DNA of 64,000 nucleotides from Lachnospiraceae bacterium (GTDB taxonomy: Bacteria; Bacillota; Clostridia; Lachnospirales; Lachnospiraceae), in assembly GCA_017614155.1 (NCBI GenBank), contig JAGACK010000046.1, positions 1 to 64,000 of the forward strand. Direction: 5' to 3'. Of the stretch, positions 1 through 64,000 are shown one piece after another. The position numbers were made by a program, and so were the translations under genes. The number at the start of each line of letters is the position of its first letter. Position 1 is the first letter of the stretch. The notes under the pieces were generated by a model. It saw nothing but the letters and a program-made list of their open reading frames with translations. It was not told the DNA's origin and made no database searches.

Positions 1-1
1 A

Positions 2-169
2 ACGGAGGAAGTAACCAGAAAAAAGGATATGGAAGAGCACGAAAACATGATAACGGTTATTTCAAATTTTCTGCGTAGCGGCATTTCAGAGGAGAAGATC
101 AGTGAGTGTACCGGGTTTTCTCTTGAAGCAGTAAGGGAGATAGCGGAGGGACTCCTGCAAAAAGCATAA
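2..169 (+). CDS. C-terminal end of a PD-(D/E)XK (Rpn-like) transposase/nuclease, cut by the window edge
   Basis: An open frame runs from the window edge to a TAA at 167-169 (55 codons seen). The tail reads as a charged helix followed by a short helix-turn-helix-like end with the segment GISEEKISECTGFSLEAV. This kind of tail is usual at the C-terminus of Rpn family recombination-promoting nuclease/putative transposase proteins, where a variable charged region is followed by a segment like 'the protein is recognised by ...EEIAELTGLS'. A second gene of the same apparent family lies 130 bp away on the other strand. The catalytic part is outside the window, so the family call is inference from the tail and the neighbour. 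Confidence 0.5.
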   Translation, partial: TEEVTRKKDMEEHENMITVISNFLRSGISEEKISECTGFSLEAVREIAEGLLQKA

Positions 170-207
170 ATCTTTGCAGACGGCTTTTATTATGGGCAGA
201 TAACGGA

Positions 208-275
208 GCCGAAAAAACCAAAACAGAATTGCCGAAAAAACCAAAACAGAATTGCCGAAAAACCAAAACAGAATT
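208..275. repeat. Three tandem copies of a 22-23 bp repeat
   Basis: The unit begins GCCGAAAAAACCAAAACAG and ends AATT. Copies lie at 208-230 (23 bp), 231-253 (23 bp, identical) and 254-275 (22 bp, one A shorter in the A-run). They sit between the stop codons of two convergent Rpn-like genes. The repeat does not form an obvious terminator. It looks like slippage-type duplication in non-coding DNA. Confidence 0.85.
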
Positions 276-302
276 GATAGTTATTTGGATCTTTTGACCT
301 GC

Positions 303-1349
303 TCATACGGCCAGCTTATCGTGTAGTTTGTTATAGATCTTCAACGCATCGTATTCCGGGGAGAATTCTCTTGCTGCTTCACAGATTGCGGCAACCCGTG
401 CGATATCTTCGTCCAGATTATCGGCGATCTCTTCTACGGGCTTGTTTTTTGCAAGTTTTCTGCAGATCATTTCTATGAGTTGAACTTCCTTCCACTTGCC
501 TTCTGATTTTGCCTCGCCTCTTGCCTCGCCTCTTGCCTCGCCTCTTGCCTCGCCGATTTCAGTATATTTCTGTATGATACCGTCAAATCCGTTTGCCATA
601 TTTATTTTTCCTCCTTTGTCCTGCTTTTCGGTAATACCGTATTTTTCAAGATTCACATATGTATTTATCAGGTCATATGCTTCAGAATCAATGGATTCGT
701 AAGCTTTGTCGTTTTTCAGAAGATCCTCCAGATCGTCCTTGTTGCGATAAACTCGCAGTATATCCAATACCTGCTTGAGATCCGAATGAAATCGGGATGT
801 GTATTCTGCTGATAGCTTTGGCAGTTCAATTATATTCAACCTGTAGTTGTTGATCAAAGGGAGCAGCTCTTTTGGGACAATCTCTAAATCGAGCATCTCC
901 CACAGGTCGCGAGGTCCGTCCCATACATCTGCATTGCTCAAAACAATTGTGATCACGGGATATATCTTGTCACTTTTTCTAAATCTGTATAACCGTTCAC
1001 CATCGGTCAGAGCGGCAGCTGCCGGATCCTTATTTTCTATCAGATCATTTACCTGATGCTTGATGTCAGATACTTGTTTTCTGTAATCGCCTGTGTCGCT
1101 TTCCATTATCCTGTACGGAAGCGAATAATCGACGGTTTCCTGACTTTCTTCACCTATAACGGCAAAGCCTACGCCAAAGTTTGCAAGATATACAGCATCT
1201 CTTGTCCTTTTCCCGGTCTTGCTGTCCCATGGTGACAGATCCTCCGGTTTCAGGATTGTCTTTCCTTCGAAGCAGACTCCGTTTATCAGATCGGCAAATC
1301 TGGCTTTGTTGGAAAAGTAGATGTTACTTGCTGAATCTCGTTTTCCCAT
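303..1349 (-). CDS. Rpn family recombination-promoting nuclease / putative transposase (PD-(D/E)XK)
   Basis: A 348-residue protein. The N-terminal half has the layout of the PD-(D/E)XK 'putative transposase' family: an opening FADLINGVCFEGKTI block, then RDAVYLANFGVGFAVIGEES with the likely catalytic Asp and Glu, then a VDYSLPYRIM segment that resembles the VDYAMPVR-type motif of these proteins. The middle is helical. Near residue 275 there is a four-fold GEAR repeat, followed by a basic, helix-turn-helix-like tail (ICRKLAKNKPVEEIADNLD). RpnA of E. coli promotes RecA-independent recombination in this family; function here is inferred. The start at 1349 is preferred over an ATG at 1355 because AAAGGAGG lies 6 nt upstream of the former but abuts the latter. 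Long charged repeat linkers are typical of the family and vary in copy number between relatives. Confidence 0.8.
   Translation of the reverse strand: MGKRDSASNIYFSNKARFADLINGVCFEGKTILKPEDLSPWDSKTGKRTRDAVYLANFGVGFAVIGEESQETVDYSLPYRIMESDTGDYRKQVSDIKHQVNDLIENKDPAAAALTDGERLYRFRKSDKIYPVITIVLSNADVWDGPRDLWEMLDLEIVPKELLPLINNYRLNIIELPKLSAEYTSRFHSDLKQVLDILRVYRNKDDLEDLLKNDKAYESIDSEAYDLINTYVNLEKYGITEKQDKGGKINMANGFDGIIQKYTEIGEARGEARGEARGEAKSEGKWKEVQLIEMICRKLAKNKPVEEIADNLDEDIARVAAICEAAREFSPEYDALKIYNKLHDKLAV
511..554. repeat. 12-bp in-frame tandem repeat encoding GEAR units
   Basis: The plus strand shows about 3.7 copies of GCCTCGCCTCTT (as read), which on the minus strand encode Gly-Glu-Ala-Arg repeats inside the Rpn-like protein. 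Because the unit is a multiple of three, gain or loss of copies changes linker length without breaking the frame. Confidence 0.85.
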
Positions 1350-2054
1350 TGTCATCCTCCTTTGAAGTTTTTTCGCAGGAGGTCTAAAACTGTGCCGGTA
1401 AAGAATGTCTTGTCAGAAAGGCATTGTCGCTCCTGCTAAAAATAATGTTATGGTAAATAGCATGAGCTTTGCGGGATTTGAATTCCCTGCCTGGCGAATG
1501 CCTTCATGCTTTAACGGCATCTGATGATACCTTGATATTTGAACCATGGTTCAAATACTTGACTGTTGAGATTATACCATTGTAAAGTGTCGATTGCAAA
1601 TGGATTATTCAAAAGATGAACTGTTAAGCAAAATTATGAAAAATCCAATATAATAAGTATAGTGCGCTTAAAAGATAAGTGATCATATTATTATCTTCGC
1701 AGGCTATAAGCAGCATATGATCGGTTGCATGGGAGAGACGCTGGAGACACTGTATTTCATGAAGAATGCAGACCGTCTGAATATCGCGCATGCCTGCTGC
1801 AGGATGGTTGTGTGATTATCAGGCGATCAAAAACCCAGAACGGTCTTTACAACTAAAAAGATTTCTGCTACTCTTTATCTCAGTTCTTCAGGAACGGTAT
1901 AGAAGGAGATCACATCAGAGCGGTTCAGCTCATGATTCCCTGTCGGATAAAGAGGTAGAGTTTTTTTGATGACCAATATTATTATTGTTTGTTTTTATCT
2001 ATGTTTATTATCTCCTTTTTTGTACTTTTTCGAAGAGAAGAAAAGGGGGATAAT
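1350..2054. other. 705-bp intergenic stretch with palindrome and decayed coding fragments
   Basis: No intact gene was recognised. The stretch contains a perfect 22-bp palindrome (listed separately) and two readable but broken coding pieces. On the plus strand, 1681-1814 encodes a segment including AGYKQHMIGCMGETLETLYF that ends at TGA 1812-1814. On the minus strand, about 1875-1981 encodes LYPTGNHELNRSDVISFYTV and ends at a TAA. Neither has a start codon with a ribosome site, and I cannot assign either to a family. They look like remnants of genes lost from this accessory patch. Confidence 0.5.
1536..1557. promoter_or_regulatory. Perfect 22-bp palindrome, operator-like
   Basis: Each half is TATTTGAACCA read inward; the two halves meet at CCATGG with no spacer, giving full dyad symmetry over 22 bp. 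There is no following T-run, so it is not a terminator. It lies about 190 bp upstream of the minus-strand Rpn-like gene and about 500 bp upstream of the plus-strand gene at 2055. A dimeric regulator or recombinase site is possible, but no binder can be named. Confidence 0.5.
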
Positions 2055-2528
2055 ATGGTAAGAATTGATAAACAGATTTTTATCGGAAAACAGCATATTC
2101 GGTGGCGTCCGGATGTAGAACAATACTTGAAGCGATATATAGGTAAATCATATTATATTAAGGAGACAGCTGATCTGATAACAATTCCCAGTGAATTTCC
2201 GGATGAATATACCGGTTCATCTTATACGAAAAAACTGCGGGGTTCTTTGGCAAAAGTGAAAGCAAATGCTGCACAGGTAATAGATGAACTAGTTGTAAAT
2301 GCAGAAAACAGGAGAGAATCAGACAATAAATCCGATAAGCATAGTCAAGATGCCTCCCTCGGATGGTTACGGTATGATACATTTTTTGAAGTGTGCGTTA
2401 AAGGCGAAGAAGAACGAGAAGTGAGATGGAATAGGTACAGGGCTACATTGGTGGTAAGGGTAACAGAAAGAGGACGGTTTCTTTATGATATGATAAACAT
2501 AAAAAAAGAAGCGCGTAGGCCGCTTTAG
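2055..2528 (+). CDS. Hypothetical protein, mobile-element-associated type
   Basis: A 157-residue soluble protein. ATG 2055 is chosen because AAGGGGGA lies 5 nt upstream; a longer frame from 1989 begins in a hydrophobic, AT-rich leader without a ribosome site. The middle has KSYYIKETADLITIPSEFPD and a Lys/Ala-rich helix, and the end has YRATLVVRV followed by FLYDMINIKKEA. I associate this tail with short proteins or C-terminal domains carried by integrative elements of Clostridia, where the YD.INIKKE ending recurs, but this is recollection of a pattern rather than a domain assignment. Genes on both sides are mobile-element leftovers. No function is proposed. Confidence 0.65.
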   Translation: MVRIDKQIFIGKQHIRWRPDVEQYLKRYIGKSYYIKETADLITIPSEFPDEYTGSSYTKKLRGSLAKVKANAAQVIDELVVNAENRRESDNKSDKHSQDASLGWLRYDTFFEVCVKGEEEREVRWNRYRATLVVRVTERGRFLYDMINIKKEARRPL

Positions 2529-2731
2529 TCAAATTGACTTTACGGTAGAAAACCGCCTCTTTTTCTACAATATAAAGCTTATATGTGTGTGTGTCAAGGG
2601 TTTTGCTTTGATTTTGCCTCAAAACTAAGCGGAATATCAAGGTTTTGGGGGATTAACGCTTGATATAAGCCTCTTTTATTGGAACAGGAGGCGGAATAGG
2701 ATCAACCCTGAATCAACGGATTGAATCGGTG

Positions 2732-2761
2732 TTGTAAGAGTCCCGGAACTTTTGTTATAAT
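2732..2761 (+). promoter_or_regulatory. Sigma-A-type promoter for the HD-GYP-like gene
   Basis: TTGTAA at 2732-2737 and a perfect TATAAT at 2756-2761 are separated by 18 bp. The predicted transcript start is about 25 bp upstream of the gene at 2795. Confidence 0.5.
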
Positions 2762-2794
2762 AACTGCGAAAACATGAAAGGATCCTAAAAAAGA

Positions 2795-3679
2795 ATGATA
2801 GTAGCGGCGATCGTGGCAGGCAGCATGCTGATGGTTGTAAATATCATAGCTTACATCCGGTTTATCAAGAATTCCACGGATGTGATGCTTTCAGGAAAAC
2901 GCGGGGAACTGATATGGGAGAATATTGGAGTTTTTCTGCTGATATTCTTTCTGCTCGGCTACCTTGGCGTTGCTTTTTTTGGAAAACCGGATCTGCTGAC
3001 CGCAGGGATACTCTTCTTTGGAAGCATATTTGTTTCTCTCGCGCTGCTGCTGATGTATCATCTGGTAGATACCCTCAAGAACCGGAGTATCGAGATAGCA
3101 GAAACACTGATCGGCGTGATAGATGCGCGTGATACCAATCTGAACGGCCACAGCCGCCATGTGCAGAATCTGTGCATGTGCCTGTACCGGCATCTGCCGT
3201 CTGAAGCCAAAGCAGGGATCAGCCCTGTAAGCTTTGAATATGCTGCGCTACTTCATGATGTGGGAAAGCTTGGCATACCGGAAAACATTCTCAATAAACC
3301 GGGAAAGCTTGATGATGACGAGTGGAGGATCATGCGCCGGCATCCGGAGATAGCGATGACTCTTTTGAAATCACTGCCGTCATTTGACGAGATCAAGGAC
3401 TGGATCCTGTATCATCATGAACGCATTGACGGGAACGGATATTATCATCTGCCGGGAGAAATGATCCCGATGGCGGCCCGGCTCATAGCCGTGTGTGACA
3501 CTTACTCTGCGATCACGATGAAGCGTTCCTATAAGGATCCAAGAACTCATGAAGACGCTATCAGTATCATCAGCGAGGTGGCCGGTTCACAGCTGGATGC
3601 GGATCTGGCGGATATCTTTATTAAGATCCCGAAGGAAGAACTCATCGCGTGTGCGCCGGATATGGTGGAACTTGGCTGA
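2795..3679 (+). CDS. Membrane-anchored HD-GYP-type phosphodiesterase-like protein
   Basis: A 294-residue protein. Residues 1-95 hold three hydrophobic helices (about 1-22, 45-65 and 70-90), and a cytoplasmic HD domain follows from about residue 100. The HD-GYP signatures are nearly all present: DARD followed by NGHSRHV, LLHDVGKLGIP with the metal-binding HD pair, KPGKLDDDEW, RRHPEIA, YHHERIDGNGYY, AVCDTYSAITMKRSY, and AGSQLDADLADIF. In canonical members the last part of the third motif is GYP; here it is GYY, so the hallmark proline is replaced. The family hydrolyses cyclic-di-GMP. The metal ligands appear intact, so activity is plausible, though some divergent members are inactive or act on other dinucleotides. 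It is apparently monocistronic. A c-di-GMP riboswitch lies 33 kb downstream. Confidence 0.85.
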   Translation: MIVAAIVAGSMLMVVNIIAYIRFIKNSTDVMLSGKRGELIWENIGVFLLIFFLLGYLGVAFFGKPDLLTAGILFFGSIFVSLALLLMYHLVDTLKNRSIEIAETLIGVIDARDTNLNGHSRHVQNLCMCLYRHLPSEAKAGISPVSFEYAALLHDVGKLGIPENILNKPGKLDDDEWRIMRRHPEIAMTLLKSLPSFDEIKDWILYHHERIDGNGYYHLPGEMIPMAARLIAVCDTYSAITMKRSYKDPRTHEDAISIISEVAGSQLDADLADIFIKIPKEELIACAPDMVELG

Positions 3680-3768
3680 AAGTCCGGCGTAACAGCTGTA
3701 AAAAAAGAATCGGTGTAAACGGTTGACTTGAGTGGTATAATGGGAAAAGTGCGTAAGGAGGCATCACT

Positions 3769-4752
3769 ATGACAAAGATAGGGATACTTGGATATGGAAA
3801 TCTGGGGCGCGGAGTTGAGTGCGCGATAAAGCAGAATGAGGACATGGAGCTGACATATGTTTTTACAAGGCGGGATCCCGCGACTGTAAAAATACTTACC
3901 GACAGCGCGAAGGTTGCTTCTGTAAACGATATCCTGAACCATAAAGACGAGATAGATATTCTGATCATATGCGGAGGTTCTGCTACAGATCTTCCCGAAC
4001 AGACACCGGAATATGCAAAGCATTTCAATGTCATAGACAGCTTTGATACCCATGCAAAGATTCCCGATCATTTTTCAAATGTGGACAGGAGCGCAAAGGA
4101 GGGCGGCCATATCGCTCTTATCAGTGTCGGATGGGATCCGGGAATGTTTTCGCTGAACAGGGTATATGCGAGCGCTATCCTGCCGGACGGAGCGGATTAT
4201 ACCTTCTGGGGAAGAGGCGTCAGCCAGGGACATTCCGACGCGATCAGGCGTATAGAAGGAGTCCTCGATGCAAGACAGTACACCTGCCCTATTGAAAGCG
4301 CGGTTGAAAGCGTGAGAAAGGGTGAACAGCCCGAGCTGTCCACGCGGCAGAAGCATACGAGAGAGTGCTTTGTGGTCGCAGCGGATGGAGCAGACCTTGC
4401 AAAGATCGAAAAAGAGATAAAGGAGATGCCAAACTATTTTGCGGATTATGATACGACCGTCACATTCATCAGCAAAGAAGAGCTTGACAGGGACCATCAA
4501 GGGATCCCCCACGGAGGAATGGTGATCAGATCCGGACGTACGGGATGGGATCTTGAAAATAAACATGTAATAGAATATTCACTGAAGCTGGATTCCAATC
4601 CGGAATTCACTTCATCGGTGCTTATAGCCTATGCGCGCGCTGCAATGCGTATGCATGCTGAAGGCCAGAGAGGATGCAGGACGGTGCTTGATGTCCCGCC
4701 GGCATATCTGAGCAGGATGTCGGGGGACGAACTTAGGGCCCACATGCTCTGA
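3769..4752 (+). CDS. ddh: meso-diaminopimelate D-dehydrogenase
   Basis: A 327-residue NADPH-dependent enzyme that forms meso-diaminopimelate from tetrahydrodipicolinate and ammonia in one step, feeding lysine and peptidoglycan synthesis. The N-terminal nucleotide fold starts with KIGILGYGNLGRGV. The family segments VIDSFDTHAKIPDHF, ISVGWDPGMFSLNR, FWGRGVSQGHSDAIRRI and the C-terminal NPEFTSSVLIAYARAA are all present, and the length matches the family. An AAGGAGG site lies 8 nt before the ATG, and a TATAAT at 3736-3741 is a likely -10 element without a good -35. A strong terminator follows, so the gene is probably a single transcription unit. Confidence 0.95.
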   Translation: MTKIGILGYGNLGRGVECAIKQNEDMELTYVFTRRDPATVKILTDSAKVASVNDILNHKDEIDILIICGGSATDLPEQTPEYAKHFNVIDSFDTHAKIPDHFSNVDRSAKEGGHIALISVGWDPGMFSLNRVYASAILPDGADYTFWGRGVSQGHSDAIRRIEGVLDARQYTCPIESAVESVRKGEQPELSTRQKHTRECFVVAADGADLAKIEKEIKEMPNYFADYDTTVTFISKEELDRDHQGIPHGGMVIRSGRTGWDLENKHVIEYSLKLDSNPEFTSSVLIAYARAAMRMHAEGQRGCRTVLDVPPAYLSRMSGDELRAHML

Positions 4753-4784
4753 CCTGAAAAGACTGTCATACATTAGTTGTTTGC

Positions 4785-4814
4785 AGGCATGCCCGCAGAG
4801 GGCATGCCTTTTTT
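4785..4814 (+). terminator. Intrinsic terminator after ddh
   Basis: A perfect 10-bp stem (AGGCATGCCC with GGGCATGCCT) closes a 5-nt loop and is followed by six T residues. Confidence 0.9.
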
Positions 4815-4864
4815 CGCGGCATAGAAGGAAGATTGATCTTTAGGACAGATCAGGGAGGCTTGTT

Positions 4865-6232
4865 ATGAAAAAAATAATAAAAACAGATTATATCAGAAGG
4901 ATACTTATGATAGCTGTTCCGATAGTGCTGTCAAATCTCATTTCGCAGCTTCAGATGCTGATAGACAGGGTCTTTATCGGAAGGCTTTCGATAGCAAGCA
5001 TGAGTGCTGTGGGAAACGCTTCAACACCCATGTGGACTACGATGAACATACTGTTCTCACTGACCGTAGGAGCGACGATACTTGTAAGCCAGGCCTACGG
5101 GGCCGGAGACAATGAAAGGGCAAGGACGCTTTTGGCATCACTTTTCAAGTATAATAATGTGGTAGGGCTGTTTATGTTCGCGTTCTGGTTTTTCTGCCCT
5201 CAGGCTGCATTCCGCCCGATGGGAGTCGATGAGAGCATCATCGGCATGAGCATTGATTATGCGAGGGTGTGCGCGCCAATCTTTGTACTGACGGGAATTG
5301 GCGCTTCAGTCAGCTGTCTGCTGCAGGTAAGCCAGAAGACCAGGATAATGGTATGGTACGGGATCTCGAGATCTTTGGCCAATGTAGTACTTGACTACAT
5401 CATGATCTTTGGAAAATTCGGTTTTCCGGCAATGGGAGTAAAGGGCGCGGCTCTGGCGACTACCCTGGCAGAACTGCTGGGAGATGTCATAGTACTGGTA
5501 TATGTGCTGCGGTCAAAGGAACTGGTGCTGAAACCGGCATTTAGGGAGATAGTGTCATCGAAGTTCGGTCCGTATCTTGAGACGGTTAAGCTTGGGACTC
5601 CTGCAGCCTGCGAGGAGTTTGCATGGAACATGGGGAATATCTATCTGCTCGTCATGCTGAACAGGATATCTGTGGAAGCTGCCGGGATACATTCCATAGT
5701 TTTCGGTGTGGAGCTTATAGCGGTTGTGGTTGTCGGTTCTGTGGGAAATGCGACACTGACGCTTTCCGGATATGAAACCGGAAAGAAGAATCCCGACGGG
5801 GTATGGGATGTTGTCATGAACAGCGCACTGCTCAGCTGGGCGGTCTCCCTGCTGAACCTGATCATATTCATATTGTTCCCGACGCAGATACTGGGCCTGT
5901 TTACAAAGGATGCTGCCGTAATAAATGCCGCCGGGATGTACCTGCTCATAGTCGGCCTGGACCTTTTTCCGAAGAGCGGGAATATCATCTTCGGTTCAGG
6001 CATAAAGGGCTACGGAAGACCGGGATGGATGCTGAAGACCCAACTTTTGGGCACTGCCTTTGTAGTCACGGGAAGCACGCTTCTGGTCATGGTATTTCAC
6101 AGAGGGATCATAGAGATATTCTGCCTGGTTGTGGCAGATGAGACGCTGAGGTTTCTGCTGAACAACTGGAAGCTGCGCGATATCAGAAAGAAGAACAGGC
6201 AGATCCCGGCCCTGCAGGGCGATGCCGATTGA
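4865..6232 (+). CDS. MATE family efflux transporter
   Basis: A 455-residue integral membrane protein with about twelve hydrophobic helices in two related halves. The N-terminal half begins IAVPIVLSNLISQLQMLIDRVFIGRL, the pattern of MATE proteins where the first helix is followed by a D.(V/I)F(I/V)G segment. The second half repeats the theme around residue 240 (KLGTPAACEEFAWNMGNI). MATE proteins expel cationic drugs or metabolites in exchange for Na+ or H+. Substrate cannot be told from sequence. GGGAGG lies 8 nt before the start. The stop codon overlaps the -35 of the next operon's promoter. Confidence 0.9.
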   Translation: MKKIIKTDYIRRILMIAVPIVLSNLISQLQMLIDRVFIGRLSIASMSAVGNASTPMWTTMNILFSLTVGATILVSQAYGAGDNERARTLLASLFKYNNVVGLFMFAFWFFCPQAAFRPMGVDESIIGMSIDYARVCAPIFVLTGIGASVSCLLQVSQKTRIMVWYGISRSLANVVLDYIMIFGKFGFPAMGVKGAALATTLAELLGDVIVLVYVLRSKELVLKPAFREIVSSKFGPYLETVKLGTPAACEEFAWNMGNIYLLVMLNRISVEAAGIHSIVFGVELIAVVVVGSVGNATLTLSGYETGKKNPDGVWDVVMNSALLSWAVSLLNLIIFILFPTQILGLFTKDAAVINAAGMYLLIVGLDLFPKSGNIIFGSGIKGYGRPGWMLKTQLLGTAFVVTGSTLLVMVFHRGIIEIFCLVVADETLRFLLNNWKLRDIRKKNRQIPALQGDAD

Positions 6233-6257
6233 ACAATAACACTTAGTGGGCTATAAT
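6229..6257 (+). promoter_or_regulatory. Promoter of the epimerase/cytidylyltransferase/dehydrogenase operon
   Basis: TTGAAC at 6229-6234 and TATAAT at 6252-6257 are separated by 17 bp. The -35 overlaps the MATE stop codon. The predicted leader is about 85 nt. Confidence 0.7.
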
Positions 6258-6276
6258 CGAACATGAAAGAAAGCTC

Positions 6277-6363
6277 ATGGGGATAAACCTGATCGCGACA
6301 AGGGGCTGTCCCATAGCAGATATAAGGACACCGGAAGGGAAAAGAAAAGATGGAAAGATTTGA
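6277..6363 (+). other. Possible 28-codon leader ORF overlapping the epimerase start
   Basis: An ATG at 6277 opens a 28-codon frame (MGINLIATRGCPIADIRTPE...) that stops at TGA 6361-6363, 14 nt inside the following gene and in another frame. The ribosome site is weak (AAAGAAAG). It could be a translationally coupled leader or chance. No homologue is recognised. Confidence 0.25.
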
Positions 6364-7027
6364 ATTGCTGGCATCGATGATGTGTGCCGATTACGGAAAT
6401 CTGGAGAAAGAAGTGCGTGAACTTGATGAGGCCGGCATCGATTCGTACCATATCGATATCATGGACGGGCGGTATGTTTCAAATTTTGCCATGTCCCTTA
6501 ATGATTTGAAGTATATCAGGTCGGCTACGGACAAGCCTCTGGATGTGCATCTGATGATAGAGCATCCGATCAATACGATAGACCTTTTTATTTCCAATCT
6601 GAAAAAAGGGGACACGATATACATACATCCCGAAGCAGAGTATCATCCTTCGACGACGCTGCAGAAGATAATAAACGCAGGCATTACGCCGGGTATCGCT
6701 ATCAATCCCGGAACAAGCGTGGATAATGTGAGGATGATGCTGCGAATAGTGAAGAAGGTGCTGGTAATGTCAGTAAATCCCGGGAATGCGGGACAGATGT
6801 TCCTGCCTTATATCAGGGAAAAATATACGGAGCTGCTGAAGCTGAAGGATGAAATGGAGTTTGACATCTATTGGGATGGGGCCTGCGGCTCGGACAAGAT
6901 CATAGAATATGCCCCGCTTGGCGTGAAGGGCTTTGTCCTTGGAACAACACTGCTTTTCGGAAAGAACAGGCCGTATAAAGAGACAATAGCTGATATCCGG
7001 GAAATGAAGTTTCGGGAGGAAGAATGA
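6350..7027 (+). CDS. Ribulose-phosphate 3-epimerase family protein (divergent)
   Basis: A 225-residue TIM barrel related to Rpe, which interconverts ribulose 5-phosphate and xylulose 5-phosphate. Family positions are kept: LASMMCADY (active-site Ser), YHIDIMDG (metal His and catalytic Asp), DVHLMI, HPEAE, AINPGTS, VMSVNPGNAGQMF and the phosphate loop GTTLLFG. The motif that is normally DGG(I) reads DGAC; the catalytic Asp stays but the loop is altered, and standard Rpe has PSIL near the start where this has SMMC. It is therefore probably a specialised pentulose- or hexulose-phosphate epimerase rather than the housekeeping enzyme. Its stop overlaps the next start (ATGA), and that operon points to supply of a pentulose phosphate for CDP-polyol synthesis. 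Confidence 0.75.
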   Translation: MERFELLASMMCADYGNLEKEVRELDEAGIDSYHIDIMDGRYVSNFAMSLNDLKYIRSATDKPLDVHLMIEHPINTIDLFISNLKKGDTIYIHPEAEYHPSTTLQKIINAGITPGIAINPGTSVDNVRMMLRIVKKVLVMSVNPGNAGQMFLPYIREKYTELLKLKDEMEFDIYWDGACGSDKIIEYAPLGVKGFVLGTTLLFGKNRPYKETIADIREMKFREEE

Positions 7028-7749
7028 ACGCAGCGATCCTTTTGGCGGGTGGTTCGGGTTCAAGGATGGGATCACCGGTCCCAAAGCAGTATATGCAGCT
7101 GAACGGAAGGATCATGCTGGCCTGGGCGGCTGGCAGCCTGATGGAATCGTCTCATACTGACTGTATCTATATAGTCGCGGAAAAGGAATGGCGGCAAAAG
7201 ATCACTGATGAACTTGAAAAAGCAGGGCAGAATATCGAAAAGATAAGGGCTTTTGCCGATCCCGGAAAAAACCGTCAGCTTTCGATCAGGAACGCGCTTG
7301 AAATGATAGCTTCTGATATGGGGGTCGGGAAAATGTCGGATCTTTCGGATGAGGATACGGTCTTTATCCATGATGCGGCAAGACCTTTTCTTTCATCTGC
7401 GCTCATAGACAGGATTTATGATTCGTTAGACGGACATGACGGAGTGATGCCGGCGCTTCCCGTAAAGGATACCGTATATCAAAGCAGCGGTGACGGAAGG
7501 ATAGAAAGCCTTTTAGACAGGTCGAGAGTGTACTCGGGACAGGCGCCGGAACTATTTGTCCTGGGTAAGTATTACCGGGCAAATATGGATCTTTCCATGG
7601 ATGAGATAATGAAGATAAACGGTTCGTCCGAGCCGGCGGTCATGGCAGGCATGGATGTACTGATGATCCCGGGCGATGAAGCAAATTTCAAGGTCACGAC
7701 GGATGAAGATATGAAAAAATGCAGAATGATCATGGAAAAGGGACTGTAG
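7024..7749 (+). CDS. IspD/TarI-type cytidylyltransferase, likely for a pentitol phosphate
   Basis: A 241-residue nucleotidyltransferase with the opening ILLAGGSGSRMGSPVPKQYM, the CTP-binding glycine/Arg loop and a following Lys of the IspD/TarI/TarI-like fold. FIHDAARPF holds the conserved HDAARP motif; LPVKDTVY and VTTDEDM also match. IspD acts in isoprenoid synthesis and TarI makes CDP-ribitol. Sequence alone does not separate them easily, but here the gene is coupled (4-nt overlap) to a pentulose-phosphate epimerase upstream and, 4 bp downstream, to a zinc polyol-phosphate dehydrogenase. That is the TarI-TarJ arrangement, so CDP-ribitol or CDP-arabinitol synthesis is more likely than the MEP pathway. 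Confidence 0.8.
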   Translation: MNAAILLAGGSGSRMGSPVPKQYMQLNGRIMLAWAAGSLMESSHTDCIYIVAEKEWRQKITDELEKAGQNIEKIRAFADPGKNRQLSIRNALEMIASDMGVGKMSDLSDEDTVFIHDAARPFLSSALIDRIYDSLDGHDGVMPALPVKDTVYQSSGDGRIESLLDRSRVYSGQAPELFVLGKYYRANMDLSMDEIMKINGSSEPAVMAGMDVLMIPGDEANFKVTTDEDMKKCRMIMEKGL

Positions 7750-7753
7750 GATC

Positions 7754-8830
7754 ATGATGAAGGCGTGGGTACTGAATGATATAAAGGATATCGCGCTGAT
7801 CGAAAGGGATATCCCTTCTCCCGCACCGTCGGAAGTGCTGATCAAAGTGATGGCGGCGGGGATCTGCGGATCTGACATTCCGAGGATATATGAAAACGGA
7901 GCCCACAGGATGCCGCTGATACCAGGACATGAGTTTTCCGGGGTAGTGGCAAAGTGCGGGAGCGAGGCAGATCCGGAACTGATAAATAAAAGAGTCGGGA
8001 TCTTTCCTCTGATACCATGTAAAAAATGCGTACCGTGCAGGAACGGGCATCCTGAAATGTGCAGGGACTATGATTATGTGGGATCACGCCGCGACGGAGC
8101 ATTTGCGGAATATGTCACTGTGCCCGCATCAAATCTGATAGAACTGCCAGATGCCGTGGGGTTCGGGGAAGCAGCAATGCTTGAGCCGATGGCCGTGGCT
8201 GTACATGCCATGAGGATGATAATGGATGAGGGCGAAGAAGGCCCGGACACGGAGCAGAACATAGTCATATGCGGGCTTGGACCAATAGGACTGATGCTGC
8301 TGATGTTCTTAAACGAGAGTGGATACAGAAACATCTATGTGACAGGCAACAGGGACAGTCAGAAGAAAAGGGCGGCTGCTTTCGGAATAAGTGAAGAAAG
8401 ATTCTGCGACAGCAGAGAAAATGATGTCCCGGAATGGATCATGAAAAAGACAGGCGGGGCGGATGTGTATTTTGAGTGTGTCGGAAAAAATGAATGCGTC
8501 ATAAACGGGATAGCATCGGCTGCTCCCGGAGGGAAAGTCCTCCTTGTCGGAAATCCGTATTCCGATATGAAGCTTTCAAAGGATATCTACTGGAAGATAC
8601 TCAGAAACCAGCTGACAGTAAAGGGTACATGGAACTCAACCTTTCTTGGAACGGAAGATCCGCAAAGGGAAGATGATGACTGGCATTATGTCATAAAACG
8701 CCTTGAAGAAAAAAGGATAGACCCAAAAGTCCTCATAACGCATGAATTTGCGATAGATGATCTGGAGAAAGGATTCCTGATGATGAGGGACAAGACTTCA
8801 GAACACTGCAAGGTTCTTATGAAATTATGA
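7754..8830 (+). CDS. Zinc-dependent polyol-phosphate dehydrogenase (GatD/TarJ-like)
   Basis: A 358-residue medium-chain dehydrogenase. The catalytic zinc site is seen in GICGSDIPR and PGHEFSG. The structural zinc cysteines are in CKKCVPCRNGHPEMC. GSRRDGAFAEYV and MLEPMAVAVHA follow, and the NAD(P) site is CGLGPIGLM. The stretch CGSDIPRIYENGAHR is much like galactitol-1-phosphate 5-dehydrogenase GatD. TarJ, which reduces ribulose 5-phosphate to ribitol 5-phosphate, is in the same superfamily. With the cytidylyltransferase next door, the likely job is reduction of a pentulose phosphate to the pentitol phosphate that is then activated with CTP. Two adjacent ATG codons (7754, 7757) are possible starts. 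A strong terminator follows. Confidence 0.8.
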   Translation: MMKAWVLNDIKDIALIERDIPSPAPSEVLIKVMAAGICGSDIPRIYENGAHRMPLIPGHEFSGVVAKCGSEADPELINKRVGIFPLIPCKKCVPCRNGHPEMCRDYDYVGSRRDGAFAEYVTVPASNLIELPDAVGFGEAAMLEPMAVAVHAMRMIMDEGEEGPDTEQNIVICGLGPIGLMLLMFLNESGYRNIYVTGNRDSQKKRAAAFGISEERFCDSRENDVPEWIMKKTGGADVYFECVGKNECVINGIASAAPGGKVLLVGNPYSDMKLSKDIYWKILRNQLTVKGTWNSTFLGTEDPQREDDDWHYVIKRLEEKRIDPKVLITHEFAIDDLEKGFLMMRDKTSEHCKVLMKL

Positions 8831-8835
8831 AATGA

Positions 8836-8870
8836 CCGCCGCATGAAATACCATGCGGCGGCCTTCTTTT
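8836..8870 (+). terminator. Intrinsic terminator between convergent genes
   Basis: A perfect 10-bp stem, CCGCCGCATG with CATGCGGCGG, has a 6-nt loop and is followed by CCTTCTTTTA. It ends the polyol-phosphate operon. It may also serve the minus-strand lipoprotein gene, though the minus-strand T-tract is poor. Confidence 0.8.
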
Positions 8871-8878
8871 ACTATTCT

Positions 8879-10369
8879 TCAGTTGCTGTCCTGGTTGTCG
8901 TTTATGGTGCAGTTTGTTGTCGTTACCTTGCGGTTTGAGAACAGATTGTACTGGTTGTTATCAAAGCAGCAGCTGTTGAAGGTGACTTCCGAATACTCCG
9001 AAAGATCAACAAAATGACAGGAAGTATATTCCGGGTTGATCCTGTTGTTTTTGAAGGTGCATCCGTCAAAAACTATCTCATAACCGCTGTCGACACAGAT
9101 CATCGAAAGCTCTTTGCTGTCGCGGAAGGTGCAGTTTTCAAAATTCAGCGAGCTTGAACTGTAGATGTCGAGCAGGCCGTAGGTGCATTCATATATCTCT
9201 GAATCCTTCACATCAAAATGTTCGCTGTCATGGATCTCCAGGCCATAGGTTCCGCAGCCGTAGAGCTTGCAGTTATCGATTTTGATGCCGCTTGACCCGG
9301 AAAAGCCCAGGACGCTTCCGGAGCAGTATCCGGGCTCGACTTCGTGTCCGCAGACAAGGCCGCGAAGCGTCAGATTGTTTGCATATCTGAAGAACATGAC
9401 AGGATCATATGCCTCTTCGGTGCAAATCAGGACTTCTCCCGGTTCTTCCGCTTCTATGCAGAAATTTGAAAAATCAGACAGCGTATAGGTCCTGTAGCCG
9501 TCCTCGATCTCATCCTGACTGAGAAGATGTTTTATATGATCGGAATCTATTCTTCTTTTGTCCAGCTTCGTGAAATCATATGTTCCCTTTTTCAGGATGA
9601 CCTTTTTGTTGGGGTCGATGTTGTTTATCAGATCGTCAAGGCTTGATACCGTAACAGTCTCGAAATAACGAAGCTCCTCCCTGTTCTTCATCTCAGGTGA
9701 ATCTTTCCTGAGATATACTTCGGTATCAAGGGAATAATAGTAGTCCTCTTTGCCCTTCTCCCCTTCTGAATGCAGACTTATGCCGACGAGTTCCCCGCTG
9801 TCGAGAAGGGTGTATTTTTTGACTGTCCCTTCTTTTGAAAAAGGGTCGGCAAATTCGAAATACCAGTCTTTATTTTCGCATTCCGGATAAGCGGGTCCGT
9901 CCTTTTTGATGAACTCGACTCCCAGGTATCTGATATCCGTTTCATAGCCGTTAAAATTGTAATCGGCTATGAATTTTCCGTCCTTCTTTGAGATGATCAG
10001 TTCAGAGGTGGCTGCATAGGGATCATCTGCCATGTTGACATAGTCGTAGGGCTCATCATCGGTGCCGTATTCGGAATGGCCTTTTGTATATGCAAGTTCC
10101 CAGTCTCCGACGATATCGTCTATGCCGCCTGTCTTTTTTTCATCTGTAGCATTATCTTTTCCGGCAGCTTCACTTACCGTGCCTTCTGCAGCACTGTTTT
10201 CCGATGCGGCTGTGGATTCTTCTTTTGCAGCGGCATTTTCAGTACCCTGATTATTTTCGGGCAGGGGGTCATTTTCCGCCTTTTTGCAGGATGTGATGAG
10301 AGAAGCTGTCAGGATCAGCATCAGAAGAGTACATCCTGTCCGCATAATAAAAGAGTTTCGTTTTTTCAT
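8879..10369 (-). CDS. Secreted lipoprotein with a right-handed beta-helix domain
   Basis: A 496-residue lipoprotein. A basic start and hydrophobic helix lead to the lipobox LITSC (Cys near residue 27). A low-complexity Glu/Ala/Ser linker reaches about residue 80. Residues about 85-230 form a domain with GDWELAYTKGHSEYG and paired acidic strands, probably a lipocalin-like or METLIN-type globular unit that I cannot name. From about residue 240 to the end there are parallel beta-helix coils with repeated N-C-x-(F/L)-x-(D/N)-(N/S/C) turns (KIDNCKLYGCGTYGLEI, NFENCTFRDS, VFDGCTFKNN, TTTNCTINDN), the fold of right-handed beta-helix proteins that bind or cut polysaccharides. No catalytic set typical of pectate lyase is evident. 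It lies 29 bp behind the hybrid kinase gene and is probably co-transcribed with it. Confidence 0.75.
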   Translation of the reverse strand: MKKRNSFIMRTGCTLLMLILTASLITSCKKAENDPLPENNQGTENAAAKEESTAASENSAAEGTVSEAAGKDNATDEKKTGGIDDIVGDWELAYTKGHSEYGTDDEPYDYVNMADDPYAATSELIISKKDGKFIADYNFNGYETDIRYLGVEFIKKDGPAYPECENKDWYFEFADPFSKEGTVKKYTLLDSGELVGISLHSEGEKGKEDYYYSLDTEVYLRKDSPEMKNREELRYFETVTVSSLDDLINNIDPNKKVILKKGTYDFTKLDKRRIDSDHIKHLLSQDEIEDGYRTYTLSDFSNFCIEAEEPGEVLICTEEAYDPVMFFRYANNLTLRGLVCGHEVEPGYCSGSVLGFSGSSGIKIDNCKLYGCGTYGLEIHDSEHFDVKDSEIYECTYGLLDIYSSSSLNFENCTFRDSKELSMICVDSGYEIVFDGCTFKNNRINPEYTSCHFVDLSEYSEVTFNSCCFDNNQYNLFSNRKVTTTNCTINDNQDSN

Positions 10370-10398
10370 TTGGGCACCTCACTGTAGTATTGATAGAT

Positions 10399-13173
10399 TC
10401 ATATTTGTTTCAGCTTTTTGCATATTTCAATATAAGCTTCAAGGAAAGGTTCGCAGTCTTTTCTGATGAAGGATATGTCGTTGTCCCTGGCGGCAAATTC
10501 ATGTTTTTTTGCTCTTTCACTTAAGCTCTTCAGTCCTATGGAAAGCATCAGCCCCTTGATCGCGTGTGTGACGATCATATAATCTTCCCAGTTTTCGGCC
10601 AAGAAGTATTCCCTTATTTTTTCCGTGTTTTCATCGCATTCGGAGACTACTGCTTCGATCATATCCTTCAGGAGCTCCTCGTCGCCTGCCGCATAATCAA
10701 TAGCGGTCTCATAATCAAGACCTTCTATCCGTTCAAGTCTTTCTCTTAAGGAAACAGGAGCAGTATCTGCTTCTGCTACAGGCCGGTCTGAAGGGATTAT
10801 CTTTTCTTCAGGCAGGTATTTTTTTATGGTCTTTTCTAAAAGCGAAGAGTCGATGGGCTTTGTCAGATAATCAACAAAGCCTGCTTCCAGATAAAGCCTG
10901 TTGCTGCCTGCGATGGCGTTTGCGGTAAGTACGACAGCAGGAGTATCTTTGTTCAGGGACTGTTCATCGGATCTTATTATGCCGAGTGTTTTGATCCCGT
11001 CGGGATCGGGCATCATGTGATCGAGCAGGATCAGATCATAATGCTTTGTCCGGCAGAGCTCGATGGCCTTTTTGCCGCTGTCACACAGTTCCGGTTTAAT
11101 AAGGGATCGTTTCAGGAACAGACTGACGATCCGAAGATTTGAACTGTTGTCATCCACAGCCAGTATGGAAGCATCGGGAGCGGTATAATCACAACCGCTG
11201 TTCCTGCTGTCGACGAGGCTTTCCTTCCTGTCATAATCATCTGAAAGCGGAGTCCTGTCAAAGACGGTTACCGGCAGTTCGACAATGAAATCCGAGCCCT
11301 CACCATAGCTGCTTTCCACGCTGATCTTTCCGTTCATGGAATCTATGATGTTCTTTACGATGGCAAGTCCTAAGCCCGTTCCCTCTATGGAACGGTTCTT
11401 TTTGATGTCGGCTCTTGAAAAGGCTTCAAACAGATGCTCTATATCATCGCTTCTTATCCCGCGGCCTGTGTCCTTTACATCCATCCGGAGCAGATATGAA
11501 TCATCCCCGGTATATTTCCCTTTGAGGGTCAGGGTCACAGAGCCTGAATCGGTGTATTTGACAGCATTGCTGATGAGATTGATGAGTATCTGCCTGATGC
11601 GGAATTCATCGCTGACCATACCGTCCGGTATATCTTTTCCGATCTCAAGCTGCAGGGAAAGCTGCTTTTCATCGGACCTTTCTTTCATCATCGGCATGAT
11701 ATCGTGCAGTACGGATGAAAAAGAAAATTCCGCGTTTGAGATCTCCATTTTTCCGGCTTCTATTTTTGAAAAATCCAGTACATCATTAACCAGCATGAGC
11801 AGCATCTGCCCGGAACTTTTCACGCTGCCTGCGTATTCGGCGATCACGGGATCCCTGTTTTCACGAAGGATCATTTCATTCATTCCAAGAACTGCATTTA
11901 TGGGGGTCCTGATCTCATGTGACATGCTGGCCAGGAATCTGGTCTTGGCTTCCGACAGATCGACGGCTTTCCGCCCTTCTTCGCGGACTCTGCGAATATC
12001 GGCTATCTGCTGGATGACCATGAGGATGAGCATGAAGGCAAGTCCTGCAAGCATCAGGATGTCGCCGTTTATAAGAGGCAGGAGGTTCAGTACTACTATT
12101 TCCAGCAACGCGCAGATAAAGAAGCCGACGAAACCGATCGCGGTATATATGTATTCCTTTATCAGGCCGCGTATGGTCTCAAGGACCAGTATGACTGCCA
12201 CTGTCAGGAGTTCGGCTCCCAGAAAGATGTCTATGGTCAGAAGAGCTTTTGGGAATCTGACAGTTTCAGTAAAATGAAGGATGGGCCAGATGATAAGGTT
12301 GAGCGCAGCCACGCACAGAAGCCCTGTCATGATCCTGTGGTATCTGTCCTTCTGGAGAATATCCAGATAAAACATCATGCTGAAGGGCATCATGAGACAG
12401 AGCATGTAGTTTATGATGCCGTCAATATGGTAATGCCCATATATGAAGGGGAAGAGAAACGAATTTGTGATAAGCCATCCCGAGATCACAAAAATCGAAA
12501 GGGATCCGTAGAGCATCTCTATCCGTCTCCTGTAGATGAACATCATGACAAGGCTTGCAAGTACAAGAGCAAGCGAAAAGATAAGGAGTATCTCCTCAAG
12601 CATGAAGGAAAGGCCGTAACGGGACATCATGAACGACAGGAAGCTGCCGTTGTCCGCTATCAGGGTGTTCTGATAAACATAACCGCTCCTCGAGGTGTTT
12701 ATGCGTACGATTTTGACAGTCTTTCCGGAATCTGACGAGTACAGGGGGACTCTCAAATAAAACCTTTTAACGCATCCTCCGGGGACCGGAATATCCCTGG
12801 CTTCGACAAAGTCCCTGCGAAGGATCCCGTCTACATAGACATATACATTCCCGCCGACGATGAAATAGAGATTCTGATCGTCTGTCAGATCGTCGGGGAG
12901 AGTTGACTCCATGGAAAATGATCCGAATCTGTAGCCGCTGTTTCTGTAGGATGATCCCGTGGTGATCTTTTCTCCGAAGGGTGTGGTGGTGGTCCAGTTC
13001 TCGATAAAGACCGGGTCCTCGGAATCGGTGGGATTAGTTTTATCTATGCTGCAGTAATAAAAGAGGCCGATAATACAGGCGATAAACACAGCGTAGAAGA
13101 TGATCTTGATGACAATGGTCATCTTTTCTTTCGGGGCTGATGAAGTTGTCATGGTTTTATTAACAGCGCTCAT
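10399..13173 (-). CDS. Hybrid sensor histidine kinase with receiver and Hpt domains
   Basis: A 924-residue phosphorelay protein. After an N-terminal helix (about 20-42) comes an extracellular beta-rich domain to about 185, then seven hydrophobic helices to about 390, the layout of 7TMR-DISM receptors. HisKA has FLASMSHEIRTPINAVLGM with phospho-acceptor His419. The ATPase has ISNAVKYTDSGSV (N-box), DTGRGI and EGTGLGLAIV. The receiver has LILLDHMMPDPDG with phospho-acceptor Asp718. The Hpt domain has VTHAIKGLMLSIG with His870. All relay residues are present, so the protein should be active and pass phosphate to a separate regulator, which is not in the window. The start has no good ribosome site; an in-frame ATG at 13152 is an alternative. 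The beta-helix lipoprotein gene follows directly. Confidence 0.93.
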   Translation of the reverse strand: MSAVNKTMTTSSAPKEKMTIVIKIIFYAVFIACIIGLFYYCSIDKTNPTDSEDPVFIENWTTTTPFGEKITTGSSYRNSGYRFGSFSMESTLPDDLTDDQNLYFIVGGNVYVYVDGILRRDFVEARDIPVPGGCVKRFYLRVPLYSSDSGKTVKIVRINTSRSGYVYQNTLIADNGSFLSFMMSRYGLSFMLEEILLIFSLALVLASLVMMFIYRRRIEMLYGSLSIFVISGWLITNSFLFPFIYGHYHIDGIINYMLCLMMPFSMMFYLDILQKDRYHRIMTGLLCVAALNLIIWPILHFTETVRFPKALLTIDIFLGAELLTVAVILVLETIRGLIKEYIYTAIGFVGFFICALLEIVVLNLLPLINGDILMLAGLAFMLILMVIQQIADIRRVREEGRKAVDLSEAKTRFLASMSHEIRTPINAVLGMNEMILRENRDPVIAEYAGSVKSSGQMLLMLVNDVLDFSKIEAGKMEISNAEFSFSSVLHDIMPMMKERSDEKQLSLQLEIGKDIPDGMVSDEFRIRQILINLISNAVKYTDSGSVTLTLKGKYTGDDSYLLRMDVKDTGRGIRSDDIEHLFEAFSRADIKKNRSIEGTGLGLAIVKNIIDSMNGKISVESSYGEGSDFIVELPVTVFDRTPLSDDYDRKESLVDSRNSGCDYTAPDASILAVDDNSSNLRIVSLFLKRSLIKPELCDSGKKAIELCRTKHYDLILLDHMMPDPDGIKTLGIIRSDEQSLNKDTPAVVLTANAIAGSNRLYLEAGFVDYLTKPIDSSLLEKTIKKYLPEEKIIPSDRPVAEADTAPVSLRERLERIEGLDYETAIDYAAGDEELLKDMIEAVVSECDENTEKIREYFLAENWEDYMIVTHAIKGLMLSIGLKSLSERAKKHEFAARDNDISFIRKDCEPFLEAYIEICKKLKQI

Positions 13174-13185
13174 GAATCATATGAT

Positions 13186-13214
13186 ACTATAACAGGGTCA
13201 GGTATTCCATACAA
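13186..13214 (-). promoter_or_regulatory. Promoter for the hybrid kinase
   Basis: On the minus strand TTGTAT and TATAGT are separated by 17 bp. The predicted transcript start is only about 6 nt before the ATG at 13173, suggesting a very short leader or use of the downstream ATG. Confidence 0.45.
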
Positions 13215-13244
13215 ACATTCTATTTTCTGCAACGGCCGGGGAGA

Positions 13245-13273
13245 TTGCATAAATCCATGTTTAACTATACAAT
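13245..13273 (+). promoter_or_regulatory. Promoter for the ClC/antiporter operon
   Basis: TTGCAT at 13245-13250 and TACAAT at 13268-13273 are separated by 17 bp, divergent from the kinase promoter. Confidence 0.45.
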
Positions 13274-13347
13274 AAGAAATGATATGCATCAGGTGTGATA
13301 CAAGGGCGTGTGTAACAGAAATAAAGCGTAACGGAGATATTCTGAGA

Positions 13348-14610
13348 ATGAAAAAAGGATTAAAAAACGATCTGAAGCTTGCAGTCTTTTCGGCCATCAT
13401 CGGCGCTGTCTGCGCTTTAGTGTTCTGGGTCTTTCTGGTCACAGTCAAATGGGGGACCATGTTTTTGTGGGATGTGCTGCCGGAAAAGACAGGCATTTTC
13501 AGGTTCGGCATGTATCCTGTCATCATCTGTACGGCAGGAGGACTTCTGATCGGGCTTTTCAGAAAAGCGGTCGGAGATTACCCCGAAAATATGATGACGG
13601 TTTTCGGCACCATAAAAAAGACAGGAACATATCCTTACAAAAAGATGCCGGTGCTTTTCATTGCGGCAGTGCTCCCGCTGATATTCGGAAGCAGCGTGGG
13701 ACCGGAAGCCGGAATGGTCGGGATCGTAGCGGCTCTTTGCTGCTGGGCAGGCGAGAATCTGAAATTTGCAAAGGAACGGTCAAAAATGTATTCAGAGATA
13801 GGAATGGAAGTGACATTGTCAGTCATGTTCAGATCCCCGCTCTTTGGAATCTTTGAGGGGCAGGAGGGTGACGATGAGGACGGGACTGAAAAAAAAGTCC
13901 CCGGAAGCAGGGCTTTGTACTGTCTGTCGGCCGGCGCCGGATTTGGTTGCTTTTATCTGCTGAATCAGCTGTACAGGGCATCTGAGGGTTTTCCTTCATT
14001 TGATGTCATATCACCTGAAAAAAGCGATGTTTTCCTTTCTGTATTGTATCTTGCATGCGGGCTTATCCTGGGCATGTTTTTTGAGTTTTCCGAGAAGTTT
14101 TTTGAAAAGGCAGCAGAGAAGATACCGCCGATCTTAAGCGAGATGATCGCCGGAGCAGTGCTGGGCCTTGCTGTGTGCTTCCTGCCTGTCCTGAAGTTTT
14201 CAGGCGAAGAGCAGATGGGAGTGCTGATCAGGGACTTTGCACTTTACGCTCCGATAGCGATGATAGGGATCTCTTTTTTGAAGGTGGTCCTCACCAATAT
14301 GTGTATCAGGCTCGGACTGAAGGGAGGACATTTCTTCCCGCTGATCTTTTCGGCAGTGTGTTTCGGATACGGCGTTTCCCTGATGGTGTATCCCGGGGAC
14401 GGATCGCATGCGACATTTGCTGCGGCCATAGTTGCGGCTGCTACACTGGGTCTGACGATCAGAAAGCCTTTGGCAGTGTCAATGCTGCTGCTTTTGTGCT
14501 TCCCGGTAAGGTCGCTTTTATGGATAGTGCCGGCAGCGGCGCTTGCATCCATTATCGGACGCAGGATCGGTTCAAAGGAAAAAAATGAACGGGGAAAGGA
14601 AGAAACATGA
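13348..14610 (+). CDS. ClC family chloride channel/transporter homologue
   Basis: A 420-residue membrane protein with about ten hydrophobic segments. FGSSVGPEAGMVGI near residue 115 is the second selectivity-filter segment in the Firmicute branch, where the canonical GREGP is shifted to GPEAG. GLKGGHFFPLIF near residue 325 corresponds to the GxFxP segment. ClC proteins are Cl- channels or Cl-/H+ antiporters; which one is not clear. ATG 13348 is chosen because GGAG lies 11 nt upstream and the protein then begins with the usual basic MKKGLKND; a longer frame from 13279 lacks a ribosome site. Its stop overlaps the start of the antiporter gene by 4 nt, suggesting joint ion or pH balance. Confidence 0.85.
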   Translation: MKKGLKNDLKLAVFSAIIGAVCALVFWVFLVTVKWGTMFLWDVLPEKTGIFRFGMYPVIICTAGGLLIGLFRKAVGDYPENMMTVFGTIKKTGTYPYKKMPVLFIAAVLPLIFGSSVGPEAGMVGIVAALCCWAGENLKFAKERSKMYSEIGMEVTLSVMFRSPLFGIFEGQEGDDEDGTEKKVPGSRALYCLSAGAGFGCFYLLNQLYRASEGFPSFDVISPEKSDVFLSVLYLACGLILGMFFEFSEKFFEKAAEKIPPILSEMIAGAVLGLAVCFLPVLKFSGEEQMGVLIRDFALYAPIAMIGISFLKVVLTNMCIRLGLKGGHFFPLIFSAVCFGYGVSLMVYPGDGSHATFAAAIVAAATLGLTIRKPLAVSMLLLLCFPVRSLLWIVPAAALASIIGRRIGSKEKNERGKEET

Positions 14611-15860
14611 ATGATTTTTTGCTGTTGACGGCTGTAACCCTTGGAATAGCGGTCCTGATAGGATTCGTGAATGAAAAGAAGTTTCATCTGACATATGAGA
14701 TATCGCTGCTTCTTTTTTCGATACCGATCGGAGTATGCATAGCTATAGTCCTGGCAGTTATCAAAGACAGTTCTGTTCAGGAGATGCTTTCCAGTGTCCG
14801 GGTATATGATCTGGAGAATTTCCTCCTGAAGGGTGTATTGTGTTTCATGCTTTTTGCGGGTTCCTGCCGGCTGAAGCTTGGGCAGTTCAGGAAAAATGCG
14901 CGAAGCGTGAGTGTTCTGGCTTTTTTCTGCACGCTTGTCGGCGCGATCATCTACGGACTTCTCTTCTGGGGGATTTCATTATTGTTCTCTCTGCCGTTCA
15001 GCCTTCCTGTCTGTCTGATGTTCGGTAGCGTCACGGCTCCCACCGATCCGATAGCTGCAACGAGTATCCTCAAGAAGTTCGGACTTCCGGAGCTGACCGG
15101 ATTTTTGATGGAAGGAGAGTCTCTTTTAAATGACGGTGTGGGTGTCGCGCTGTTTGTCGTCTTTTCCGGTATGGTGACTTCACAAAGCGGAGGAGGCTTC
15201 TTTGCTGTGATGATACGGGAGATCCTGGGCGCTGTTATTATAGGAACCTGCGTCACACTGCTCTGTTTTCAGGTCATCCGGTTTACTCAGGATAAGCACA
15301 GGATGATTCTTACGAGTCTTTTTGCCGTGTCGTGCACATATGTACTGTGTGAGGCGCTTGAATGCTCAGGGGCCATAGCCTGTGTAGTGTGCGGAGTTGT
15401 TTTTTCAACGCTCAGGGACAGAGAGGAACAAAAAGGGAAGAAATGGGAGCTGGAGGAGTTTGACGGATTCTGGGAAATGCTCGATACACTGCTCAATTCG
15501 GCGCTGTATGTTATCATGGGCCTGTCTTTTGTGAGGATACTGCAGATGGATCGGGTGCTGATGCTTTCGCTGCTGGCAGTGCTGTGCAATTTTGCAGCCA
15601 GGTATGGAAGCCTGTTTGCAGGCACATTCCTGATCGGAAAGATTCCGGACGGATTTGATAAAAAGGGCTTTTCGCTTCTGTTTACATGGGGCGGGCTTCG
15701 GGGCGGACTGTCCATAGCGCTTGCAATGAGCACTGTATCCATGCTTCAATCCGATACATACAATATCCTGCTTGGATGTGTGTATGCAATTGTTTTCTTC
15801 ACAACGGTAGTTCAGGGTCTGACAGTGAAAAAAGTATATAACGCCCTGAAAAAGAACTGA
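14607..15860 (+). CDS. Na+/H+ antiporter, CPA1/NhaP type
   Basis: A 417-residue protein with about twelve hydrophobic helices. The CPA1 signature is FGSVTAPTDPIAATSILKKFG followed by LMEGESLLNDGVGVALF, containing the TDP and ND residues needed for ion exchange, and WGGLRGGLSIALA near the C-terminus is a further family mark. It exchanges cytoplasmic Na+ or K+ for protons. Translation is coupled to the ClC gene (ATGA overlap). The stop codon abuts the 3' end of a tRNA gene on the other strand without a spare base. Confidence 0.92.
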   Translation: MNDFLLLTAVTLGIAVLIGFVNEKKFHLTYEISLLLFSIPIGVCIAIVLAVIKDSSVQEMLSSVRVYDLENFLLKGVLCFMLFAGSCRLKLGQFRKNARSVSVLAFFCTLVGAIIYGLLFWGISLLFSLPFSLPVCLMFGSVTAPTDPIAATSILKKFGLPELTGFLMEGESLLNDGVGVALFVVFSGMVTSQSGGGFFAVMIREILGAVIIGTCVTLLCFQVIRFTQDKHRMILTSLFAVSCTYVLCEALECSGAIACVVCGVVFSTLRDREEQKGKKWELEEFDGFWEMLDTLLNSALYVIMGLSFVRILQMDRVLMLSLLAVLCNFAARYGSLFAGTFLIGKIPDGFDKKGFSLLFTWGGLRGGLSIALAMSTVSMLQSDTYNILLGCVYAIVFFTTVVQGLTVKKVYNALKKN

Positions 15861-15933
15861 TGGAGCATACGGGACTTGAACCCGTGACCTCCACACTGCC
15901 AGTGTGGCGCGCTCCCAACTGCGCCAATGCCCC
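15861..15933 (-). tRNA. tRNA-Ala(GGC)
   Basis: A 73-nt cloverleaf on the minus strand: acceptor GGGGCAT with ATGCTCC (one G-U pair), D-stem GCGC/GCGC, anticodon stem CCACA/TGTGG with loop CTGGCAG, and T-arm ACGGG-TTCAAGT-CCCGT, then discriminator A. The anticodon is GGC. The CCA end is not encoded. Confidence 0.95.
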
Positions 15934-15989
15934 ATAACCTATGATCCCGGCTTGCAGGATCATAAATGAATTGTGATAATATATAAAAG

Positions 15990-16063
15990 TGGGACCGACG
16001 GGGCTCGAACCCGTGACCTCTCGCGTGTGAGGCGAACGCTCATCCCAGCTGAGCTACGATCCC
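15990..16063 (-). tRNA. tRNA-Val(CAC)
   Basis: A 74-nt cloverleaf on the minus strand: acceptor GGGATCG with CGGTCCC, D-stem GCTC/GAGC, anticodon loop CTCACAC, and T-arm ACGGG-TTCGAGC-CCCGT, then discriminator A. The anticodon is CAC. The CCA end is not encoded. It lies 56 bp from tRNA-Ala and is probably transcribed first in a two-tRNA unit. Confidence 0.95.
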
Positions 16064-16133
16064 AATGAAACGATTATAGCACTTATCTGCGAATTATAAA
16101 AGGAATATTTGGACTTAAGCAGAGGCATTTATT

Positions 16134-19100
16134 ATGGGAAAAGAAAAACCGTTTTATGAGGTGTTTCCGTTTTATTCACCTGAGGATCAGGATATAAAGC
16201 TGTCTTTTGAGGATGCCCGTGTAAACAGGGTGATACAGAGCAGGAACGGCAGCAGAGTGGATGTGTATTTCACAAGCGGACATCCGGTACACAAAAGAGA
16301 TATCTATGCTGTCGAAAAGGGTCTGGCAGGCGCTCTGCCGGATAATGTCAGGGTAAAGTTTGTGCTTCATGAGAGCTTCTCGCTTTCCTCGCAGTATGAT
16401 CTGGAAAGCCTGCTTGATGAGTATGACAGGAGTATTCTTTATGAACTCAAATGCGAGTCGCCTATCCTGTTTTCCATCTACAGGAGCGCTCAGAAAAAGA
16501 TAGAGGAAAACAGCGTTGATATAACCATAGCGGATAATTCCGTGGACCATGATTTTGAGGGAGAGCTGAAAAGATTTCTGCATGGCGTCCTGTGCGACAG
16601 ATGCGGTATGGATGTAAATATAAGCATAACCTATGAGAAGGCTGCTCCCGACAGGGTGTATCTTGAAAAAACACAGGAACTGAAAAGGGAGATAGCTGCG
16701 ATCTCAAGCAGGGCTGCGAAGGCGCAGAGCAGCGAAAAGACTGTAAAGAAGACCGAATACCAGAAGAAGGAAGGGTTTCATAAAAAGACGGCTTATAAAA
16801 ACATCAAAAGCAATGATCCGAAGGTTATCTACAGATATGATACCCCCGAGCCGGCCATGCCTATAAAGGACATCATCGGAAGCGCCGAAAAGGTCACAAT
16901 ACGGGGCATGATCAGAAATTTTGAGGCTTCCTTAACTCGTAACGAAAAATGGGAGACCCTGAAGTTTGACCTTACGGATTTTGAGGATACCATCGGAGTG
17001 AGGATGGTCCTGAAACCTGATGAGACAGAATCCTTAAAGGAAAATCTGAAGAACGGCAGGTTTATAAAGATATGCGGGAATATCCAGGATTCAAAGTATG
17101 AAAAGGATCTGACGATGGGCTCCATAAACGGTATCAGGCTGATCGATGACTTCAGGGAGAAGAGGATCGATACCGCATCAGAAAAAAGGGTTGAGCTTCA
17201 CTGCCATACCAGGATGAGCCGGATGGATGCGGTGAGTGATCTGAAGGACCTGACAGACAATGCCGTACGCTGGGGATGGAAGGCGCTTGCCATCACTGAT
17301 CACGGCACAGTCCAGGCATTTCCAACTACGATCAGCGATAAATTCAAAAAGAGCCTTTCAGCTCCTCTGCCGGAGGATTTTAAGTTCATCTACGGAATGG
17401 AAGGATATCTGATAAACGATCTTTTTGAAGCGGTAAATGTGGTAGGAGAACCCGAAGACAGCCTGATCCGTCTGGATGATACATTTTGTGTTTTTGATAT
17501 AGAGACAACCGGCCTGTCAAAAAAGAATGACAGGATAATAGAGATCGGGGCTGTTCTTTTGCAGGACGGAAAGGTTGTGGATTCATTTGATGAGTTCGTT
17601 AACCCTAAAAGACCCATACCCTACAGGATAGAGGAACTGACAGGCATCAATGACAACATGGTCAAGGATGCGGATACTATCGACAAAGTCCTGCCCAGGT
17701 TTCTGGAATTTACCCGCAATGCGCCTCTGATAGGACATAACGCAACCTTTGATGTCGGATTCATAGAGGAGAATGCAAAGCAGCTTGGCATTCCCTTTGA
17801 CAGAGTCTATGCGGATACGATGGTGCTTTCAAGGATGCTGCTCCCGAAGCTTCCGGCCCACAAGCTCCAGCATACGGCAGGCGAACTGGGAGTTGAACTT
17901 TTGGAGCATCACAGGGCCTGTTATGATGCGGAATGCACGGCAGGCATTTATCTGAAGTTCTGTCCGATGCTGAAGGAAAAAGGGATAGAGACGCTCGACC
18001 AGATAGATGAAAAACTTAAACTGCCCGACGAATCGATAAAGAAGCTTCATCCTTATCATGTGATATTACTTGCAAAAAATGAGATTGGGAGAGTGAATCT
18101 GTACAGGCTTGTTTCCATGTCTTTTCTGCAGTACTTTCACAAGAAGCAGAACATACCGAAAAGCGAGCTGGTAAAACACAGGGAAGGTCTTATTATCGGA
18201 TCGGCCTGCGTGGAGGGAGAACTTTTTGAGGCTATGCTTGACGGCAAGGACGAGGAAGAGATAGCCCGGATAGCGGATTTCTATGATTATCTTGAGATAC
18301 AGCCGGTAGGGAACAACGCTTTTCTTTTGGACAAGAGTATCGAAAGAAACAGGAACAGGGGCGTGAAAACGGACACCATCGAGGATCTGCAGAACCTTAA
18401 CATGAAGATAGTTGAACTCGGAGAAAAGCTGTCAAAGCCGGTCTGCGCAACAGGCGATGTTCATTTCACTGAACCGGAGGATGCGCTGTACAGAAGCATA
18501 ATACAGGATGCGCAAAAGTTTTCGGATGCTGACAGACAGCCGCCTCTGTATCTTCGTACCACTGACGATATGCTGAGGGAATTTGAATATCTGGGTTCCG
18601 ATAAGGCATATGAGGTGGTGGTCAAAAATACGAACATGATCGCCGACATGATCGAAAAGATCTCACCGGTAAGACCCGACAAGTGCTCGCCGAAGCTTGA
18701 GAATTCCGATGAGGTATTGAGGAAGATCTGCTATGACAAGGCGCACAGGATCTACGGGGAGGAGCTGCCGTCAGCTGTCACGGACAGGCTTGAGACGGAG
18801 CTTACCTCTATCATCGGGAACGGCTATGCGGATCTTTACATCATCGCGCAGAAACTGGTATGGAAATCCAATGAAGACGGATATACAGTGGGAAGCCGCG
18901 GTTCCGTGGGGTCATCCTTTGTGGCTTATCTTGCGGGAATCACGGAGGTAAATTCCCTGCCTTCGCATTATGTCTGTCCTGAATGTCATTACAGTGATTT
19001 TGATTCCGATGAGGTTCAGGCGTATGTGAAAGAGGGCACCTGCGGCATAGACATGGCTGATAAGGACTGCCCTGTATGCGGAGCAAAACTGAACAAGTTC

Positions 19101-20594
19101 GGCTTTGACATCCCGTTCCAGACATTCCTTGGTTTCAAGGGCGACAAGGAACCCGATATCGACCTGAATTTTTCAAGTGAATACCAGTCCAGGGCTCACA
19201 AGTATACGGAAGAGATCTTCGGGAAAGGGCATACCTTCCGCGCCGGTACCATGACAACGGTAGCCGAGAAGACCGCCTTCGGATATGTGAAGACCTATTA
19301 TGAGAAAAAAGAGGCAGTCAAGCGTGACTGCGAGATCGCGAGGATAGCTGAAGGATGCACCGGAGTGCTGCGTACAACCGGACAGCATCCGGGAGGCATC
19401 GTAGTGCTTCCTCATGGAGAGGAGATACATTCCTTCACGCCCATACAGCATCCGGCGGACAAGACTGAGGAAGGTACCTCGATAACAACGCATTTCGAAT
19501 ATCATTCGATCGAGCACAATCTGCTGAAGCTTGATATCCTCGGACATGACGATCCCACCATGATCAAGCGGATGGGAGACATGACAGGCATTGATTATGA
19601 TACGATACCGCTTGATGACAGGGATGTGATAGGTCTTTTTCAGGGTACGCAGTCGCTCGGGATCAAGCCTTCTGATATAGACGGTATAAAGACCGGGACT
19701 TTGGGGATACCGGAGTTCGGTACGGATTTTGTCATAAACATGCTGGTAGATGCTAAGCCGTCAAACATTTCCGACCTGGTCAGGATATCGGGTCTGTCGC
19801 ACGGTACAGATGTGTGGAACGGAAATGCCGATGAACTCATAAAGAGCGGCACAGCCGAGCTTGCGACCTGTATCTGCTGCCGTGATGATATCATGAGCTA
19901 TCTCATCGGAAAGGGAATGGACAAGCAGCTTTCGTTCAAGACCATGGAGAGCGTCAGAAAAGGAAAAGGACTGGCGCCTGAGATGGAGGAGGCCATGAGG
20001 GCAGCCCAAGTGCCTGACTGGTATGTAGGATCCTGCAAAAAGATCAAGTATATGTTCCCGAAGGCGCATGCGGCTGCCTATGTCATGATGGCTCTGCGTG
20101 TGGGCTGGTACAAGGTCCATTATCCGCTGGAATATTACAGCGCCCTGTTCTCGATCAGGTCAAAGGCATTTTCATATGAGAGCTGCTGCAGGGGAAGGAG
20201 CCGGCTTGTCGCGCTGTTTGAGGAATACAAGAAAAAAGACAAGCTTTCCGATGTTGAAAAGTCCGAGTTCAATGACATGAAGAAGGTTTTGGAAATGTAT
20301 GCAAGAGGCTTTGAGTTTACACCCATAGATCTCTTTAAGGCTCATCCGAAATACTGTATCGTCGTGGACGGAAAGATAATGCCGCATTTAAGTTCCATAA
20401 GCGGCATAGGACTGAAGGCGGCGGATGATATCCTTTCAAATATCGCAAAATACGAAAAAACGCCGTTCCTTTCACTGGAGGATTTCTGCAACAGAAGCGG
20501 CGCTTCAATGGATACTGCAAAACGTTTCAGGGATCTGGGGATACTGCCCGCCGACCTGCCGGAATCAAACCAGCTGACACTTTTTGACTTTTGA
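16134..20594 (+). CDS. polC: DNA polymerase III alpha subunit, PolC type
   Basis: A 1486-residue replicative polymerase of low-GC Gram-positives. Order: a variable N-terminal domain to about 235; an OB-fold (about 240-345, ITIRGMIRNFEA region); a PHP domain beginning with ELHCHTRMSRMDA (His356 region) and AITDHGT; a DnaQ-like proofreading exonuclease inserted at about 450-620 (FDIETTGLSKKNDRIIEIG, IGHNATFDVGFI); then the polymerase with GSRGSVGSSFVAYLAGI, a zinc ribbon (CPECHYSDF and CPVCGAKL), PDIDLNFSSEYQ and RTTGQHPGGIVVLP. The length matches the family. The exonuclease inside PHP is the mark of PolC as opposed to DnaE. A long hairpin follows the stop. Confidence 0.98.
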   Translation: MGKEKPFYEVFPFYSPEDQDIKLSFEDARVNRVIQSRNGSRVDVYFTSGHPVHKRDIYAVEKGLAGALPDNVRVKFVLHESFSLSSQYDLESLLDEYDRSILYELKCESPILFSIYRSAQKKIEENSVDITIADNSVDHDFEGELKRFLHGVLCDRCGMDVNISITYEKAAPDRVYLEKTQELKREIAAISSRAAKAQSSEKTVKKTEYQKKEGFHKKTAYKNIKSNDPKVIYRYDTPEPAMPIKDIIGSAEKVTIRGMIRNFEASLTRNEKWETLKFDLTDFEDTIGVRMVLKPDETESLKENLKNGRFIKICGNIQDSKYEKDLTMGSINGIRLIDDFREKRIDTASEKRVELHCHTRMSRMDAVSDLKDLTDNAVRWGWKALAITDHGTVQAFPTTISDKFKKSLSAPLPEDFKFIYGMEGYLINDLFEAVNVVGEPEDSLIRLDDTFCVFDIETTGLSKKNDRIIEIGAVLLQDGKVVDSFDEFVNPKRPIPYRIEELTGINDNMVKDADTIDKVLPRFLEFTRNAPLIGHNATFDVGFIEENAKQLGIPFDRVYADTMVLSRMLLPKLPAHKLQHTAGELGVELLEHHRACYDAECTAGIYLKFCPMLKEKGIETLDQIDEKLKLPDESIKKLHPYHVILLAKNEIGRVNLYRLVSMSFLQYFHKKQNIPKSELVKHREGLIIGSACVEGELFEAMLDGKDEEEIARIADFYDYLEIQPVGNNAFLLDKSIERNRNRGVKTDTIEDLQNLNMKIVELGEKLSKPVCATGDVHFTEPEDALYRSIIQDAQKFSDADRQPPLYLRTTDDMLREFEYLGSDKAYEVVVKNTNMIADMIEKISPVRPDKCSPKLENSDEVLRKICYDKAHRIYGEELPSAVTDRLETELTSIIGNGYADLYIIAQKLVWKSNEDGYTVGSRGSVGSSFVAYLAGITEVNSLPSHYVCPECHYSDFDSDEVQAYVKEGTCGIDMADKDCPVCGAKLNKFGFDIPFQTFLGFKGDKEPDIDLNFSSEYQSRAHKYTEEIFGKGHTFRAGTMTTVAEKTAFGYVKTYYEKKEAVKRDCEIARIAEGCTGVLRTTGQHPGGIVVLPHGEEIHSFTPIQHPADKTEEGTSITTHFEYHSIEHNLLKLDILGHDDPTMIKRMGDMTGIDYDTIPLDDRDVIGLFQGTQSLGIKPSDIDGIKTGTLGIPEFGTDFVINMLVDAKPSNISDLVRISGLSHGTDVWNGNADELIKSGTAELATCICCRDDIMSYLIGKGMDKQLSFKTMESVRKGKGLAPEMEEAMRAAQVPDWYVGSCKKIKYMFPKAHAAAYVMMALRVGWYKVHYPLEYYSALFSIRSKAFSYESCCRGRSRLVALFEEYKKKDKLSDVEKSEFNDMKKVLEMYARGFEFTPIDLFKAHPKYCIVVDGKIMPHLSSISGIGLKAADDILSNIAKYEKTPFLSLEDFCNRSGASMDTAKRFRDLGILPADLPESNQLTLFDF

Positions 20595-20600
20595 AATGTC

Positions 20601-20662
20601 AGGGCCCCAAAAGTCGTATTGCTTTCAAACCTGCTTGAAAAACATTATGACTTTGGGACCCT
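20601..20662. terminator. Long imperfect hairpin between convergent genes
   Basis: AGGGCCCCAAAAGTC at 20601-20615 pairs imperfectly with GACTTTGGGACCCT at 20649-20662. Inside it TTTCAA pairs with TTGAAA. It lies between the polC stop and the end of the minus-strand gene at 20674. The T-tract is weak, so it is either a bidirectional terminator or a small repeat-type element. Confidence 0.55.
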
Positions 20663-20673
20663 TTGTATCTTCT

Positions 20674-21717
20674 CTATCGCACGGCCATATCCAGATGCTG
20701 CACGGTTCCGGCTTCTCCCGTGCTTTCATGAAGGAAGAGACCGGTAGATCTGATCACTCCGTTTCTTGAACCGTCAGCCCTGCCGAGGGTAAACTCCGTG
20801 GATGCCGAACCCAGATATATCGCGCCGACATCTGCTTTCTTCAGATCCATCAGTATATCCTCGCCATGTTCTCCCCTGCACCAGACCTTCAGTTTTGAAA
20901 AGATCTCATCATTTTCATCGATCCATCCGTTCCTGTCCGAATCGTATTTTGCAAGATCCGCAAAACCGTCGCCGCTCTTTGTACCGAAAAGCTCGCTTCC
21001 GTCATTTATCTTTCCGTCGCCGTTTCTGTCAAGGGCAAGGAATCCCGAGCCTTTTCCCGTCATGGATATCTCGTCTTTTTTTCCGTCCGCATCAAGATCA
21101 AAAAAGAATTTCTGATCGCTGATATGTGATATCCCGCTTCCGACATTGATGATGAGAGGATCACAGAGAGCATCTTCAATTGATGATGTTCCGACGCACA
21201 TGTATTCCATATAGCTTCTGCTCATGGATACTTCAATATCAAAGTCTATCTTTCTGCCGTCTTCGGTGACAGCCTGCCCCTGTGCCGCAAAGGATGTTTC
21301 TTCATATTCTTCGTAGGACGAATACTGCTGCAGATACGAACCGTTTCCGGCCTGATACATGCCAAAGCCGGCATTGTATCCTTTTATCCCGGCAAGGCCG
21401 TAAAGCATCAGTCTTCTGATGAGCAGGTAAAGAAGATCATACTGGTAATCTTCAGCCCGCGCTTCTTCCTTTACTGCTGAGCCGGAGACCCGGGTATAGG
21501 TCATCATGTAAAAACTGCTCCCTTCCGTCACGCCTGAGTTCTTTTTGAAGCTGTCCCTGCCTGAGTCGTCTGTTTCGTTTCCAAGTCCGCTTCTCAGGTT
21601 CAGGGCATTTTTCACGCTTTCAAAAGAATCCCAGTCTGAGCGCCCCCTGTAGTCCGTTCCCGACTGATAGTACTGTCTGTCTGACTGCATAGCAATGCTG
21701 CTGTGTGCAATTTTCAT
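20674..21717 (-). CDS. Protein with EF-hand/dockerin-like calcium loops, function unknown
   Basis: A 347-residue protein without signal peptide or membrane helix. The N-terminus (MKIAHSSIAMQSDRQYYQ) and a Gln/Ser/Tyr-rich middle are low in recognisable structure. Residues about 205-290 carry calcium-loop motifs: FDLDADGKKDEIS, LDRNGDGKINDGSELFG and YDSDRNGWIDENDEIF, followed by KVWCRGEHGEDILMDL. The set DRNGDG..NDGSELFG...D.NG..D..D..F..L.VW is common in repeats-in-toxin-like and cell-surface proteins. How it leaves the cell, if it does, is unclear; a flagellar or other non-Sec route is only a guess from the missing signal and the flagellin gene 2.4 kb away. GAAAGGAAG lies 6 nt before the ATG. 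Confidence 0.7.
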   Translation of the reverse strand: MKIAHSSIAMQSDRQYYQSGTDYRGRSDWDSFESVKNALNLRSGLGNETDDSGRDSFKKNSGVTEGSSFYMMTYTRVSGSAVKEEARAEDYQYDLLYLLIRRLMLYGLAGIKGYNAGFGMYQAGNGSYLQQYSSYEEYEETSFAAQGQAVTEDGRKIDFDIEVSMSRSYMEYMCVGTSSIEDALCDPLIINVGSGISHISDQKFFFDLDADGKKDEISMTGKGSGFLALDRNGDGKINDGSELFGTKSGDGFADLAKYDSDRNGWIDENDEIFSKLKVWCRGEHGEDILMDLKKADVGAIYLGSASTEFTLGRADGSRNGVIRSTGLFLHESTGEAGTVQHLDMAVR

Positions 21718-21854
21718 TTTTTTCTTCCTTTCTGCACACTCCTTTGTACACGCATGCTTCCCTGCAAAAAAGATTAGTATGGTTGCGTCCGTATTCAGTT
21801 GTGTAAAAAATCAATTACCCTCCTTTCCTGTTTAAGACTTGGGAAGATAAAGGC

Positions 21855-21893
21855 AAAAAAATACACGGACCGGCCTTTAAACCTGTCCGTGTA
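21855..21893 (-). terminator. Intrinsic terminator of the LytTR-DUF3021-esterase operon
   Basis: A 10-bp stem, ATACACGGAC with GTCCGTGTAT, lies at 21861-21870 and 21884-21893. On the minus strand it is followed by six T residues (AAAAAA at 21855-21860 on the plus strand). Confidence 0.85.
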
Positions 21894-21915
21894 TGCCTTT
21901 GCTTCCGTGCTGTCT

Positions 21916-22878
21916 TCATTTATAATTTCGGCAGAAAAACAGCAAATATGAACCCCTGTCCATGTTTTTTGTGCAGGCGTCGAAGAAATCGAGGATGAGA
22001 TCGTTGGTGTCGATGCCGTTTATCTTTTCATCGGGCCAGGAATGGCGGCCGTCGATCACGAACAGATCCCAGACCTGCGGACCGGATCCGGTTCCGGCAT
22101 ATTTTGTGAGGGGACTGTCTTTTTTCCCGATCTTTATTTCCTCTGTTTTTTGAAGTCCGTTTGATGATACCCAGTAATCCATCACATCTTCTATGGCGGG
22201 GGCATTGCTGTGGCTTGCGCTTTTGTCGCTGGTTTTGGGTACGACTTCGTCCTTCTGCCCCGTTATCTGAAAAACTCCGATGTGATTTTTTTCTTTCCTT
22301 TCATTCCAGACATATTCCGTCATGAACCCTGCGACGCTGGCTACGGCTGCAAAGGTGCCATCGGCTTCCATGGCAAGCCGGTGCGTCATGAAAGCTCCGT
22401 TGCTGAAGCCTGCCGCAAATACCCTCTTTTTGTCAAAGCCGTAGCCGTCGATGAGATAATCCGTGACAGCCTTCAGCAGCTCTACATCCCTGTTTTTTCC
22501 ATCTGTCAGCCCGGAATTCCAGCCTATCCCGTAAGAGGGCTGTTCGGGGTCGGCTGCAGCTGTCACATATACGACAGCATATCCCCTTGGATTTGCGGAT
22601 TCTTCAAAATGTACGGCGCTTCTGAAGGATTCTGCAGTATTACCCTGACCGTGAAGCATGACGACCAGAGGAGAGCCTTCCGGTTTTTCCGGCAGATCAA
22701 GGATCATATCATGCTCGAGAGAGTCAAAGGTAAATGTGTATTTTCCGTCCCCCTTCCCGGCGACATTTTCGATCTTTGGCGCTGCGCGTCCGCTTTCGGT
22801 GCAGGCTGTCATTATAATAAGAACGGCTGCGAAAACGATTGCAGCGTATATCAGGGTCAATAAGCTTTTTCTCGACAT
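21916..22878 (-). CDS. Secreted lipoprotein esterase, alpha/beta hydrolase of the PHB-depolymerase/feruloyl-esterase type
   Basis: A 320-residue protein. The signal ends in a lipobox IMTAC (Cys about 26). The hydrolase fold shows VVMLHGQGNTAESF (oxyanion region), AAGFSNGAFMTHRLA (GxSxG nucleophile Ser), TGQKDEVVP (acid Asp) and DGRHSWPDE (catalytic His followed by the SWP seen in this family). Such enzymes (Esterase_phd/LpqC family) cleave feruloyl or acetyl esters of plant polymers, or polyesters. Anchoring outside the membrane fits attack on external substrate. The gene lies 25 bp behind DUF3021 with a strong GGGAGGAG site and ends at a good terminator, so it is probably the last gene of the LytTR operon. 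Confidence 0.85.
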   Translation of the reverse strand: MSRKSLLTLIYAAIVFAAVLIIMTACTESGRAAPKIENVAGKGDGKYTFTFDSLEHDMILDLPEKPEGSPLVVMLHGQGNTAESFRSAVHFEESANPRGYAVVYVTAAADPEQPSYGIGWNSGLTDGKNRDVELLKAVTDYLIDGYGFDKKRVFAAGFSNGAFMTHRLAMEADGTFAAVASVAGFMTEYVWNERKEKNHIGVFQITGQKDEVVPKTSDKSASHSNAPAIEDVMDYWVSSNGLQKTEEIKIGKKDSPLTKYAGTGSGPQVWDLFVIDGRHSWPDEKINGIDTNDLILDFFDACTKNMDRGSYLLFFCRNYK

Positions 22879-22903
22879 GATCTCCTCCCGTGCCAGGTTC
22901 TTA

Positions 22904-23389
22904 TTATATGGATCTGTCTTTGAAGGCTTTTAGTTCCGAGTTGATCTTTGCTATCCGGAACCGGTAAATAATGTAGTTTACAGCCCAGATAAGCGTATAT
23001 CCGGCTGTCAGAATGAGAAACCAAAGCAGATTCGCGCCCGGATCTTTTGGCGAAAGCCATCTTAAGGTGAAGGCCACGCTGAAATATGCTGCCATTGAAA
23101 TGACATAGTGTATGAAAGTGGATTTCAGAATACTCCACTCTTCTATGTCATAGACCGCGGTAAGTCCCCAGCAGACAGCGCCCAAAAGTCCGGAAACGAT
23201 CATCTCAATAAAAAGGGCAAGGATAGGATTTCCGACAGCTTCAATAAAATCCGGAGCACAGACATACAGTGTTCCGTCATTTATGCCGTATGTGGTCAGG
23301 ATCGAGGTCAGAAGCACACAGAACACAACTCCGATGGAAAAACCTATTGATGAAAGAAAGATGACCTTGCGTGAAAAAGTCGTCCTCAT
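22904..23389 (-). CDS. DUF3021 membrane protein
   Basis: A 161-residue protein with four hydrophobic helices and a basic C-terminal tail (YRFRIAKINSELKAFK). The layout and its position directly behind a LytTR gene fit DUF3021, a family paired with stand-alone LytTR regulators in Firmicutes; the pair is thought to act as an inhibitor/regulator unit at the membrane. The ATG lies 1 nt after the LytTR stop, with AAGGAGGTG inside the upstream gene, so translation is coupled. Confidence 0.85.
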   Translation of the reverse strand: MRTTFSRKVIFLSSIGFSIGVVFCVLLTSILTTYGINDGTLYVCAPDFIEAVGNPILALFIEMIVSGLLGAVCWGLTAVYDIEEWSILKSTFIHYVISMAAYFSVAFTLRWLSPKDPGANLLWFLILTAGYTLIWAVNYIIYRFRIAKINSELKAFKDRSI

Positions 23390-23390
23390 G

Positions 23391-23870
23391 TCACATCACC
23401 TCCTTCTTTCCTTCAAGAAGGTTTTTTATCGCTTTCACACGGCTCCTTGAGACCCAGGATTTTGTCCCGTCATCAAATTCGATCCCTATGGTCCCCGCTA
23501 TATTTATGTCAAAACACTTTACCTTGTACAGGTTTATTATCTCGGACTGCGATATGCGAAGGAATCGCTCACGGTTAAGATCCTCTTCCAGTCCTGTTAG
23601 TGTTTTTTTTACGCTGAAGATACCGGTCCCGGTCTGTACCATGATCTTTCGCCCGGATGTATAGATCCTGATGATATCTCTTTGGGAAATGATCACGATC
23701 TTATCCTTGTCCTGATTGGCAGTGATCGGAGGAAAGTCGCTTCCCGAGACATTTTCTATTGCGCAGATGATGTTTTCGACCTGCGCGGTCCTTTCTTTTG
23801 TCCGGATGGTCACCTTCGGTTCGATGAAATTTTCATCTATCACAACATCAATATCGATAAGGTCTCTCAT
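23391..23870 (-). CDS. Stand-alone LytTR-type transcriptional regulator
   Basis: A 159-residue protein. The N-terminal 55 residues are a short domain with VTIRTKERTAQVENIICAIE; no receiver phosphorylation site is seen. The C-terminal LytTR DNA-binding domain shows KIVIISQRDIIRIYTSGRKI, the segment SVKKTLTGLEEDLNRERFLRI, QSEIINLYKVKCFDINIAG and SRSRVKAIKNLLEGKK. ATG 23870 is chosen because AGAGGA lies 4 nt upstream; a longer frame upstream to 23993 has no ribosome site. Such LytTR/DUF3021 pairs are often autoregulatory. The esterase is the likely target gene because it sits in the same operon. Confidence 0.88.
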   Translation of the reverse strand: MRDLIDIDVVIDENFIEPKVTIRTKERTAQVENIICAIENVSGSDFPPITANQDKDKIVIISQRDIIRIYTSGRKIMVQTGTGIFSVKKTLTGLEEDLNRERFLRISQSEIINLYKVKCFDINIAGTIGIEFDDGTKSWVSRSRVKAIKNLLEGKKEVM

Positions 23871-24077
23871 TGCATCCTCTTTCTTTGTTATTAATGCCTT
23901 TATTATACAGTATAATACATGCAGAGTATCGATGTTCTTCGTATGTTTTTGTCTATTTGGTCTTTTTCGATGATCATTTGGCAGTTTTTTCATTTAAGCA
24001 TCAAAAACAACCGAATAGACATTTGGGGTTGATGATTATCCGATCAGTTTCGATATATGGTGTGAAATGTATTTTTG

Positions 24078-24092
24078 TCTACATCATGTAGA
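24078..24092. promoter_or_regulatory. Inverted repeat in the flagellin leader
   Basis: TCTACAT and ATGTAGA flank a single C, 28 bp before the flagellin start. It could be an operator or a small RNA hairpin next to the ribosome site CACGGAGGTG, whose ACGGA resembles the ANGGA core bound by CsrA on flagellin mRNAs. No second CsrA-like site is seen, so regulation by CsrA is a guess. Confidence 0.35.
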
Positions 24093-24120
24093 GAATTCAT
24101 AATACACACGGAGGTGAATT

Positions 24121-26064
24121 ATGAACGTACTCGCTCACAATCTGATAGCCATGAACTCCCGAAGGATGTATGGGGAGAATTGGAGGAATCAGTCGAAATC
24201 TATGGAGAAGCTTTCTTCGGGATACAGGATCAACCGCGCGGCGGATGATGCTGCAGGACTTTCCATTTCCGAAAAGATGCGCAGACAGATCCGGGGACTT
24301 TCCCAGGCAAGGGATAATGTTCAGGACGGCATCTCCATGGTCCAGATCGCAGACGGGGCTTTAGAAGAGGTTCACGATATGCTTCAGCGCGGCAGCGAGC
24401 TGATGATAAAGGCTGCAAACGGGACTTTGTCTGACAGCGACCGCGAAAGCATCAATATGGAGATACAGCAGCTGAAAAAAGCCATTGACGGAGTTGCTGA
24501 GACTACCAGGTTCAACGAGACGCGTCTTTTCCCGTCTACGGGTGAAAGCCCGATAATGGCAAATGCCGTTGTCTCAAATGATTACAGACTCAATTTCAAT
24601 GAAAACGGTGTCTGTAAGGTGACCCAGACTTCCGGACAGCAGGGAGCAGGGAGTCTTTCTGCCGTAAATACCGGAAATCTCCTTGCCGAAAAGATCGCAA
24701 CCGAATATGTTCCAAACGCTGTCAATCAGATCTTCGGGAAATTCGATTCGCTGAAAAAAGTGATCGATTCGGAATATACCGGAGCTGACGCAGACAAGCT
24801 CAAAATGGATCTGAAGATAACCTATATAGACGGCCCGAGCGATACACTGGCCTTTGTTGAGGGATATTTTTATACCGGGAGTCAGAAGCTGGCCAGCCTT
24901 TCGATGAGTGTCGACAACATGGATTTTTCAGAAGAAGATGTGAAAAATGACTCATCAAATCTCGGCAGGCTTGAATCGACCATAGGTCACGAGATGATGC
25001 ATGCCGTCATGGATGCGGCCCTGCCGGAAAGGATGTACAGACAGGGCGGTGTCGAAGATTTTCCAAAGTGGTTCGTGGAAGGGACTGCGCAGCTTACCGG
25101 AGGCGGTTTTACCACCGGATGGAACGAATATCTGCAGGATGCAGTGAAAACCGGAAAGAGCGATGATCAAATCGCGCAGCTGATGAACAGTCATAAGGTG
25201 GAAGGGGATAATTACGGATACGGACACGGGTATCTGGTGGCGGCATATCTTGGAAAGCTTGCTTCAGGTTCATCCGGGACTGATGCATCAGGCATCGCAT
25301 CCGGGATAAACAAGATTTTTGAAAGACTGTTGGCACAGCCGACAAGAAGCTTTGAGGATGTGGTAAACGATGTCCTGGCATCTGCCGGAGCAGGAAAGAC
25401 TCTTCAGGCAGTGAAAAATGACATAGATAATGCAACTCAAGACGGAGTTGATTTTGTAAAGGAACTGGTCGGAGCTGTAAACGGGGGCGCAGGATCCGTC
25501 ATTGCCACGGGAGGTCTTTCTTCAACAGCGAAAAATGTGCTGGGGGATGCTCCGGGAACTGCAAAGATCTCTATCGACGATGTGTTCGTTCTTTCTTTGG
25601 GAGGCTTTGGTACCAGCATCCAGGCAGGAGCTGACAGTGATTTCACGAACAAGATCCCTGTCAGACTTTTCCGCATGACCTCAGAGGATCTGGGTATTTC
25701 CTCTATTGGTTCCTCTGACGGGTCATCCGGGAGGGATGCCTCAAACGGCATAACTTCGCAGACAGAACGGAGTCTTACACAGGATGAGGCGACCAAAAGC
25801 ATAGATCTTTTCAAGAAAGCGATTAACCTGGTCAGCGGTGTGAGAAGTTATTATGGCGCCGTGCAGAACAGGATGGAACATACTATAGCAAATCTTGAAA
25901 ATGTCATTGAAAATACGACCGGAGCCGAATCCCGAATCCGTGATACGGATATGGCTTCCGAGATGGTAAAGACTTCCATCGGAAGCATTCTGCTTCAGGC
26001 AGGACAGGCCATGATGGCCCAGTCAAACCATGCCAATGACTGGATACTCGGAATCATCCAGTGA
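24121..26064 (+). CDS. Flagellin with an inserted metalloprotease domain (flagellinolysin type)
   Basis: A 647-residue flagellin, far longer than the usual 270-500. Residues 1-140 are the conserved D0/D1 start (LAHNLIAMNSRR, LSSGYRINRAADDAAGLSIS, NVQDGISMVQIADGAL). Residues about 560-647 are the matching C-terminal helices (ATKSIDLFKKAINLV, NRMEHTIANLENV, ESRIRDTDMASEMV, GQAMMAQSN). The variable region between them holds GHEMMHAVMD, a HEXXH zinc motif with His290, Glu291 and His294, and WFVEGTAQL with Glu320 as the probable third ligand, as in gluzincin peptidases. Proteolytic flagellins with this plan are known as flagellinolysins. The filament built from it should expose many protease domains. 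CGGAGG lies 6 nt before the ATG; no clear sigma-28 promoter was found. A strong terminator follows. Confidence 0.92.
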   Translation: MNVLAHNLIAMNSRRMYGENWRNQSKSMEKLSSGYRINRAADDAAGLSISEKMRRQIRGLSQARDNVQDGISMVQIADGALEEVHDMLQRGSELMIKAANGTLSDSDRESINMEIQQLKKAIDGVAETTRFNETRLFPSTGESPIMANAVVSNDYRLNFNENGVCKVTQTSGQQGAGSLSAVNTGNLLAEKIATEYVPNAVNQIFGKFDSLKKVIDSEYTGADADKLKMDLKITYIDGPSDTLAFVEGYFYTGSQKLASLSMSVDNMDFSEEDVKNDSSNLGRLESTIGHEMMHAVMDAALPERMYRQGGVEDFPKWFVEGTAQLTGGGFTTGWNEYLQDAVKTGKSDDQIAQLMNSHKVEGDNYGYGHGYLVAAYLGKLASGSSGTDASGIASGINKIFERLLAQPTRSFEDVVNDVLASAGAGKTLQAVKNDIDNATQDGVDFVKELVGAVNGGAGSVIATGGLSSTAKNVLGDAPGTAKISIDDVFVLSLGGFGTSIQAGADSDFTNKIPVRLFRMTSEDLGISSIGSSDGSSGRDASNGITSQTERSLTQDEATKSIDLFKKAINLVSGVRSYYGAVQNRMEHTIANLENVIENTTGAESRIRDTDMASEMVKTSIGSILLQAGQAMMAQSNHANDWILGIIQ

Positions 26065-26089
26065 TAATGATTGCGGTTGACATAAAACT

Positions 26090-26122
26090 AAGTCAGAGAT
26101 ACGGTCTCTGACTTATTTTTTT
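26090..26122 (+). terminator. Intrinsic terminator after the flagellin
   Basis: A 10-bp stem, AAGTCAGAGA with TCTCTGACTT, has a 5-nt loop and is followed by A and seven T residues. Confidence 0.9.
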
Positions 26123-26166
26123 GAGGCGCAGGCAGAAAAGGCACAGCTTCAGAAAGGCACCCAAAA

Positions 26167-26195
26167 TTGACCGTTTAATGCTATGATGCTATAAT
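26167..26195 (+). promoter_or_regulatory. Promoter of glgC-glgD
   Basis: TTGACC at 26167-26172 and TATAAT at 26190-26195 are separated by 17 bp, about 45 bp before the glgC start. Confidence 0.75.
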
Positions 26196-26241
26196 AAACG
26201 CGGAAATTTCTTTATAAAACAGCGGACCAGCAGGAGGGGGT

Positions 26242-27516
26242 ATGGTTAAAAAAGAAATGATCGCGATGCTGCTTGCCGGGGGGCAGGGCAGCAGACTCGG
26301 TGTGCTTACCACAAGGATGGCAAAGCCCGCCGTCCCTTTCGGAGGAAAATACAGGATCATAGATTTTCCTCTTTCTAATTGTATCAATTCGGGGATCGAT
26401 ACAGTCGGGGTTCTGACCCAGTATCAGCCGCTTCGGCTCAACACTCACATTGGCATAGGCATACCGTGGGATCTTGACAGGAATATCGGAGGAGTGACAG
26501 TGCTGCCTCCTTTTGAGAGAAATATCAATACCGACTGGTATACCGGGACAGCAAATGCCATTTATCAGAATATCGAGTATATGGAAAGCTATAATCCCGA
26601 TTATGTCCTCATACTTTCCGGAGATCATATATACAAGATGGATTATGAGGTGATGCTTGATTATCACAAGGCAAATGACGCGGCAGTCACGATAGCCGCG
26701 ATGCCGGTGCCTTTGGAAGAGGCAAAGCGCTTTGGCATAGTGATCACCGATGATGATAACAGGATAACCGAATTTGAGGAAAAGCCTGAGGAACCCCATG
26801 GCAATCTGGCATCCATGGGCATATATATCTTTAACTGGAAGGTCCTCAGGGAGGCGCTGATCGCAAATGCGGACCAGCCGAACCTGGATTTCGGAAAGCA
26901 TGTGATCCCGTACTGTCATGAGAAAGACTTAAGGCTCTTTGCTTATGAGTACAACAGCTACTGGAAGGATGTCGGAACCCTTTCCTCCTACTGGGAGGCG
27001 AACATGGAGCTCATCGATATCATCCCGGAGTTCAATCTGTATGAGGAATACTGGAAGATCTATACCAAGTGCGAGACTCTCCCGCCGCAGTTTTTAGGGG
27101 AAGGCTCTTTTGTGGAAGGAAGCATCATAGGCGAGGGATGCGAGATCTTCGGTCATGTGGAGCATTCGGTGATAGGCTGTGATGTCTATATCGGCCCGGG
27201 TACGATCGTGAAGGACTCGATTATAATGAATGCCTCGAGGATAGGCCGCGACTGTGATATAACCAAGGCCATCATAGCGGAGAATGTTGTGGTGGGAGAC
27301 GATGTAAAGATGGGCACAGGCGATGAGGTTCCCAATGAAACCGAACCGTCGATATACACAAACGCTCTTGTGACGATCGCAGAGCATTCATCGATCCCTT
27401 CCGGTATTTCCATAGGAAAGAATACCGTGGTAAGCGGCAGTCTGAAAAAAGAAGATCTTGAGAACAGGATGCTCCCTTCGGGCAGGAGCTTCATAAAGGC
27501 AGGTGAGGTATCATGA
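26242..27516 (+). CDS. glgC: Glucose-1-phosphate adenylyltransferase catalytic subunit
   Basis: A 424-residue enzyme making ADP-glucose for glycogen. The nucleotide site is [57 protein letters not shown] and the glucose-phosphate motif [11 protein letters not shown] follow. The C-terminal part, from about residue 285, is a left-handed beta-helix of hexapeptides ([25 protein letters not shown]). AGGAGGGGGT precedes the start. The stop overlaps glgD by 4 nt, so the two subunits are made together. Confidence 0.97.
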
Positions 27517-28631
27517 GGGCGATAGGCATCATCCTTGCGGGCGGGAACAGTCACCGCATGAAGGAACTGACGAAAAAAAGAGCGGTCGCGGCGCTGCCGA
27601 TAGCAGGAAGCTACAGGAGCATTGACTTTGCGCTTTCAAATATGACCAATTCACATGTGCAGAAGGTGGCCGTGTTCACCCAGTACAATGCGGGGTCCTT
27701 AAATGAGCACTTAAGCTCCTCAAAATGGTGGGATTTCGGAAGAAAGCAGGGCGGCCTCTATGTTTTCACGCCGGCGGTCACGGCAGACAACCATTTCTGG
27801 TACAGGGGTACGGCAGATGCCATGTACCAGAACCTGTCATTTCTGAAGAACAGCCACGAACCTTATGTGATCATAGCGTCCGGAGACTGTGTGTACAAGA
27901 TGGATTTCGGTAAGCTTTTAGAGTATCACATCACGAAAAAAGCAGATATTACCGTTGTCGTAAAGGAACTGGCTGCGGGCGAGGAAGTTGAAAGATTCGG
28001 CATAGTCAGGATGAATGAGGATTCCCGTATAGAGGATTTTGAGGAGAAGCCCATCGTTGCCCGTTCAAATACGGTCTCCTGCGGTATTTATATCATCAGG
28101 CGCAGGCAGCTGATAGAACTGATAGAAAAGAGCGCAAAGGAAGACAGGCATGATTTTGTCAGGGACATACTCATCAGATACAAGTCCCTGAAGCGGATTT
28201 ACGGATACAGGATGCAGGGATACTGGAGAAATGTGGCAACAGTAGAGGACTATTTCAGGACCAACATGGATTTCCTGAAGAGCGAGGTGAGGGACTATTT
28301 CCTGCATAAATATCCTGATGTATATTCAAAGGTCGACGACCTGCCTCCGGCAAAGTATAATAAAGGCTCACTGGTCGGGAACTCGCTTGTTTCAGCCGGC
28401 TGCATCATAAACGGGACCGTGAGGGATTCTGTCCTCTTCAAAAAGGTATTTGTCGGCAATAACTGTACGATCAAAAATTCGATCATACTGAACGATGTTT
28501 ATATAGGGGATAATACACGCATAGAAAACTGCATAGTCGAAAGCCATGGCACAGTCAGGGCAAACTCCGAATATAACGGCGGAGCAGGCATTGAGATCGT
28601 GGTGGAATCAAACGAAAGGTATATTTTATAA
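27513..28631 (+). CDS. glgD: GlgD, regulatory subunit of ADP-glucose pyrophosphorylase
   Basis: A 372-residue paralogue of GlgC. The nucleotide loop is changed ([20 protein letters not shown] instead of the GxGxRL...KPA type), and the motif where GlgC has KPAVPFGG reads AALPIAG, so the catalytic loop is altered. [10 protein letters not shown] and [13 protein letters not shown] are kept, and a short beta-helix ends the protein. In Firmicutes GlgD has little activity alone and makes a GlgC-GlgD heterotetramer with higher activity. The 4-nt overlap with glgC fits fixed stoichiometry. Confidence 0.95.
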
Positions 28632-28648
28632 ATTAAATATAAATATTC

Positions 28649-28678
28649 TTGCAAAAAATGTTCAATATATGATATATT
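28649..28678 (+). promoter_or_regulatory. Candidate promoter for spoVG
   Basis: TTGCAA at 28649-28654 and TATATT at 28673-28678 are separated by 18 bp, in an AT-rich stretch after glgD. The predicted leader is about 95 nt. Confidence 0.45.
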
Positions 28679-28781
28679 GTACTGACAGTTTCTATAATCA
28701 GCCGGACATGAAGATGAATCCAAAACCATAGTCTGGACGGGTATAGGAAGAACCTTTAGTTCAAAGAAAAGGAGAAAAACT

Positions 28782-29048
28782 ATGGAAATTACGGATGTCA
28801 GGATCAGAAAAGTTGACAAAGAAGGAAAGATGAAGGCCATCGTATCGATCACTTTAGATGATGTGTTCGTGGTACACGATATCAAGGTTATCGAGGGAGA
28901 GAAGGGCCTTTTCATTGCAATGCCCAGCCGCAAGGGTGCGGACGGAGAATACAGGGATATAGCTCATCCCATCAATTCCGATATGAGGACAAAGATCCAG
29001 GATCTCATTCTTGAAACATACAACAAGGAGATCGCATCGGAGGCGTGA
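28782..29048 (+). CDS. spoVG: SpoVG, small RNA/DNA-binding regulator
   Basis: An 88-residue protein matching the family from its first residues: [60 protein letters not shown]. SpoVG is a conserved site-specific nucleic-acid-binding protein that affects sporulation and division in Bacillus and virulence genes in other Firmicutes. Presence of the gene does not prove sporulation. AAAAGGAG precedes the ATG, and a terminator follows. Confidence 0.96.
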
Positions 29049-29087
29049 CCTTTCAAGGTTGAAGGAAAAAGATATTGTTGTTACAAT

Positions 29088-29120
29088 AGGAAGACCCGGA
29101 AGCGGAGTCTTCCTTTTTTT
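29088..29120 (+). terminator. Intrinsic terminator after spoVG
   Basis: AGGAAGAC pairs with GTCTTCCT, with an inner loop of 11 nt, and a run of seven T residues ends at 29120. Confidence 0.88.
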
Positions 29121-29132
29121 GTGAGGTAAACT

Positions 29133-29696
29133 ATGATAATAATAGCAGGATTGGGAAATCCTGACAGCGAATATGAAGGAACAAGGCATAATACAGGTTT
29201 TGAGGTGGTCGATGTCCTCGCCGGGATGCTGAAGATCAGGGTGAACAGGAAGAGATTCAAGGGCCTGTACGGCAAGGGAAAAGCCGGTTTGGAGGATGTG
29301 CTGCTCCTCAAGCCCCAGACATATATGAACCTGAGCGGAGAGAGCATAGCTGCGGCATGTTCTTATTATAAGGCAGATGTGAGCACGGATCTGATCGTGA
29401 TATATGACGATGTGGATCTTGATCCCGGGAGGATCAGGATCAGAAAGTCCGGCTCTGCCGGGGGACACAACGGAATGAAGAATATAATAGAGCATCTTCA
29501 TACCCAGGATTTTGTCAGGGTCAGAGTCGGCGTCGGGGCGAAGCCTCAGGGGTATGACCTGATAAACTGGGTCCTGGGCCATTTCAAGGGGGATGATGTA
29601 TCCCTGATGGAGGATGCCAGACAGAAAGCAGCCGATGCCGTTTTGTCGGTCATCGAAGATGGCGCGGATCGTGCCATGAACAGGTACAATTCATGA
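29133..29696 (+). CDS. pth: Peptidyl-tRNA hydrolase
   Basis: A 187-residue enzyme that frees tRNA from stalled peptidyl-tRNA. Key family residues are visible: GLGNPDSEYEGTRHNTGFEVVD (catalytic His in RHNTG), LLKPQTYMNLSGES, VIYDDVDL and GSAGGHNGMKNI. Length is standard. The stop overlaps mfd by 4 nt (ATGA), the common pth-mfd order of Firmicutes. Confidence 0.97.
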   Translation: MIIIAGLGNPDSEYEGTRHNTGFEVVDVLAGMLKIRVNRKRFKGLYGKGKAGLEDVLLLKPQTYMNLSGESIAAACSYYKADVSTDLIVIYDDVDLDPGRIRIRKSGSAGGHNGMKNIIEHLHTQDFVRVRVGVGAKPQGYDLINWVLGHFKGDDVSLMEDARQKAADAVLSVIEDGADRAMNRYNS

Positions 29697-32600
29697 AAGC
29701 CTTCACTGAACCCCTTAAAGATCTGGGTATCTTTGATGAACTGCAAAGTGCCGTCAGATGCGCCGGTATCACCGATGTGGATGGCGTGGTTGACGGGGCA
29801 AAGACCTTTCTGGCCCATGCCCTGAAAAACAGCGGCATAAGTGTTTTTGTCACTTCCAATGATGCTGCGGCAAGGCAGATGGTGGAAGAAAACCTGCTTT
29901 TTACCAGGAATGTCTTTTATTATCCTGCAAAGGATATAATCTTTTATCAGTCGGACTTAAGCGGAAATTTCCTGACAACACAGAGGATGTCTGCGATAAA
30001 GGCGCTGACGGAGTATTCCGGGGGTCAGAGCCTTGTGATAGTGACGACTTTTGATGCCCTCATGGAAAGGGTTCCGAACCTTTCGACTATTACCGATGCC
30101 GTGATCCGCATTAAAACAGGGGATGTCATCGATATTGCCGGACTGTCAAAAAAACTCGTGTCATGCGGATATGAAAAAAGCGTCGAGGCGCAGTCGCCCG
30201 GACAGTTTGCCGTCAGGGGCGGGATCATTGATGTTTTCGGACTTACTGATGACAATCCTGTAAGGATCGAGCTTTGGGGCGATGAAGTTGACTCCATCAG
30301 GGGCTTTGACGCCATGAGCCAGAGATCGATAGAAAAGCTTGAAACGGTTACGGTGTATCCTGCTACAGATCTTGTGATCAGTGAGGATGCAGGAAGAGAC
30401 GCGTCTTTTGTGATCAGAAAAGAAGCAGAGGAAAGAGAAGCTTATTTCAGGTCACGGATGAAGACCCAGGAGGCTCACCGGATAAAAACAAGCGTAAATG
30501 AATTTCTTGAACAGCTTGAGGAATGCGCATCTGCCGCAAATGCCGCGGCCTTTATCCCTTATTATTTTGATGAACTGGTAACGCTTGCAGACCGTTTCCC
30601 GGAAGATACGGTGTTTTTTCTCGACGAGCCTTCAAGGCTTGAGGAAAAGGGAAAAAATACCGAAGCGGAGTTTTCGGAGAGCATGACGCACAGGCTTGAG
30701 GGGGGATATATCCTTGCCGGACAGACAGGGATCCTTGAAAGCACAGAGGCAGTGTTCGCAAAGCTTTCAAAAAGGAGCTGCATCTCTTTTTCCACGCTCA
30801 GGATGAAGCATGACAGTTACAGGGAAAGGGCAGCCCTGAGCCTGCTTTCAAGGCCTGTGGCGGCGTATAATAAAAGCTTTGAGATGCTTTCGTCAGATCT
30901 GAAGAAGAAGAAAAAAGACTCGTTTCGGACGATAATCCTTTCGCCTTCGCATACGAGGGCAAGGCATATAGCGGATGATCTGACTGAAAATGAGGTGACG
31001 GCGTTTTACAGTGAAGATCCCGAAAGGGTTCCTCAGAAGGGCGAGGTGATGACTGCCTACGGGAGCCTGGGCAAAGGTTTTGAAATGCCGGATATAGGAT
31101 TTCTCGTCATCTCGGAAACTGATATTTTCGGAAGCGGGAAAAAGAAGAAAAAAAGGCATGTCAGGTACGAGGGAACAAAGATAGCAAGCTTCACCGACCT
31201 GGTCATAGGCGACTATGTGGTGCACGAGAACTTCGGCATAGGCATTTACCGCGGGATAGAGCATATCGAGATAGAGGGAGTGGTCAGGGATTATGTCAGG
31301 ATCGAATATGCCGACAACAGTTTCGTAAATGTCATAGCCTCAAATCTGGAGTCGCTTCAGAAATATGCATCCTCCGATACGGATAAAAAAGTTAAGATTC
31401 ACAGGATCGGTACCGGCGAGTGGAAAAAGACAAGGCAGAGAGTCAGGGGGGCAGTCCAGGGTGTCGCAAAAAAACTGGTCGAGCTCTATGCCGAAAGGAT
31501 CCAGGAGAAGGGTTATGTCTTTTCGGAGGATACCCAGTGGCAGCGGGAATTTGAAGAGATGTTTCCCTTTGAAGAGACGGAGGATCAGCTCCGGGCCATA
31601 GAGGATGTAAAAAGGGATATGGAAAGCCGCAGGATCATGGACCGTCTCATCTGCGGCGATGTCGGATTCGGAAAGACCGAGGTCGCGATCAGAGCTGCAT
31701 TCAAGGCCGTGCAGGAAGGGAAGCAGGCAGCCTTTCTGGTGCCCACGACCATCCTTGCCGAGCAGCATTACAACACCTTCATCCAGAGGATGGCGCGGTA
31801 TCCGGTAAGGACAGAGCTCCTTTGCAGGTTCAGGACGCCCTCGCAGCTTAAAAAGACCATACAGGGACTGAAGGACGGAACGGTCGACATAGTCATCGGG
31901 ACGCACAGGCTTCTTTCAAAGGATGTTGCCTTCAAAGACCTGGGGCTTCTGGTCGTGGATGAAGAGCAGAGATTCGGCGTGACAGCAAAGGAAAAGATAA
32001 AGGAACTGAGGAAAAATGTGGATGTGCTGACGCTTACCGCAACGCCCATACCAAGAACTCTTCATATGTCCTTAGTCGGAATCAGGGACATGAGCCTGCT
32101 TGAGGAGGCGCCGGAGGACCGCCTGCCGATACAGACCTTTGTGATGGAATACAGCGACGAGACCGTGCGCGAGGCCATAAACCGCGAGCTTGGAAGAAAC
32201 GGGCAGGTCTACTACGTCTATAACAGGATAAATGACATAGCCGACATCACTGCGAAAATCCGGACGCTTGTGCCGACGGCTGTGGTCGAATATGCCCACG
32301 GCAGGATGGAAGAAAGAAAGCTTGAAAACATCATGCTTGATTTCATAAACGGGGATATAGATGTTCTGGTATCGACGACCATAATAGAAACGGGACTGGA
32401 TATTCCCAATGTCAACACCATGATAATCCATGATTCCGACAGGATGGGGCTTGCACAGCTGTATCAGCTGCGCGGCAGGGTCGGAAGGTCCAACAGGACA
32501 AGCTATGCTTTCCTGATGTACAAAAGAGACAAAATGCTGAGGGAAACGGCAGAAAAGAGACTTGCCGCGATCAGGGAATTCACGGATCTGGGGTCGGGCT

Positions 32601-33205
32601 TCCGCATTGCCATGAAGGACCTGGAGATCAGGGGGGCAGGCAATGTGCTGGGCGCCGAACAGTCGGGGCATATGGAGGAAGTGGGATATGACCTGTACTG
32701 CAGGATGCTCGACAGCGCGATAAAGCAGGAAAAGGGAGAAGACACCGTTCCGGAGTTTTCCACCTTCCTTGACATGGATGTGGATGCCTACATACCGAAC
32801 ACCTATGTGAGAAATGAGAATATCAAGCTTGATCTTTACAAGAGGATCGCATCCATCGAGACAGAGGAGGAAGCTTCGGATATGGCCGATGAACTTTCCG
32901 ACAGATTCGGACAGATACCGAAAAGCGCTCAGAACCTCATAAGGATCGCGCTGCTGAGGGCAAAGGCGCATATGATCTACATAGAAAAAATGGAGGTAAG
33001 AAAAGATCATATCAGGTTTGATATGTTCATGAACGCCCAGGTGGATCCGGCTGCCATCGCGCCGATGCTTGCAGGGTTTGAGGGCCGGATGTCTTTCAGG
33101 ACAAAGGGAAAGCCCTGTTTTGTGTATGAGATAAAGGGTGAAAAAAAGGACCTCATCGATGTGGCTGACGAGGTCCTGGATAAGATGCAGGTGCTGGTGC
33201 AGTGA
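29693..33205 (+). CDS. mfd: Transcription-repair coupling factor Mfd
   Basis: A 1170-residue translocase that removes RNA polymerase stalled at DNA damage and recruits UvrA. In order: UvrB-like N-terminal part (to about 350, including FAVRGGIIDVFG), an RNA polymerase-interaction domain (about 500-560, DYVVHENFGIGIYRGIEHIE), and a RecG-like motor with Walker A GDVGFGKTEVA, DEEQRFG (DEEQ box), LTATPIPRTLHMS, and GRVGRSNRTSYAFL. The C-terminal regulatory domain begins near 1000. Translation is coupled to pth. The gene ends 17 bp from convergent pncB with no terminator between. Confidence 0.98.
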   Translation: MKAFTEPLKDLGIFDELQSAVRCAGITDVDGVVDGAKTFLAHALKNSGISVFVTSNDAAARQMVEENLLFTRNVFYYPAKDIIFYQSDLSGNFLTTQRMSAIKALTEYSGGQSLVIVTTFDALMERVPNLSTITDAVIRIKTGDVIDIAGLSKKLVSCGYEKSVEAQSPGQFAVRGGIIDVFGLTDDNPVRIELWGDEVDSIRGFDAMSQRSIEKLETVTVYPATDLVISEDAGRDASFVIRKEAEEREAYFRSRMKTQEAHRIKTSVNEFLEQLEECASAANAAAFIPYYFDELVTLADRFPEDTVFFLDEPSRLEEKGKNTEAEFSESMTHRLEGGYILAGQTGILESTEAVFAKLSKRSCISFSTLRMKHDSYRERAALSLLSRPVAAYNKSFEMLSSDLKKKKKDSFRTIILSPSHTRARHIADDLTENEVTAFYSEDPERVPQKGEVMTAYGSLGKGFEMPDIGFLVISETDIFGSGKKKKKRHVRYEGTKIASFTDLVIGDYVVHENFGIGIYRGIEHIEIEGVVRDYVRIEYADNSFVNVIASNLESLQKYASSDTDKKVKIHRIGTGEWKKTRQRVRGAVQGVAKKLVELYAERIQEKGYVFSEDTQWQREFEEMFPFEETEDQLRAIEDVKRDMESRRIMDRLICGDVGFGKTEVAIRAAFKAVQEGKQAAFLVPTTILAEQHYNTFIQRMARYPVRTELLCRFRTPSQLKKTIQGLKDGTVDIVIGTHRLLSKDVAFKDLGLLVVDEEQRFGVTAKEKIKELRKNVDVLTLTATPIPRTLHMSLVGIRDMSLLEEAPEDRLPIQTFVMEYSDETVREAINRELGRNGQVYYVYNRINDIADITAKIRTLVPTAVVEYAHGRMEERKLENIMLDFINGDIDVLVSTTIIETGLDIPNVNTMIIHDSDRMGLAQLYQLRGRVGRSNRTSYAFLMYKRDKMLRETAEKRLAAIREFTDLGSGFRIAMKDLEIRGAGNVLGAEQSGHMEEVGYDLYCRMLDSAIKQEKGEDTVPEFSTFLDMDVDAYIPNTYVRNENIKLDLYKRIASIETEEEASDMADELSDRFGQIPKSAQNLIRIALLRAKAHMIYIEKMEVRKDHIRFDMFMNAQVDPAAIAPMLAGFEGRMSFRTKGKPCFVYEIKGEKKDLIDVADEVLDKMQVLVQ

Positions 33206-33222
33206 TAGCTGTTTTGCCTGCG

Positions 33223-34689
33223 TCAGGAAAATGTTTTTCCTTCTACTGACATTTCGTTCAAAAGATTTATCTTCATGTCGTAGAGCTTTTTTGAAAGATC
33301 GACATGTACATTATGAGGGTTGACCAGACGCCTGGTCTCTTCCCACAGTGTATCAAGCTCCTTTTTGCAGAATTCCCTCATTTCCATAACGGTTGGTGAT
33401 TCGTATACGCATTTTCCCTCGTCAAAGACTTTGATCATGATCTCGCGCAGCGTGAATTCGCCGGGTTTCAGATATGTCTTTTTCCAGGGCTCTGAAGGGT
33501 CAAAGAGCAGAAGCTCTTCATCCTCTTTGAAGGTCTCTTCTTCAAGGCAGATCAGATCGGCTTTTACCTTGCCTTCCGCATCATATACCCTGTAGATCTT
33601 TTTGTTTCCGGGATTTGTGATCTTTTCGCTGTTTTCCGAAAGCTTGATCTTTGGAATGAAGGAACCGTCCTTTGATCGTATCGCTGCAAGCTTGTATACC
33701 CCGCCGAAAGCAGGCCAGTCCTTTGAGGTTATGAGATTTGTACCGACGCCCCAGCTGGTGATCTTTGCTCCCTGAGCCTTCAGTGAATCTATCAGGAATT
33801 CATCGAGATCGTTGCTGGCAGAGATGACAGCATCCGTAAAGCCCGCGTCATCGAGCATCTTTCTGGCCTTTTTTGACAGATAGGCAAGGTCTCCGGAATC
33901 AAAGCGGATACCGTACAGTTTCGGATGGATGCCCTTTTCCTTCAGTTCCTGAAATACCTTTATGGCATTCGGGACGCCGCTTTTTAAGGAATCGTAGGTG
34001 TCCGCGATAAGGAGGCACGCGTCGGGATAGATCTCGGCATATTTTCTGAAGGCTGTAAGCTCATCGGGAAAGCTCATTACCCAGGAGTGGGCATTCGTGC
34101 CCTTGACCGGAACATCAAAGAGCTGTCCGCAGAGCACGTTTGAAGTCCCGATACAGCCACCGATCATGGCCGCCCTTGCGCCGTATGTTCCCGCATCCGG
34201 ACCCTGCGCACGCCGAAGCCCGAATTCCATCACGCCGTCGCCTCTTGCCGCAAAGCAGACCCTTGAGGTCTTGGTAGCGATCAGCGACTGGTGGTTTATG
34301 ATGTTTAAGATCGCGGTCTCGATCAGCTGTGCCTGCATGATCGGAGCGATGACCTTCACGATAGGCTCTCTCGGGAATATGACCTCGCCTTCCGGGATCG
34401 AGTATATGGTGCCCGTGAAACGGAAGGTTTTCAGATATTCGAGGAAGTCCTCCCTGAAGATTCTAAGTGAGCGCAGGTAATCTATATCTTCTTTTTCGAA
34501 CCGGAGTTCTTTTATGTATTCTATCATCTGCTCGAGGCCGGCCATGACGGCATAGCCGCTCTCGAGAGGATTTGTGCGGTAGAACATGTCAAAGATAACG
34601 GTCTGGTTTGCGTTTTCGTTTTTGAAGTAGCCCTGCATCATTGTCAGCTCGTACAGATCGGTCAAAAGAGTCAGGTTCTGTCTGTCCAT
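33223..34689 (-). CDS. pncB: Nicotinate phosphoribosyltransferase
   Basis: A 488-residue enzyme joining nicotinate to phosphoribosyl pyrophosphate for NAD salvage. Evidence: LLTDLYELTMMQGYF at the start, FDMFYRTNPLESGYAVMAG, FGLRRAQGPDAG, GGCIGTSNVLCGQLF, GTNAHSWVMSF, GIRFDSGDLAYLSKKAR and SWGVGTNLITS, all typical of the PncB family. GGAGG lies 5 nt before the ATG. The gene is alone on the minus strand with a good promoter. Confidence 0.95.
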   Translation of the reverse strand: MDRQNLTLLTDLYELTMMQGYFKNENANQTVIFDMFYRTNPLESGYAVMAGLEQMIEYIKELRFEKEDIDYLRSLRIFREDFLEYLKTFRFTGTIYSIPEGEVIFPREPIVKVIAPIMQAQLIETAILNIINHQSLIATKTSRVCFAARGDGVMEFGLRRAQGPDAGTYGARAAMIGGCIGTSNVLCGQLFDVPVKGTNAHSWVMSFPDELTAFRKYAEIYPDACLLIADTYDSLKSGVPNAIKVFQELKEKGIHPKLYGIRFDSGDLAYLSKKARKMLDDAGFTDAVISASNDLDEFLIDSLKAQGAKITSWGVGTNLITSKDWPAFGGVYKLAAIRSKDGSFIPKIKLSENSEKITNPGNKKIYRVYDAEGKVKADLICLEEETFKEDEELLLFDPSEPWKKTYLKPGEFTLREIMIKVFDEGKCVYESPTVMEMREFCKKELDTLWEETRRLVNPHNVHVDLSKKLYDMKINLLNEMSVEGKTFS

Positions 34690-34725
34690 ATCATCCTCCG
34701 TTGGTGATGTACTGTGTTTCTATAA

Positions 34726-34754
34726 ATTATGCTTTTTTGGAGGGGTAAAGTCAA
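34726..34754 (-). promoter_or_regulatory. Promoter of pncB
   Basis: On the minus strand TTGACT and CATAAT are separated by 17 bp; the start codon is about 37 nt downstream. Confidence 0.65.
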
Positions 34755-34769
34755 TATGGGGAGGGGGCC

Positions 34770-34839
34770 GTACCTGCGACCCTGATTTTGTGTGTTTTAC
34801 AGGTATCATAACGACTCGAAAAAGGGCGTCGCAGCACAG
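34770..34839 (+). repeat. Intergenic repeat, copy A (inverted relative to copy B at 44193-44262)
   Basis: A 70-nt stretch opening GTACCTGC, with a conserved core that begins TATCATAACG and contains TCGAAAAAGGGCGTCGCA. Copy B lies on the minus strand at 44193-44262. By hand alignment the two match at 58 of 70 positions without gaps, and 33 of 36 in the core. The pair bounds the accessory island between pncB and ileS. Confidence 0.8.
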
Positions 34840-34935
34840 AGCCTGCAGGCACCTTGGCGGGTGCGGCTCCTGTGTGTGGGGCACGGGAGAGAATGACAGT
34901 TCAATTGTTTTGGAATTGATTTTATTATACTATGA

Positions 34936-35626
34936 AAAAAAGAAGGAAAAGGGGGAAATGTAATACCAGATGCTTATAAGGAAGTTATATCTGACATGGA
35001 GGTAACTGAGGTCAGAAGAAAAGCCAGTGATGAGGGGGATGAAGATGAAGAAAAAGCTTCCATATATGGTACACCTGAAGAGATGCAGGAAAGGGCAAAA
35101 GAAAGAAATTTTGTAAGAGACCCGGAACGAAATCTGGTCTACTGTCCTAACGGAGAGATCCTCAGACAGAAATGCGTAAAGAAAAATGGGAATATAAGAT
35201 ATGCCAATAAAAATGCCTGCCGTCATTGTCCTAACAGGAACAAGTGCTATAAAGGTAAGAACGAGTGGAAAGAGATAGACTTCACAAAAGATTGTTTGGA
35301 GAAGCCGTGTCGAGACTGGTTAAAAGCTGAAGGAAAAACGCTTGATAAAAATAAAGTGCCAAAGGGAAAATACCACTTTGAGATAAAGAAAGTTGTCAAG
35401 TTTTTCCTAAAGCCAAAACGGGAAAAAAACGGCTGAACGAATGTGCCTGTCGGAGCATCCGTTTGGAACTATAAAAAGAGCTATGGGATTCACCTGCTTC
35501 CTGCTAAAAGGCATGAGGAAGGTGACGGGGGAGTTTGCGCTCATGTGCCTTGGGTACAATATAAAACGAGCTAAAAACTTGCTTGGATTTAATAAAATGA
35601 TGGAATTGATGGTGGCAGGAGCCTGA
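34936..35626 (+). pseudogene. IS1182-type transposase remnant, 5'-truncated and frameshifted
   Basis: Two frames together give the C-terminal part of an IS1182 family transposase. The first (from an open frame at 34936, ending near 35436) contains YCPNGEILRQKC and a cysteine cluster NKNACRHCPNRNKCY, the zinc-type motif of this family. The second (35441-35626, another frame) begins EHPFGTIKRAMGF and has GMRKVTGEFALMCLGYNIKR, the conserved end of the same protein. The junction near 35436-35445 needs a frameshift. The N-terminal half with most of the DDE catalytic site is missing, so it is inactive. It lies immediately inside repeat copy A. Confidence 0.85.
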
Positions 35627-35828
35627 AAACCATCCGTATATGCGCTTTATTCAGTTGTTAAGGTCAGATATTAATTTCTAACGAAATATAGCATATTTGA
35701 TGCAAAAAACAGGCTACAGATCGCTGAAAATCAAGGTTTTCGGACGGTCTGAGGGGGGTAACGGCGGTCACACGATAATGTACTGTGGGCTATGTCAAAA
35801 TATAAAGCAGTAACGGAAAAGTTCCTGC

Positions 35829-35857
35829 TTGACAACTGCATTCAGATTTAGTAAAAA
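35829..35857 (+). promoter_or_regulatory. Candidate promoter for the riboswitch-RHS transcript
   Basis: A perfect TTGACA at 35829-35834 is followed after 17 bp by TAAAAA at 35852-35857, a weak -10. The predicted start is about 20 nt upstream of the riboswitch. Confidence 0.5.
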
Positions 35858-35884
35858 TAAAGACTGTTGAGGGGTTTTTGTTCA

Positions 35885-35972
35885 TATATTTTCGGCAAAC
35901 CTGAGGAAATTCAGGGACGCAAAGCCAGAGTCTAAGATAATACAGGGGGTTATCGTATTATTATGATTGTTC
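35885..35972 (+). promoter_or_regulatory. c-di-GMP-I (GEMM) riboswitch aptamer
   Basis: The GEMM-I consensus is easily read: GGCAAACC, a stem CCTGAG/TTCAGG closed by a GAAA tetraloop, then GGGACGCAAAGCC pairing back to the first GGC. Next comes TCTAAG and a second hairpin (ATAATAC with GTATTAT, loop AGGGGGTTATC) that would act as the tetraloop receptor arm. The G before CAAACC favours c-di-GMP over cGAMP, but this would need structural alignment. A terminator hairpin follows within a few bases, so control is probably by premature termination. The only gene downstream is the RHS protein. The direction of control (on or off with ligand) is not visible. Confidence 0.88.
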
Positions 35973-36008
35973 GGCTGCAGTGATGACACTGCAGCCAATT
36001 TTTGTTTT
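35973..36008 (+). terminator. Riboswitch expression-platform terminator
   Basis: GGCTGCAG pairs with CTGCAGCC over an 8-nt loop, followed by AATTTTTGTTTT. Its 5' arm begins where the aptamer ends, so ligand-dependent folding could compete with it. The RHS start is 28 nt farther on. Confidence 0.8.
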
Positions 36009-36036
36009 AACAGATTTTGAGGGGAGAGATACACAT

Positions 36037-39000
36037 ATGTCCGCCAATAAAAAGCACTACAGAAACAAACTGATATTGATGCTTGCCTTTGTCCTGGCCT
36101 TCGAGCATCCTCTTGCTATTTTTGCGTCTGAAAATACAACACCTGAGGCAGTTTTGGATAATACGGTTTCTGAAGGAGAAATACCCGGGGATGGCATATC
36201 AGATGATAACCCGCCGGAGGAGGCAGTACCTGAGGATATGGTTTCAGAGGACACCATTCCGGAGGAGAGCACCTCAAAAAATTCCGTTCCACCTGATACG
36301 GTTTCAGGAAATGTAAGCAATAACAGCGCTTCTGACAATGACATATCCGGCAATTCTGTGTCAAATAATTCTCTTTCTGAAGATGAGATTCCCGACGGCT
36401 ATTATGCAGATGAGGGCTATGAGCATTATGAGATGTCCTCCGTCAGCCCGGATGATCTTTTGCATGAGCTTCCCCGGTACAGGTCGGAAAATGTCAAGGT
36501 GTATGAGCATCCCGACCACAGCGTGACGGCTTATTACTACGCAGAGCCGGTCAATTATGAGCGCAGTGACGGAAGCTTTGCGACCATAGACAACAGACTT
36601 CATTTTTCGGAGGGCAGCAGTGAGAATAAGGTCTTTGCGGGATATACCAATACCTCTGCGCCCTTTCGCCTAAGGTTTGCCCAGGCGGCGGATGAGAGAA
36701 AGCTTTTTGATTTTTCGGATGATACCTTCGAGGTTTCTTTCATATATGTCCCATCTTCAAAAACTGTTTTTAATACAGACAATATATCTGTTTCGTCATC
36801 GGAGGCTGTTTCAGGTAATACTGTTTGGAAAACTCCGGCGGAGCTGATAGATACGGAGGCAAACGAAAAAAAACATTCGGATGAAGCTGTTATTACGGCA
36901 GCAGGCGGGGAGGATGATGCTCCCGCCTCAAATGATACAGATACAGAAAACCCGCTTCCCGTTCTTCCCAATCCCCAGACAGTCCTCTATGAAAATATAG
37001 AAAACGGAGTCACCCTGAGATATCTCCCCATAAGCGACGGAGTAAAGGAAACCATAGTAGTAAGCCGCAATGACGCTCCGTCTGTTTATACCTTTGACCT
37101 GAATGTCAGGGGCTTAAAGGCTGTCATGGAAGAGGGAAACATCCTCCTTAACGATTCTGACGGTCAGACCCTGTATGAGATCCCGGCACCCGTGGTCACA
37201 GACGGGGCAGGAAACACAGACTGCGAAGCTTACTATGAGCTTGAGACCATAGAGGAGTCCGGGAAATACAGACTGAAGGTCTTTGTAGATGAGGAGTGGC
37301 TTGAGGATGAGGCGAGAGTATTTCCCGTCGAGATAGATCCCACCATGCGCAGGTTCAGGAAATATAAAGACTGGTCAGCCCTGGGGGATTTTGTCAGCGT
37401 GCGATCTGACGGAAAGACAAGTGAAAAAAGTCTTGTTACCGGAACAAAGAGCAAAAAGGTAAAGAAAAAGACAAAAAAGATAAAAAGCCGCATATACATG
37501 AGACCGACCCTGCCCGAGATACCAAAGGGAAGTGTCGTCACAAAGGCAACGCTTACCGTTTCCGTCTCAAACCTAAGCGGAAGCGTCAAAAATTTCTATG
37601 CTGTCGCAGTTCCCGGCAAATGGAGCAGAAAGAGTATCAAATGGGACAATCAGCCCTGTAATGATGCCGCATTAAAGAAGTGCCTAAAAAGGATCAGTGA
37701 TTACGGTACTGACGGTGATTCTGTGAGCCTTGATATCACAAGGGATGTAAAAAACTGGACCTCAGGGAAGGTATCATACAACGGGCTTTGCTTTATCACG
37801 GCAAATGAAAACAAGAATGCCACCAAGGAAATAGAGCCTTTAAGAGACAGTAAAAAGCCCTTTCTTTCCGTCACCTACAGGGATTTTACGGGACTGGAGG
37901 ATTACTGGAGCACCCATACCCAGGGAGCAGGCAGCGCAGGTACGGGAAGCATAAATGATTATACGGGTTCCCTGACCTTCGTCCATCAGGATGCAAAGAG
38001 CGCAGGTGAAAGGATGCCCTTATGTGTATCCCATGTCTTTAATGACACCTACGGAGATCGCCCAGGAGAGGAAAAGTGGGATGATACGGCAGGCACTGCC
38101 TACGGAGAGCATTTCAGGCTTTCGACGGATGTGAGGCTCCTCGTGCCTGTGGGAGAAACAGATATAAAAAAATATCCCTATGTCTATATAGATTCAGACG
38201 GCACAAAGCATTTCTTCAAAAAATCAAAGGTTACCTACTACGTAAATGGCGCATCAAAAAACGCTGCGGAGGATAATAAGGAGCACCCGGCAGCAAAGGA
38301 TGAGGACGGTCTGGGTCTTTTTGCAGTGCCCGTGACGAACGCCGATCTGAAGGGAAAATATCCCTTAAAGATAGTCAATAAAAGCGGAAGCACCTCCATG
38401 TACTTTGATGCATCGGGTTATCTTGGCATGATAACCGACTCCAATCAGAGAGAGGACGGCAAAAACTCCCAGAAAAAGGATAGAAACGCCATAACCATAG
38501 AGCATTCATCGCAGGATCACGATGGCGAGGGTGATAAGACAAGGCTTAGAGCGTTCCGTGACGAGATAGAGACCTACAAAGAGAAAACCTCCTCCGCCAA
38601 TGATATCTATGATGCATGTGAAGACGGGATAGCAAGGCTTGAAGCCTTTGAGAACGAATGCCTTTATGTCTGTGTCAATTATCCTGCGGCGATCTGTGTA
38701 CAAAATGCCAAAATCCATCTGCAGAACATTATAGACGGTGCAGCTAAGAGCAAAAGAAAGGAGCAGATAAATGCTGCGCTTGACGAGCTTGACAAGCTCC
38801 TGAAAAAAGACTTCAAGGCAGCAAAAGAAAAAACCGTTTCCGTAACCGATGCCGCAGGCATAAAAAGCAATCTTAACTACGATGCAAACGGGCGTCTCAT
38901 ATCCATGACCGATCCCTTCGAGCAGAACAGAGAGATAACCTACACCTATGATAAAAACTCATATCTGACAAAGATCACTCATCCAAACGGTGAAACGGCA

Positions 39001-42000
39001 GCCTTTACCTATGATGACAAGGGTCACCTGCTTTCGGCAAAGGATGAGACCGGAAAAAGGATAGTCTACAGATACGGGACAAAGAAAAAGCCTTCGGAAA
39101 AGGTCACTGCCATGCGTGAGTTTGTAAAAAAGGCAGGTGGTCAGACTGTCCTTATTAACTACGATGATTACAATAAGACCGCCTTTACCTATACGGGCTG
39201 CGATGAAAAGATAAATACAGATGATGATATCGAAAATGTCTGCTGCTTTGATGACAAGGGTCGTACCACAGGCTCCTATTTAAGGGTTAAGAAAACGAAA
39301 AAGATAATAGGAGCCGGCTCTTATGCCTACTCAGACGAGGGCTCTGCGGCAAACCACCTCAAGGAATCGTCCGCTGCGGGAGGCCCCGTCATAAATCTTT
39401 TGACGGACGGAAGCTTTGAAAAAAAGAAGACGAAGGCATGGGAGAGGGTTGATGAATGCAATAAGGGCGAGGATTGTCATATTATCGAGAAAACCGAAAC
39501 AAAAAAATATATGGGTTCAAGGTCTGCTCATGTAAAGCTTACCGGAAAGGCTGAGCATACAGGCAGGATCGGCTACAGGCAGACCGTGACTGCAAATGCC
39601 ACGGGCTATTATACCGCCTCCGTTTATGTAAAAGCATGTAATATCAAAAACGCAAAGGCTGTGCTTTCGGTAGAAGTAAATGACAAGGAAAAGGGCACAA
39701 AGGGAGATGAAGAGGAAAACGATGAGACCGATACGGATCCGCAGGATGAGGTTGATCCCGACGACCCTGACCTGTATGACCCGGGCGACGGTGAAAACTT
39801 TGATGAAGAGGATGACGATGAGGATACCCCGGGCTCACAGGAGGAGGGGACGGTTGATGAAAATACTCCCGCCGAGTTCACAAGCGGCTGGAAACGCATA
39901 GAGACAACCGTAAAGGTAAAAAAGGGACAAAGTATCACCGTCGGCCTATACGGAGAGGGAGAAAGGGCGGATATATATTTTGACTGCGTCCAGCTGGAAA
40001 AGGGAAGGGTTGCGGGACAGTACAACCTGCTGCCTAATTCAGGCTTCGAGATGGGCTCATATTCCAAAAAGAAGGGATCAAAGGTTATCCCTGCAGGCTG
40101 GGCATATACCGATGATTCCGGTGTGGTTGATGCAAGGCTTGTGACATCAAAGGAGCTGGGAGGCGGAAAGAACAGGGTGGCAGAGGGAAAATATGCCCTG
40201 TGCATTTCCGGAAATACCGGGAAAAAGAAGGTGCTTGTGGCAAATCCCAACTTCGGAAAGGGAAAGGTCTCCTACACCTTTTCCTGCTATGTCATGACCT
40301 CCTGTGCGCCGGTGCACGGCGACCGTAAATGCTGCATCTATATAAAGGGTGACATGCCCGAATTCGATGAGAGCGACCCTATCCAAAAGCTCTTAAAGGA
40401 TATGATAAAGGAGGAGGATATCGCTCCGGCGGCATACACCGAGATAAATACCGGTATAGAGGGCTGGCAGTATGTGACCATGCAGCTTCCTGTCAGGGAC
40501 TGGAGCGGCAAGCGCATAGAGATACACTTTGACAAGGAATGCGGAACCCTGTGCATAGACGGCTGTATGCTCACAAGGGATGAGGTGAAGGCAAAGACCT
40601 ATACATCATCGGGAAAGCTTAAGACCTCAAAGGACGGTGAGAGGACCACCACCTATGCCACAAACAAGCGTGATCTTCAAAGCAAGGAGACCATGCCTGC
40701 GGGAGCCACAACCACCTACAAGTATAATAAGATCACAAACGACCTGAACGAGGAGGCGCATACCTTTACCCAGTCAGGCAAGAAAAAGGTTGACCGGACC
40801 AGATACACCTATGACAGGTTCGGAAATCCCATCAAAACCTTAGAAACCGGACCCTCAAAGAGAAAGCTTGTGACAGAGAGCGTTTATTCGGGAGACGGGC
40901 GTTTTGAGATTTCTGACAATAACAGCAGGGGATATGTGACGGCATATGAGTATGACACGGCAACGGGCATGGTAAAAAGCTCTACGGATCCTAAAGGGAA
41001 GCAGACCCTTTATGAATACAATGCCTTTCATGATCCCACGGCTGTAAAGTTTGAAGGCTCAGCGGTTTCCTTTAAGTACGAAAAGGATGATCACAGCAGA
41101 CTGGAAACCATAACCGCCGGTACGGGTAAGGAAAGCATTAAATATAATTTCGACTATAACAGCTTCGGAAATGTTGCAAAGATCAAAAGATCAGGCTCTG
41201 ATACCGATCTGATAGGGTACAGCTATGGCGCACGAAACGGAAAGCTTAAAAAGATAACCTACGGAAACGGCAGTACCGTATCCATGCGCTACAATACCCT
41301 CGAGCAGCTGACGAGAAAGCGCTACAGCGACGGAAATATCTACTATTACTACGATAACAAGGGCAGAACCGCCCGTATAAGCGACACAAAAAATAAGCTG
41401 GGCTACAGCTTTAACTATGACGAGACAGGAAGAGTCACGGACTCGTCCGTCTACAGGACGAAGAAGGCAAAGGGTGAATCCTCAAACGAGATCATCCGCT
41501 TCGGAAGCCTCTATGACAAGGCCGGCAGACAGTCCGCCTTCACCTATCGTTATGACGGTAAGACCTATCGCTCTAAGTACGGCTATACCACTGATGACAA
41601 GCCCTCTGTAACGGCTCTTGCAAGCGGCGGCTGGTATAAGACAGGATATGACAATCTGTCAAGGACTGCCTCTGAAACCTTCATATCCCAGAAAAACAAG
41701 GCGACAAATGAAAGCAAGGCAAGAAAGACCGGAGCGACCGTAAAGACGACCATCACCTATCTGGATACGGACAGGAAGGGTGATGAGGGTATCTCTACGG
41801 ACAAAAAGAAGTATGAATTTACCACCGCCCTTCCCGGAGTGATAGAGGTAAAGGCCGGAAAGAAGAGCATCTTAAAGGAGAGTCTGTCCTATGATAAGAC
41901 AGGCAGGATATCCGGCTGGAATGGTACAGGCTACAGCTATGACGGTCTGGGGAGACTCGTATCCGCAAGGGACGGCGGTGGGAGAGAGTGGAGCTATGAG

Positions 42001-43302
42001 TACGATTCCGTAGGGAACATCACAAAGAGCTCATATTTTGACGGAACAGACGTTACAGAGGATAAGTATGACTATAAAAACGGAAATCTCACAAAGTTCA
42101 ACGGTAAGAGTATAGGCGGATACAAGGGAGGAAATCCCGGAACATATCTCGGGAAAAAGCTTACCTGGGAAAGAGGCAGGCTGCTGTCAAGGATAGGTGG
42201 GAATATATCATACACCTATGATCTTGACGGCATACGCCTTTCAAAAACTGTAGACAATAAAAAAACAGAGTATATCACAAACGGCAGCACCATCCTGGCG
42301 GAGAAGCGGGGAGGTGAGGTCTTAAACTATTATTATTCCGCTGACGGAAAGCTACTTGAGATCGGCTATTCAAAGAACGGAGCTTTAGAAAATCACTATA
42401 CCATCCTCAGGAATGCCATGGGAGATGTGGCAGGACTCCTTGACCCCAAGGGAACCTTGGTGGGCACCTACGAATACGACCCCTACGGAAAGCTCATAAA
42501 GATCAATCACAACAGCGAATATACAGATACAGATGGAATACTCGAGCGCAACCCCTTCCGCTACAGAGGCTACTACTACGATACCGAAACCGGCTGGTAT
42601 TACCTGCAAAGCCGCTACTATGACCCTGCCGTAAAGCGTTTCATAAATGCAGATACAACGGATCTTCTGACTAATGACTGTGTGAATCTCATGCAGTACA
42701 ATCTCTTCATGTACTGCAACGGTGATCCGGTGAATAATACAGATTATAGCGGCAGGCTCACGGATGTTGAAAGATATTTTCTTATGGCTACTACATTAGC
42801 TGCGTTTGCAGCTGTTTTGGTCATAACAGGAGGTACCGGAGCCATAGCAATGGGAGCTGTAATCGGGGTGACCGGAGGTGCTGCGATAGGCTTTGGAGCA
42901 GCCGGAATAGCGAGTTTGCTTAATGGATCAGATGCAAATACAGCAATCTCAAATGCAGCGGATGGGCTTGTCATTGGAAGTACTGTTGGCATGTTTGGTG
43001 GAGCTGCTGCCGGTGCATGTATTACCGCAACTACAATGAGTACAGAAACAGCTGCATGTTATGCAAATGCATCGGCTGGAGTGTCCAATGAAAAAGGCCA
43101 AATGTTAGATTATGACTTGCAATTTTTTGCCAAAAAAAGAGATATTCAACAAATAGAAAAAATCTCTAAAATTTTTAAGATAGATAGACGGGCTTATGGG
43201 GATTTTGTAGAGGATTTTAAGAAATGGGAGGGATTACCAAGTAATTATACTTTTTCATTTAATAGATTAAAAGAATTAGCTAGGATTTTTAAGAATCAGT
43301 AG
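36037..43302 (+). CDS. Secreted giant RHS/YD-repeat protein with a toxin-like C-terminal tip
   Basis: A 2421-residue protein, the largest in the window. ATG 36037 follows GGGGAG; an upstream frame from 35980 lies within the terminator. A signal peptide ends near IFAS (about 32). Then come a Ser/Asp/Asn/Glu-rich linker (to about 120), beta-rich domains to about 660, a coiled stretch near 830-930, YD repeats (GRLISMTDPF, YDDKGHLLSA and others), carbohydrate-binding-like domains near 1120-1520 with a very acidic insertion at about 1222-1278, and YD repeats to 2170. The RHS core closes with FRYRGYYYDTETGWYYLQSR at about 2174 and RFINADTTDLL. Beyond residue 2240 the sequence is variable: a Gly/Ala-rich hydrophobic stretch, then a 63-residue end from YDLQFFAKKRD with IDRRAYGDFVEDF. 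Such tips are usually polymorphic toxins; this one cannot be named. An immunity-like gene follows. Confidence 0.88.
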   Translation: MSANKKHYRNKLILMLAFVLAFEHPLAIFASENTTPEAVLDNTVSEGEIPGDGISDDNPPEEAVPEDMVSEDTIPEESTSKNSVPPDTVSGNVSNNSASDNDISGNSVSNNSLSEDEIPDGYYADEGYEHYEMSSVSPDDLLHELPRYRSENVKVYEHPDHSVTAYYYAEPVNYERSDGSFATIDNRLHFSEGSSENKVFAGYTNTSAPFRLRFAQAADERKLFDFSDDTFEVSFIYVPSSKTVFNTDNISVSSSEAVSGNTVWKTPAELIDTEANEKKHSDEAVITAAGGEDDAPASNDTDTENPLPVLPNPQTVLYENIENGVTLRYLPISDGVKETIVVSRNDAPSVYTFDLNVRGLKAVMEEGNILLNDSDGQTLYEIPAPVVTDGAGNTDCEAYYELETIEESGKYRLKVFVDEEWLEDEARVFPVEIDPTMRRFRKYKDWSALGDFVSVRSDGKTSEKSLVTGTKSKKVKKKTKKIKSRIYMRPTLPEIPKGSVVTKATLTVSVSNLSGSVKNFYAVAVPGKWSRKSIKWDNQPCNDAALKKCLKRISDYGTDGDSVSLDITRDVKNWTSGKVSYNGLCFITANENKNATKEIEPLRDSKKPFLSVTYRDFTGLEDYWSTHTQGAGSAGTGSINDYTGSLTFVHQDAKSAGERMPLCVSHVFNDTYGDRPGEEKWDDTAGTAYGEHFRLSTDVRLLVPVGETDIKKYPYVYIDSDGTKHFFKKSKVTYYVNGASKNAAEDNKEHPAAKDEDGLGLFAVPVTNADLKGKYPLKIVNKSGSTSMYFDASGYLGMITDSNQREDGKNSQKKDRNAITIEHSSQDHDGEGDKTRLRAFRDEIETYKEKTSSANDIYDACEDGIARLEAFENECLYVCVNYPAAICVQNAKIHLQNIIDGAAKSKRKEQINAALDELDKLLKKDFKAAKEKTVSVTDAAGIKSNLNYDANGRLISMTDPFEQNREITYTYDKNSYLTKITHPNGETAAFTYDDKGHLLSAKDETGKRIVYRYGTKKKPSEKVTAMREFVKKAGGQTVLINYDDYNKTAFTYTGCDEKINTDDDIENVCCFDDKGRTTGSYLRVKKTKKIIGAGSYAYSDEGSAANHLKESSAAGGPVINLLTDGSFEKKKTKAWERVDECNKGEDCHIIEKTETKKYMGSRSAHVKLTGKAEHTGRIGYRQTVTANATGYYTASVYVKACNIKNAKAVLSVEVNDKEKGTKGDEEENDETDTDPQDEVDPDDPDLYDPGDGENFDEEDDDEDTPGSQEEGTVDENTPAEFTSGWKRIETTVKVKKGQSITVGLYGEGERADIYFDCVQLEKGRVAGQYNLLPNSGFEMGSYSKKKGSKVIPAGWAYTDDSGVVDARLVTSKELGGGKNRVAEGKYALCISGNTGKKKVLVANPNFGKGKVSYTFSCYVMTSCAPVHGDRKCCIYIKGDMPEFDESDPIQKLLKDMIKEEDIAPAAYTEINTGIEGWQYVTMQLPVRDWSGKRIEIHFDKECGTLCIDGCMLTRDEVKAKTYTSSGKLKTSKDGERTTTYATNKRDLQSKETMPAGATTTYKYNKITNDLNEEAHTFTQSGKKKVDRTRYTYDRFGNPIKTLETGPSKRKLVTESVYSGDGRFEISDNNSRGYVTAYEYDTATGMVKSSTDPKGKQTLYEYNAFHDPTAVKFEGSAVSFKYEKDDHSRLETITAGTGKESIKYNFDYNSFGNVAKIKRSGSDTDLIGYSYGARNGKLKKITYGNGSTVSMRYNTLEQLTRKRYSDGNIYYYYDNKGRTARISDTKNKLGYSFNYDETGRVTDSSVYRTKKAKGESSNEIIRFGSLYDKAGRQSAFTYRYDGKTYRSKYGYTTDDKPSVTALASGGWYKTGYDNLSRTASETFISQKNKATNESKARKTGATVKTTITYLDTDRKGDEGISTDKKKYEFTTALPGVIEVKAGKKSILKESLSYDKTGRISGWNGTGYSYDGLGRLVSARDGGGREWSYEYDSVGNITKSSYFDGTDVTEDKYDYKNGNLTKFNGKSIGGYKGGNPGTYLGKKLTWERGRLLSRIGGNISYTYDLDGIRLSKTVDNKKTEYITNGSTILAEKRGGEVLNYYYSADGKLLEIGYSKNGALENHYTILRNAMGDVAGLLDPKGTLVGTYEYDPYGKLIKINHNSEYTDTDGILERNPFRYRGYYYDTETGWYYLQSRYYDPAVKRFINADTTDLLTNDCVNLMQYNLFMYCNGDPVNNTDYSGRLTDVERYFLMATTLAAFAAVLVITGGTGAIAMGAVIGVTGGAAIGFGAAGIASLLNGSDANTAISNAADGLVIGSTVGMFGGAAAGACITATTMSTETAACYANASAGVSNEKGQMLDYDLQFFAKKRDIQQIEKISKIFKIDRRAYGDFVEDFKKWEGLPSNYTFSFNRLKELARIFKNQ

Positions 43303-43335
43303 GTTGAAATTATTATTATTTTTGCGAGGGTAAAG

Positions 43336-43731
43336 ATGAACTATAAATTTGTATTAAGAATAAGCGGGGAGGACATGGATTTTGATTACATTTGTAATAA
43401 GTTGGGGCCAGAGAATTGCGATAAAAAGAAAAAGGGTGATAAATTTGCTGGTTTTATAAGTGTTCCACATGACACGGTTATATTTGAAAAAAATTATTCT
43501 GATTTTGAATACGGATCACAAGATTTCATTATGCACTTATATTATAAAAAAAACGTACTAAATAAAATAAAAAAAATGAATAGTATTAATTTATATCTAT
43601 GTTGTTACATTTGCTCAGAGATGGGACAAATTGGTTTTTTTGTTTCAAGCACTATTATGAAATACTTATCAGAAATTGAACTTGATCTCAATTTTGATAT
43701 TCTTTCCTTTGGGTTGGCGGAGGTAGATTAA
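43336..43731 (+). CDS. DUF4279-like protein, probable immunity to the RHS tip
   Basis: A 131-residue cytoplasmic protein, 33 bp after the RHS gene. The pattern FVLRISGEDMDFDYICNKLG, then KGD, later a long helical region and the ending LDLNFDILSFGL resembles DUF4279, whose members are found behind polymorphic toxins and are thought to be immunity proteins. It has low complexity of charge, no signal or membrane helix. It shares the AT-rich composition of the RHS tip and differs from the core genes around it, as expected of a module exchanged together with the tip. The ribosome site is a weak GCGAGGG. Confidence 0.75.
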   Translation: MNYKFVLRISGEDMDFDYICNKLGPENCDKKKKGDKFAGFISVPHDTVIFEKNYSDFEYGSQDFIMHLYYKKNVLNKIKKMNSINLYLCCYICSEMGQIGFFVSSTIMKYLSEIELDLNFDILSFGLAEVD

Positions 43732-43820
43732 GCTTAGGACAGCTCAAAATAAAATTCAGAGTTTGTTAGAAAATGAAAAGATAAACGATATTCCGCAAAA
43801 TCCTAATATAAAAAGTGGCA

Positions 43821-43863
43821 AATGCGGACACAACGGATCTTCTGACCAACGACTGCGTGAATC
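43821..43863 (+). pseudogene. Orphan fragment of an RHS core end
   Basis: These 43 bases match 42646-42688 of the RHS gene at 38 positions. In the RHS frame the fragment encodes NADTTDLLTNDCVN, identical to the intact gene, and all five differences are in third codon positions. It is followed at once by unrelated sequence. It is therefore the scar of a second, diverged RHS core copy whose tip was lost or moved. Confidence 0.8.
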
Positions 43864-44033
43864 GATGCCACCGCATCGCCGCATTCAGACGCCTTGCAGA
43901 TAAAAAATCATTCTGCGTAAAAAGTCCAGATATTTGAAAACTGCTATACTAGGCTTCTGTAGATTTATTATGAGTTATCAAGCCCATCCATTACTATTAC
44001 CGGCGGGCCGGATCCTCCAGGGAGTATACCTTG

Positions 44034-44153
44034 TTAAGGTATGCCTTCTGGCACAGTGTAACAAAAATAATCATCTTGCATCTTTCCACCACCGCTTACT
44101 TCTTCAAGCTTTCGCATCATCATTTCAAGGATCAGATACCTATAATATTTCAT
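44034..44153 (-). CDS. Possible 39-residue peptide with double-glycine-like motif
   Basis: An open frame on the minus strand encodes a basic, hydrophobic start, then MMMRKLEEVSGGGKMQDDYF and a short tail ending at TAA. LxxVSGG resembles the double-glycine leader seen on exported peptides (hydrophobic at -4 and -7 before GG). There is no ribosome site and the peptide after GG is only about 17 residues, so it may be a decayed leader-bearing gene. Repeat copy B lies 40 nt upstream on the same strand. Confidence 0.3.
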   Translation of the reverse strand: MKYYRYLILEMMMRKLEEVSGGGKMQDDYFCYTVPEGIP

Positions 44154-44192
44154 GTAACGTTCATGTCAAAATCTATGTATGGGCCGCGGATG

Positions 44193-44262
44193 CTGTTTTG
44201 CGACGCCCTTTTTCGAGCCGTTATGATACCCGGAAAACGCAATTAAACAGGGATGCAGGTAC
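44193..44262 (-). repeat. Intergenic repeat, copy B
   Basis: Inverted partner of copy A at 34770-34839. The core reads TATCATAACGGCTCGAAAAA on the minus strand. The copies share 58 of 70 positions. It overlaps the hairpin starting at 44255. Confidence 0.8.
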
Positions 44263-44309
44263 ATGGATGTACCTGCAAGGCCGCATGAACATGGATGTGA
44301 ATTGCGGCC
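44255..44309. repeat. Two adjacent palindromic hairpins
   Basis: GCAGGTACAT/ATGTACCTGC forms a 10-bp perfect stem with a 2-nt loop (44255-44276). GGCCGCA/TGCGGCC forms a 7-bp stem (44279-44309) with a 17-nt loop. Both contain the string ACATGGATGT. No T-tract follows. They look like a REP-type element joined to repeat copy B. Confidence 0.6.
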
Positions 44310-44479
44310 GACCCGTCACTCCGGCAGATTCCGGAGGCGTTTTCCCGATATCATAGGCGAGAAAAAACCGGCGAGCAAAACGGGATCTGCGGCCCAGACA
44401 AATCACCGCGGGAATTCAGATTTTGCACATTTCCGTGGGGTGAGACGGCAAAACCAAGGCAAAGTGGTTGACATAAAAA

Positions 44480-44506
44480 TGGGACAGAGATACGTCCCCT
44501 GTCCCA
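44480..44506. repeat. Short inverted repeat TGGGACAG...CTGTCCCA
   Basis: An 8-bp perfect inverted repeat with an 11-nt loop, plus a further CTGTCCCA at 44518-44525. Its use is unknown; it does not look like a T-box or a terminator. Confidence 0.5.
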
Positions 44507-44532
44507 CTGACCCACCCCTGTCCCACTTCGTC

Positions 44533-44561
44533 TTGTTTTTTTGGCGGCGAATTGGTATCAT
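44533..44561 (+). promoter_or_regulatory. Candidate promoter of ileS
   Basis: TTGTTT at 44533-44538 and TATCAT at 44556-44561 are separated by 17 bp. The start codon is about 37 nt downstream, which leaves no room for a T-box leader. Confidence 0.45.
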
Positions 44562-44598
44562 ATTGAAGTGTGTGTAAAAAAGATATTTGGAGGCAGAA

Positions 44599-47500
44599 AT
44601 GTACGAGAAAGTCAATACCGACCTGAATTTCGTGGATCGGGAGAAAGAGATCGAGAAGTTCTGGAAGGACAATAAGATATTCGAAAAATCAATGGAAATA
44701 CGCAAAGGGTGCGATACCTACACCTTTTATGACGGTCCGCCCACAGCAAACGGGAAACCGCATATAGGACATGTTCTGACCAGGGTCATAAAGGATATGA
44801 TACCCAGATACCGCACGATGAAGGGATATTTTGTCCCGAGAAAAGCCGGATGGGATACACACGGACTGCCCGTTGAGCTTGAGGTTGAAAAGAAGCTCGG
44901 ACTTGACGGAAAGGATCAGATAGAAAAATACGGACTGGAGCCCTTCATAAAGGAATGCAAGGAATCAGTCTGGAAATACAAGGGGATGTGGGAGGATTTT
45001 TCCTCAACTGTCGGCTTCTGGGCTGACATGGATGATCCCTATGTGACATATGAGGATGACTACATAGAATCCGAATGGTGGGCCTTAAAGACGATCTGGG
45101 ACAAGGGACTGCTCTATAAGGGCTTCAAGATCGTGCCTTACTGCCCGCGCTGCGGAACACCTCTTTCATCACACGAGGTGGCCCAGGGCTACAAAAATGT
45201 AAAGGAAAGATCCGCTATAGCAAGGTTTAAGGTAAAGGGAGAGGATGCCTACATCCTGGCATGGACAACAACCCCCTGGACCCTTCCTTCCAATGTGGCG
45301 CTCTGCGTCAATCCGGATGTTGATTATATAAAGGTAAAGACAAAGGACGGCTATACATATTATCTTGCACAGGCCCTGGCCGAAAAGGTGCTCGGAGGAG
45401 AAGAGACAGCTCCCTACGAAGTGCTTGAAAAGTACACAGGAAAGGATCTTTGCGGGAAAGAATACGAAGCCCTGTTTGAATGCTCTGCGATCGAAGCGGA
45501 AAAGCAGAAAAAGAAGGCTCACTTTGTGGTGGCGGATAATTATGTCACGACAGAAGACGGTACCGGAGTTGTCCATATAGCTCCAGCATTCGGCGAGGAT
45601 GACGCGAGGGTCGGAAGAGAGAACGATCTTCCGCTGGTACAGTTTGTGGACGAGAGCGGAAACATGACAAAGGAAACACCCTTTGCCGGAAAATTCGTAA
45701 AGGATGCCGACAAGGATGTGCTCGTGGATCTTGAAAAGAGAGGACTTCTGTTTTCGGCTCCCAAGTTTGAACATGATTATCCTTTCTGCTGGAGATGCGA
45801 CACACCTCTCATTTATTATGCAAGAGAGTCATGGTTCATAAAGATGACCGCTGTCCGGGACAATATGATCAAAAACAACGATCAGATAAACTGGATCCCT
45901 CCGACGATCGGCACGGGAAGGTTCGGAGAGTGGCTCAAGAACCTCCAGGACTGGGCAGTATCAAGGAACCGTTACTGGGGAACCCCCTTGAATATCTGGG
46001 AGTGCCCTGACTGCAAAAAGAGGGTATCCATAGGATCTAGGGAGGAACTCTATAAGCTGTCCGGAAATGAAAAGGCAAAGACGGTTGAGCTTCACAGGCC
46101 TTTCATAGATGATATAACGATCAAGTGTGATGAGTGCGGCGGCACGATGAAGAGAGTGCCTGAGGTTATTGACTGCTGGTTCGATTCGGGAGCCATGCCT
46201 TTCGCGCAGCATCATTATCCTTTTGAAAATGAAGATCTTTTCAAGAGCCAGTATCCGGCATCATTCATAAGCGAGGCTGTGGATCAGACGAGAGGCTGGT
46301 TCTATTCGCTGCTTGCCGAAAGCACCCTGCTCTTTGACAGCCCCTGCTATGAAAATGTCATAGTCCTCGGACTGGTTCAGGATGCCGACGGACAGAAGAT
46401 GAGCAAGTCAAAGGGAAATGCGGTTGATCCTTTTGACGCCCTGGAGAAATTCGGAGCGGATGCCATCAGATGGTATTTCTACATTAACTCGGCGCCCTGG
46501 CTTCCCAACCGTTTCCATGATGACGCGGTGACGGAGGGTCAGAGGAAGTTCATGGGAACTCTCTGGAACACTTATGCGTTCTTCGTGCTCTACGCGAACA
46601 TCGACGGCTTTGATGCTTCAAAATACAGCCTTGAAAAGGACAAGCTGCCCGTTATGGACAGGTGGATCCTTTCAAAGCTCAACGCCTGCATCAAAGAGAC
46701 AGATAATGATCTTGATAACTACAGGATCACCGAGGCGGCAAAGTGCCTGCAGGAATTCGTGGATGACCTGAGCAACTGGTATGTCAGACGCTGCAGGGAC
46801 AGGTTCTGGGCAAAGGGAATGGAGCAGGACAAGATAAATGCCTATATGACGCTTTACACCTGCCTCGTTGATATCTGCCGCGCGGCAGCTCCCATGGTAC
46901 CTTTCATGACAGAGGAGATATACCAGAACCTGGTGCGCTCCGTCAATAAGGAAGCGCCGGAATCCATACATCTGACTGATTATCCCGTATGCGATGAGAC
47001 GATGATAGATGAGACGCTCATGAGGGATATGGATGAGGTTCTCGACATAGTGGTTCTTTCAAGGGCTGCAAGGAATGCCTGCAATATCAAGAACCGCCAG
47101 CCTATAGCAAAGATGTATGTGAAGGCTGAAAATGAGCTTTCAAAATTCTATAAGGACATCATAGCCGACGAGCTCAATGTCAAGGAGGTGGAATTCTCCG
47201 ATGATGTCAGGAACTTCACGACCTATACCTTTAAGCCGCAGCTGAAGACTGTAGGACCTAAATACGGAAAGGTCCTTGGAAAGATCAGGGAATATCTTTC
47301 ATCCCTTGACGGAAATGCGGCAATGGATGAGCTTGAAGAAAAGGGCGAGCTTAAACTTGATGCCGACGGCACAGAGGTTGCACTTTCAAAGGATGATCTT
47401 CTTATCGAGATGACAAGCCGCGAAGGCTTTGTCGAGCAGTCGGATAATAAGATCACGGTGGTGCTTGACACGAACCTGACGGATGACCTGATCGAAGAGG

Positions 47501-47748
47501 GATTCGTGAGGGAGCTTATCTCAAAGATCCAGAACATGAGAAAAGAAGCGGGCTTTGAGGTGATGGACAAGATCACGGTCTATTCCGAAGGAAACGATAC
47601 TCTTGCCGGATATCTTGAAAAGAATTCTGAATTCGTATTGAAAGAAGTAATGGCTGAAAAGATAGTTGCCGGAAGCACGGACGGATATACAAAACAGTGG
47701 GATATTAACGGACAGAAAGTAACACTCGGAGTAAAAAAGAACTCGTAA
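44599..47748 (+). CDS. ileS: Isoleucyl-tRNA synthetase
   Basis: A 1049-residue class I synthetase. YDGPPTANGKPHIGHVLTRV holds the HIGH motif; the editing domain spans about 200-400 (WTTTPWTLPSN, TGVVHIAPAFGEDD); KMSKS is in DGQKMSKSKGNAVDPFD. The C-terminal anticodon-binding domain and length fit the long 'eukaryote-like' IleRS type (IleS2-like) that is often less sensitive to mupirocin; this subclass call is inference from length and the absence of a C-terminal zinc motif typical of the other type. ATG 44599 follows GGAGG by 5 nt; an in-frame TTG at 44587 is less likely. glgP starts 13 bp downstream. Confidence 0.96.
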   Translation: MYEKVNTDLNFVDREKEIEKFWKDNKIFEKSMEIRKGCDTYTFYDGPPTANGKPHIGHVLTRVIKDMIPRYRTMKGYFVPRKAGWDTHGLPVELEVEKKLGLDGKDQIEKYGLEPFIKECKESVWKYKGMWEDFSSTVGFWADMDDPYVTYEDDYIESEWWALKTIWDKGLLYKGFKIVPYCPRCGTPLSSHEVAQGYKNVKERSAIARFKVKGEDAYILAWTTTPWTLPSNVALCVNPDVDYIKVKTKDGYTYYLAQALAEKVLGGEETAPYEVLEKYTGKDLCGKEYEALFECSAIEAEKQKKKAHFVVADNYVTTEDGTGVVHIAPAFGEDDARVGRENDLPLVQFVDESGNMTKETPFAGKFVKDADKDVLVDLEKRGLLFSAPKFEHDYPFCWRCDTPLIYYARESWFIKMTAVRDNMIKNNDQINWIPPTIGTGRFGEWLKNLQDWAVSRNRYWGTPLNIWECPDCKKRVSIGSREELYKLSGNEKAKTVELHRPFIDDITIKCDECGGTMKRVPEVIDCWFDSGAMPFAQHHYPFENEDLFKSQYPASFISEAVDQTRGWFYSLLAESTLLFDSPCYENVIVLGLVQDADGQKMSKSKGNAVDPFDALEKFGADAIRWYFYINSAPWLPNRFHDDAVTEGQRKFMGTLWNTYAFFVLYANIDGFDASKYSLEKDKLPVMDRWILSKLNACIKETDNDLDNYRITEAAKCLQEFVDDLSNWYVRRCRDRFWAKGMEQDKINAYMTLYTCLVDICRAAAPMVPFMTEEIYQNLVRSVNKEAPESIHLTDYPVCDETMIDETLMRDMDEVLDIVVLSRAARNACNIKNRQPIAKMYVKAENELSKFYKDIIADELNVKEVEFSDDVRNFTTYTFKPQLKTVGPKYGKVLGKIREYLSSLDGNAAMDELEEKGELKLDADGTEVALSKDDLLIEMTSREGFVEQSDNKITVVLDTNLTDDLIEEGFVRELISKIQNMRKEAGFEVMDKITVYSEGNDTLAGYLEKNSEFVLKEVMAEKIVAGSTDGYTKQWDINGQKVTLGVKKNS

Positions 47749-47761
47749 GGGAGGAAGCAAA

Positions 47762-50227
47762 ATGTTGATCAACCAGACTTTTGACAAGGAAGCTTTCAAA
47801 AAAGCGGTCAAAGAGAATGTGAAGGTCCTCTACAGAAAGAATCTGAATGAGGCGTCACCCCAGCAGGCTTACGAAGCGGTATGCTACACGGTGAAGGACA
47901 CGATCATCGAAAAATGGATGCAGACGCAGAAGGCCTATGAGAAAGAAGATCCGAAGACGGTCTATTATCTTTCGATGGAATTCCTGATGGGAAGAGCGCT
48001 CGGGAACAACCTCATAAACCTGTGTGAGTACAAGGAAGTGAAAAAGGCTCTTCACGAGCTTGATCTCGACCTCAATATGATAGAAGATCAGGAACCGGAT
48101 GCTGCGCTCGGAAACGGCGGTCTGGGAAGGCTTGCAGCCTGCTTCCTTGATTCACTGGCAACCCTGGGCTACAGTGCATACGGATGCGGCATCAGATACC
48201 GTTACGGTATGTTTAAGCAGAAGATCAGGGACGGATATCAGATGGAGATTCCCGATGACTGGCTAAGAGAGGGCAATCCTTTTGAGCTTCGGAGGAGAGA
48301 ATATCAGAAAGAAGTCAAGTTTGGCGGCTATGTGAGAGTCGAGACCGGTGAGAACGGAAGGAATAAATTCATCCAGGAAGGCTGTCAGTCGGTCATGGCA
48401 GTACCCTATGACATGCCCATAGTAGGATACGGAAACGGCATAGTGAACACCCTTCGTATCTGGGATGCCGAGCCGGTGGAATGCTTCCAGCTCGATTCCT
48501 TTGACAAGGGCGACTATCACAAGGCGGTTGAACAGGATAACCTGGCACGGAATATCGTAGAGGTCCTCTATCCCAACGATAACCATTACGCAGGAAAAGA
48601 GCTCAGGCTCAAGCAGCAGTATTTCTTCATATCCGCATCCGTACAGGAAGCAGTCGCAAAATACATGCGCAAGCATGATGATGTGAAGAAATTCTATGAA
48701 AAGAATATATTCCAGCTCAATGACACGCATCCTACGGTCGCGGTCGCTGAGCTCATGAGGATACTCATGGATGACTACGGACTGACATGGGATGAAGCAT
48801 GGTCTGTTACCACAAAGACCTGCGCTTACACAAACCATACGATCATGTCCGAGGCTTTGGAAAAGTGGCCGATGGAGCTTTTCTCGAGGCTGCTTCCGAG
48901 GATCTATCAGATCGTGGAAGAGATAAACAGGAGATTCTGCCTCGAGATATCGGCAAAATATCCCGGGGATCAGGAGAAGATCCGCAAGATGGCCATCATC
49001 TACGACGGTCAGGTCAGGATGGCAAATCTGGCTATCTGTGCAGGCTTTTCGGTAAACGGCGTGGCAAGGCTTCATACCGAGATACTCAAGAAGCAGGAGC
49101 TGCGTGACTTCTATGAGATGATGCCCGAAAAATTCAATAATAAGACAAACGGCATCACCCAGAGGCGTTTCCTTCTTCACGGAAATCCCCTGCTTGCCGA
49201 CTGGGTCACAGATCACATAGGCAACGACTGGATCACGGATCTGTCAAAGATCAAGGGACTGAAGGTCTATGCAGAGGACAGAAAAGCACAGAGCGAGTTC
49301 ATGAACATCAAGTTCAAGAACAAGGAAAGGCTTGCGAAATATATACTGGATCACAACAAGGTCGCGGTAGATCCCAGATCCATATTCGATGTGCAGGTAA
49401 AGCGTCTGCATGAGTACAAGAGACAGCTTCTCAACATCCTGCATGTCATGTATCTGTATAATAAGATCAAGGCGAATCCCGAGATGGATTTCTATCCCAG
49501 GACCTTTATATTCGGAGCAAAGGCGGCAGCGGGCTACAGGAACGCAAAGCTTACGATCAAGCTCATAAACTCCGTTGCCGATGTTGTCAATAATGACGCT
49601 TCCATCGGAGGAAAGATAAAGGTTGTCTTCATCGAGGACTACAGGGTATCAAACGCGGAGATGATCTTTGCGGCAGCCGATGTTTCCGAACAGATCTCAA
49701 CGGCTTCAAAGGAGGCATCCGGAACCGGAAACATGAAGTTCAGGCTCAACGGCGCGCTGACCATAGGTACCATGGACGGTGCGAATGTCGAGATGGCAGA
49801 GGAAGTCGGGGCGGAGAATATGTTCATCTTCGGACTCTCCTCGGACGAGGTCATCAGCTTTGAGAATAACGGCGGATACAATCCCATGGATATCTTCAAT
49901 AACGACCAGGATATCCGCGAAGTCCTGATGCAGCTCATCAACGGAACCTATTCCAAAAACGATCCTGAGCTTTTCCGCGATCTGTACAATTCACTGCTCA
50001 ATACGCAGGTGACAAGCCGTGCGGATACCTACTTTATCCTGAAGGATTTCAGGGCTTATGCCGAGGCACAGGAAGAAGTAGAAAAGGAATACAAGAAGAC
50101 TCAGGAATGGGCAAGAAAGGCCATACTGAATGTTGCATCGAGCGGCAAGTTCTCATCCGACAGGACCATAAGGGAATATGTGGACGAGATTTGGCATCTT
50201 GACAGAGTTAAGCTCAGAAAGAAATAA
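47762..50227 (+). CDS. glgP: Glycogen/maltodextrin phosphorylase
   Basis: An 821-residue PLP enzyme that releases glucose 1-phosphate from glycogen or maltodextrins. Family marks: YLSMEFLMGRALGNNL, LGNGGLGRLAACFLDS, GYGIRYRYGMF-type segment (CGIRYRYGMF here), NDTHPTVAVAELMR, KRLHEYKRQLLNILH, and the PLP-lysine segment EASGTGNMKFRLNGALTIG. Length is standard. It lies close behind ileS with its own GGGAGG site. It complements glgC-glgD 20 kb upstream, so the cell both makes and degrades glycogen. Confidence 0.97.
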   Translation: MLINQTFDKEAFKKAVKENVKVLYRKNLNEASPQQAYEAVCYTVKDTIIEKWMQTQKAYEKEDPKTVYYLSMEFLMGRALGNNLINLCEYKEVKKALHELDLDLNMIEDQEPDAALGNGGLGRLAACFLDSLATLGYSAYGCGIRYRYGMFKQKIRDGYQMEIPDDWLREGNPFELRRREYQKEVKFGGYVRVETGENGRNKFIQEGCQSVMAVPYDMPIVGYGNGIVNTLRIWDAEPVECFQLDSFDKGDYHKAVEQDNLARNIVEVLYPNDNHYAGKELRLKQQYFFISASVQEAVAKYMRKHDDVKKFYEKNIFQLNDTHPTVAVAELMRILMDDYGLTWDEAWSVTTKTCAYTNHTIMSEALEKWPMELFSRLLPRIYQIVEEINRRFCLEISAKYPGDQEKIRKMAIIYDGQVRMANLAICAGFSVNGVARLHTEILKKQELRDFYEMMPEKFNNKTNGITQRRFLLHGNPLLADWVTDHIGNDWITDLSKIKGLKVYAEDRKAQSEFMNIKFKNKERLAKYILDHNKVAVDPRSIFDVQVKRLHEYKRQLLNILHVMYLYNKIKANPEMDFYPRTFIFGAKAAAGYRNAKLTIKLINSVADVVNNDASIGGKIKVVFIEDYRVSNAEMIFAAADVSEQISTASKEASGTGNMKFRLNGALTIGTMDGANVEMAEEVGAENMFIFGLSSDEVISFENNGGYNPMDIFNNDQDIREVLMQLINGTYSKNDPELFRDLYNSLLNTQVTSRADTYFILKDFRAYAEAQEEVEKEYKKTQEWARKAILNVASSGKFSSDRTIREYVDEIWHLDRVKLRKK

Positions 50228-50260
50228 GGAAAGAGATAATAAAACAGTAAAGGAAAAGAT

Positions 50261-52546
50261 ATGTCAGCAACCGTTGATAAATGTATAAAGGTAAAAGGCA
50301 GCGGAGCGTTCATAAAGGACGGAGTCATCATCGCTGATGATGCAGGCTCCCTCGATAAGGCTGAGGCTGCAAAGGGAACGATAGCCTACAGTATATTGAA
50401 GGCTCACAATACCTCTTCCGACATGGAAGACCTGAAGATAAAGTTTGACTGCCTGACATCCCATGATATCACCTTCGTCGGCATAATACAGACAGCCAGA
50501 GCTTCGGGACTGAAAAGATTCCCTCTGCCCTATGTTCTCACAAACTGCCACAATTCCCTCTGCGCAGTGGGTGGCACGATAAATGAGGACGATCATGTAT
50601 TCGGACTGTCTGCCGCGAGAAAATACGGCGGAGTTTATGTTCCGCCTCACCAGGCTGTCATCCACCAGTATGCAAGGGAAATGCTTGCAGGCTGCGGAAA
50701 GATGATACTGGGTTCCGATTCACATACGCGCTATGGAGCACTCGGGACCATGGCTGTGGGAGAAGGCGGCGGAGAACTCGTAAAGCAGCTTCTGTCCCAG
50801 ACCTATGACATCAAAAGGCCCGATGTGGCAGCGATATACCTGACGGGAGAAGTGCCCTTCGGTGTCGGCCCCCAGGATGTTGCCGTAGCCCTTATAGGAA
50901 AGCTTTTTGAAAAGGGCATAGTCAAGAATAAAGTCATGGAATTCATCGGACCCGGAGTAAAGAGCCTGTCCGCTGATTTCAGAATCGGCATAGATGTCAT
51001 GACGACCGAGACTACCTGCCTGTCATCCATCTGGCAGACAGACGAGACCATACATGAATGGTATGAGATACACGGAAGGGAAGGAGAATACAAAGAGCTG
51101 AAGCCGTCGGCTGTCGCTTGTTATGATGAGCTTGTGACCGTTGATCTGTCGCAGATACGCCCGATGATAGCGATGCCCTTCCATCCCTCAAATGCTTATT
51201 CGATCGATGAAGTAAATGAAAACACGGAAGAGATACTGGCGCTTACCGAAGAAAGGGCAAAGACCTCTTTTGGCGATAAGGTACAGTTTGATCTTCATTC
51301 CAAATTAAAGGACGGAAAGCTTTTTACCGATCAGGGCATCATAGCAGGCTGCGCGGGAGGAGGATTTGAAAACCTGTGCGCGGCAGCGGATATACTTGAC
51401 GGAGCGGACATCGGAAACAGGGAATTTACCATGAGTGTTTATCCTGCATCCATGCCGGTATATGCGGAGCTTGTAAAGAACGGCTCGATATCAAAGCTCA
51501 TAGATGCGGGAGTGGTCATCAAGACCTGTTTTTGCGGTCCCTGCTTCGGAGCAGGAGACACGCCCGCAAACAACGCATTTTCAATCAGGCATTCCACGAG
51601 GAATTTCCCCAACAGGGAGGGATCGAAGGTCCAGAATGGGCAGGTCTCATCTGTGGCGCTGATGGATGCAAGATCGATAGCGGCAACAGCTGCGAACAAG
51701 GGCGTGCTTACAGGAGCAGACAGGCTTGATGTAAAGATCGGAAAATACAAATATCACTTTGACTCTGCGATCTACGACAGGAGGGTGTTTGACTCAAAGG
51801 GCAGCGCGGATGAAAACGAAGAACTGATCATGGGCCCGAATATCAAGGACTGGCCCGCGATGCCGGCGCTGACGGACAATCTCCTGCTGAAGATCGTATC
51901 CGAGATCCACGATCCGGTGACAACGACGGATGAGCTCATACCCTCGGGAGAGACTTCATCCTACCGTTCGAATCCTCTGGGGCTTGCAGAATTTGCGCTT
52001 TCCAGAAAGGATCCCGAATATGTAGGCAGGGCGAAGCATATACATCAGTTTGAAAAGGCGAGGGAAGAATCCGAAGCGAAGGCAGAAGAACTCATAAACA
52101 CAGAGAGCGATCTGAAGGAGGCGTGGGATACTGTCCGCAGTACTTATCCTGATGCCGGACTTTCAAATACAGGCATCGGTTCCGCGATATTTGCGGTCAA
52201 GCCGGGCGACGGGTCCGCCAGAGAGCAGGCGGCCTCTGTCCAGAAGGTCCTGGGAGGCTGGGCAAATGTGGCAAATGAATATGCCACGAAGCGTTACCGC
52301 AGCAACCTCATCAACTGGGGCATGCTTCCTTTCATCATAAAAGAAGGAGAACTCCCTTTTTCAAATCTGGATTATCTTTTCATACCGGGCATAAAAAAAG
52401 CGGTAAAAGAAAAGACGGATGAGATAAAGGCATACGCGGTAAAAGGCGGGGAGTTAAAGGAATTCATCCTCACTCTCGGAAGCCTTACCGACAAAGAAAG
52501 ACAGATAATCATTGATGGCTGTCTCATCAATCATAACAGATCATAG
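50261..52546 (+). CDS. Aconitase family hydratase
   Basis: A 761-residue enzyme of the aconitase superfamily. [20 protein letters not shown] is the first signature. A second is [16 protein letters not shown], holding cysteines for the [4Fe-4S] cluster, and NFPNREGSK is the substrate-site segment. The C-terminal swivel domain from about 560 shows [19 protein letters not shown] and [16 protein letters not shown]. The likely reaction is citrate to isocitrate in the branch of the citric acid cycle that supplies glutamate, although related hydratases act on other tricarboxylates. It starts 33 bp after glgP. Confidence 0.88.
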
Positions 52547-52554
52547 GTTGACCA

Positions 52555-52584
52555 AAGCCGGTCCTCGCACAAGGGGGTCGGCTT
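52555..52584 (+). promoter_or_regulatory. Hairpin between the aconitase gene and carA
   Basis: AAGCCGGTCC pairs with GGGTCGGCTT (two G-T pairs). No T-run follows. It may be a weak terminator or an attenuator arm ahead of the pyrimidine/arginine gene carA. Confidence 0.4.
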
Positions 52585-52620
52585 GTTGCAAGTTTAGAGA
52601 TGCTTTTTCGGAGGTTGGAA

Positions 52621-53715
52621 ATGAAAGCATTTTTGATCCTTGAAGACAAAACTGTATTTACCGGAGTTTCGATCGGGGCCAGAAAAGAGACCATAAGCGA
52701 GATAGTATTCAACACATCGATGACAGGTTATCTTGAGATACTCACTGACCCGTCCTATGCCGGACAGGCTGTGTGCATGACCTATCCGATGATAGGGAAT
52801 TACGGTATCTGCTATGAGGACATGGAATCTTCGCGTCCCTGGGTCGACGGATATATCGTCAGGGAACTGTCCGAAAAAGACAGCAATTTCAGATCGGAAG
52901 GCACGATCAGTGATTTTCTGATCAAATACGACATACCCGGCATCGCGGGGATAGATACCAGGGCATTGACAAAGATACTCCGCGAAAAGGGCACGATGAA
53001 CGGCATGATCACAACAGATGAAGACTATGTCATCGAAGACATCATCCCGAGGCTGAAGGCCTATACCACGGGTAAGGTTGTGGAAAAGGTCACCTGTATG
53101 GAAAAGAAGGGAATAGCCGGGAACGGTTACAGGATAGCCCTGCTTGATGTGGGAACGAAAAAGGATATTGCCCTGAACCTTGCAAGGAGAGGATGCGATG
53201 TGACGATCTATCCTGCCGGCACGAAGGCAGATGAGATCATCGCGGACAATCCGGACGGCATCATGATTTCGAACGGTCCCGGAGATCCGAAGGAGTGTAC
53301 GGATATAATAAAAGAGATAAGGAAACTCTACGAGACAGACATCCCCATATTTGCCATCTGCCTGGGACACCAGCTCATGGCGCTGGCAACCGGAGGCGAC
53401 ACCCACAGGATGAAATACGGCCACAGGGGAGCGAACCATCCCGTAAAGGACCTTGCGACAGGCCGGGTCTATATCACCTCGCAGAACCACGGTTATGTGG
53501 TTGATGAGACAAAGATACCGGAGAACATGGCAAAGCCGTCATTTATTAATGTAAATGACGGGACAATAGAGGGTCTTGATTATCTGGATAAAAAGATATT
53601 CACAGTGCAGTTCCATCCGGAGGCATGTCCGGGACCCGTGGATACCGGATTCCTTTTTGACAGGTTCCTGAACATGATTAGCGGAAAGGAGAGTGATGGC
53701 CATGCCGAAAAATAA
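52621..53715 (+). CDS. carA: Carbamoyl-phosphate synthase small subunit
   Basis: A 364-residue glutamine amidotransferase that supplies ammonia to CarB. The N-terminal domain has LEDKTVFTGVSIGA and FNTSMTGYLEILTDPSYAGQ. The class I amidotransferase triad is seen in FAICLGHQLMALATGG (Cys) and FHPEACPGP (His, Glu). ATG 52621 is chosen for the GGAGG 6 nt upstream over an earlier ATG at 52600. Its end overlaps carB by 20 nt. Confidence 0.97.
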   Translation: MKAFLILEDKTVFTGVSIGARKETISEIVFNTSMTGYLEILTDPSYAGQAVCMTYPMIGNYGICYEDMESSRPWVDGYIVRELSEKDSNFRSEGTISDFLIKYDIPGIAGIDTRALTKILREKGTMNGMITTDEDYVIEDIIPRLKAYTTGKVVEKVTCMEKKGIAGNGYRIALLDVGTKKDIALNLARRGCDVTIYPAGTKADEIIADNPDGIMISNGPGDPKECTDIIKEIRKLYETDIPIFAICLGHQLMALATGGDTHRMKYGHRGANHPVKDLATGRVYITSQNHGYVVDETKIPENMAKPSFINVNDGTIEGLDYLDKKIFTVQFHPEACPGPVDTGFLFDRFLNMISGKESDGHAEK

Positions 53716-56700
53716 AGATATCAAAAAGGTACTGGTGATCGGTTCCGGTCCGATAGTCATAGGACAGGCGGCAGAATTTGATTATGCGGGAACGCAGGGA
53801 TGCCGCGCATTGAAGGAAGAAGGCGTCGAAGTCGTCCTCATCAATTCCAATCCCGCGACGATCATGACTGACGGCGACATAGCGGACAAAGTATATATAG
53901 AGCCTCTGACGGTAAAGATCCTCGAGGAGCTGATAATAAAGGAAAAGCCTGACAGCATACTGCCGACTCTCGGAGGCCAGGCCGGACTGAACCTCGGAAT
54001 GGAGCTTGAGGAATCGGGATTTTTAAAGGAACACAATGTAAGGCTGATAGGTACGACTTCGCAGACCATAAAAAAAGCAGAGGACAGGCTGGAATTCAAG
54101 AATACCATGGAAAAAGCCGGACAGCCTGTGGCACCTTCGCTTGTCGTTGAAAACATAGAAGACGGCGTGAAGTTCGCGCGCGAGATAGGATATCCCGTTG
54201 TGCTGCGTCCTGCCTATACCCTGGGAGGATCCGGCGGTGGCATAGCGCATAACGAGGAGGAAATAAGAGAGATCCTTTCAAACGGACTGCGTCTTTCGCG
54301 AGTAGGCCAGGTGCTGGTCGAAAGATCGATCGCAGGCTGGAAGGAGATCGAATATGAGGTGATGAGGGACAGCGCGGGAAATGTCATCACGGTTTGCAAC
54401 ATGGAAAACCTCGATCCGGTCGGAGTGCATACAGGTGATTCCATAGTGGTGGCTCCAAGCCAGACGCTCTCGGACAAGGAGTATCAGATGCTGCGTACCG
54501 CGGCGCTCAAGATCATAGATGAGCTGCAGATCACCGGCGGCTGCAATGTGCAGTTTGCTCTCCATCCGTCATCCTTTGAATACTGCGTGATCGAAGTAAA
54601 TCCAAGGGTTTCCAGGTCATCGGCCCTGGCATCAAAGGCGACCGGATATCCGATCGCAAAGGTGGCAGCAAAGATCGCCCTGGGTTATACGCTTGATGAG
54701 ATAAAGAATGCCATAACGGGAAAAACCTATGCAAGCTTTGAGCCGGCGCTTGATTACTGCGTCGTAAAGATACCGAGACTTCCGTTTGATAAATTCATCA
54801 CGGCAAAGAGGACTCTTTCCACCCAGATGAAGGCAACGGGCGAAGTCATGAGCATCTGCGATAACTTCGAGGGAGCTCTGATGAAAGCCATCAGATCGCT
54901 GGAGCAGAATGTCGACAGCCTCCTTTCCGTTGACTTTTCAAAGTATACAAGGGATGAGCTGCTTCGAAAGCTGGAAGTTGTTGATGACAGACGGATCTAC
55001 TGCATAGCGGAGGCTGTCAGAAAGGGAATAGATTCCAGAAAGATAAATGAGATCACAAAGATCGACAGGTGGTTCATAGACAGGATCGCATCCCTTGTTG
55101 ACACTGAGCACAGGCTGAAGAATGAAGAACTGACACCTGAGCTTTTAAGAAGGGCAAAAAAACAGGAGTTCCCGGATCATCTCATCGGAAAGCTCACGGG
55201 AAAAAGCAGGTTCAGGATAAAGGATCTGCGAAAGAAACACGGCATTCTCCCTGCGTTCAAGATGGTAGATACCTGTGCCGCGGAATTTGAGGCAGAGACC
55301 CCCTACATGTACTCGGTATATGACGGAGAAGATGAAAGCAGCATGATCGTGCCTGACTGTGCAAAAGACGGAGGCAAAGACAGGACAAAGAAGGTCCTGG
55401 TGCTTGGCTCGGGTCCCATAAGGATCGGTCAGGGAATCGAGTTTGACTACTGCAGCGTGCATGCGACCTGGGCTTTCAAGAAGGCGGGATATGAGACCAT
55501 AATCGTAAATAATAACCCAGAGACGGTATCCACCGATTTTGACATAGCCGACAGGCTGTATTTCGAGCCTCTGACGGATGAGGATGTGGAAAGCATCGTT
55601 GATGTGGAAAAGCCGGATGGAGCGGTGGTGCAGTTTGGCGGACAGACAGCGATCAAGCTGACCCAGGCGCTCATGGAGATGGGAGTTGAGATCTTTGGGA
55701 CATCCGCGGAGAATGTCGACAAGGCGGAGGACAGGGAGCTCTTTGACGAGGTGCTCAATGAAACAGGCATCAGGCGTCCCGCAGGACATACGGTATTTAC
55801 CGCAGCCGATGCAATAAAAGCCGCAAACGATCTTGGATATCCCGTGCTCGTCAGACCTTCATATGTGCTGGGCGGACAGGGCATGAGGATAGCCTTTAAC
55901 GATGATGAGATCAATGAATTCATAGGCATCATAAACAGGATCGCCCAGGATCATCCCATACTGGTCGATAAATACATGATGGGCAAGGAGATCGAGGTTG
56001 ACGCGGTATGTGACGGAAAGGATATCCTGATACCCGGGATAATGGAGCATATCGAAAGGGCAGGCATCCATTCGGGAGACAGCATCTCCATCTACCCTGC
56101 TCCGACAATAAGCGAAAAGGCAAAGGAGACGATCGCTGATTATACCGAAAGGCTCGCAAAGGCACTGGATGTCAGGGGGATGATAAACATACAGTTCATA
56201 GCCATGGGAGATGAGGTCTACTGTATAGAGGTAAACCCGAGATCGTCAAGGACGGTGCCTTATATCAGCAAGGTGACGGGAATACCGATAGTGGATCTGG
56301 CAGCGGGTGTCATAATGGGAAAGAGCATCAGGGAGCTGGGATATGAGCCCGGGCTGCAGAAGGCGTCAGAATACTTTGCGATCAAGATGCCTGTATTCTC
56401 CTTCGAAAAGATACAGGATGCCGAGACAAGCCTGGGTCCCGAGATGAAATCAACAGGAGAGTGCCTCGGCATATCCAGGGATATGAACGAAGCTCTGTAC
56501 AAGGCGTTCCTGGGAGCCGGCATAAGCCTGCCGAAGCACAGGCAGGTGATAATAACCGTAAAGGATGCCGACAAGCCTGAGATAGTGAACATAGGAAAAC
56601 GCTTTGAGGCGCTCGGATACAAGATCTATGCCACAAGGAGCACGGCAAACTTCCTTGTGAACAACGGAGTGAACGCCCTGAAGGTAAACAATATACATCA

Positions 56701-56932
56701 GGAATCCCCGAACATCGAGGACCTGATCCTGGGACACAGGATCGATCTTGTGGTCGATACACCGACACAGGGCTTTAATAAGAACAGGGACGGTTTTATT
56801 ATACGAAGACTGTCAATAGAGACAGGCATAACCTGCCTGACAGCGCTTGATACGGTAAATGCCCTGCTGACTGCGATGGAAACGGAAAATGCCGAAAGAG
56901 AGCTTGAACTGATAAACCTGGCTGAGCTATGA
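53696..56932 (+). CDS. carB: Carbamoyl-phosphate synthase large subunit
   Basis: A 1078-residue enzyme making carbamoyl phosphate for pyrimidines and arginine. Two homologous ATP-grasp halves are visible: KKVLVIGSGPIVIGQAAEFD then TLGGSGGGIAHN, and again KVLVLGSGPIRIGQGIEFD then VLGGQGMRIAFN. VNPRVSRSSALASKATG and VNPRSSRTVPYISKVTG are the carboxylate-binding segments. The C-terminal MGS-like regulatory domain starts near 940. ATG 53696 follows AAAGGAG by 4 nt and overlaps carA; ATG 53702 is also possible. queH overlaps the stop by 4 nt. Confidence 0.98.
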   Translation: MAMPKNKDIKKVLVIGSGPIVIGQAAEFDYAGTQGCRALKEEGVEVVLINSNPATIMTDGDIADKVYIEPLTVKILEELIIKEKPDSILPTLGGQAGLNLGMELEESGFLKEHNVRLIGTTSQTIKKAEDRLEFKNTMEKAGQPVAPSLVVENIEDGVKFAREIGYPVVLRPAYTLGGSGGGIAHNEEEIREILSNGLRLSRVGQVLVERSIAGWKEIEYEVMRDSAGNVITVCNMENLDPVGVHTGDSIVVAPSQTLSDKEYQMLRTAALKIIDELQITGGCNVQFALHPSSFEYCVIEVNPRVSRSSALASKATGYPIAKVAAKIALGYTLDEIKNAITGKTYASFEPALDYCVVKIPRLPFDKFITAKRTLSTQMKATGEVMSICDNFEGALMKAIRSLEQNVDSLLSVDFSKYTRDELLRKLEVVDDRRIYCIAEAVRKGIDSRKINEITKIDRWFIDRIASLVDTEHRLKNEELTPELLRRAKKQEFPDHLIGKLTGKSRFRIKDLRKKHGILPAFKMVDTCAAEFEAETPYMYSVYDGEDESSMIVPDCAKDGGKDRTKKVLVLGSGPIRIGQGIEFDYCSVHATWAFKKAGYETIIVNNNPETVSTDFDIADRLYFEPLTDEDVESIVDVEKPDGAVVQFGGQTAIKLTQALMEMGVEIFGTSAENVDKAEDRELFDEVLNETGIRRPAGHTVFTAADAIKAANDLGYPVLVRPSYVLGGQGMRIAFNDDEINEFIGIINRIAQDHPILVDKYMMGKEIEVDAVCDGKDILIPGIMEHIERAGIHSGDSISIYPAPTISEKAKETIADYTERLAKALDVRGMINIQFIAMGDEVYCIEVNPRSSRTVPYISKVTGIPIVDLAAGVIMGKSIRELGYEPGLQKASEYFAIKMPVFSFEKIQDAETSLGPEMKSTGECLGISRDMNEALYKAFLGAGISLPKHRQVIITVKDADKPEIVNIGKRFEALGYKIYATRSTANFLVNNGVNALKVNNIHQESPNIEDLILGHRIDLVVDTPTQGFNKNRDGFIIRRLSIETGITCLTALDTVNALLTAMETENAERELELINLAEL

Positions 56933-57558
56933 ACAAAAGAGATTACCAGAAGGAGCTGGACGGGATAATAAAGGAAAACGGGATATCCGGGACGAGGCCT
57001 TCCCTGCTGCTGCATGTATGCTGCGCGCCATGCTCCTCCTACTGCATGGAATACCTGACAGAGCATTTTGACATAACCCTGCTGTTTTATAATCCGAACA
57101 TGGACAGCAGCGATGAATATGAAAAGCGAAAAGGGGAGCTTTTAAGGCTTGTAAAAGAAGCTTCGTTTCCGGTAAAGGTAAAAACTTTAAGCTTTGAGCC
57201 GGAGGAGTTTTTATGTGCGGTAAAGGGGCTTGAGGATGTGCCGGAAGGAGGAAGCAGATGCTTTGTCTGCTATGAGCTGAGACTCAGACGGACGGCGCAG
57301 CTTGCAGCCGAAAACGGTTTTGATTATTTCACGACGACTCTTTCAATCAGTCCTCTGAAAAATGCGGAAAAGATAAATGAGATCGGTGAAAGGCTCGGAA
57401 AAGAATACGGTGTAAAGCACCTTCCGTCGGATTTCAAAAAGAGAAACGGATACAAAAGATCCATAGAACTGTCAAGGGAATATGATCTTTACAGACAGGA
57501 TTACTGCGGATGTGTTTATTCAAAAAAGGAAAGAGAAAAAAGGAGAACGGATAATTGA
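56929..57558 (+). CDS. queH: Epoxyqueuosine reductase QueH
   Basis: A 209-residue protein of the former DUF208 family, which reduces epoxyqueuosine to queuosine in tRNA. LLHVCCAPCSSYCMEYL contains the CCAPC cysteines, SRCFVCYELRL the second cluster cysteines, and TTTLSISPLKN and YRQDYCGCVYS the closing motifs; four or more cysteines bind an Fe-S cluster and metal. The start overlaps the carB stop (ATGA). Codon modification genes in this position suggest convenience of transcription rather than function. Confidence 0.95.
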   Translation: MNKRDYQKELDGIIKENGISGTRPSLLLHVCCAPCSSYCMEYLTEHFDITLLFYNPNMDSSDEYEKRKGELLRLVKEASFPVKVKTLSFEPEEFLCAVKGLEDVPEGGSRCFVCYELRLRRTAQLAAENGFDYFTTTLSISPLKNAEKINEIGERLGKEYGVKHLPSDFKKRNGYKRSIELSREYDLYRQDYCGCVYSKKEREKRRTDN

Positions 57559-59276
57559 AAAAACTGCTTGATATTCTGACAAATGAGATGGCACGTGCTT
57601 TTGAAAGCGCCGGTTATGATGAGAAATATGCAAAGGTCACTGTATCAAACAGGCCGGATCTATGCCAGTTCCAGTGCAACGGCGCAATGGCGGCGGTAAA
57701 GGAATACAAAAAGGCTCCGCTGATGATCGCTCAGGATGTGGTGGAAAAGCTTTCCGGTTCTGCGTGCTTCAAAAAGGCAGAGGCCGTAAAACCCGGGTTC
57801 ATCAACCTGGACCTTGACGATGCTGCTCTCAGGGATTATATCGCAGAAATGTCAGAGTCCGAAAAGTTCGGTCTGGAAAAACCTGAAAAAAAGGAGACCA
57901 TCATAGTTGATTACGGCGGACCAAATGTCGCAAAGCCGCTTCATATCGGACACTTAAGAGCCGCGATAATCGGGGAGAGTGTAAAGCGCATAGGTAAATA
58001 TGCAGGACATGATGTGCAGGGTGATATACATCTGGGGGACTGGGGACTGCAGATGGGACTGATCATTGCCTATATGAAGGAAAACGATATGGACATGCCT
58101 TCGCTTTCCGAACTTGAAAAGATCTATCCTGCGGCATCGGCAAAGTCTTCGGGGGATGAGGATTTCAAAAAGAAGGCCATGGATATCACCTATGAGCTGC
58201 AGCACGGCAATGAGGAATATACGAAGATCTGGCAGCATATCATGAAGATATCGGTCGAGGACCTGAAAAAAAACTATGAGAAGCTGAATGTGTTTTTTGA
58301 GATATGGAAGGGCGAGTCGGATGCGCAGCCGTTCATCGATCCCATGGTGGAAAAGATGAAAAAGGACGGATTTGCCCATGAGTCACAGGGGGCGCTGGTA
58401 GTCGATGTAGGAGAGGAAACGGATACAAAAGAGATACCTCCCTGCATGATACTGAAATCTGATAATGCTTCCCTTTACACGACCACGGATCTGGCTACCC
58501 TCGTTCAGAGAGTGAAGGACTATGATCCGGACAGGGTCATCTATGTGGTGGACAAAAGACAGGACCTTCATTTCGTTCAGGTGTTCAGATGCGCAAAAAA
58601 GACCGGTATAGTAAAGGATGATACAAAACTCCTCTTCCTTGGGTTCGGAACGATGAACGGAGCAGACGGAAAACCTTTCAAGACAAGGGCCGGAGGAGTG
58701 ATGAGGCTTGAGACCCTGCTTTCTGATGTCTATGAAAAGTGCTGCGAAAGGATGAAGGAAAATGGCGGGGAGATGTCTGAGGACGAAAGGAACGATACTG
58801 CACGGAAGATCGCGCTTGCTGCCATCAAGTACGGAGATCTTTCGAATCAGGCATCAAAGGATTATGTTTTTGATATAGACAAGTTCACATCCTTTGAGGG
58901 CAATACCGGACCTTATATCCTCTACACGATAGTCAGGATCAAATCGATCCTTCGAAAATACATGGAAGAGGGAGGAAGGACAGAAGGAGTGAATTTTACG
59001 GCGCCCGCATCTGATGCCGAGAGGCAGCTGCTGCTCCTCCTGACGGGATATAATGCCATGATGCAGGGAGCCTTTGAGGATACCGCGCCCCACAGGATCT
59101 GCGCGTATGTCTATGAGCTGGCAAATGCTTTCAATCATTTCTATCATGAGACAAAGATCCTTGCCGAAGAGAATACAGAGCAGAAGGAGAGCTATATCTC
59201 TCTGCTTCTGCTGACGAAGGGCATACTGGAGGACTGCATCGATGTTCTCGGATTTGAGGCGCCGGAAAAGATGTGA
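57555..59276 (+). CDS. argS: Arginyl-tRNA synthetase
   Basis: A 573-residue class I synthetase. The N-terminal Add-1 domain runs to about 110. The HIGH motif is in YGGPNVAKPLHIGHLRAAIIGES; then DIHLGDWGLQMGLI, VDKRQDLHFVQVF and FKTRAGGVMRLETLL (the KMSKS counterpart is degenerate in this family). The anticodon-binding DALR domain closes the protein. The start is TTG at 57555, overlapping the queH stop (TTGA), with GGAGAA 8 nt upstream; no ATG fits. The chain carA-carB-queH-argS overlaps at every junction. Confidence 0.96.
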   Translation: MKKLLDILTNEMARAFESAGYDEKYAKVTVSNRPDLCQFQCNGAMAAVKEYKKAPLMIAQDVVEKLSGSACFKKAEAVKPGFINLDLDDAALRDYIAEMSESEKFGLEKPEKKETIIVDYGGPNVAKPLHIGHLRAAIIGESVKRIGKYAGHDVQGDIHLGDWGLQMGLIIAYMKENDMDMPSLSELEKIYPAASAKSSGDEDFKKKAMDITYELQHGNEEYTKIWQHIMKISVEDLKKNYEKLNVFFEIWKGESDAQPFIDPMVEKMKKDGFAHESQGALVVDVGEETDTKEIPPCMILKSDNASLYTTTDLATLVQRVKDYDPDRVIYVVDKRQDLHFVQVFRCAKKTGIVKDDTKLLFLGFGTMNGADGKPFKTRAGGVMRLETLLSDVYEKCCERMKENGGEMSEDERNDTARKIALAAIKYGDLSNQASKDYVFDIDKFTSFEGNTGPYILYTIVRIKSILRKYMEEGGRTEGVNFTAPASDAERQLLLLLTGYNAMMQGAFEDTAPHRICAYVYELANAFNHFYHETKILAEENTEQKESYISLLLLTKGILEDCIDVLGFEAPEKM

Positions 59277-59359
59277 TCTGTGAGAACACACATTGTTCAT
59301 ATTTTTTGTGTATAGTTACCTGGTTTGATAGTCGCTTTTATTATACGGAGGAGAAAACC

Positions 59360-61174
59360 TTGTTTTTCAAAAAGCATAAGAAACTGATTATTTTTCTGGT
59401 AATACTGGCAGTGCTCCTGGCAGTATTCTTTATCTTTGTATTTCCGAAGATCCTTGAACTGAAAAATGCCGGGAATGTGGTGGAACAGAATTTTGAGGAG
59501 ATCGAACGGCAGGATATCAGCAATACAGTTGCCGTGACAGGGACCGTGGAGGCAAAGGAGAGCAGGACACTTTCAACTCTTGTTGCAAATACGAAGGTCA
59601 CATCGGTCAATGTAAAGGTTGGAGACAGGGTCAGCGCAGGACAGCAGATCTGTGTATTTGATTCCTCCAGCATAGAGGCAAAGATGACGAATCTGGAAAA
59701 ACAGATGGACATCGCCTCGACAAAGTCGAATGAATCCGTTACGAACGCCCAGGTGAATGTGAACAAGGCAAATACCACCATGGCAAACGATTATGTGGAC
59801 AATACAACGAACCAGGCAAGACTGAAACAGACCTATGATGATGCCATGAAGGATTATTACAATGCCTGCGACGGATATTCCGACTCAAAGACTGCAAGGG
59901 ACAGCGCAAAGTCGGATTATGAAGACAAAAAGAGCTCCTATGAAAAGGCAAAATCAAACTATGATGACATACCTGATTCCTACAAGGCAGGGACGGTGAG
60001 CGGTGACGATATAGACGAGGAAAAAAGAGAGAAATGGAACAACTGGATAAAGGAGTACAATTACTGGTCGCAGCTCTATCAGAGCGCCAAGAGCACCTAT
60101 GAAGCGGCTCAGAGCAAAGTAGAATCATATGAGAAGAATATTGAGAGTGCGGAAAAGGCTGTCAGGACAGCAAAGCAGAATCTCGATGATGCAGGCATCA
60201 AGACGGACAGGACGCTGATCTCTGATTATACGAATCTTGCCACTTCCCAGCTTTCGCAGACAACAGCAAATGTCGAGGCAAGGGCGACAAATGATCAGAA
60301 CAGGGAGCAGATGAACGATTATCAGACCCAGCTTGATAACACCGTGATCACATCCCCTATCGACGGTATCATAACTTCGCTTTCCGTCAAAGAAGGAGAT
60401 GAATTTGCATCACAGTCAAAGAGTGAGGTCTGTGTGGTGCAGGATGATTCTGTCTGGATAATAAAAGGAAATGTTGACCAGTATGATATCAGCAATGTCA
60501 AAGAAGGCATGAAGGCGAAAGTAAAGACCGATGCGACAGGAGATGATGAGATGGAGGGAACAGTGACCTTTGTATCGCCTGTACCCGGCACATCGACGAG
60601 TTCGACAGGAACGACAGGATCACAGGCGGGCGGATCTTCGTCATCATCTTCTGCTACATATCCTGTCGAGATAACCCTTAAAGAAAGGGATGACAGGATA
60701 AGGATAGGCATGACGGCAGAGATCTCGGTAGTGCTTGAACAGGTGGAAAATGTCCTGGCCGTGCCCTATGACAGCATAATGGAAAGGCCGGACGGAACCT
60801 TCTATATCACAGTGGCAGATGATGATGGTGCATTTCCCGCGTCCGGGGCGGACAAGGATATAAAGCCCTCTTCAAACGGAACCTTTGGAAAACCTGTAAA
60901 AGACGGGGAGGGAGAGATGCCGCCCATGCCTGAGGGATTTCCGGAGGACGCAAAGAAAGAAATAAAGAAAAAGAAGAAAGAGGAAAAGACAGAGGTAAAA
61001 ACAAGGGATATAACAGTGAAGAAGGGCCTTGAGACTGATTACTATACGGAGGTGATCTCAGCTGAGCTGAAGGAAGGGATGAGGGTCCTTATTCCCGAAT
61101 CAAATGACGACGATATGTTCCCGGACGGCGGACCTATGATGCTGGACGGTCCCGGTCCGGGAGGAGGATTCTGA
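59360..61174 (+). CDS. Membrane-fusion/adaptor protein (MacA/HlyD type)
   Basis: A 604-residue adaptor. A TTG start at 59360 follows CGGAGGAG by 6 nt; the longer frame from 59273 has no ribosome site. A membrane helix (about 8-32) precedes a lipoyl-like half motif VTGTVEAKESRTLS and VKVGDRVSAGQQICVFD. A long Lys/Ser/Asp/Tyr-rich coiled coil lies at about 105-310, and the second lipoyl half is TSPIDGIITSLSVKEGDEF. A beta-barrel domain with a Ser/Thr/Gly-rich insert (SSTGTTGSQAGGSSSSSS) and a Lys-rich segment follow. The Gly/Pro-rich end is unusual. It should connect to the MacB-like ATPase and permease that follow 4 bp downstream and overlapping. In Gram-positives such proteins export peptides or drugs. 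No outer-membrane partner is expected. Confidence 0.88.
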   Translation: MFFKKHKKLIIFLVILAVLLAVFFIFVFPKILELKNAGNVVEQNFEEIERQDISNTVAVTGTVEAKESRTLSTLVANTKVTSVNVKVGDRVSAGQQICVFDSSSIEAKMTNLEKQMDIASTKSNESVTNAQVNVNKANTTMANDYVDNTTNQARLKQTYDDAMKDYYNACDGYSDSKTARDSAKSDYEDKKSSYEKAKSNYDDIPDSYKAGTVSGDDIDEEKREKWNNWIKEYNYWSQLYQSAKSTYEAAQSKVESYEKNIESAEKAVRTAKQNLDDAGIKTDRTLISDYTNLATSQLSQTTANVEARATNDQNREQMNDYQTQLDNTVITSPIDGIITSLSVKEGDEFASQSKSEVCVVQDDSVWIIKGNVDQYDISNVKEGMKAKVKTDATGDDEMEGTVTFVSPVPGTSTSSTGTTGSQAGGSSSSSSATYPVEITLKERDDRIRIGMTAEISVVLEQVENVLAVPYDSIMERPDGTFYITVADDDGAFPASGADKDIKPSSNGTFGKPVKDGEGEMPPMPEGFPEDAKKEIKKKKKEEKTEVKTRDITVKKGLETDYYTEVISAELKEGMRVLIPESNDDDMFPDGGPMMLDGPGPGGGF

Positions 61175-61178
61175 TCTG

Positions 61179-61901
61179 ATGGAAGAGCAGGCAGGAAAAG
61201 TCATCATAGATGCAAAGGGTATAATAAAGAGATTTTACATCGGACAGCCCAACGAGCTTGAGATCCTTCACGGCATAGATATCACCGTACGGGAAGGAGA
61301 ATTCGTTGCAGTCGTCGGAGCATCCGGCTCCGGCAAATCAACCCTTATGAATATAATAGGAGCGCTCGACAAGCCTACGGAGGGAACATATTCGCTCGAC
61401 GGAGTGGATGTCATGAGCGCAAAAGACAAAGAGCTTTCGGGTATCAGGAACAAAAAGATAGGGTTTGTCTTTCAGACCTATAATCTGATATCCAGGACAA
61501 ACGCGCTCAAAAATGTCGAGCTCCCCATGCTGTATGCAGGGGTTCCGAGAAATGCCCGGATAAGCAGGGCAAAGGAACTTCTTGATATGGTGGGGATGGG
61601 CGACCGTATGATGCACAGATCCGATGAACTGTCCGGAGGTCAGAAACAGCGTGTGGCCATAGCCAGGGCAATGGCAAACGATCCGGCTATAATACTTGCT
61701 GATGAGCCTACGGGAGCTCTTGATTCAAAGACAGGAAGGCTCATCATGGATATCTTTCATGACCTAAACAAAAAACAGGGAAAGACCATCGTACTTATCA
61801 CACACTCACCTGAGCTTGCCGAGGAAACTGGTAGGATCCTGACCATAAGCGACGGACTGATCACGGGGGAAAGGAGGGGCAAAACCGATGCTGATAGGTG
61901 A
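61179..61901 (+). CDS. ABC transporter ATP-binding protein (MacB/LolD type)
   Basis: A 240-residue ATPase. Walker A is GASGSGKST, the Q-loop is VFQTYNL, the signature LSGGQKQRVAIARAMAND, and Walker B IILADEPTGALDSKTG with the D-loop, then HSPELAEETGR (H-switch). The DEPTGALDS stretch is typical of the MacB/LolD/FtsE exporters. It begins 4 bp after the adaptor and overlaps the permease by 14 nt; GGAGG lies 9 nt before its ATG. Confidence 0.95.
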   Translation: MEEQAGKVIIDAKGIIKRFYIGQPNELEILHGIDITVREGEFVAVVGASGSGKSTLMNIIGALDKPTEGTYSLDGVDVMSAKDKELSGIRNKKIGFVFQTYNLISRTNALKNVELPMLYAGVPRNARISRAKELLDMVGMGDRMMHRSDELSGGQKQRVAIARAMANDPAIILADEPTGALDSKTGRLIMDIFHDLNKKQGKTIVLITHSPELAEETGRILTISDGLITGERRGKTDADR

Positions 61902-63186
61902 AAACATACTCCTTGCCCTCAGCGCGCTCCGGGCAAACAGGACAAGAGCATTTCTGACGATGCTGGGCATCATCATAGGCATAGCTTCCGTCATAACTAT
62001 CATGACCATAGGCCAGGCCATGACAAATTCCCTAAATGATGAGATGTCGGGACTCGGGGCAAATAATATCACTGTCAATGTTTCCCAGAAAAGATCAAAG
62101 ACGGAAATGTCCGATACTGGGTTCATGTTCAGGATGGGTCCCAGAAGAAACAATATGAAGAATGAGGACAAGTTAAGCCTTGAGATGATAGAGGACATGA
62201 AAACGGAGTTTTCCGACAGGATATCCGGAGTGATCCTCAAAGAGTCTGTCGGCACAGGGACTGTAAAGCATCTCAAAGATTATGCCAATGTGGATATCAC
62301 GGGTCTGAATGCAGTCGGAATGGAAAAAGAGGACCTGGAAATGGTATGCGGCAGGCAGTTTACATCGGTCGACCAGAAGGAGGCAAGGAAGGTCTGTGTG
62401 GTATCCAATTATATGGTGGGAAATATGTTTGACGAGGACAATGAAGGCGCCCTCGGAAAGCAGATAACCGTTGTGGTAAACGACAGGTTCTATCACTATA
62501 CCATAGTGGGAGTGTATTCATATAAGGAATACGCCGATCCGGAGCCGTATAATAAAAGCGAGCATTATGACACTCAGACCACGCTGTATCTTCCGCTTGA
62601 GACTGCGGTCAGACAGAACCATTCAAAGAACAGGTTCACCGAATTCACAGTCATCGGAAACACCGGTGAAAATGTTGAGGATCTGATGAAGGATATCAAA
62701 GTCTTTTTCAATGATAAGTATTACAGAAAAAATGAAAACTATGAGGTCACAAGCTCATCGATGGCCTCGATGGTCAAAAGCCTGACGGAGATGATGGGCA
62801 CGGTGTCTCTTGCCATATCCTTGATCGCGGGCATTTCGCTTTTGGTCGGGGGCATAGGCGTTATGAACATTATGCTGGTCTCGGTCACGGAAAGAACAAA
62901 GGAGATAGGGACCAGAAAAGCACTCGGTGCCACGAACTCCTCCATCAGGCTGCAGTTTATAGTCGAATCCATAACGCTCTGCGTCGCAGGAGGATTCATA
63001 GGAGTGGTTCTCGGTATCGTTATAGGAAATATCATTTCAAAGGTCATGAAGTATTCGGCTGCGGCCCCGATTTCGGGTATAATAATTTCAGTGCTGTTTT
63101 CGATGGCCATCGGCGTATTCTTCGGTTATTATCCGGCAAACAAGGCGGCCAAGATGAACCCTATCGATGCCCTCAGGTATGAGTGA
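61888..63186 (+). CDS. ABC transporter permease (MacB/FtsX type)
   Basis: A 432-residue protein with one N-terminal membrane helix (MLGIIIGIASVITIMTIG), a large extracytoplasmic MacB_PCD domain to about 290, and three C-terminal helices of the FtsX domain. The segment GGIGVMNIMLVSVTERTKEIGTRKALGA and the end YYPANKAAKMNPIDALRYE are highly typical of MacB permeases. Together with the adaptor and ATPase this is a complete MacAB-like exporter. The double-glycine protein gene lies 80 bp downstream. Confidence 0.95.
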   Translation: MLIGENILLALSALRANRTRAFLTMLGIIIGIASVITIMTIGQAMTNSLNDEMSGLGANNITVNVSQKRSKTEMSDTGFMFRMGPRRNNMKNEDKLSLEMIEDMKTEFSDRISGVILKESVGTGTVKHLKDYANVDITGLNAVGMEKEDLEMVCGRQFTSVDQKEARKVCVVSNYMVGNMFDEDNEGALGKQITVVVNDRFYHYTIVGVYSYKEYADPEPYNKSEHYDTQTTLYLPLETAVRQNHSKNRFTEFTVIGNTGENVEDLMKDIKVFFNDKYYRKNENYEVTSSSMASMVKSLTEMMGTVSLAISLIAGISLLVGGIGVMNIMLVSVTERTKEIGTRKALGATNSSIRLQFIVESITLCVAGGFIGVVLGIVIGNIISKVMKYSAAAPISGIIISVLFSMAIGVFFGYYPANKAAKMNPIDALRYE

Positions 63187-63266
63187 TCTTGTCTTTGGCC
63201 CTTTCTTCGGCAGATTCGTATATATTTCTGTAAACAGTTACGGAAAGTTTTTTTGGAGGAAGGAAA

Positions 63267-63548
63267 ATGAAGGAATTATCAGAAAGGATAGATATGTTAA
63301 ATGACGATATGCTTGAAAATGTCTCCGGCGGTACCGAAAGACCGAATTATTCCAATGCCGAACTGACTAAAGCAGGTGTAATGGTAAAGAATATAGATGG
63401 GAAGAAGGTATATCAGACCATGCTCAGCACAGGGAAGACCTTAAATCTGACACAGGGAGAGGCGTTATCAATGGTGGACTGCTACAATATCTCAGGAGGT
63501 GTCAAGCTTAACGACCAGCAGATCAAGGATCTGATCAGCCAGAGCTGA
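63267..63548 (+). CDS. Small protein with a double-glycine leader, putative exported peptide
   Basis: A 93-residue protein. Residues 1-22 (MKELSERIDMLNDDMLENVSGG) fit a double-glycine leader: Leu at -12, a charged/polar stretch, Leu at -7, Val at -4, and GG at the cleavage site. The remaining 71 residues are polar, with VKNIDGKKVYQ and a Cys in DCYNISGG, which repeats a second GG. No known bacteriocin core is recognised. A strong GGAGGAAGG site precedes it. It follows a MacAB-like exporter, but that exporter lacks the C39 peptidase usually needed to cut such leaders. Bacteriocin, signal or adhesin-like function is not decided. Confidence 0.75.
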   Translation: MKELSERIDMLNDDMLENVSGGTERPNYSNAELTKAGVMVKNIDGKKVYQTMLSTGKTLNLTQGEALSMVDCYNISGGVKLNDQQIKDLISQS

Positions 63549-63683
63549 TAAACAGGAAAATAAGGTGTCCCGGATACATGAGTACATGTGATATTCTTTC
63601 TTCCGGCGGCAAAGATCCCAACCAGTCGAAATAGCTCTTTTTTGAGAAAATAACCAAGGACAGTGAATCAGAAGGGAGAAATA

Positions 63684-64000
63684 ATGAAAAAACAGCTCGT
63701 TGTTTTGCTTGCGGCTGCAGTGACTTTATCAGCTACAGCCTGTGGGAATGTTAATGTAAGTGTTTCTAAACCCGTAGATGACGGGCTTTATGCCACAACA
63801 CATGAAGAAACCGATTCTCCGGACTGGGTGAAGGAACTTCCTTCTGCACAGGATGAAAAAGTGGCACAGCTCTTCATTGTTGCGGGACTTGGTATGGACA
63901 AGACGACTGCCACTGTGTCGATGCATGAGAGAGATAAGGACGGCAACTGGAAAGAGATAATGTCCACACCGGGATATGTTGGTAAAAACGGCCTGTGCAT
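63684..64000 (+). CDS. Lipoprotein, start of a likely L,D-transpeptidase (YkuD) protein, cut by the window edge
   Basis: The first 105 codons are seen. MKKQLVVLLAAAVTLSATAC is a lipoprotein signal with Cys at residue 20. A later segment has VSMHERDKDGNWKEI and MSTPGYVGKNGL, which matches the entry to YkuD domains of Clostridia, where a W..I..TPGYIGKNG segment leads to the catalytic part. That part is beyond the window, so the call is tentative. AAGGGAG lies 6 nt before the ATG. Confidence 0.65.
   Translation, partial: MKKQLVVLLAAAVTLSATACGNVNVSVSKPVDDGLYATTHEETDSPDWVKELPSAQDEKVAQLFIVAGLGMDKTTATVSMHERDKDGNWKEIMSTPGYVGKNGLC

What the first reader, a model, noticed from the sequence alone, without database searches (positions are those of the whole stretch)
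35885..43302. c-di-GMP riboswitch controls a giant secreted RHS toxin-like protein
A clear GEMM-I aptamer followed directly by an intrinsic terminator lies in front of a 2421-residue RHS protein with signal peptide. Riboswitch control of motility, adhesion and exopolysaccharide genes by c-di-GMP is known; linking it to a polymorphic-toxin type protein would tie contact-dependent antagonism to the sessile/motile switch. The same window holds an HD-GYP-like protein and a proteolytic flagellin, both c-di-GMP-linked functions.
Basis: partly seen in the sequence, partly recalled or inferred. Interest (0 to 1): 0.85.

Follow-up and report, generated by a model that had tools for sequence, protein, structure and literature searches.

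The report
c-di-GMP riboswitch before toxin gene
A gut Lachnospiraceae bacterium carries an inserted gene for a giant secreted protein that looks like a weapon against neighbouring bacteria, and its RNA leader looks like a sensor of the signal c-di-GMP that would switch the gene on; the parts are known kinds, the pairing seems rare, and nothing has been tested at the bench.

Summary
A c-di-GMP-I (GEMM-I) aptamer at 35884-35982 (60.2 bits, cut-off 35, E 2.8e-9) is followed by a 10-bp intrinsic terminator and an intact 2421-aa RHS protein. The terminator's 5' arm is the aptamer's own 3' strand, including the residue equivalent to ligand-pairing C92. Aptamer and terminator exclude each other, so the simplest prediction is an ON switch, opposite to class I switches reported in C. 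difficile. The RHS protein has polymorphic-toxin anatomy: a core shared with relatives, an unrelated tail, a DUF4279 neighbour (candidate immunity protein, also beside a similar tail in another genus), and an RHS-core remnant downstream. The unit sits in a 9.65-kb insertion absent from the closest relative found. It is the only GEMM-I match found in a genome with 30 GGDEF matches. In the genus, 24 of 29 GEMM-I matches precede a CAP-like gene; only this one precedes RHS. One second, independent GEMM-I/RHS link was found: a five-gene run in another family (L151), with a different leader layout. Ligand binding, switching and toxicity are untested. Known parts, rare pairing, not found in the held papers.

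The parts
34700..44348 (.). lineage-specific insertion (islet) holding all parts below
   Evidence: closest relative found, G029 (ileS fragment 97% identical), aligns over 26232-34699 and again from 44349, with 369 bases in between instead of 9.65 kb
34996..35436 (+). fragment of an IS1182-type transposase
   Evidence: NCBIfam NF033551 1.5e-8, profile 347-413 of 488, below its curated cut-off; PF13751 3.7e-4, also below cut-off
35829..35858 (+). promoter-like site TTGACA-18-AAAAAT
   Evidence: 10 of 12 consensus letters; not above the shuffles; start of transcription inferred
35884..35982 (+). c-di-GMP-I (GEMM-I) riboswitch aptamer; equivalents of Vc2 G20, A47, C92 at 35894, 35921, 35978
   Evidence: RF01051 60.2 bits, E 2.8e-9; residue mapping by the alignment and a passage of PMC11218506
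35973..36008 (+). intrinsic terminator; stem 35973-35996, then U-rich tail; 5' arm is the aptamer's 3' strand
36020..36026 (+). ribosome-binding-site-like AGGGGAG
   Evidence: read from the sequence
36037..43302 (+). secreted RHS/YD-repeat protein, 2421 aa
   Evidence: Rhs core structures in the PDB match by sequence (best 2.3e-20)
42475..42753 (+). RHS-associated core, after which relatives diverge
   Evidence: TIGR03696; divergence
42754..43302 (+). variable C-terminal region (182 aa): hydrophobic stretch, DLQFFAKK, small putative toxin domain
   Evidence: no blastp match of meaning to the two relatives L060 and L061; last part similar to L106 (28% in alignment; E 7.1e-5)
43336..43731 (+). 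DUF4279 protein, 131 aa, candidate immunity protein
   Evidence: PF14106 2.7e-7 above cut-off; a DUF4279 protein also beside the similar tail in L106
43820..43863 (+). remnant of an RHS core, 89% identical to 42645-42688

Best explanation
A horizontally acquired polymorphic-toxin islet that carries its own c-di-GMP-I riboswitch. Transcription starts just before the aptamer (inferred). When c-di-GMP is low, the strand at 35973-35982 pairs downstream, the 10-bp terminator forms and transcription stops before the RHS gene (predicted). When c-di-GMP is high, the ligand holds that strand in the base of P3 and in the C92 pair while RNA polymerase passes; only a short hairpin set back from the U-run can then form, and the polymerase reads through into the RHS gene and probably the DUF4279 gene 33 bases behind it (inferred). 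The protein is exported through Sec and delivers its C-terminal domain to neighbouring cells, as WapA-type RHS proteins do, and DUF4279 protects the producer (inferred). The outcome would be antagonism in the sessile, c-di-GMP-high state.
For: Aptamer match with the three ligand-contact residues kept (mapping supported by a passage of PMC11218506), a GAAA loop and a CUAAG/UAUGA receptor by eye. The terminator shares its 5' arm with the paired P3 3' strand: 4 paired aptamer bases plus the C92 equivalent. Folding without ligand: the terminator dominates (pair probabilities 0.987-1.0); forcing the P3 base costs 6.0 kcal/mol (-34.4 against -40.4); during stepwise elongation the P3 base forms first (0.94 by base 35984) and is lost only at 35996; the hairpin left when the C92 equivalent is also held is 4 bp, -1.4 against -18.3 kcal/mol. 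30 GGDEF matches in the genome. Polymorphic anatomy: relatives L060 and L061 share 44% and 42% up to residues 2261 and 2240 and nothing of meaning after that; GC falls to 0.326 over the toxin/immunity end; RHS-core remnant downstream; tail plus DUF4279 pairing repeated in L106. Insertion against a close relative.
Against: The aptamer departs from consensus at several places (Rfam positions 8-9 UU for AA, 84 A for C), so affinity may be poor. With only the P3 base held, the fold still keeps a 6-bp hairpin, so the block rests on the ligand also holding the C92 equivalent. Class I riboswitches of C. difficile act as OFF switches (PMC6200980). Bc1 in B. thuringiensis has terminators that unfold with c-di-GMP in vitro, yet its genes did not respond under the conditions tested (abstract and passages). 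No conserved co-occurrence: only one further GEMM-I/RHS link was found, and its leader does not share a strand with the terminator. Toxicity of the tail is unproven: no Pfam or PDB family. Promoter not above chance.
Confidence: 0.55

Rival explanations
1. OFF switch: c-di-GMP lowers RHS expression, as for class I riboswitches of C. difficile, so the protein is made in the motile state.
For: Class I switches of C. difficile act as OFF switches; the one gene that rose (behind Cdi-1-1) was explained by its promoter (abstract and passages of PMC6200980). The second GEMM-I/RHS leader (L151) has a terminator 20 bases beyond the aptamer and a near-isoenergetic antiterminator (-37.2 against -36.2 kcal/mol), which would fit OFF there (a crude fold in which the U-run also pairs with the 5' end).
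Against: In the window no antiterminator is needed or seen: the aptamer strand itself is the terminator arm, so ligand-bound aptamer and full terminator cannot coexist.
Confidence: 0.15
2. The aptamer is a decayed passenger: it came with the islet or was captured, and the terminator now acts as a constitutive attenuator that does not respond to c-di-GMP.
For: Only GEMM-I before an RHS gene in the genus; the two named relatives whose leader was held lack it, as do ten family loci with 1.5-kb flanks, leader probably but not surely covered; consensus departures; the terminator wins by 6 kcal/mol without ligand; Bc1 did not respond in vivo.
Against: Ligand-contact residues, P2, P3, GAAA loop and receptor are all intact and the score is far above cut-off.
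Confidence: 0.2
3. The RHS protein is a surface adhesin or cell-wall protein rather than a toxin; c-di-GMP control is then ordinary adhesion control.
For: Class I and II switches control adhesins in C. difficile; in L151 the RHS gene stands behind CBM3/fn3 and VWA/fn3 surface-protein genes; a CBM96/DNRLRE domain is present.
Against: C-terminal divergence after a shared core, low-GC tail with a DUF4279 neighbour, core remnant, and repeat of the tail/DUF4279 pair in another genus.
Confidence: 0.15

Closest known systems
c-di-GMP-I riboswitches of Clostridioides difficile (e.g. before flgB, before ppep-1)
   Same: same riboswitch class, transcriptional control, motility and surface genes (PMC6200980, PMC11477304, abstract and passages)
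   Different: those act as OFF switches; no RHS gene among the targets in the passages seen; here the aptamer strand is itself the terminator arm
Bc1 riboswitch of Bacillus thuringiensis
   Same: class I, GAAA loop and receptor, terminators that unfold with c-di-GMP in vitro (PMC11218506, abstract and passages)
   Different: long platform with two terminators before mcpE; no response in vivo under the tested conditions
WapA/RHS polymorphic toxins of Gram-positive bacteria (Streptococcus suis WapA, Bacillus subtilis WapA)
   Same: exported RHS protein with exchangeable C-terminal toxin (S. suis, PMC12704120 abstract); WapA as a delivered tRNase toxin (B. subtilis, PMC5566331 start of abstract)
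   Different: no riboswitch control of such a protein turned up in the searches made; toxin tail and DUF4279 partner of the window are not assigned to a known toxin family
GEMM-I before CAP-domain genes in the same genus
   Same: same riboswitch class before a secreted protein in 24 of 29 matches, 20 genes counting tandem pairs once
   Different: shorter P3 and often another tetraloop than GAAA (by eye); an overlapping terminator is seen in none of the 28 other genus loci

Membership tests
c-di-GMP-I riboswitch (RF01051) | covariance score above the curated cut-off | tested here: met
   60.2 against 35 bits
c-di-GMP-I riboswitch (RF01051) | ligand-contact residues G20, A47, C92 | tested here: met
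   G35894, A35921, C35978 by the alignment; equivalence from PMC11218506 and PMC4744006 passages
c-di-GMP-I riboswitch (RF01051) | binds c-di-GMP | not testable with these tools
   needs in-line probing
c-di-GMP-I riboswitch (RF01051) | ligand-dependent expression platform | tested here: inconclusive
   mutually exclusive terminator predicted; not measured
RHS polymorphic toxin (WapA-like) | RHS/YD repeats and RHS-associated core | tested here: met
RHS polymorphic toxin (WapA-like) | conserved core followed by variable C-terminus | tested here: met
   two relatives compared, both diverge after the core
RHS polymorphic toxin (WapA-like) | immunity gene directly downstream | tested here: inconclusive
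   DUF4279 gene 33 bases behind, pairing repeated in L106; protection not shown
RHS polymorphic toxin (WapA-like) | C-terminal domain is toxic | not testable with these tools
   no Pfam or PDB family found for the tail, so not even an indirect hint of its activity; needs expression in a laboratory strain

The most novel reading that the evidence does not exclude
A mobile toxin islet brings its own second-messenger sensor, so that on arrival it is wired at once into the new host's c-di-GMP network. Because the likely immunity gene sits behind the same terminator with no internal promoter above chance (5 sites found on both strands, 4.8 expected), cells with low c-di-GMP would lack both weapon and protection, and sessile cells could kill siblings that switch back to the motile state: state-dependent policing by riboswitch.
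Probability: 0.15. Interest if true: 0.85.

Novelty: new variant of a known kind. Interest (0 to 1): 0.55.

Why it matters
If true, it would be a direct RNA-level link between c-di-GMP and a Gram-positive polymorphic toxin, and a class I riboswitch that turns transcription on by the simplest possible platform. It also suggests that toxin islets can travel with their own regulatory sensor. Both points can be tested with a short leader RNA and a reporter.

Tried and rejected
Conserved GEMM-I/RHS pairing: rejected as a rule. GEMM-I was found in 161 of 395 relatives (strict filters, about 10 candidates scored per genome, so a lower bound). RHS cores were sought in 142 of the 161 (80, 62); 18 of the other 19 are genus genomes without an RHS core, and one, G233, was left out. 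40 of 80 and 22 of 62 had an RHS core. Coordinates were compared by eye, looking for a GEMM-I match up to about 30 kb upstream on the same strand: only G000 and G252 fit. For the 22 order-level genomes the GEMM-I list was cut short, so 20 stretches upstream of RHS cores, from 16 of the 22 genomes, were scanned with model R1: no convincing match in those 20 (best 15.6 bits, E 0.33). Draft genomes break at RHS genes, so misses are possible.

Origin of the aptamer from the genus's own CAP-linked riboswitch: thought unlikely on sequence type (by eye); no tree was made.

GEMM-II in the genome: none found, but the control genomes were silent too and 150 of 171 candidates were scored, so this does not show absence.

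Toxin family by PDB and plasmid searches: nothing of meaning.

A riboswitch of the 3',3'-cGAMP type (A at the G20 place) was considered and set aside: the position is G (the A20 rule is recalled, from no call).

Full report
Observation. The Rfam scan of the window gives four matches above cut-off, among them c-di-GMP-I (RF01051) at 35884-35982, 60.2 bits, E 2.8e-9. The aptamer is complete. Mapping through the alignment, the equivalents of Vc2 G20, A47 and C92 are G35894, A35921 and C35978; the correspondence of positions 11 and 38 to G20 and A47 agrees with the one given for Bc1 (PMC11218506, passage), and PMC4744006 (passages) names the same three ligand contacts. P2 closes with GAAA and P3 carries CUAAG/UAUGA. 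Departures from the consensus are UU for AA at positions 8-9 and A for C at 84. It is the only GEMM-I match found in the genome, which is 94.67% complete in 59 contigs; 150 of 247 first-look candidates were scored. The same genome has 30 GGDEF matches, so the ligand is very likely made there.

Leader. A TTGACA-18-AAAAAT site lies at 35829-35858, but such sites are not above chance in the stretch. The only terminator-like site is 35973-35996, with 10 pairs and a U-rich tail. Its 5' arm GGCUGCAGUG begins inside the aptamer: GGCU are the 3' partners of AGCC at the base of P3, and the C at 35978 is the C92 equivalent. In ViennaRNA the ligand-free leader is almost wholly in the terminator form (-40.4 kcal/mol); forcing the base of P3 gives -34.4. 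As the chain grows, P3 forms first (0.94 at base 35984) and is displaced only when the terminator is complete at 35996. With only the P3 base held, a 6-bp hairpin remains, set back from the U-run; if the C92 equivalent is held too, a 4-bp hairpin of -1.4 kcal/mol remains against -18.3 for the full one. Ligand energy is not in this model. Read plainly, it is an ON switch. Of 59 GEMM-I loci examined with one terminator pattern, 10 had a terminator and in two (the window and L023) its arm used three or more paired aptamer bases (a looser pattern marked a few more terminators).

The protein. The ORF 36037-43302 encodes 2421 aa with a Sec-like start (by eye), a DNRLRE/CBM96 region, RHS repeats and an RHS-associated core. 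By sequence it matches solved RHS cores of type VI effectors and, weakly, teneurin. Two named Lachnospiraceae relatives share 44% (to residue 2261) and 42% (to residue 2240) and then diverge; the last 182 residues find nothing of meaning in either. Behind the gene, after 33 bases, is a DUF4279 protein. The tail matches one other genome of 397 searched besides its own (E 7.1e-5), and in that locus, L106, the neighbouring gene is again DUF4279 (32.7 bits against a cut-off of 25; 33% over 78 residues). GC drops to 0.326 over 43000-43999 against 0.45-0.50 in the body of the gene. At 43820-43863 lies a 44-base copy of the RHS core, 89% identical to 42645-42688. These are the usual marks of C-terminal cassette exchange in polymorphic toxins (general knowledge). 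The tail belongs to no Pfam or PDB family found, so toxicity is inferred.

The insertion. A 300-residue piece of the downstream ileS was sought in 48 genus genomes; 47 had a match, four of them only weak ones as to a paralogue (G016, G024, G026, G033). In the nearest, G029 (97%), the window aligns to 34699 and again from 44349; in between G029 has 369 bases. In G012 and G007 the aligned parts of the nicotinate phosphoribosyltransferase gene and ileS lie 65 and 39 bases apart, with the former gene in the other orientation; in G045 only ileS aligns. None of these stretches has a GEMM-I match. A piece of an IS1182-type transposase lies at the left end. The aptamer, RHS gene and DUF4279 gene therefore look like one acquired unit.

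How rare is the pairing. Genus: 22 of 48 genomes have GEMM-I (29 matches) and 5 of 48 have an RHS core. 24 of the 29 GEMM-I matches are followed by a frame with the motif RGENLSY, 20 genes if the four tandem pairs are counted once; 4 of 4 such genes tested are CAP proteins. The five others are the window, L041, L047 (cut by the contig end), L058 and L059. Of 80 GEMM-I-positive genomes next searched (76 of the family, 4 of the genus), 40 have an RHS core, and 37 of the 80 have one over the curated cut-off; the GEMM-I search was repeated in those 40, and by eye only the window pairs up. Order: 22 of 62 have an RHS core. One pairs up, G252. There a GEMM-I of 88.8 bits precedes five co-directional genes with gaps of 7 to 48 bases: a CBM3/fn3 protein, a VWA/fn3 protein, two proteins without a family, and a 3335-aa RHS protein whose tail carries HERMH, followed by a small ORF. 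Its terminator lies 20 bases beyond the aptamer, with an antiterminator of about equal energy, so its polarity may be opposite. Twenty other stretches upstream of RHS cores, from 16 of the 22 genomes, gave no convincing GEMM-I. Of the four named relatives of the window's protein, L060 and L061 hold the leader and show none; L062 and L063 start too late to tell. The genus RHS loci hold only the core with up to 1.5 kb around it and cannot tell either. Ten family loci show none at E 1; with 1.5-kb flanks their leaders are probably, not surely, covered.

Literature. Ten searches of the held library were made. Those aimed at a riboswitch with RHS, YD repeats or polymorphic toxins gave no paper on such a link: searches found no paper, three unrelated by title; I saw only listings (30 of 2,710 and 20 of 24 papers). 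This says nothing about papers outside the library. C. difficile class I switches act as OFF switches, with one gene rising for reasons laid to its promoter (abstract and passages, PMC6200980; passages, PMC11477304). Bc1 terminators unfold with c-di-GMP in vitro, but the gene did not respond in vivo under the tested conditions (abstract and passages, PMC11218506). S. suis WapA, an RHS protein, is exported by Sec, is cleaved into fragments and acts against other bacteria (abstract, PMC12704120). c-di-GMP control of type VI secretion is reported in Agrobacterium (search listing, PMC6771610).

Verdict. A real c-di-GMP-I riboswitch candidate in front of a real RHS polymorphic-toxin candidate, on an acquired islet, with a layout that predicts activation. 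Known parts, new pairing as far as searched, two instances found, no bench proof.

Noticed in passing
window 44207-44368 (+): TwoAYGGAY RNA motif (RF01731, 65.6 bits) at the right edge of the insertion, upstream of ileS; not found in the sister locus L147 at the curated cut-off. Its two ACATGGATGT loops resemble CsrA-type sites (recalled).
   Followed up: partly
L151 137-18215 (genome G252): GEMM-I riboswitch heading a five-gene run of CBM3/fn3, VWA/fn3, two unknown and a 3335-aa RHS protein with a HERMH tail: a second, independent c-di-GMP/RHS link.
   Followed up: partly
window 24121-26064 (+): Flagellin whose variable region holds HEMMH and WFVEGTA, resembling a proteolytic flagellin; no Pfam peptidase match.
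   Followed up: partly
L054/L043, L055/L037, L056/L039, L057/L040: Tandem GEMM-I aptamers before CAP-domain genes in the same genus; in the upstream copy the usual GGCAAA reads AGCAAA, which puts A at the G20 place and may change ligand preference (recalled).
   Followed up: no
L023: Another GEMM-I locus whose terminator (19 pairs) takes up the aptamer's own 3' strand, like the window; its gene was not examined.
   Followed up: no
L106 1077-1698 (-): Toxin-like tail similar to the window's, again next to a DUF4279 gene, supporting DUF4279 as an immunity family for this tail.
   Followed up: partly
genus GEMM-I loci L032-L057: CAP-domain secreted proteins appear to be the usual c-di-GMP-I target in this genus (24 of 29 matches by motif, 4 of 4 tested by Pfam).
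   Followed up: partly
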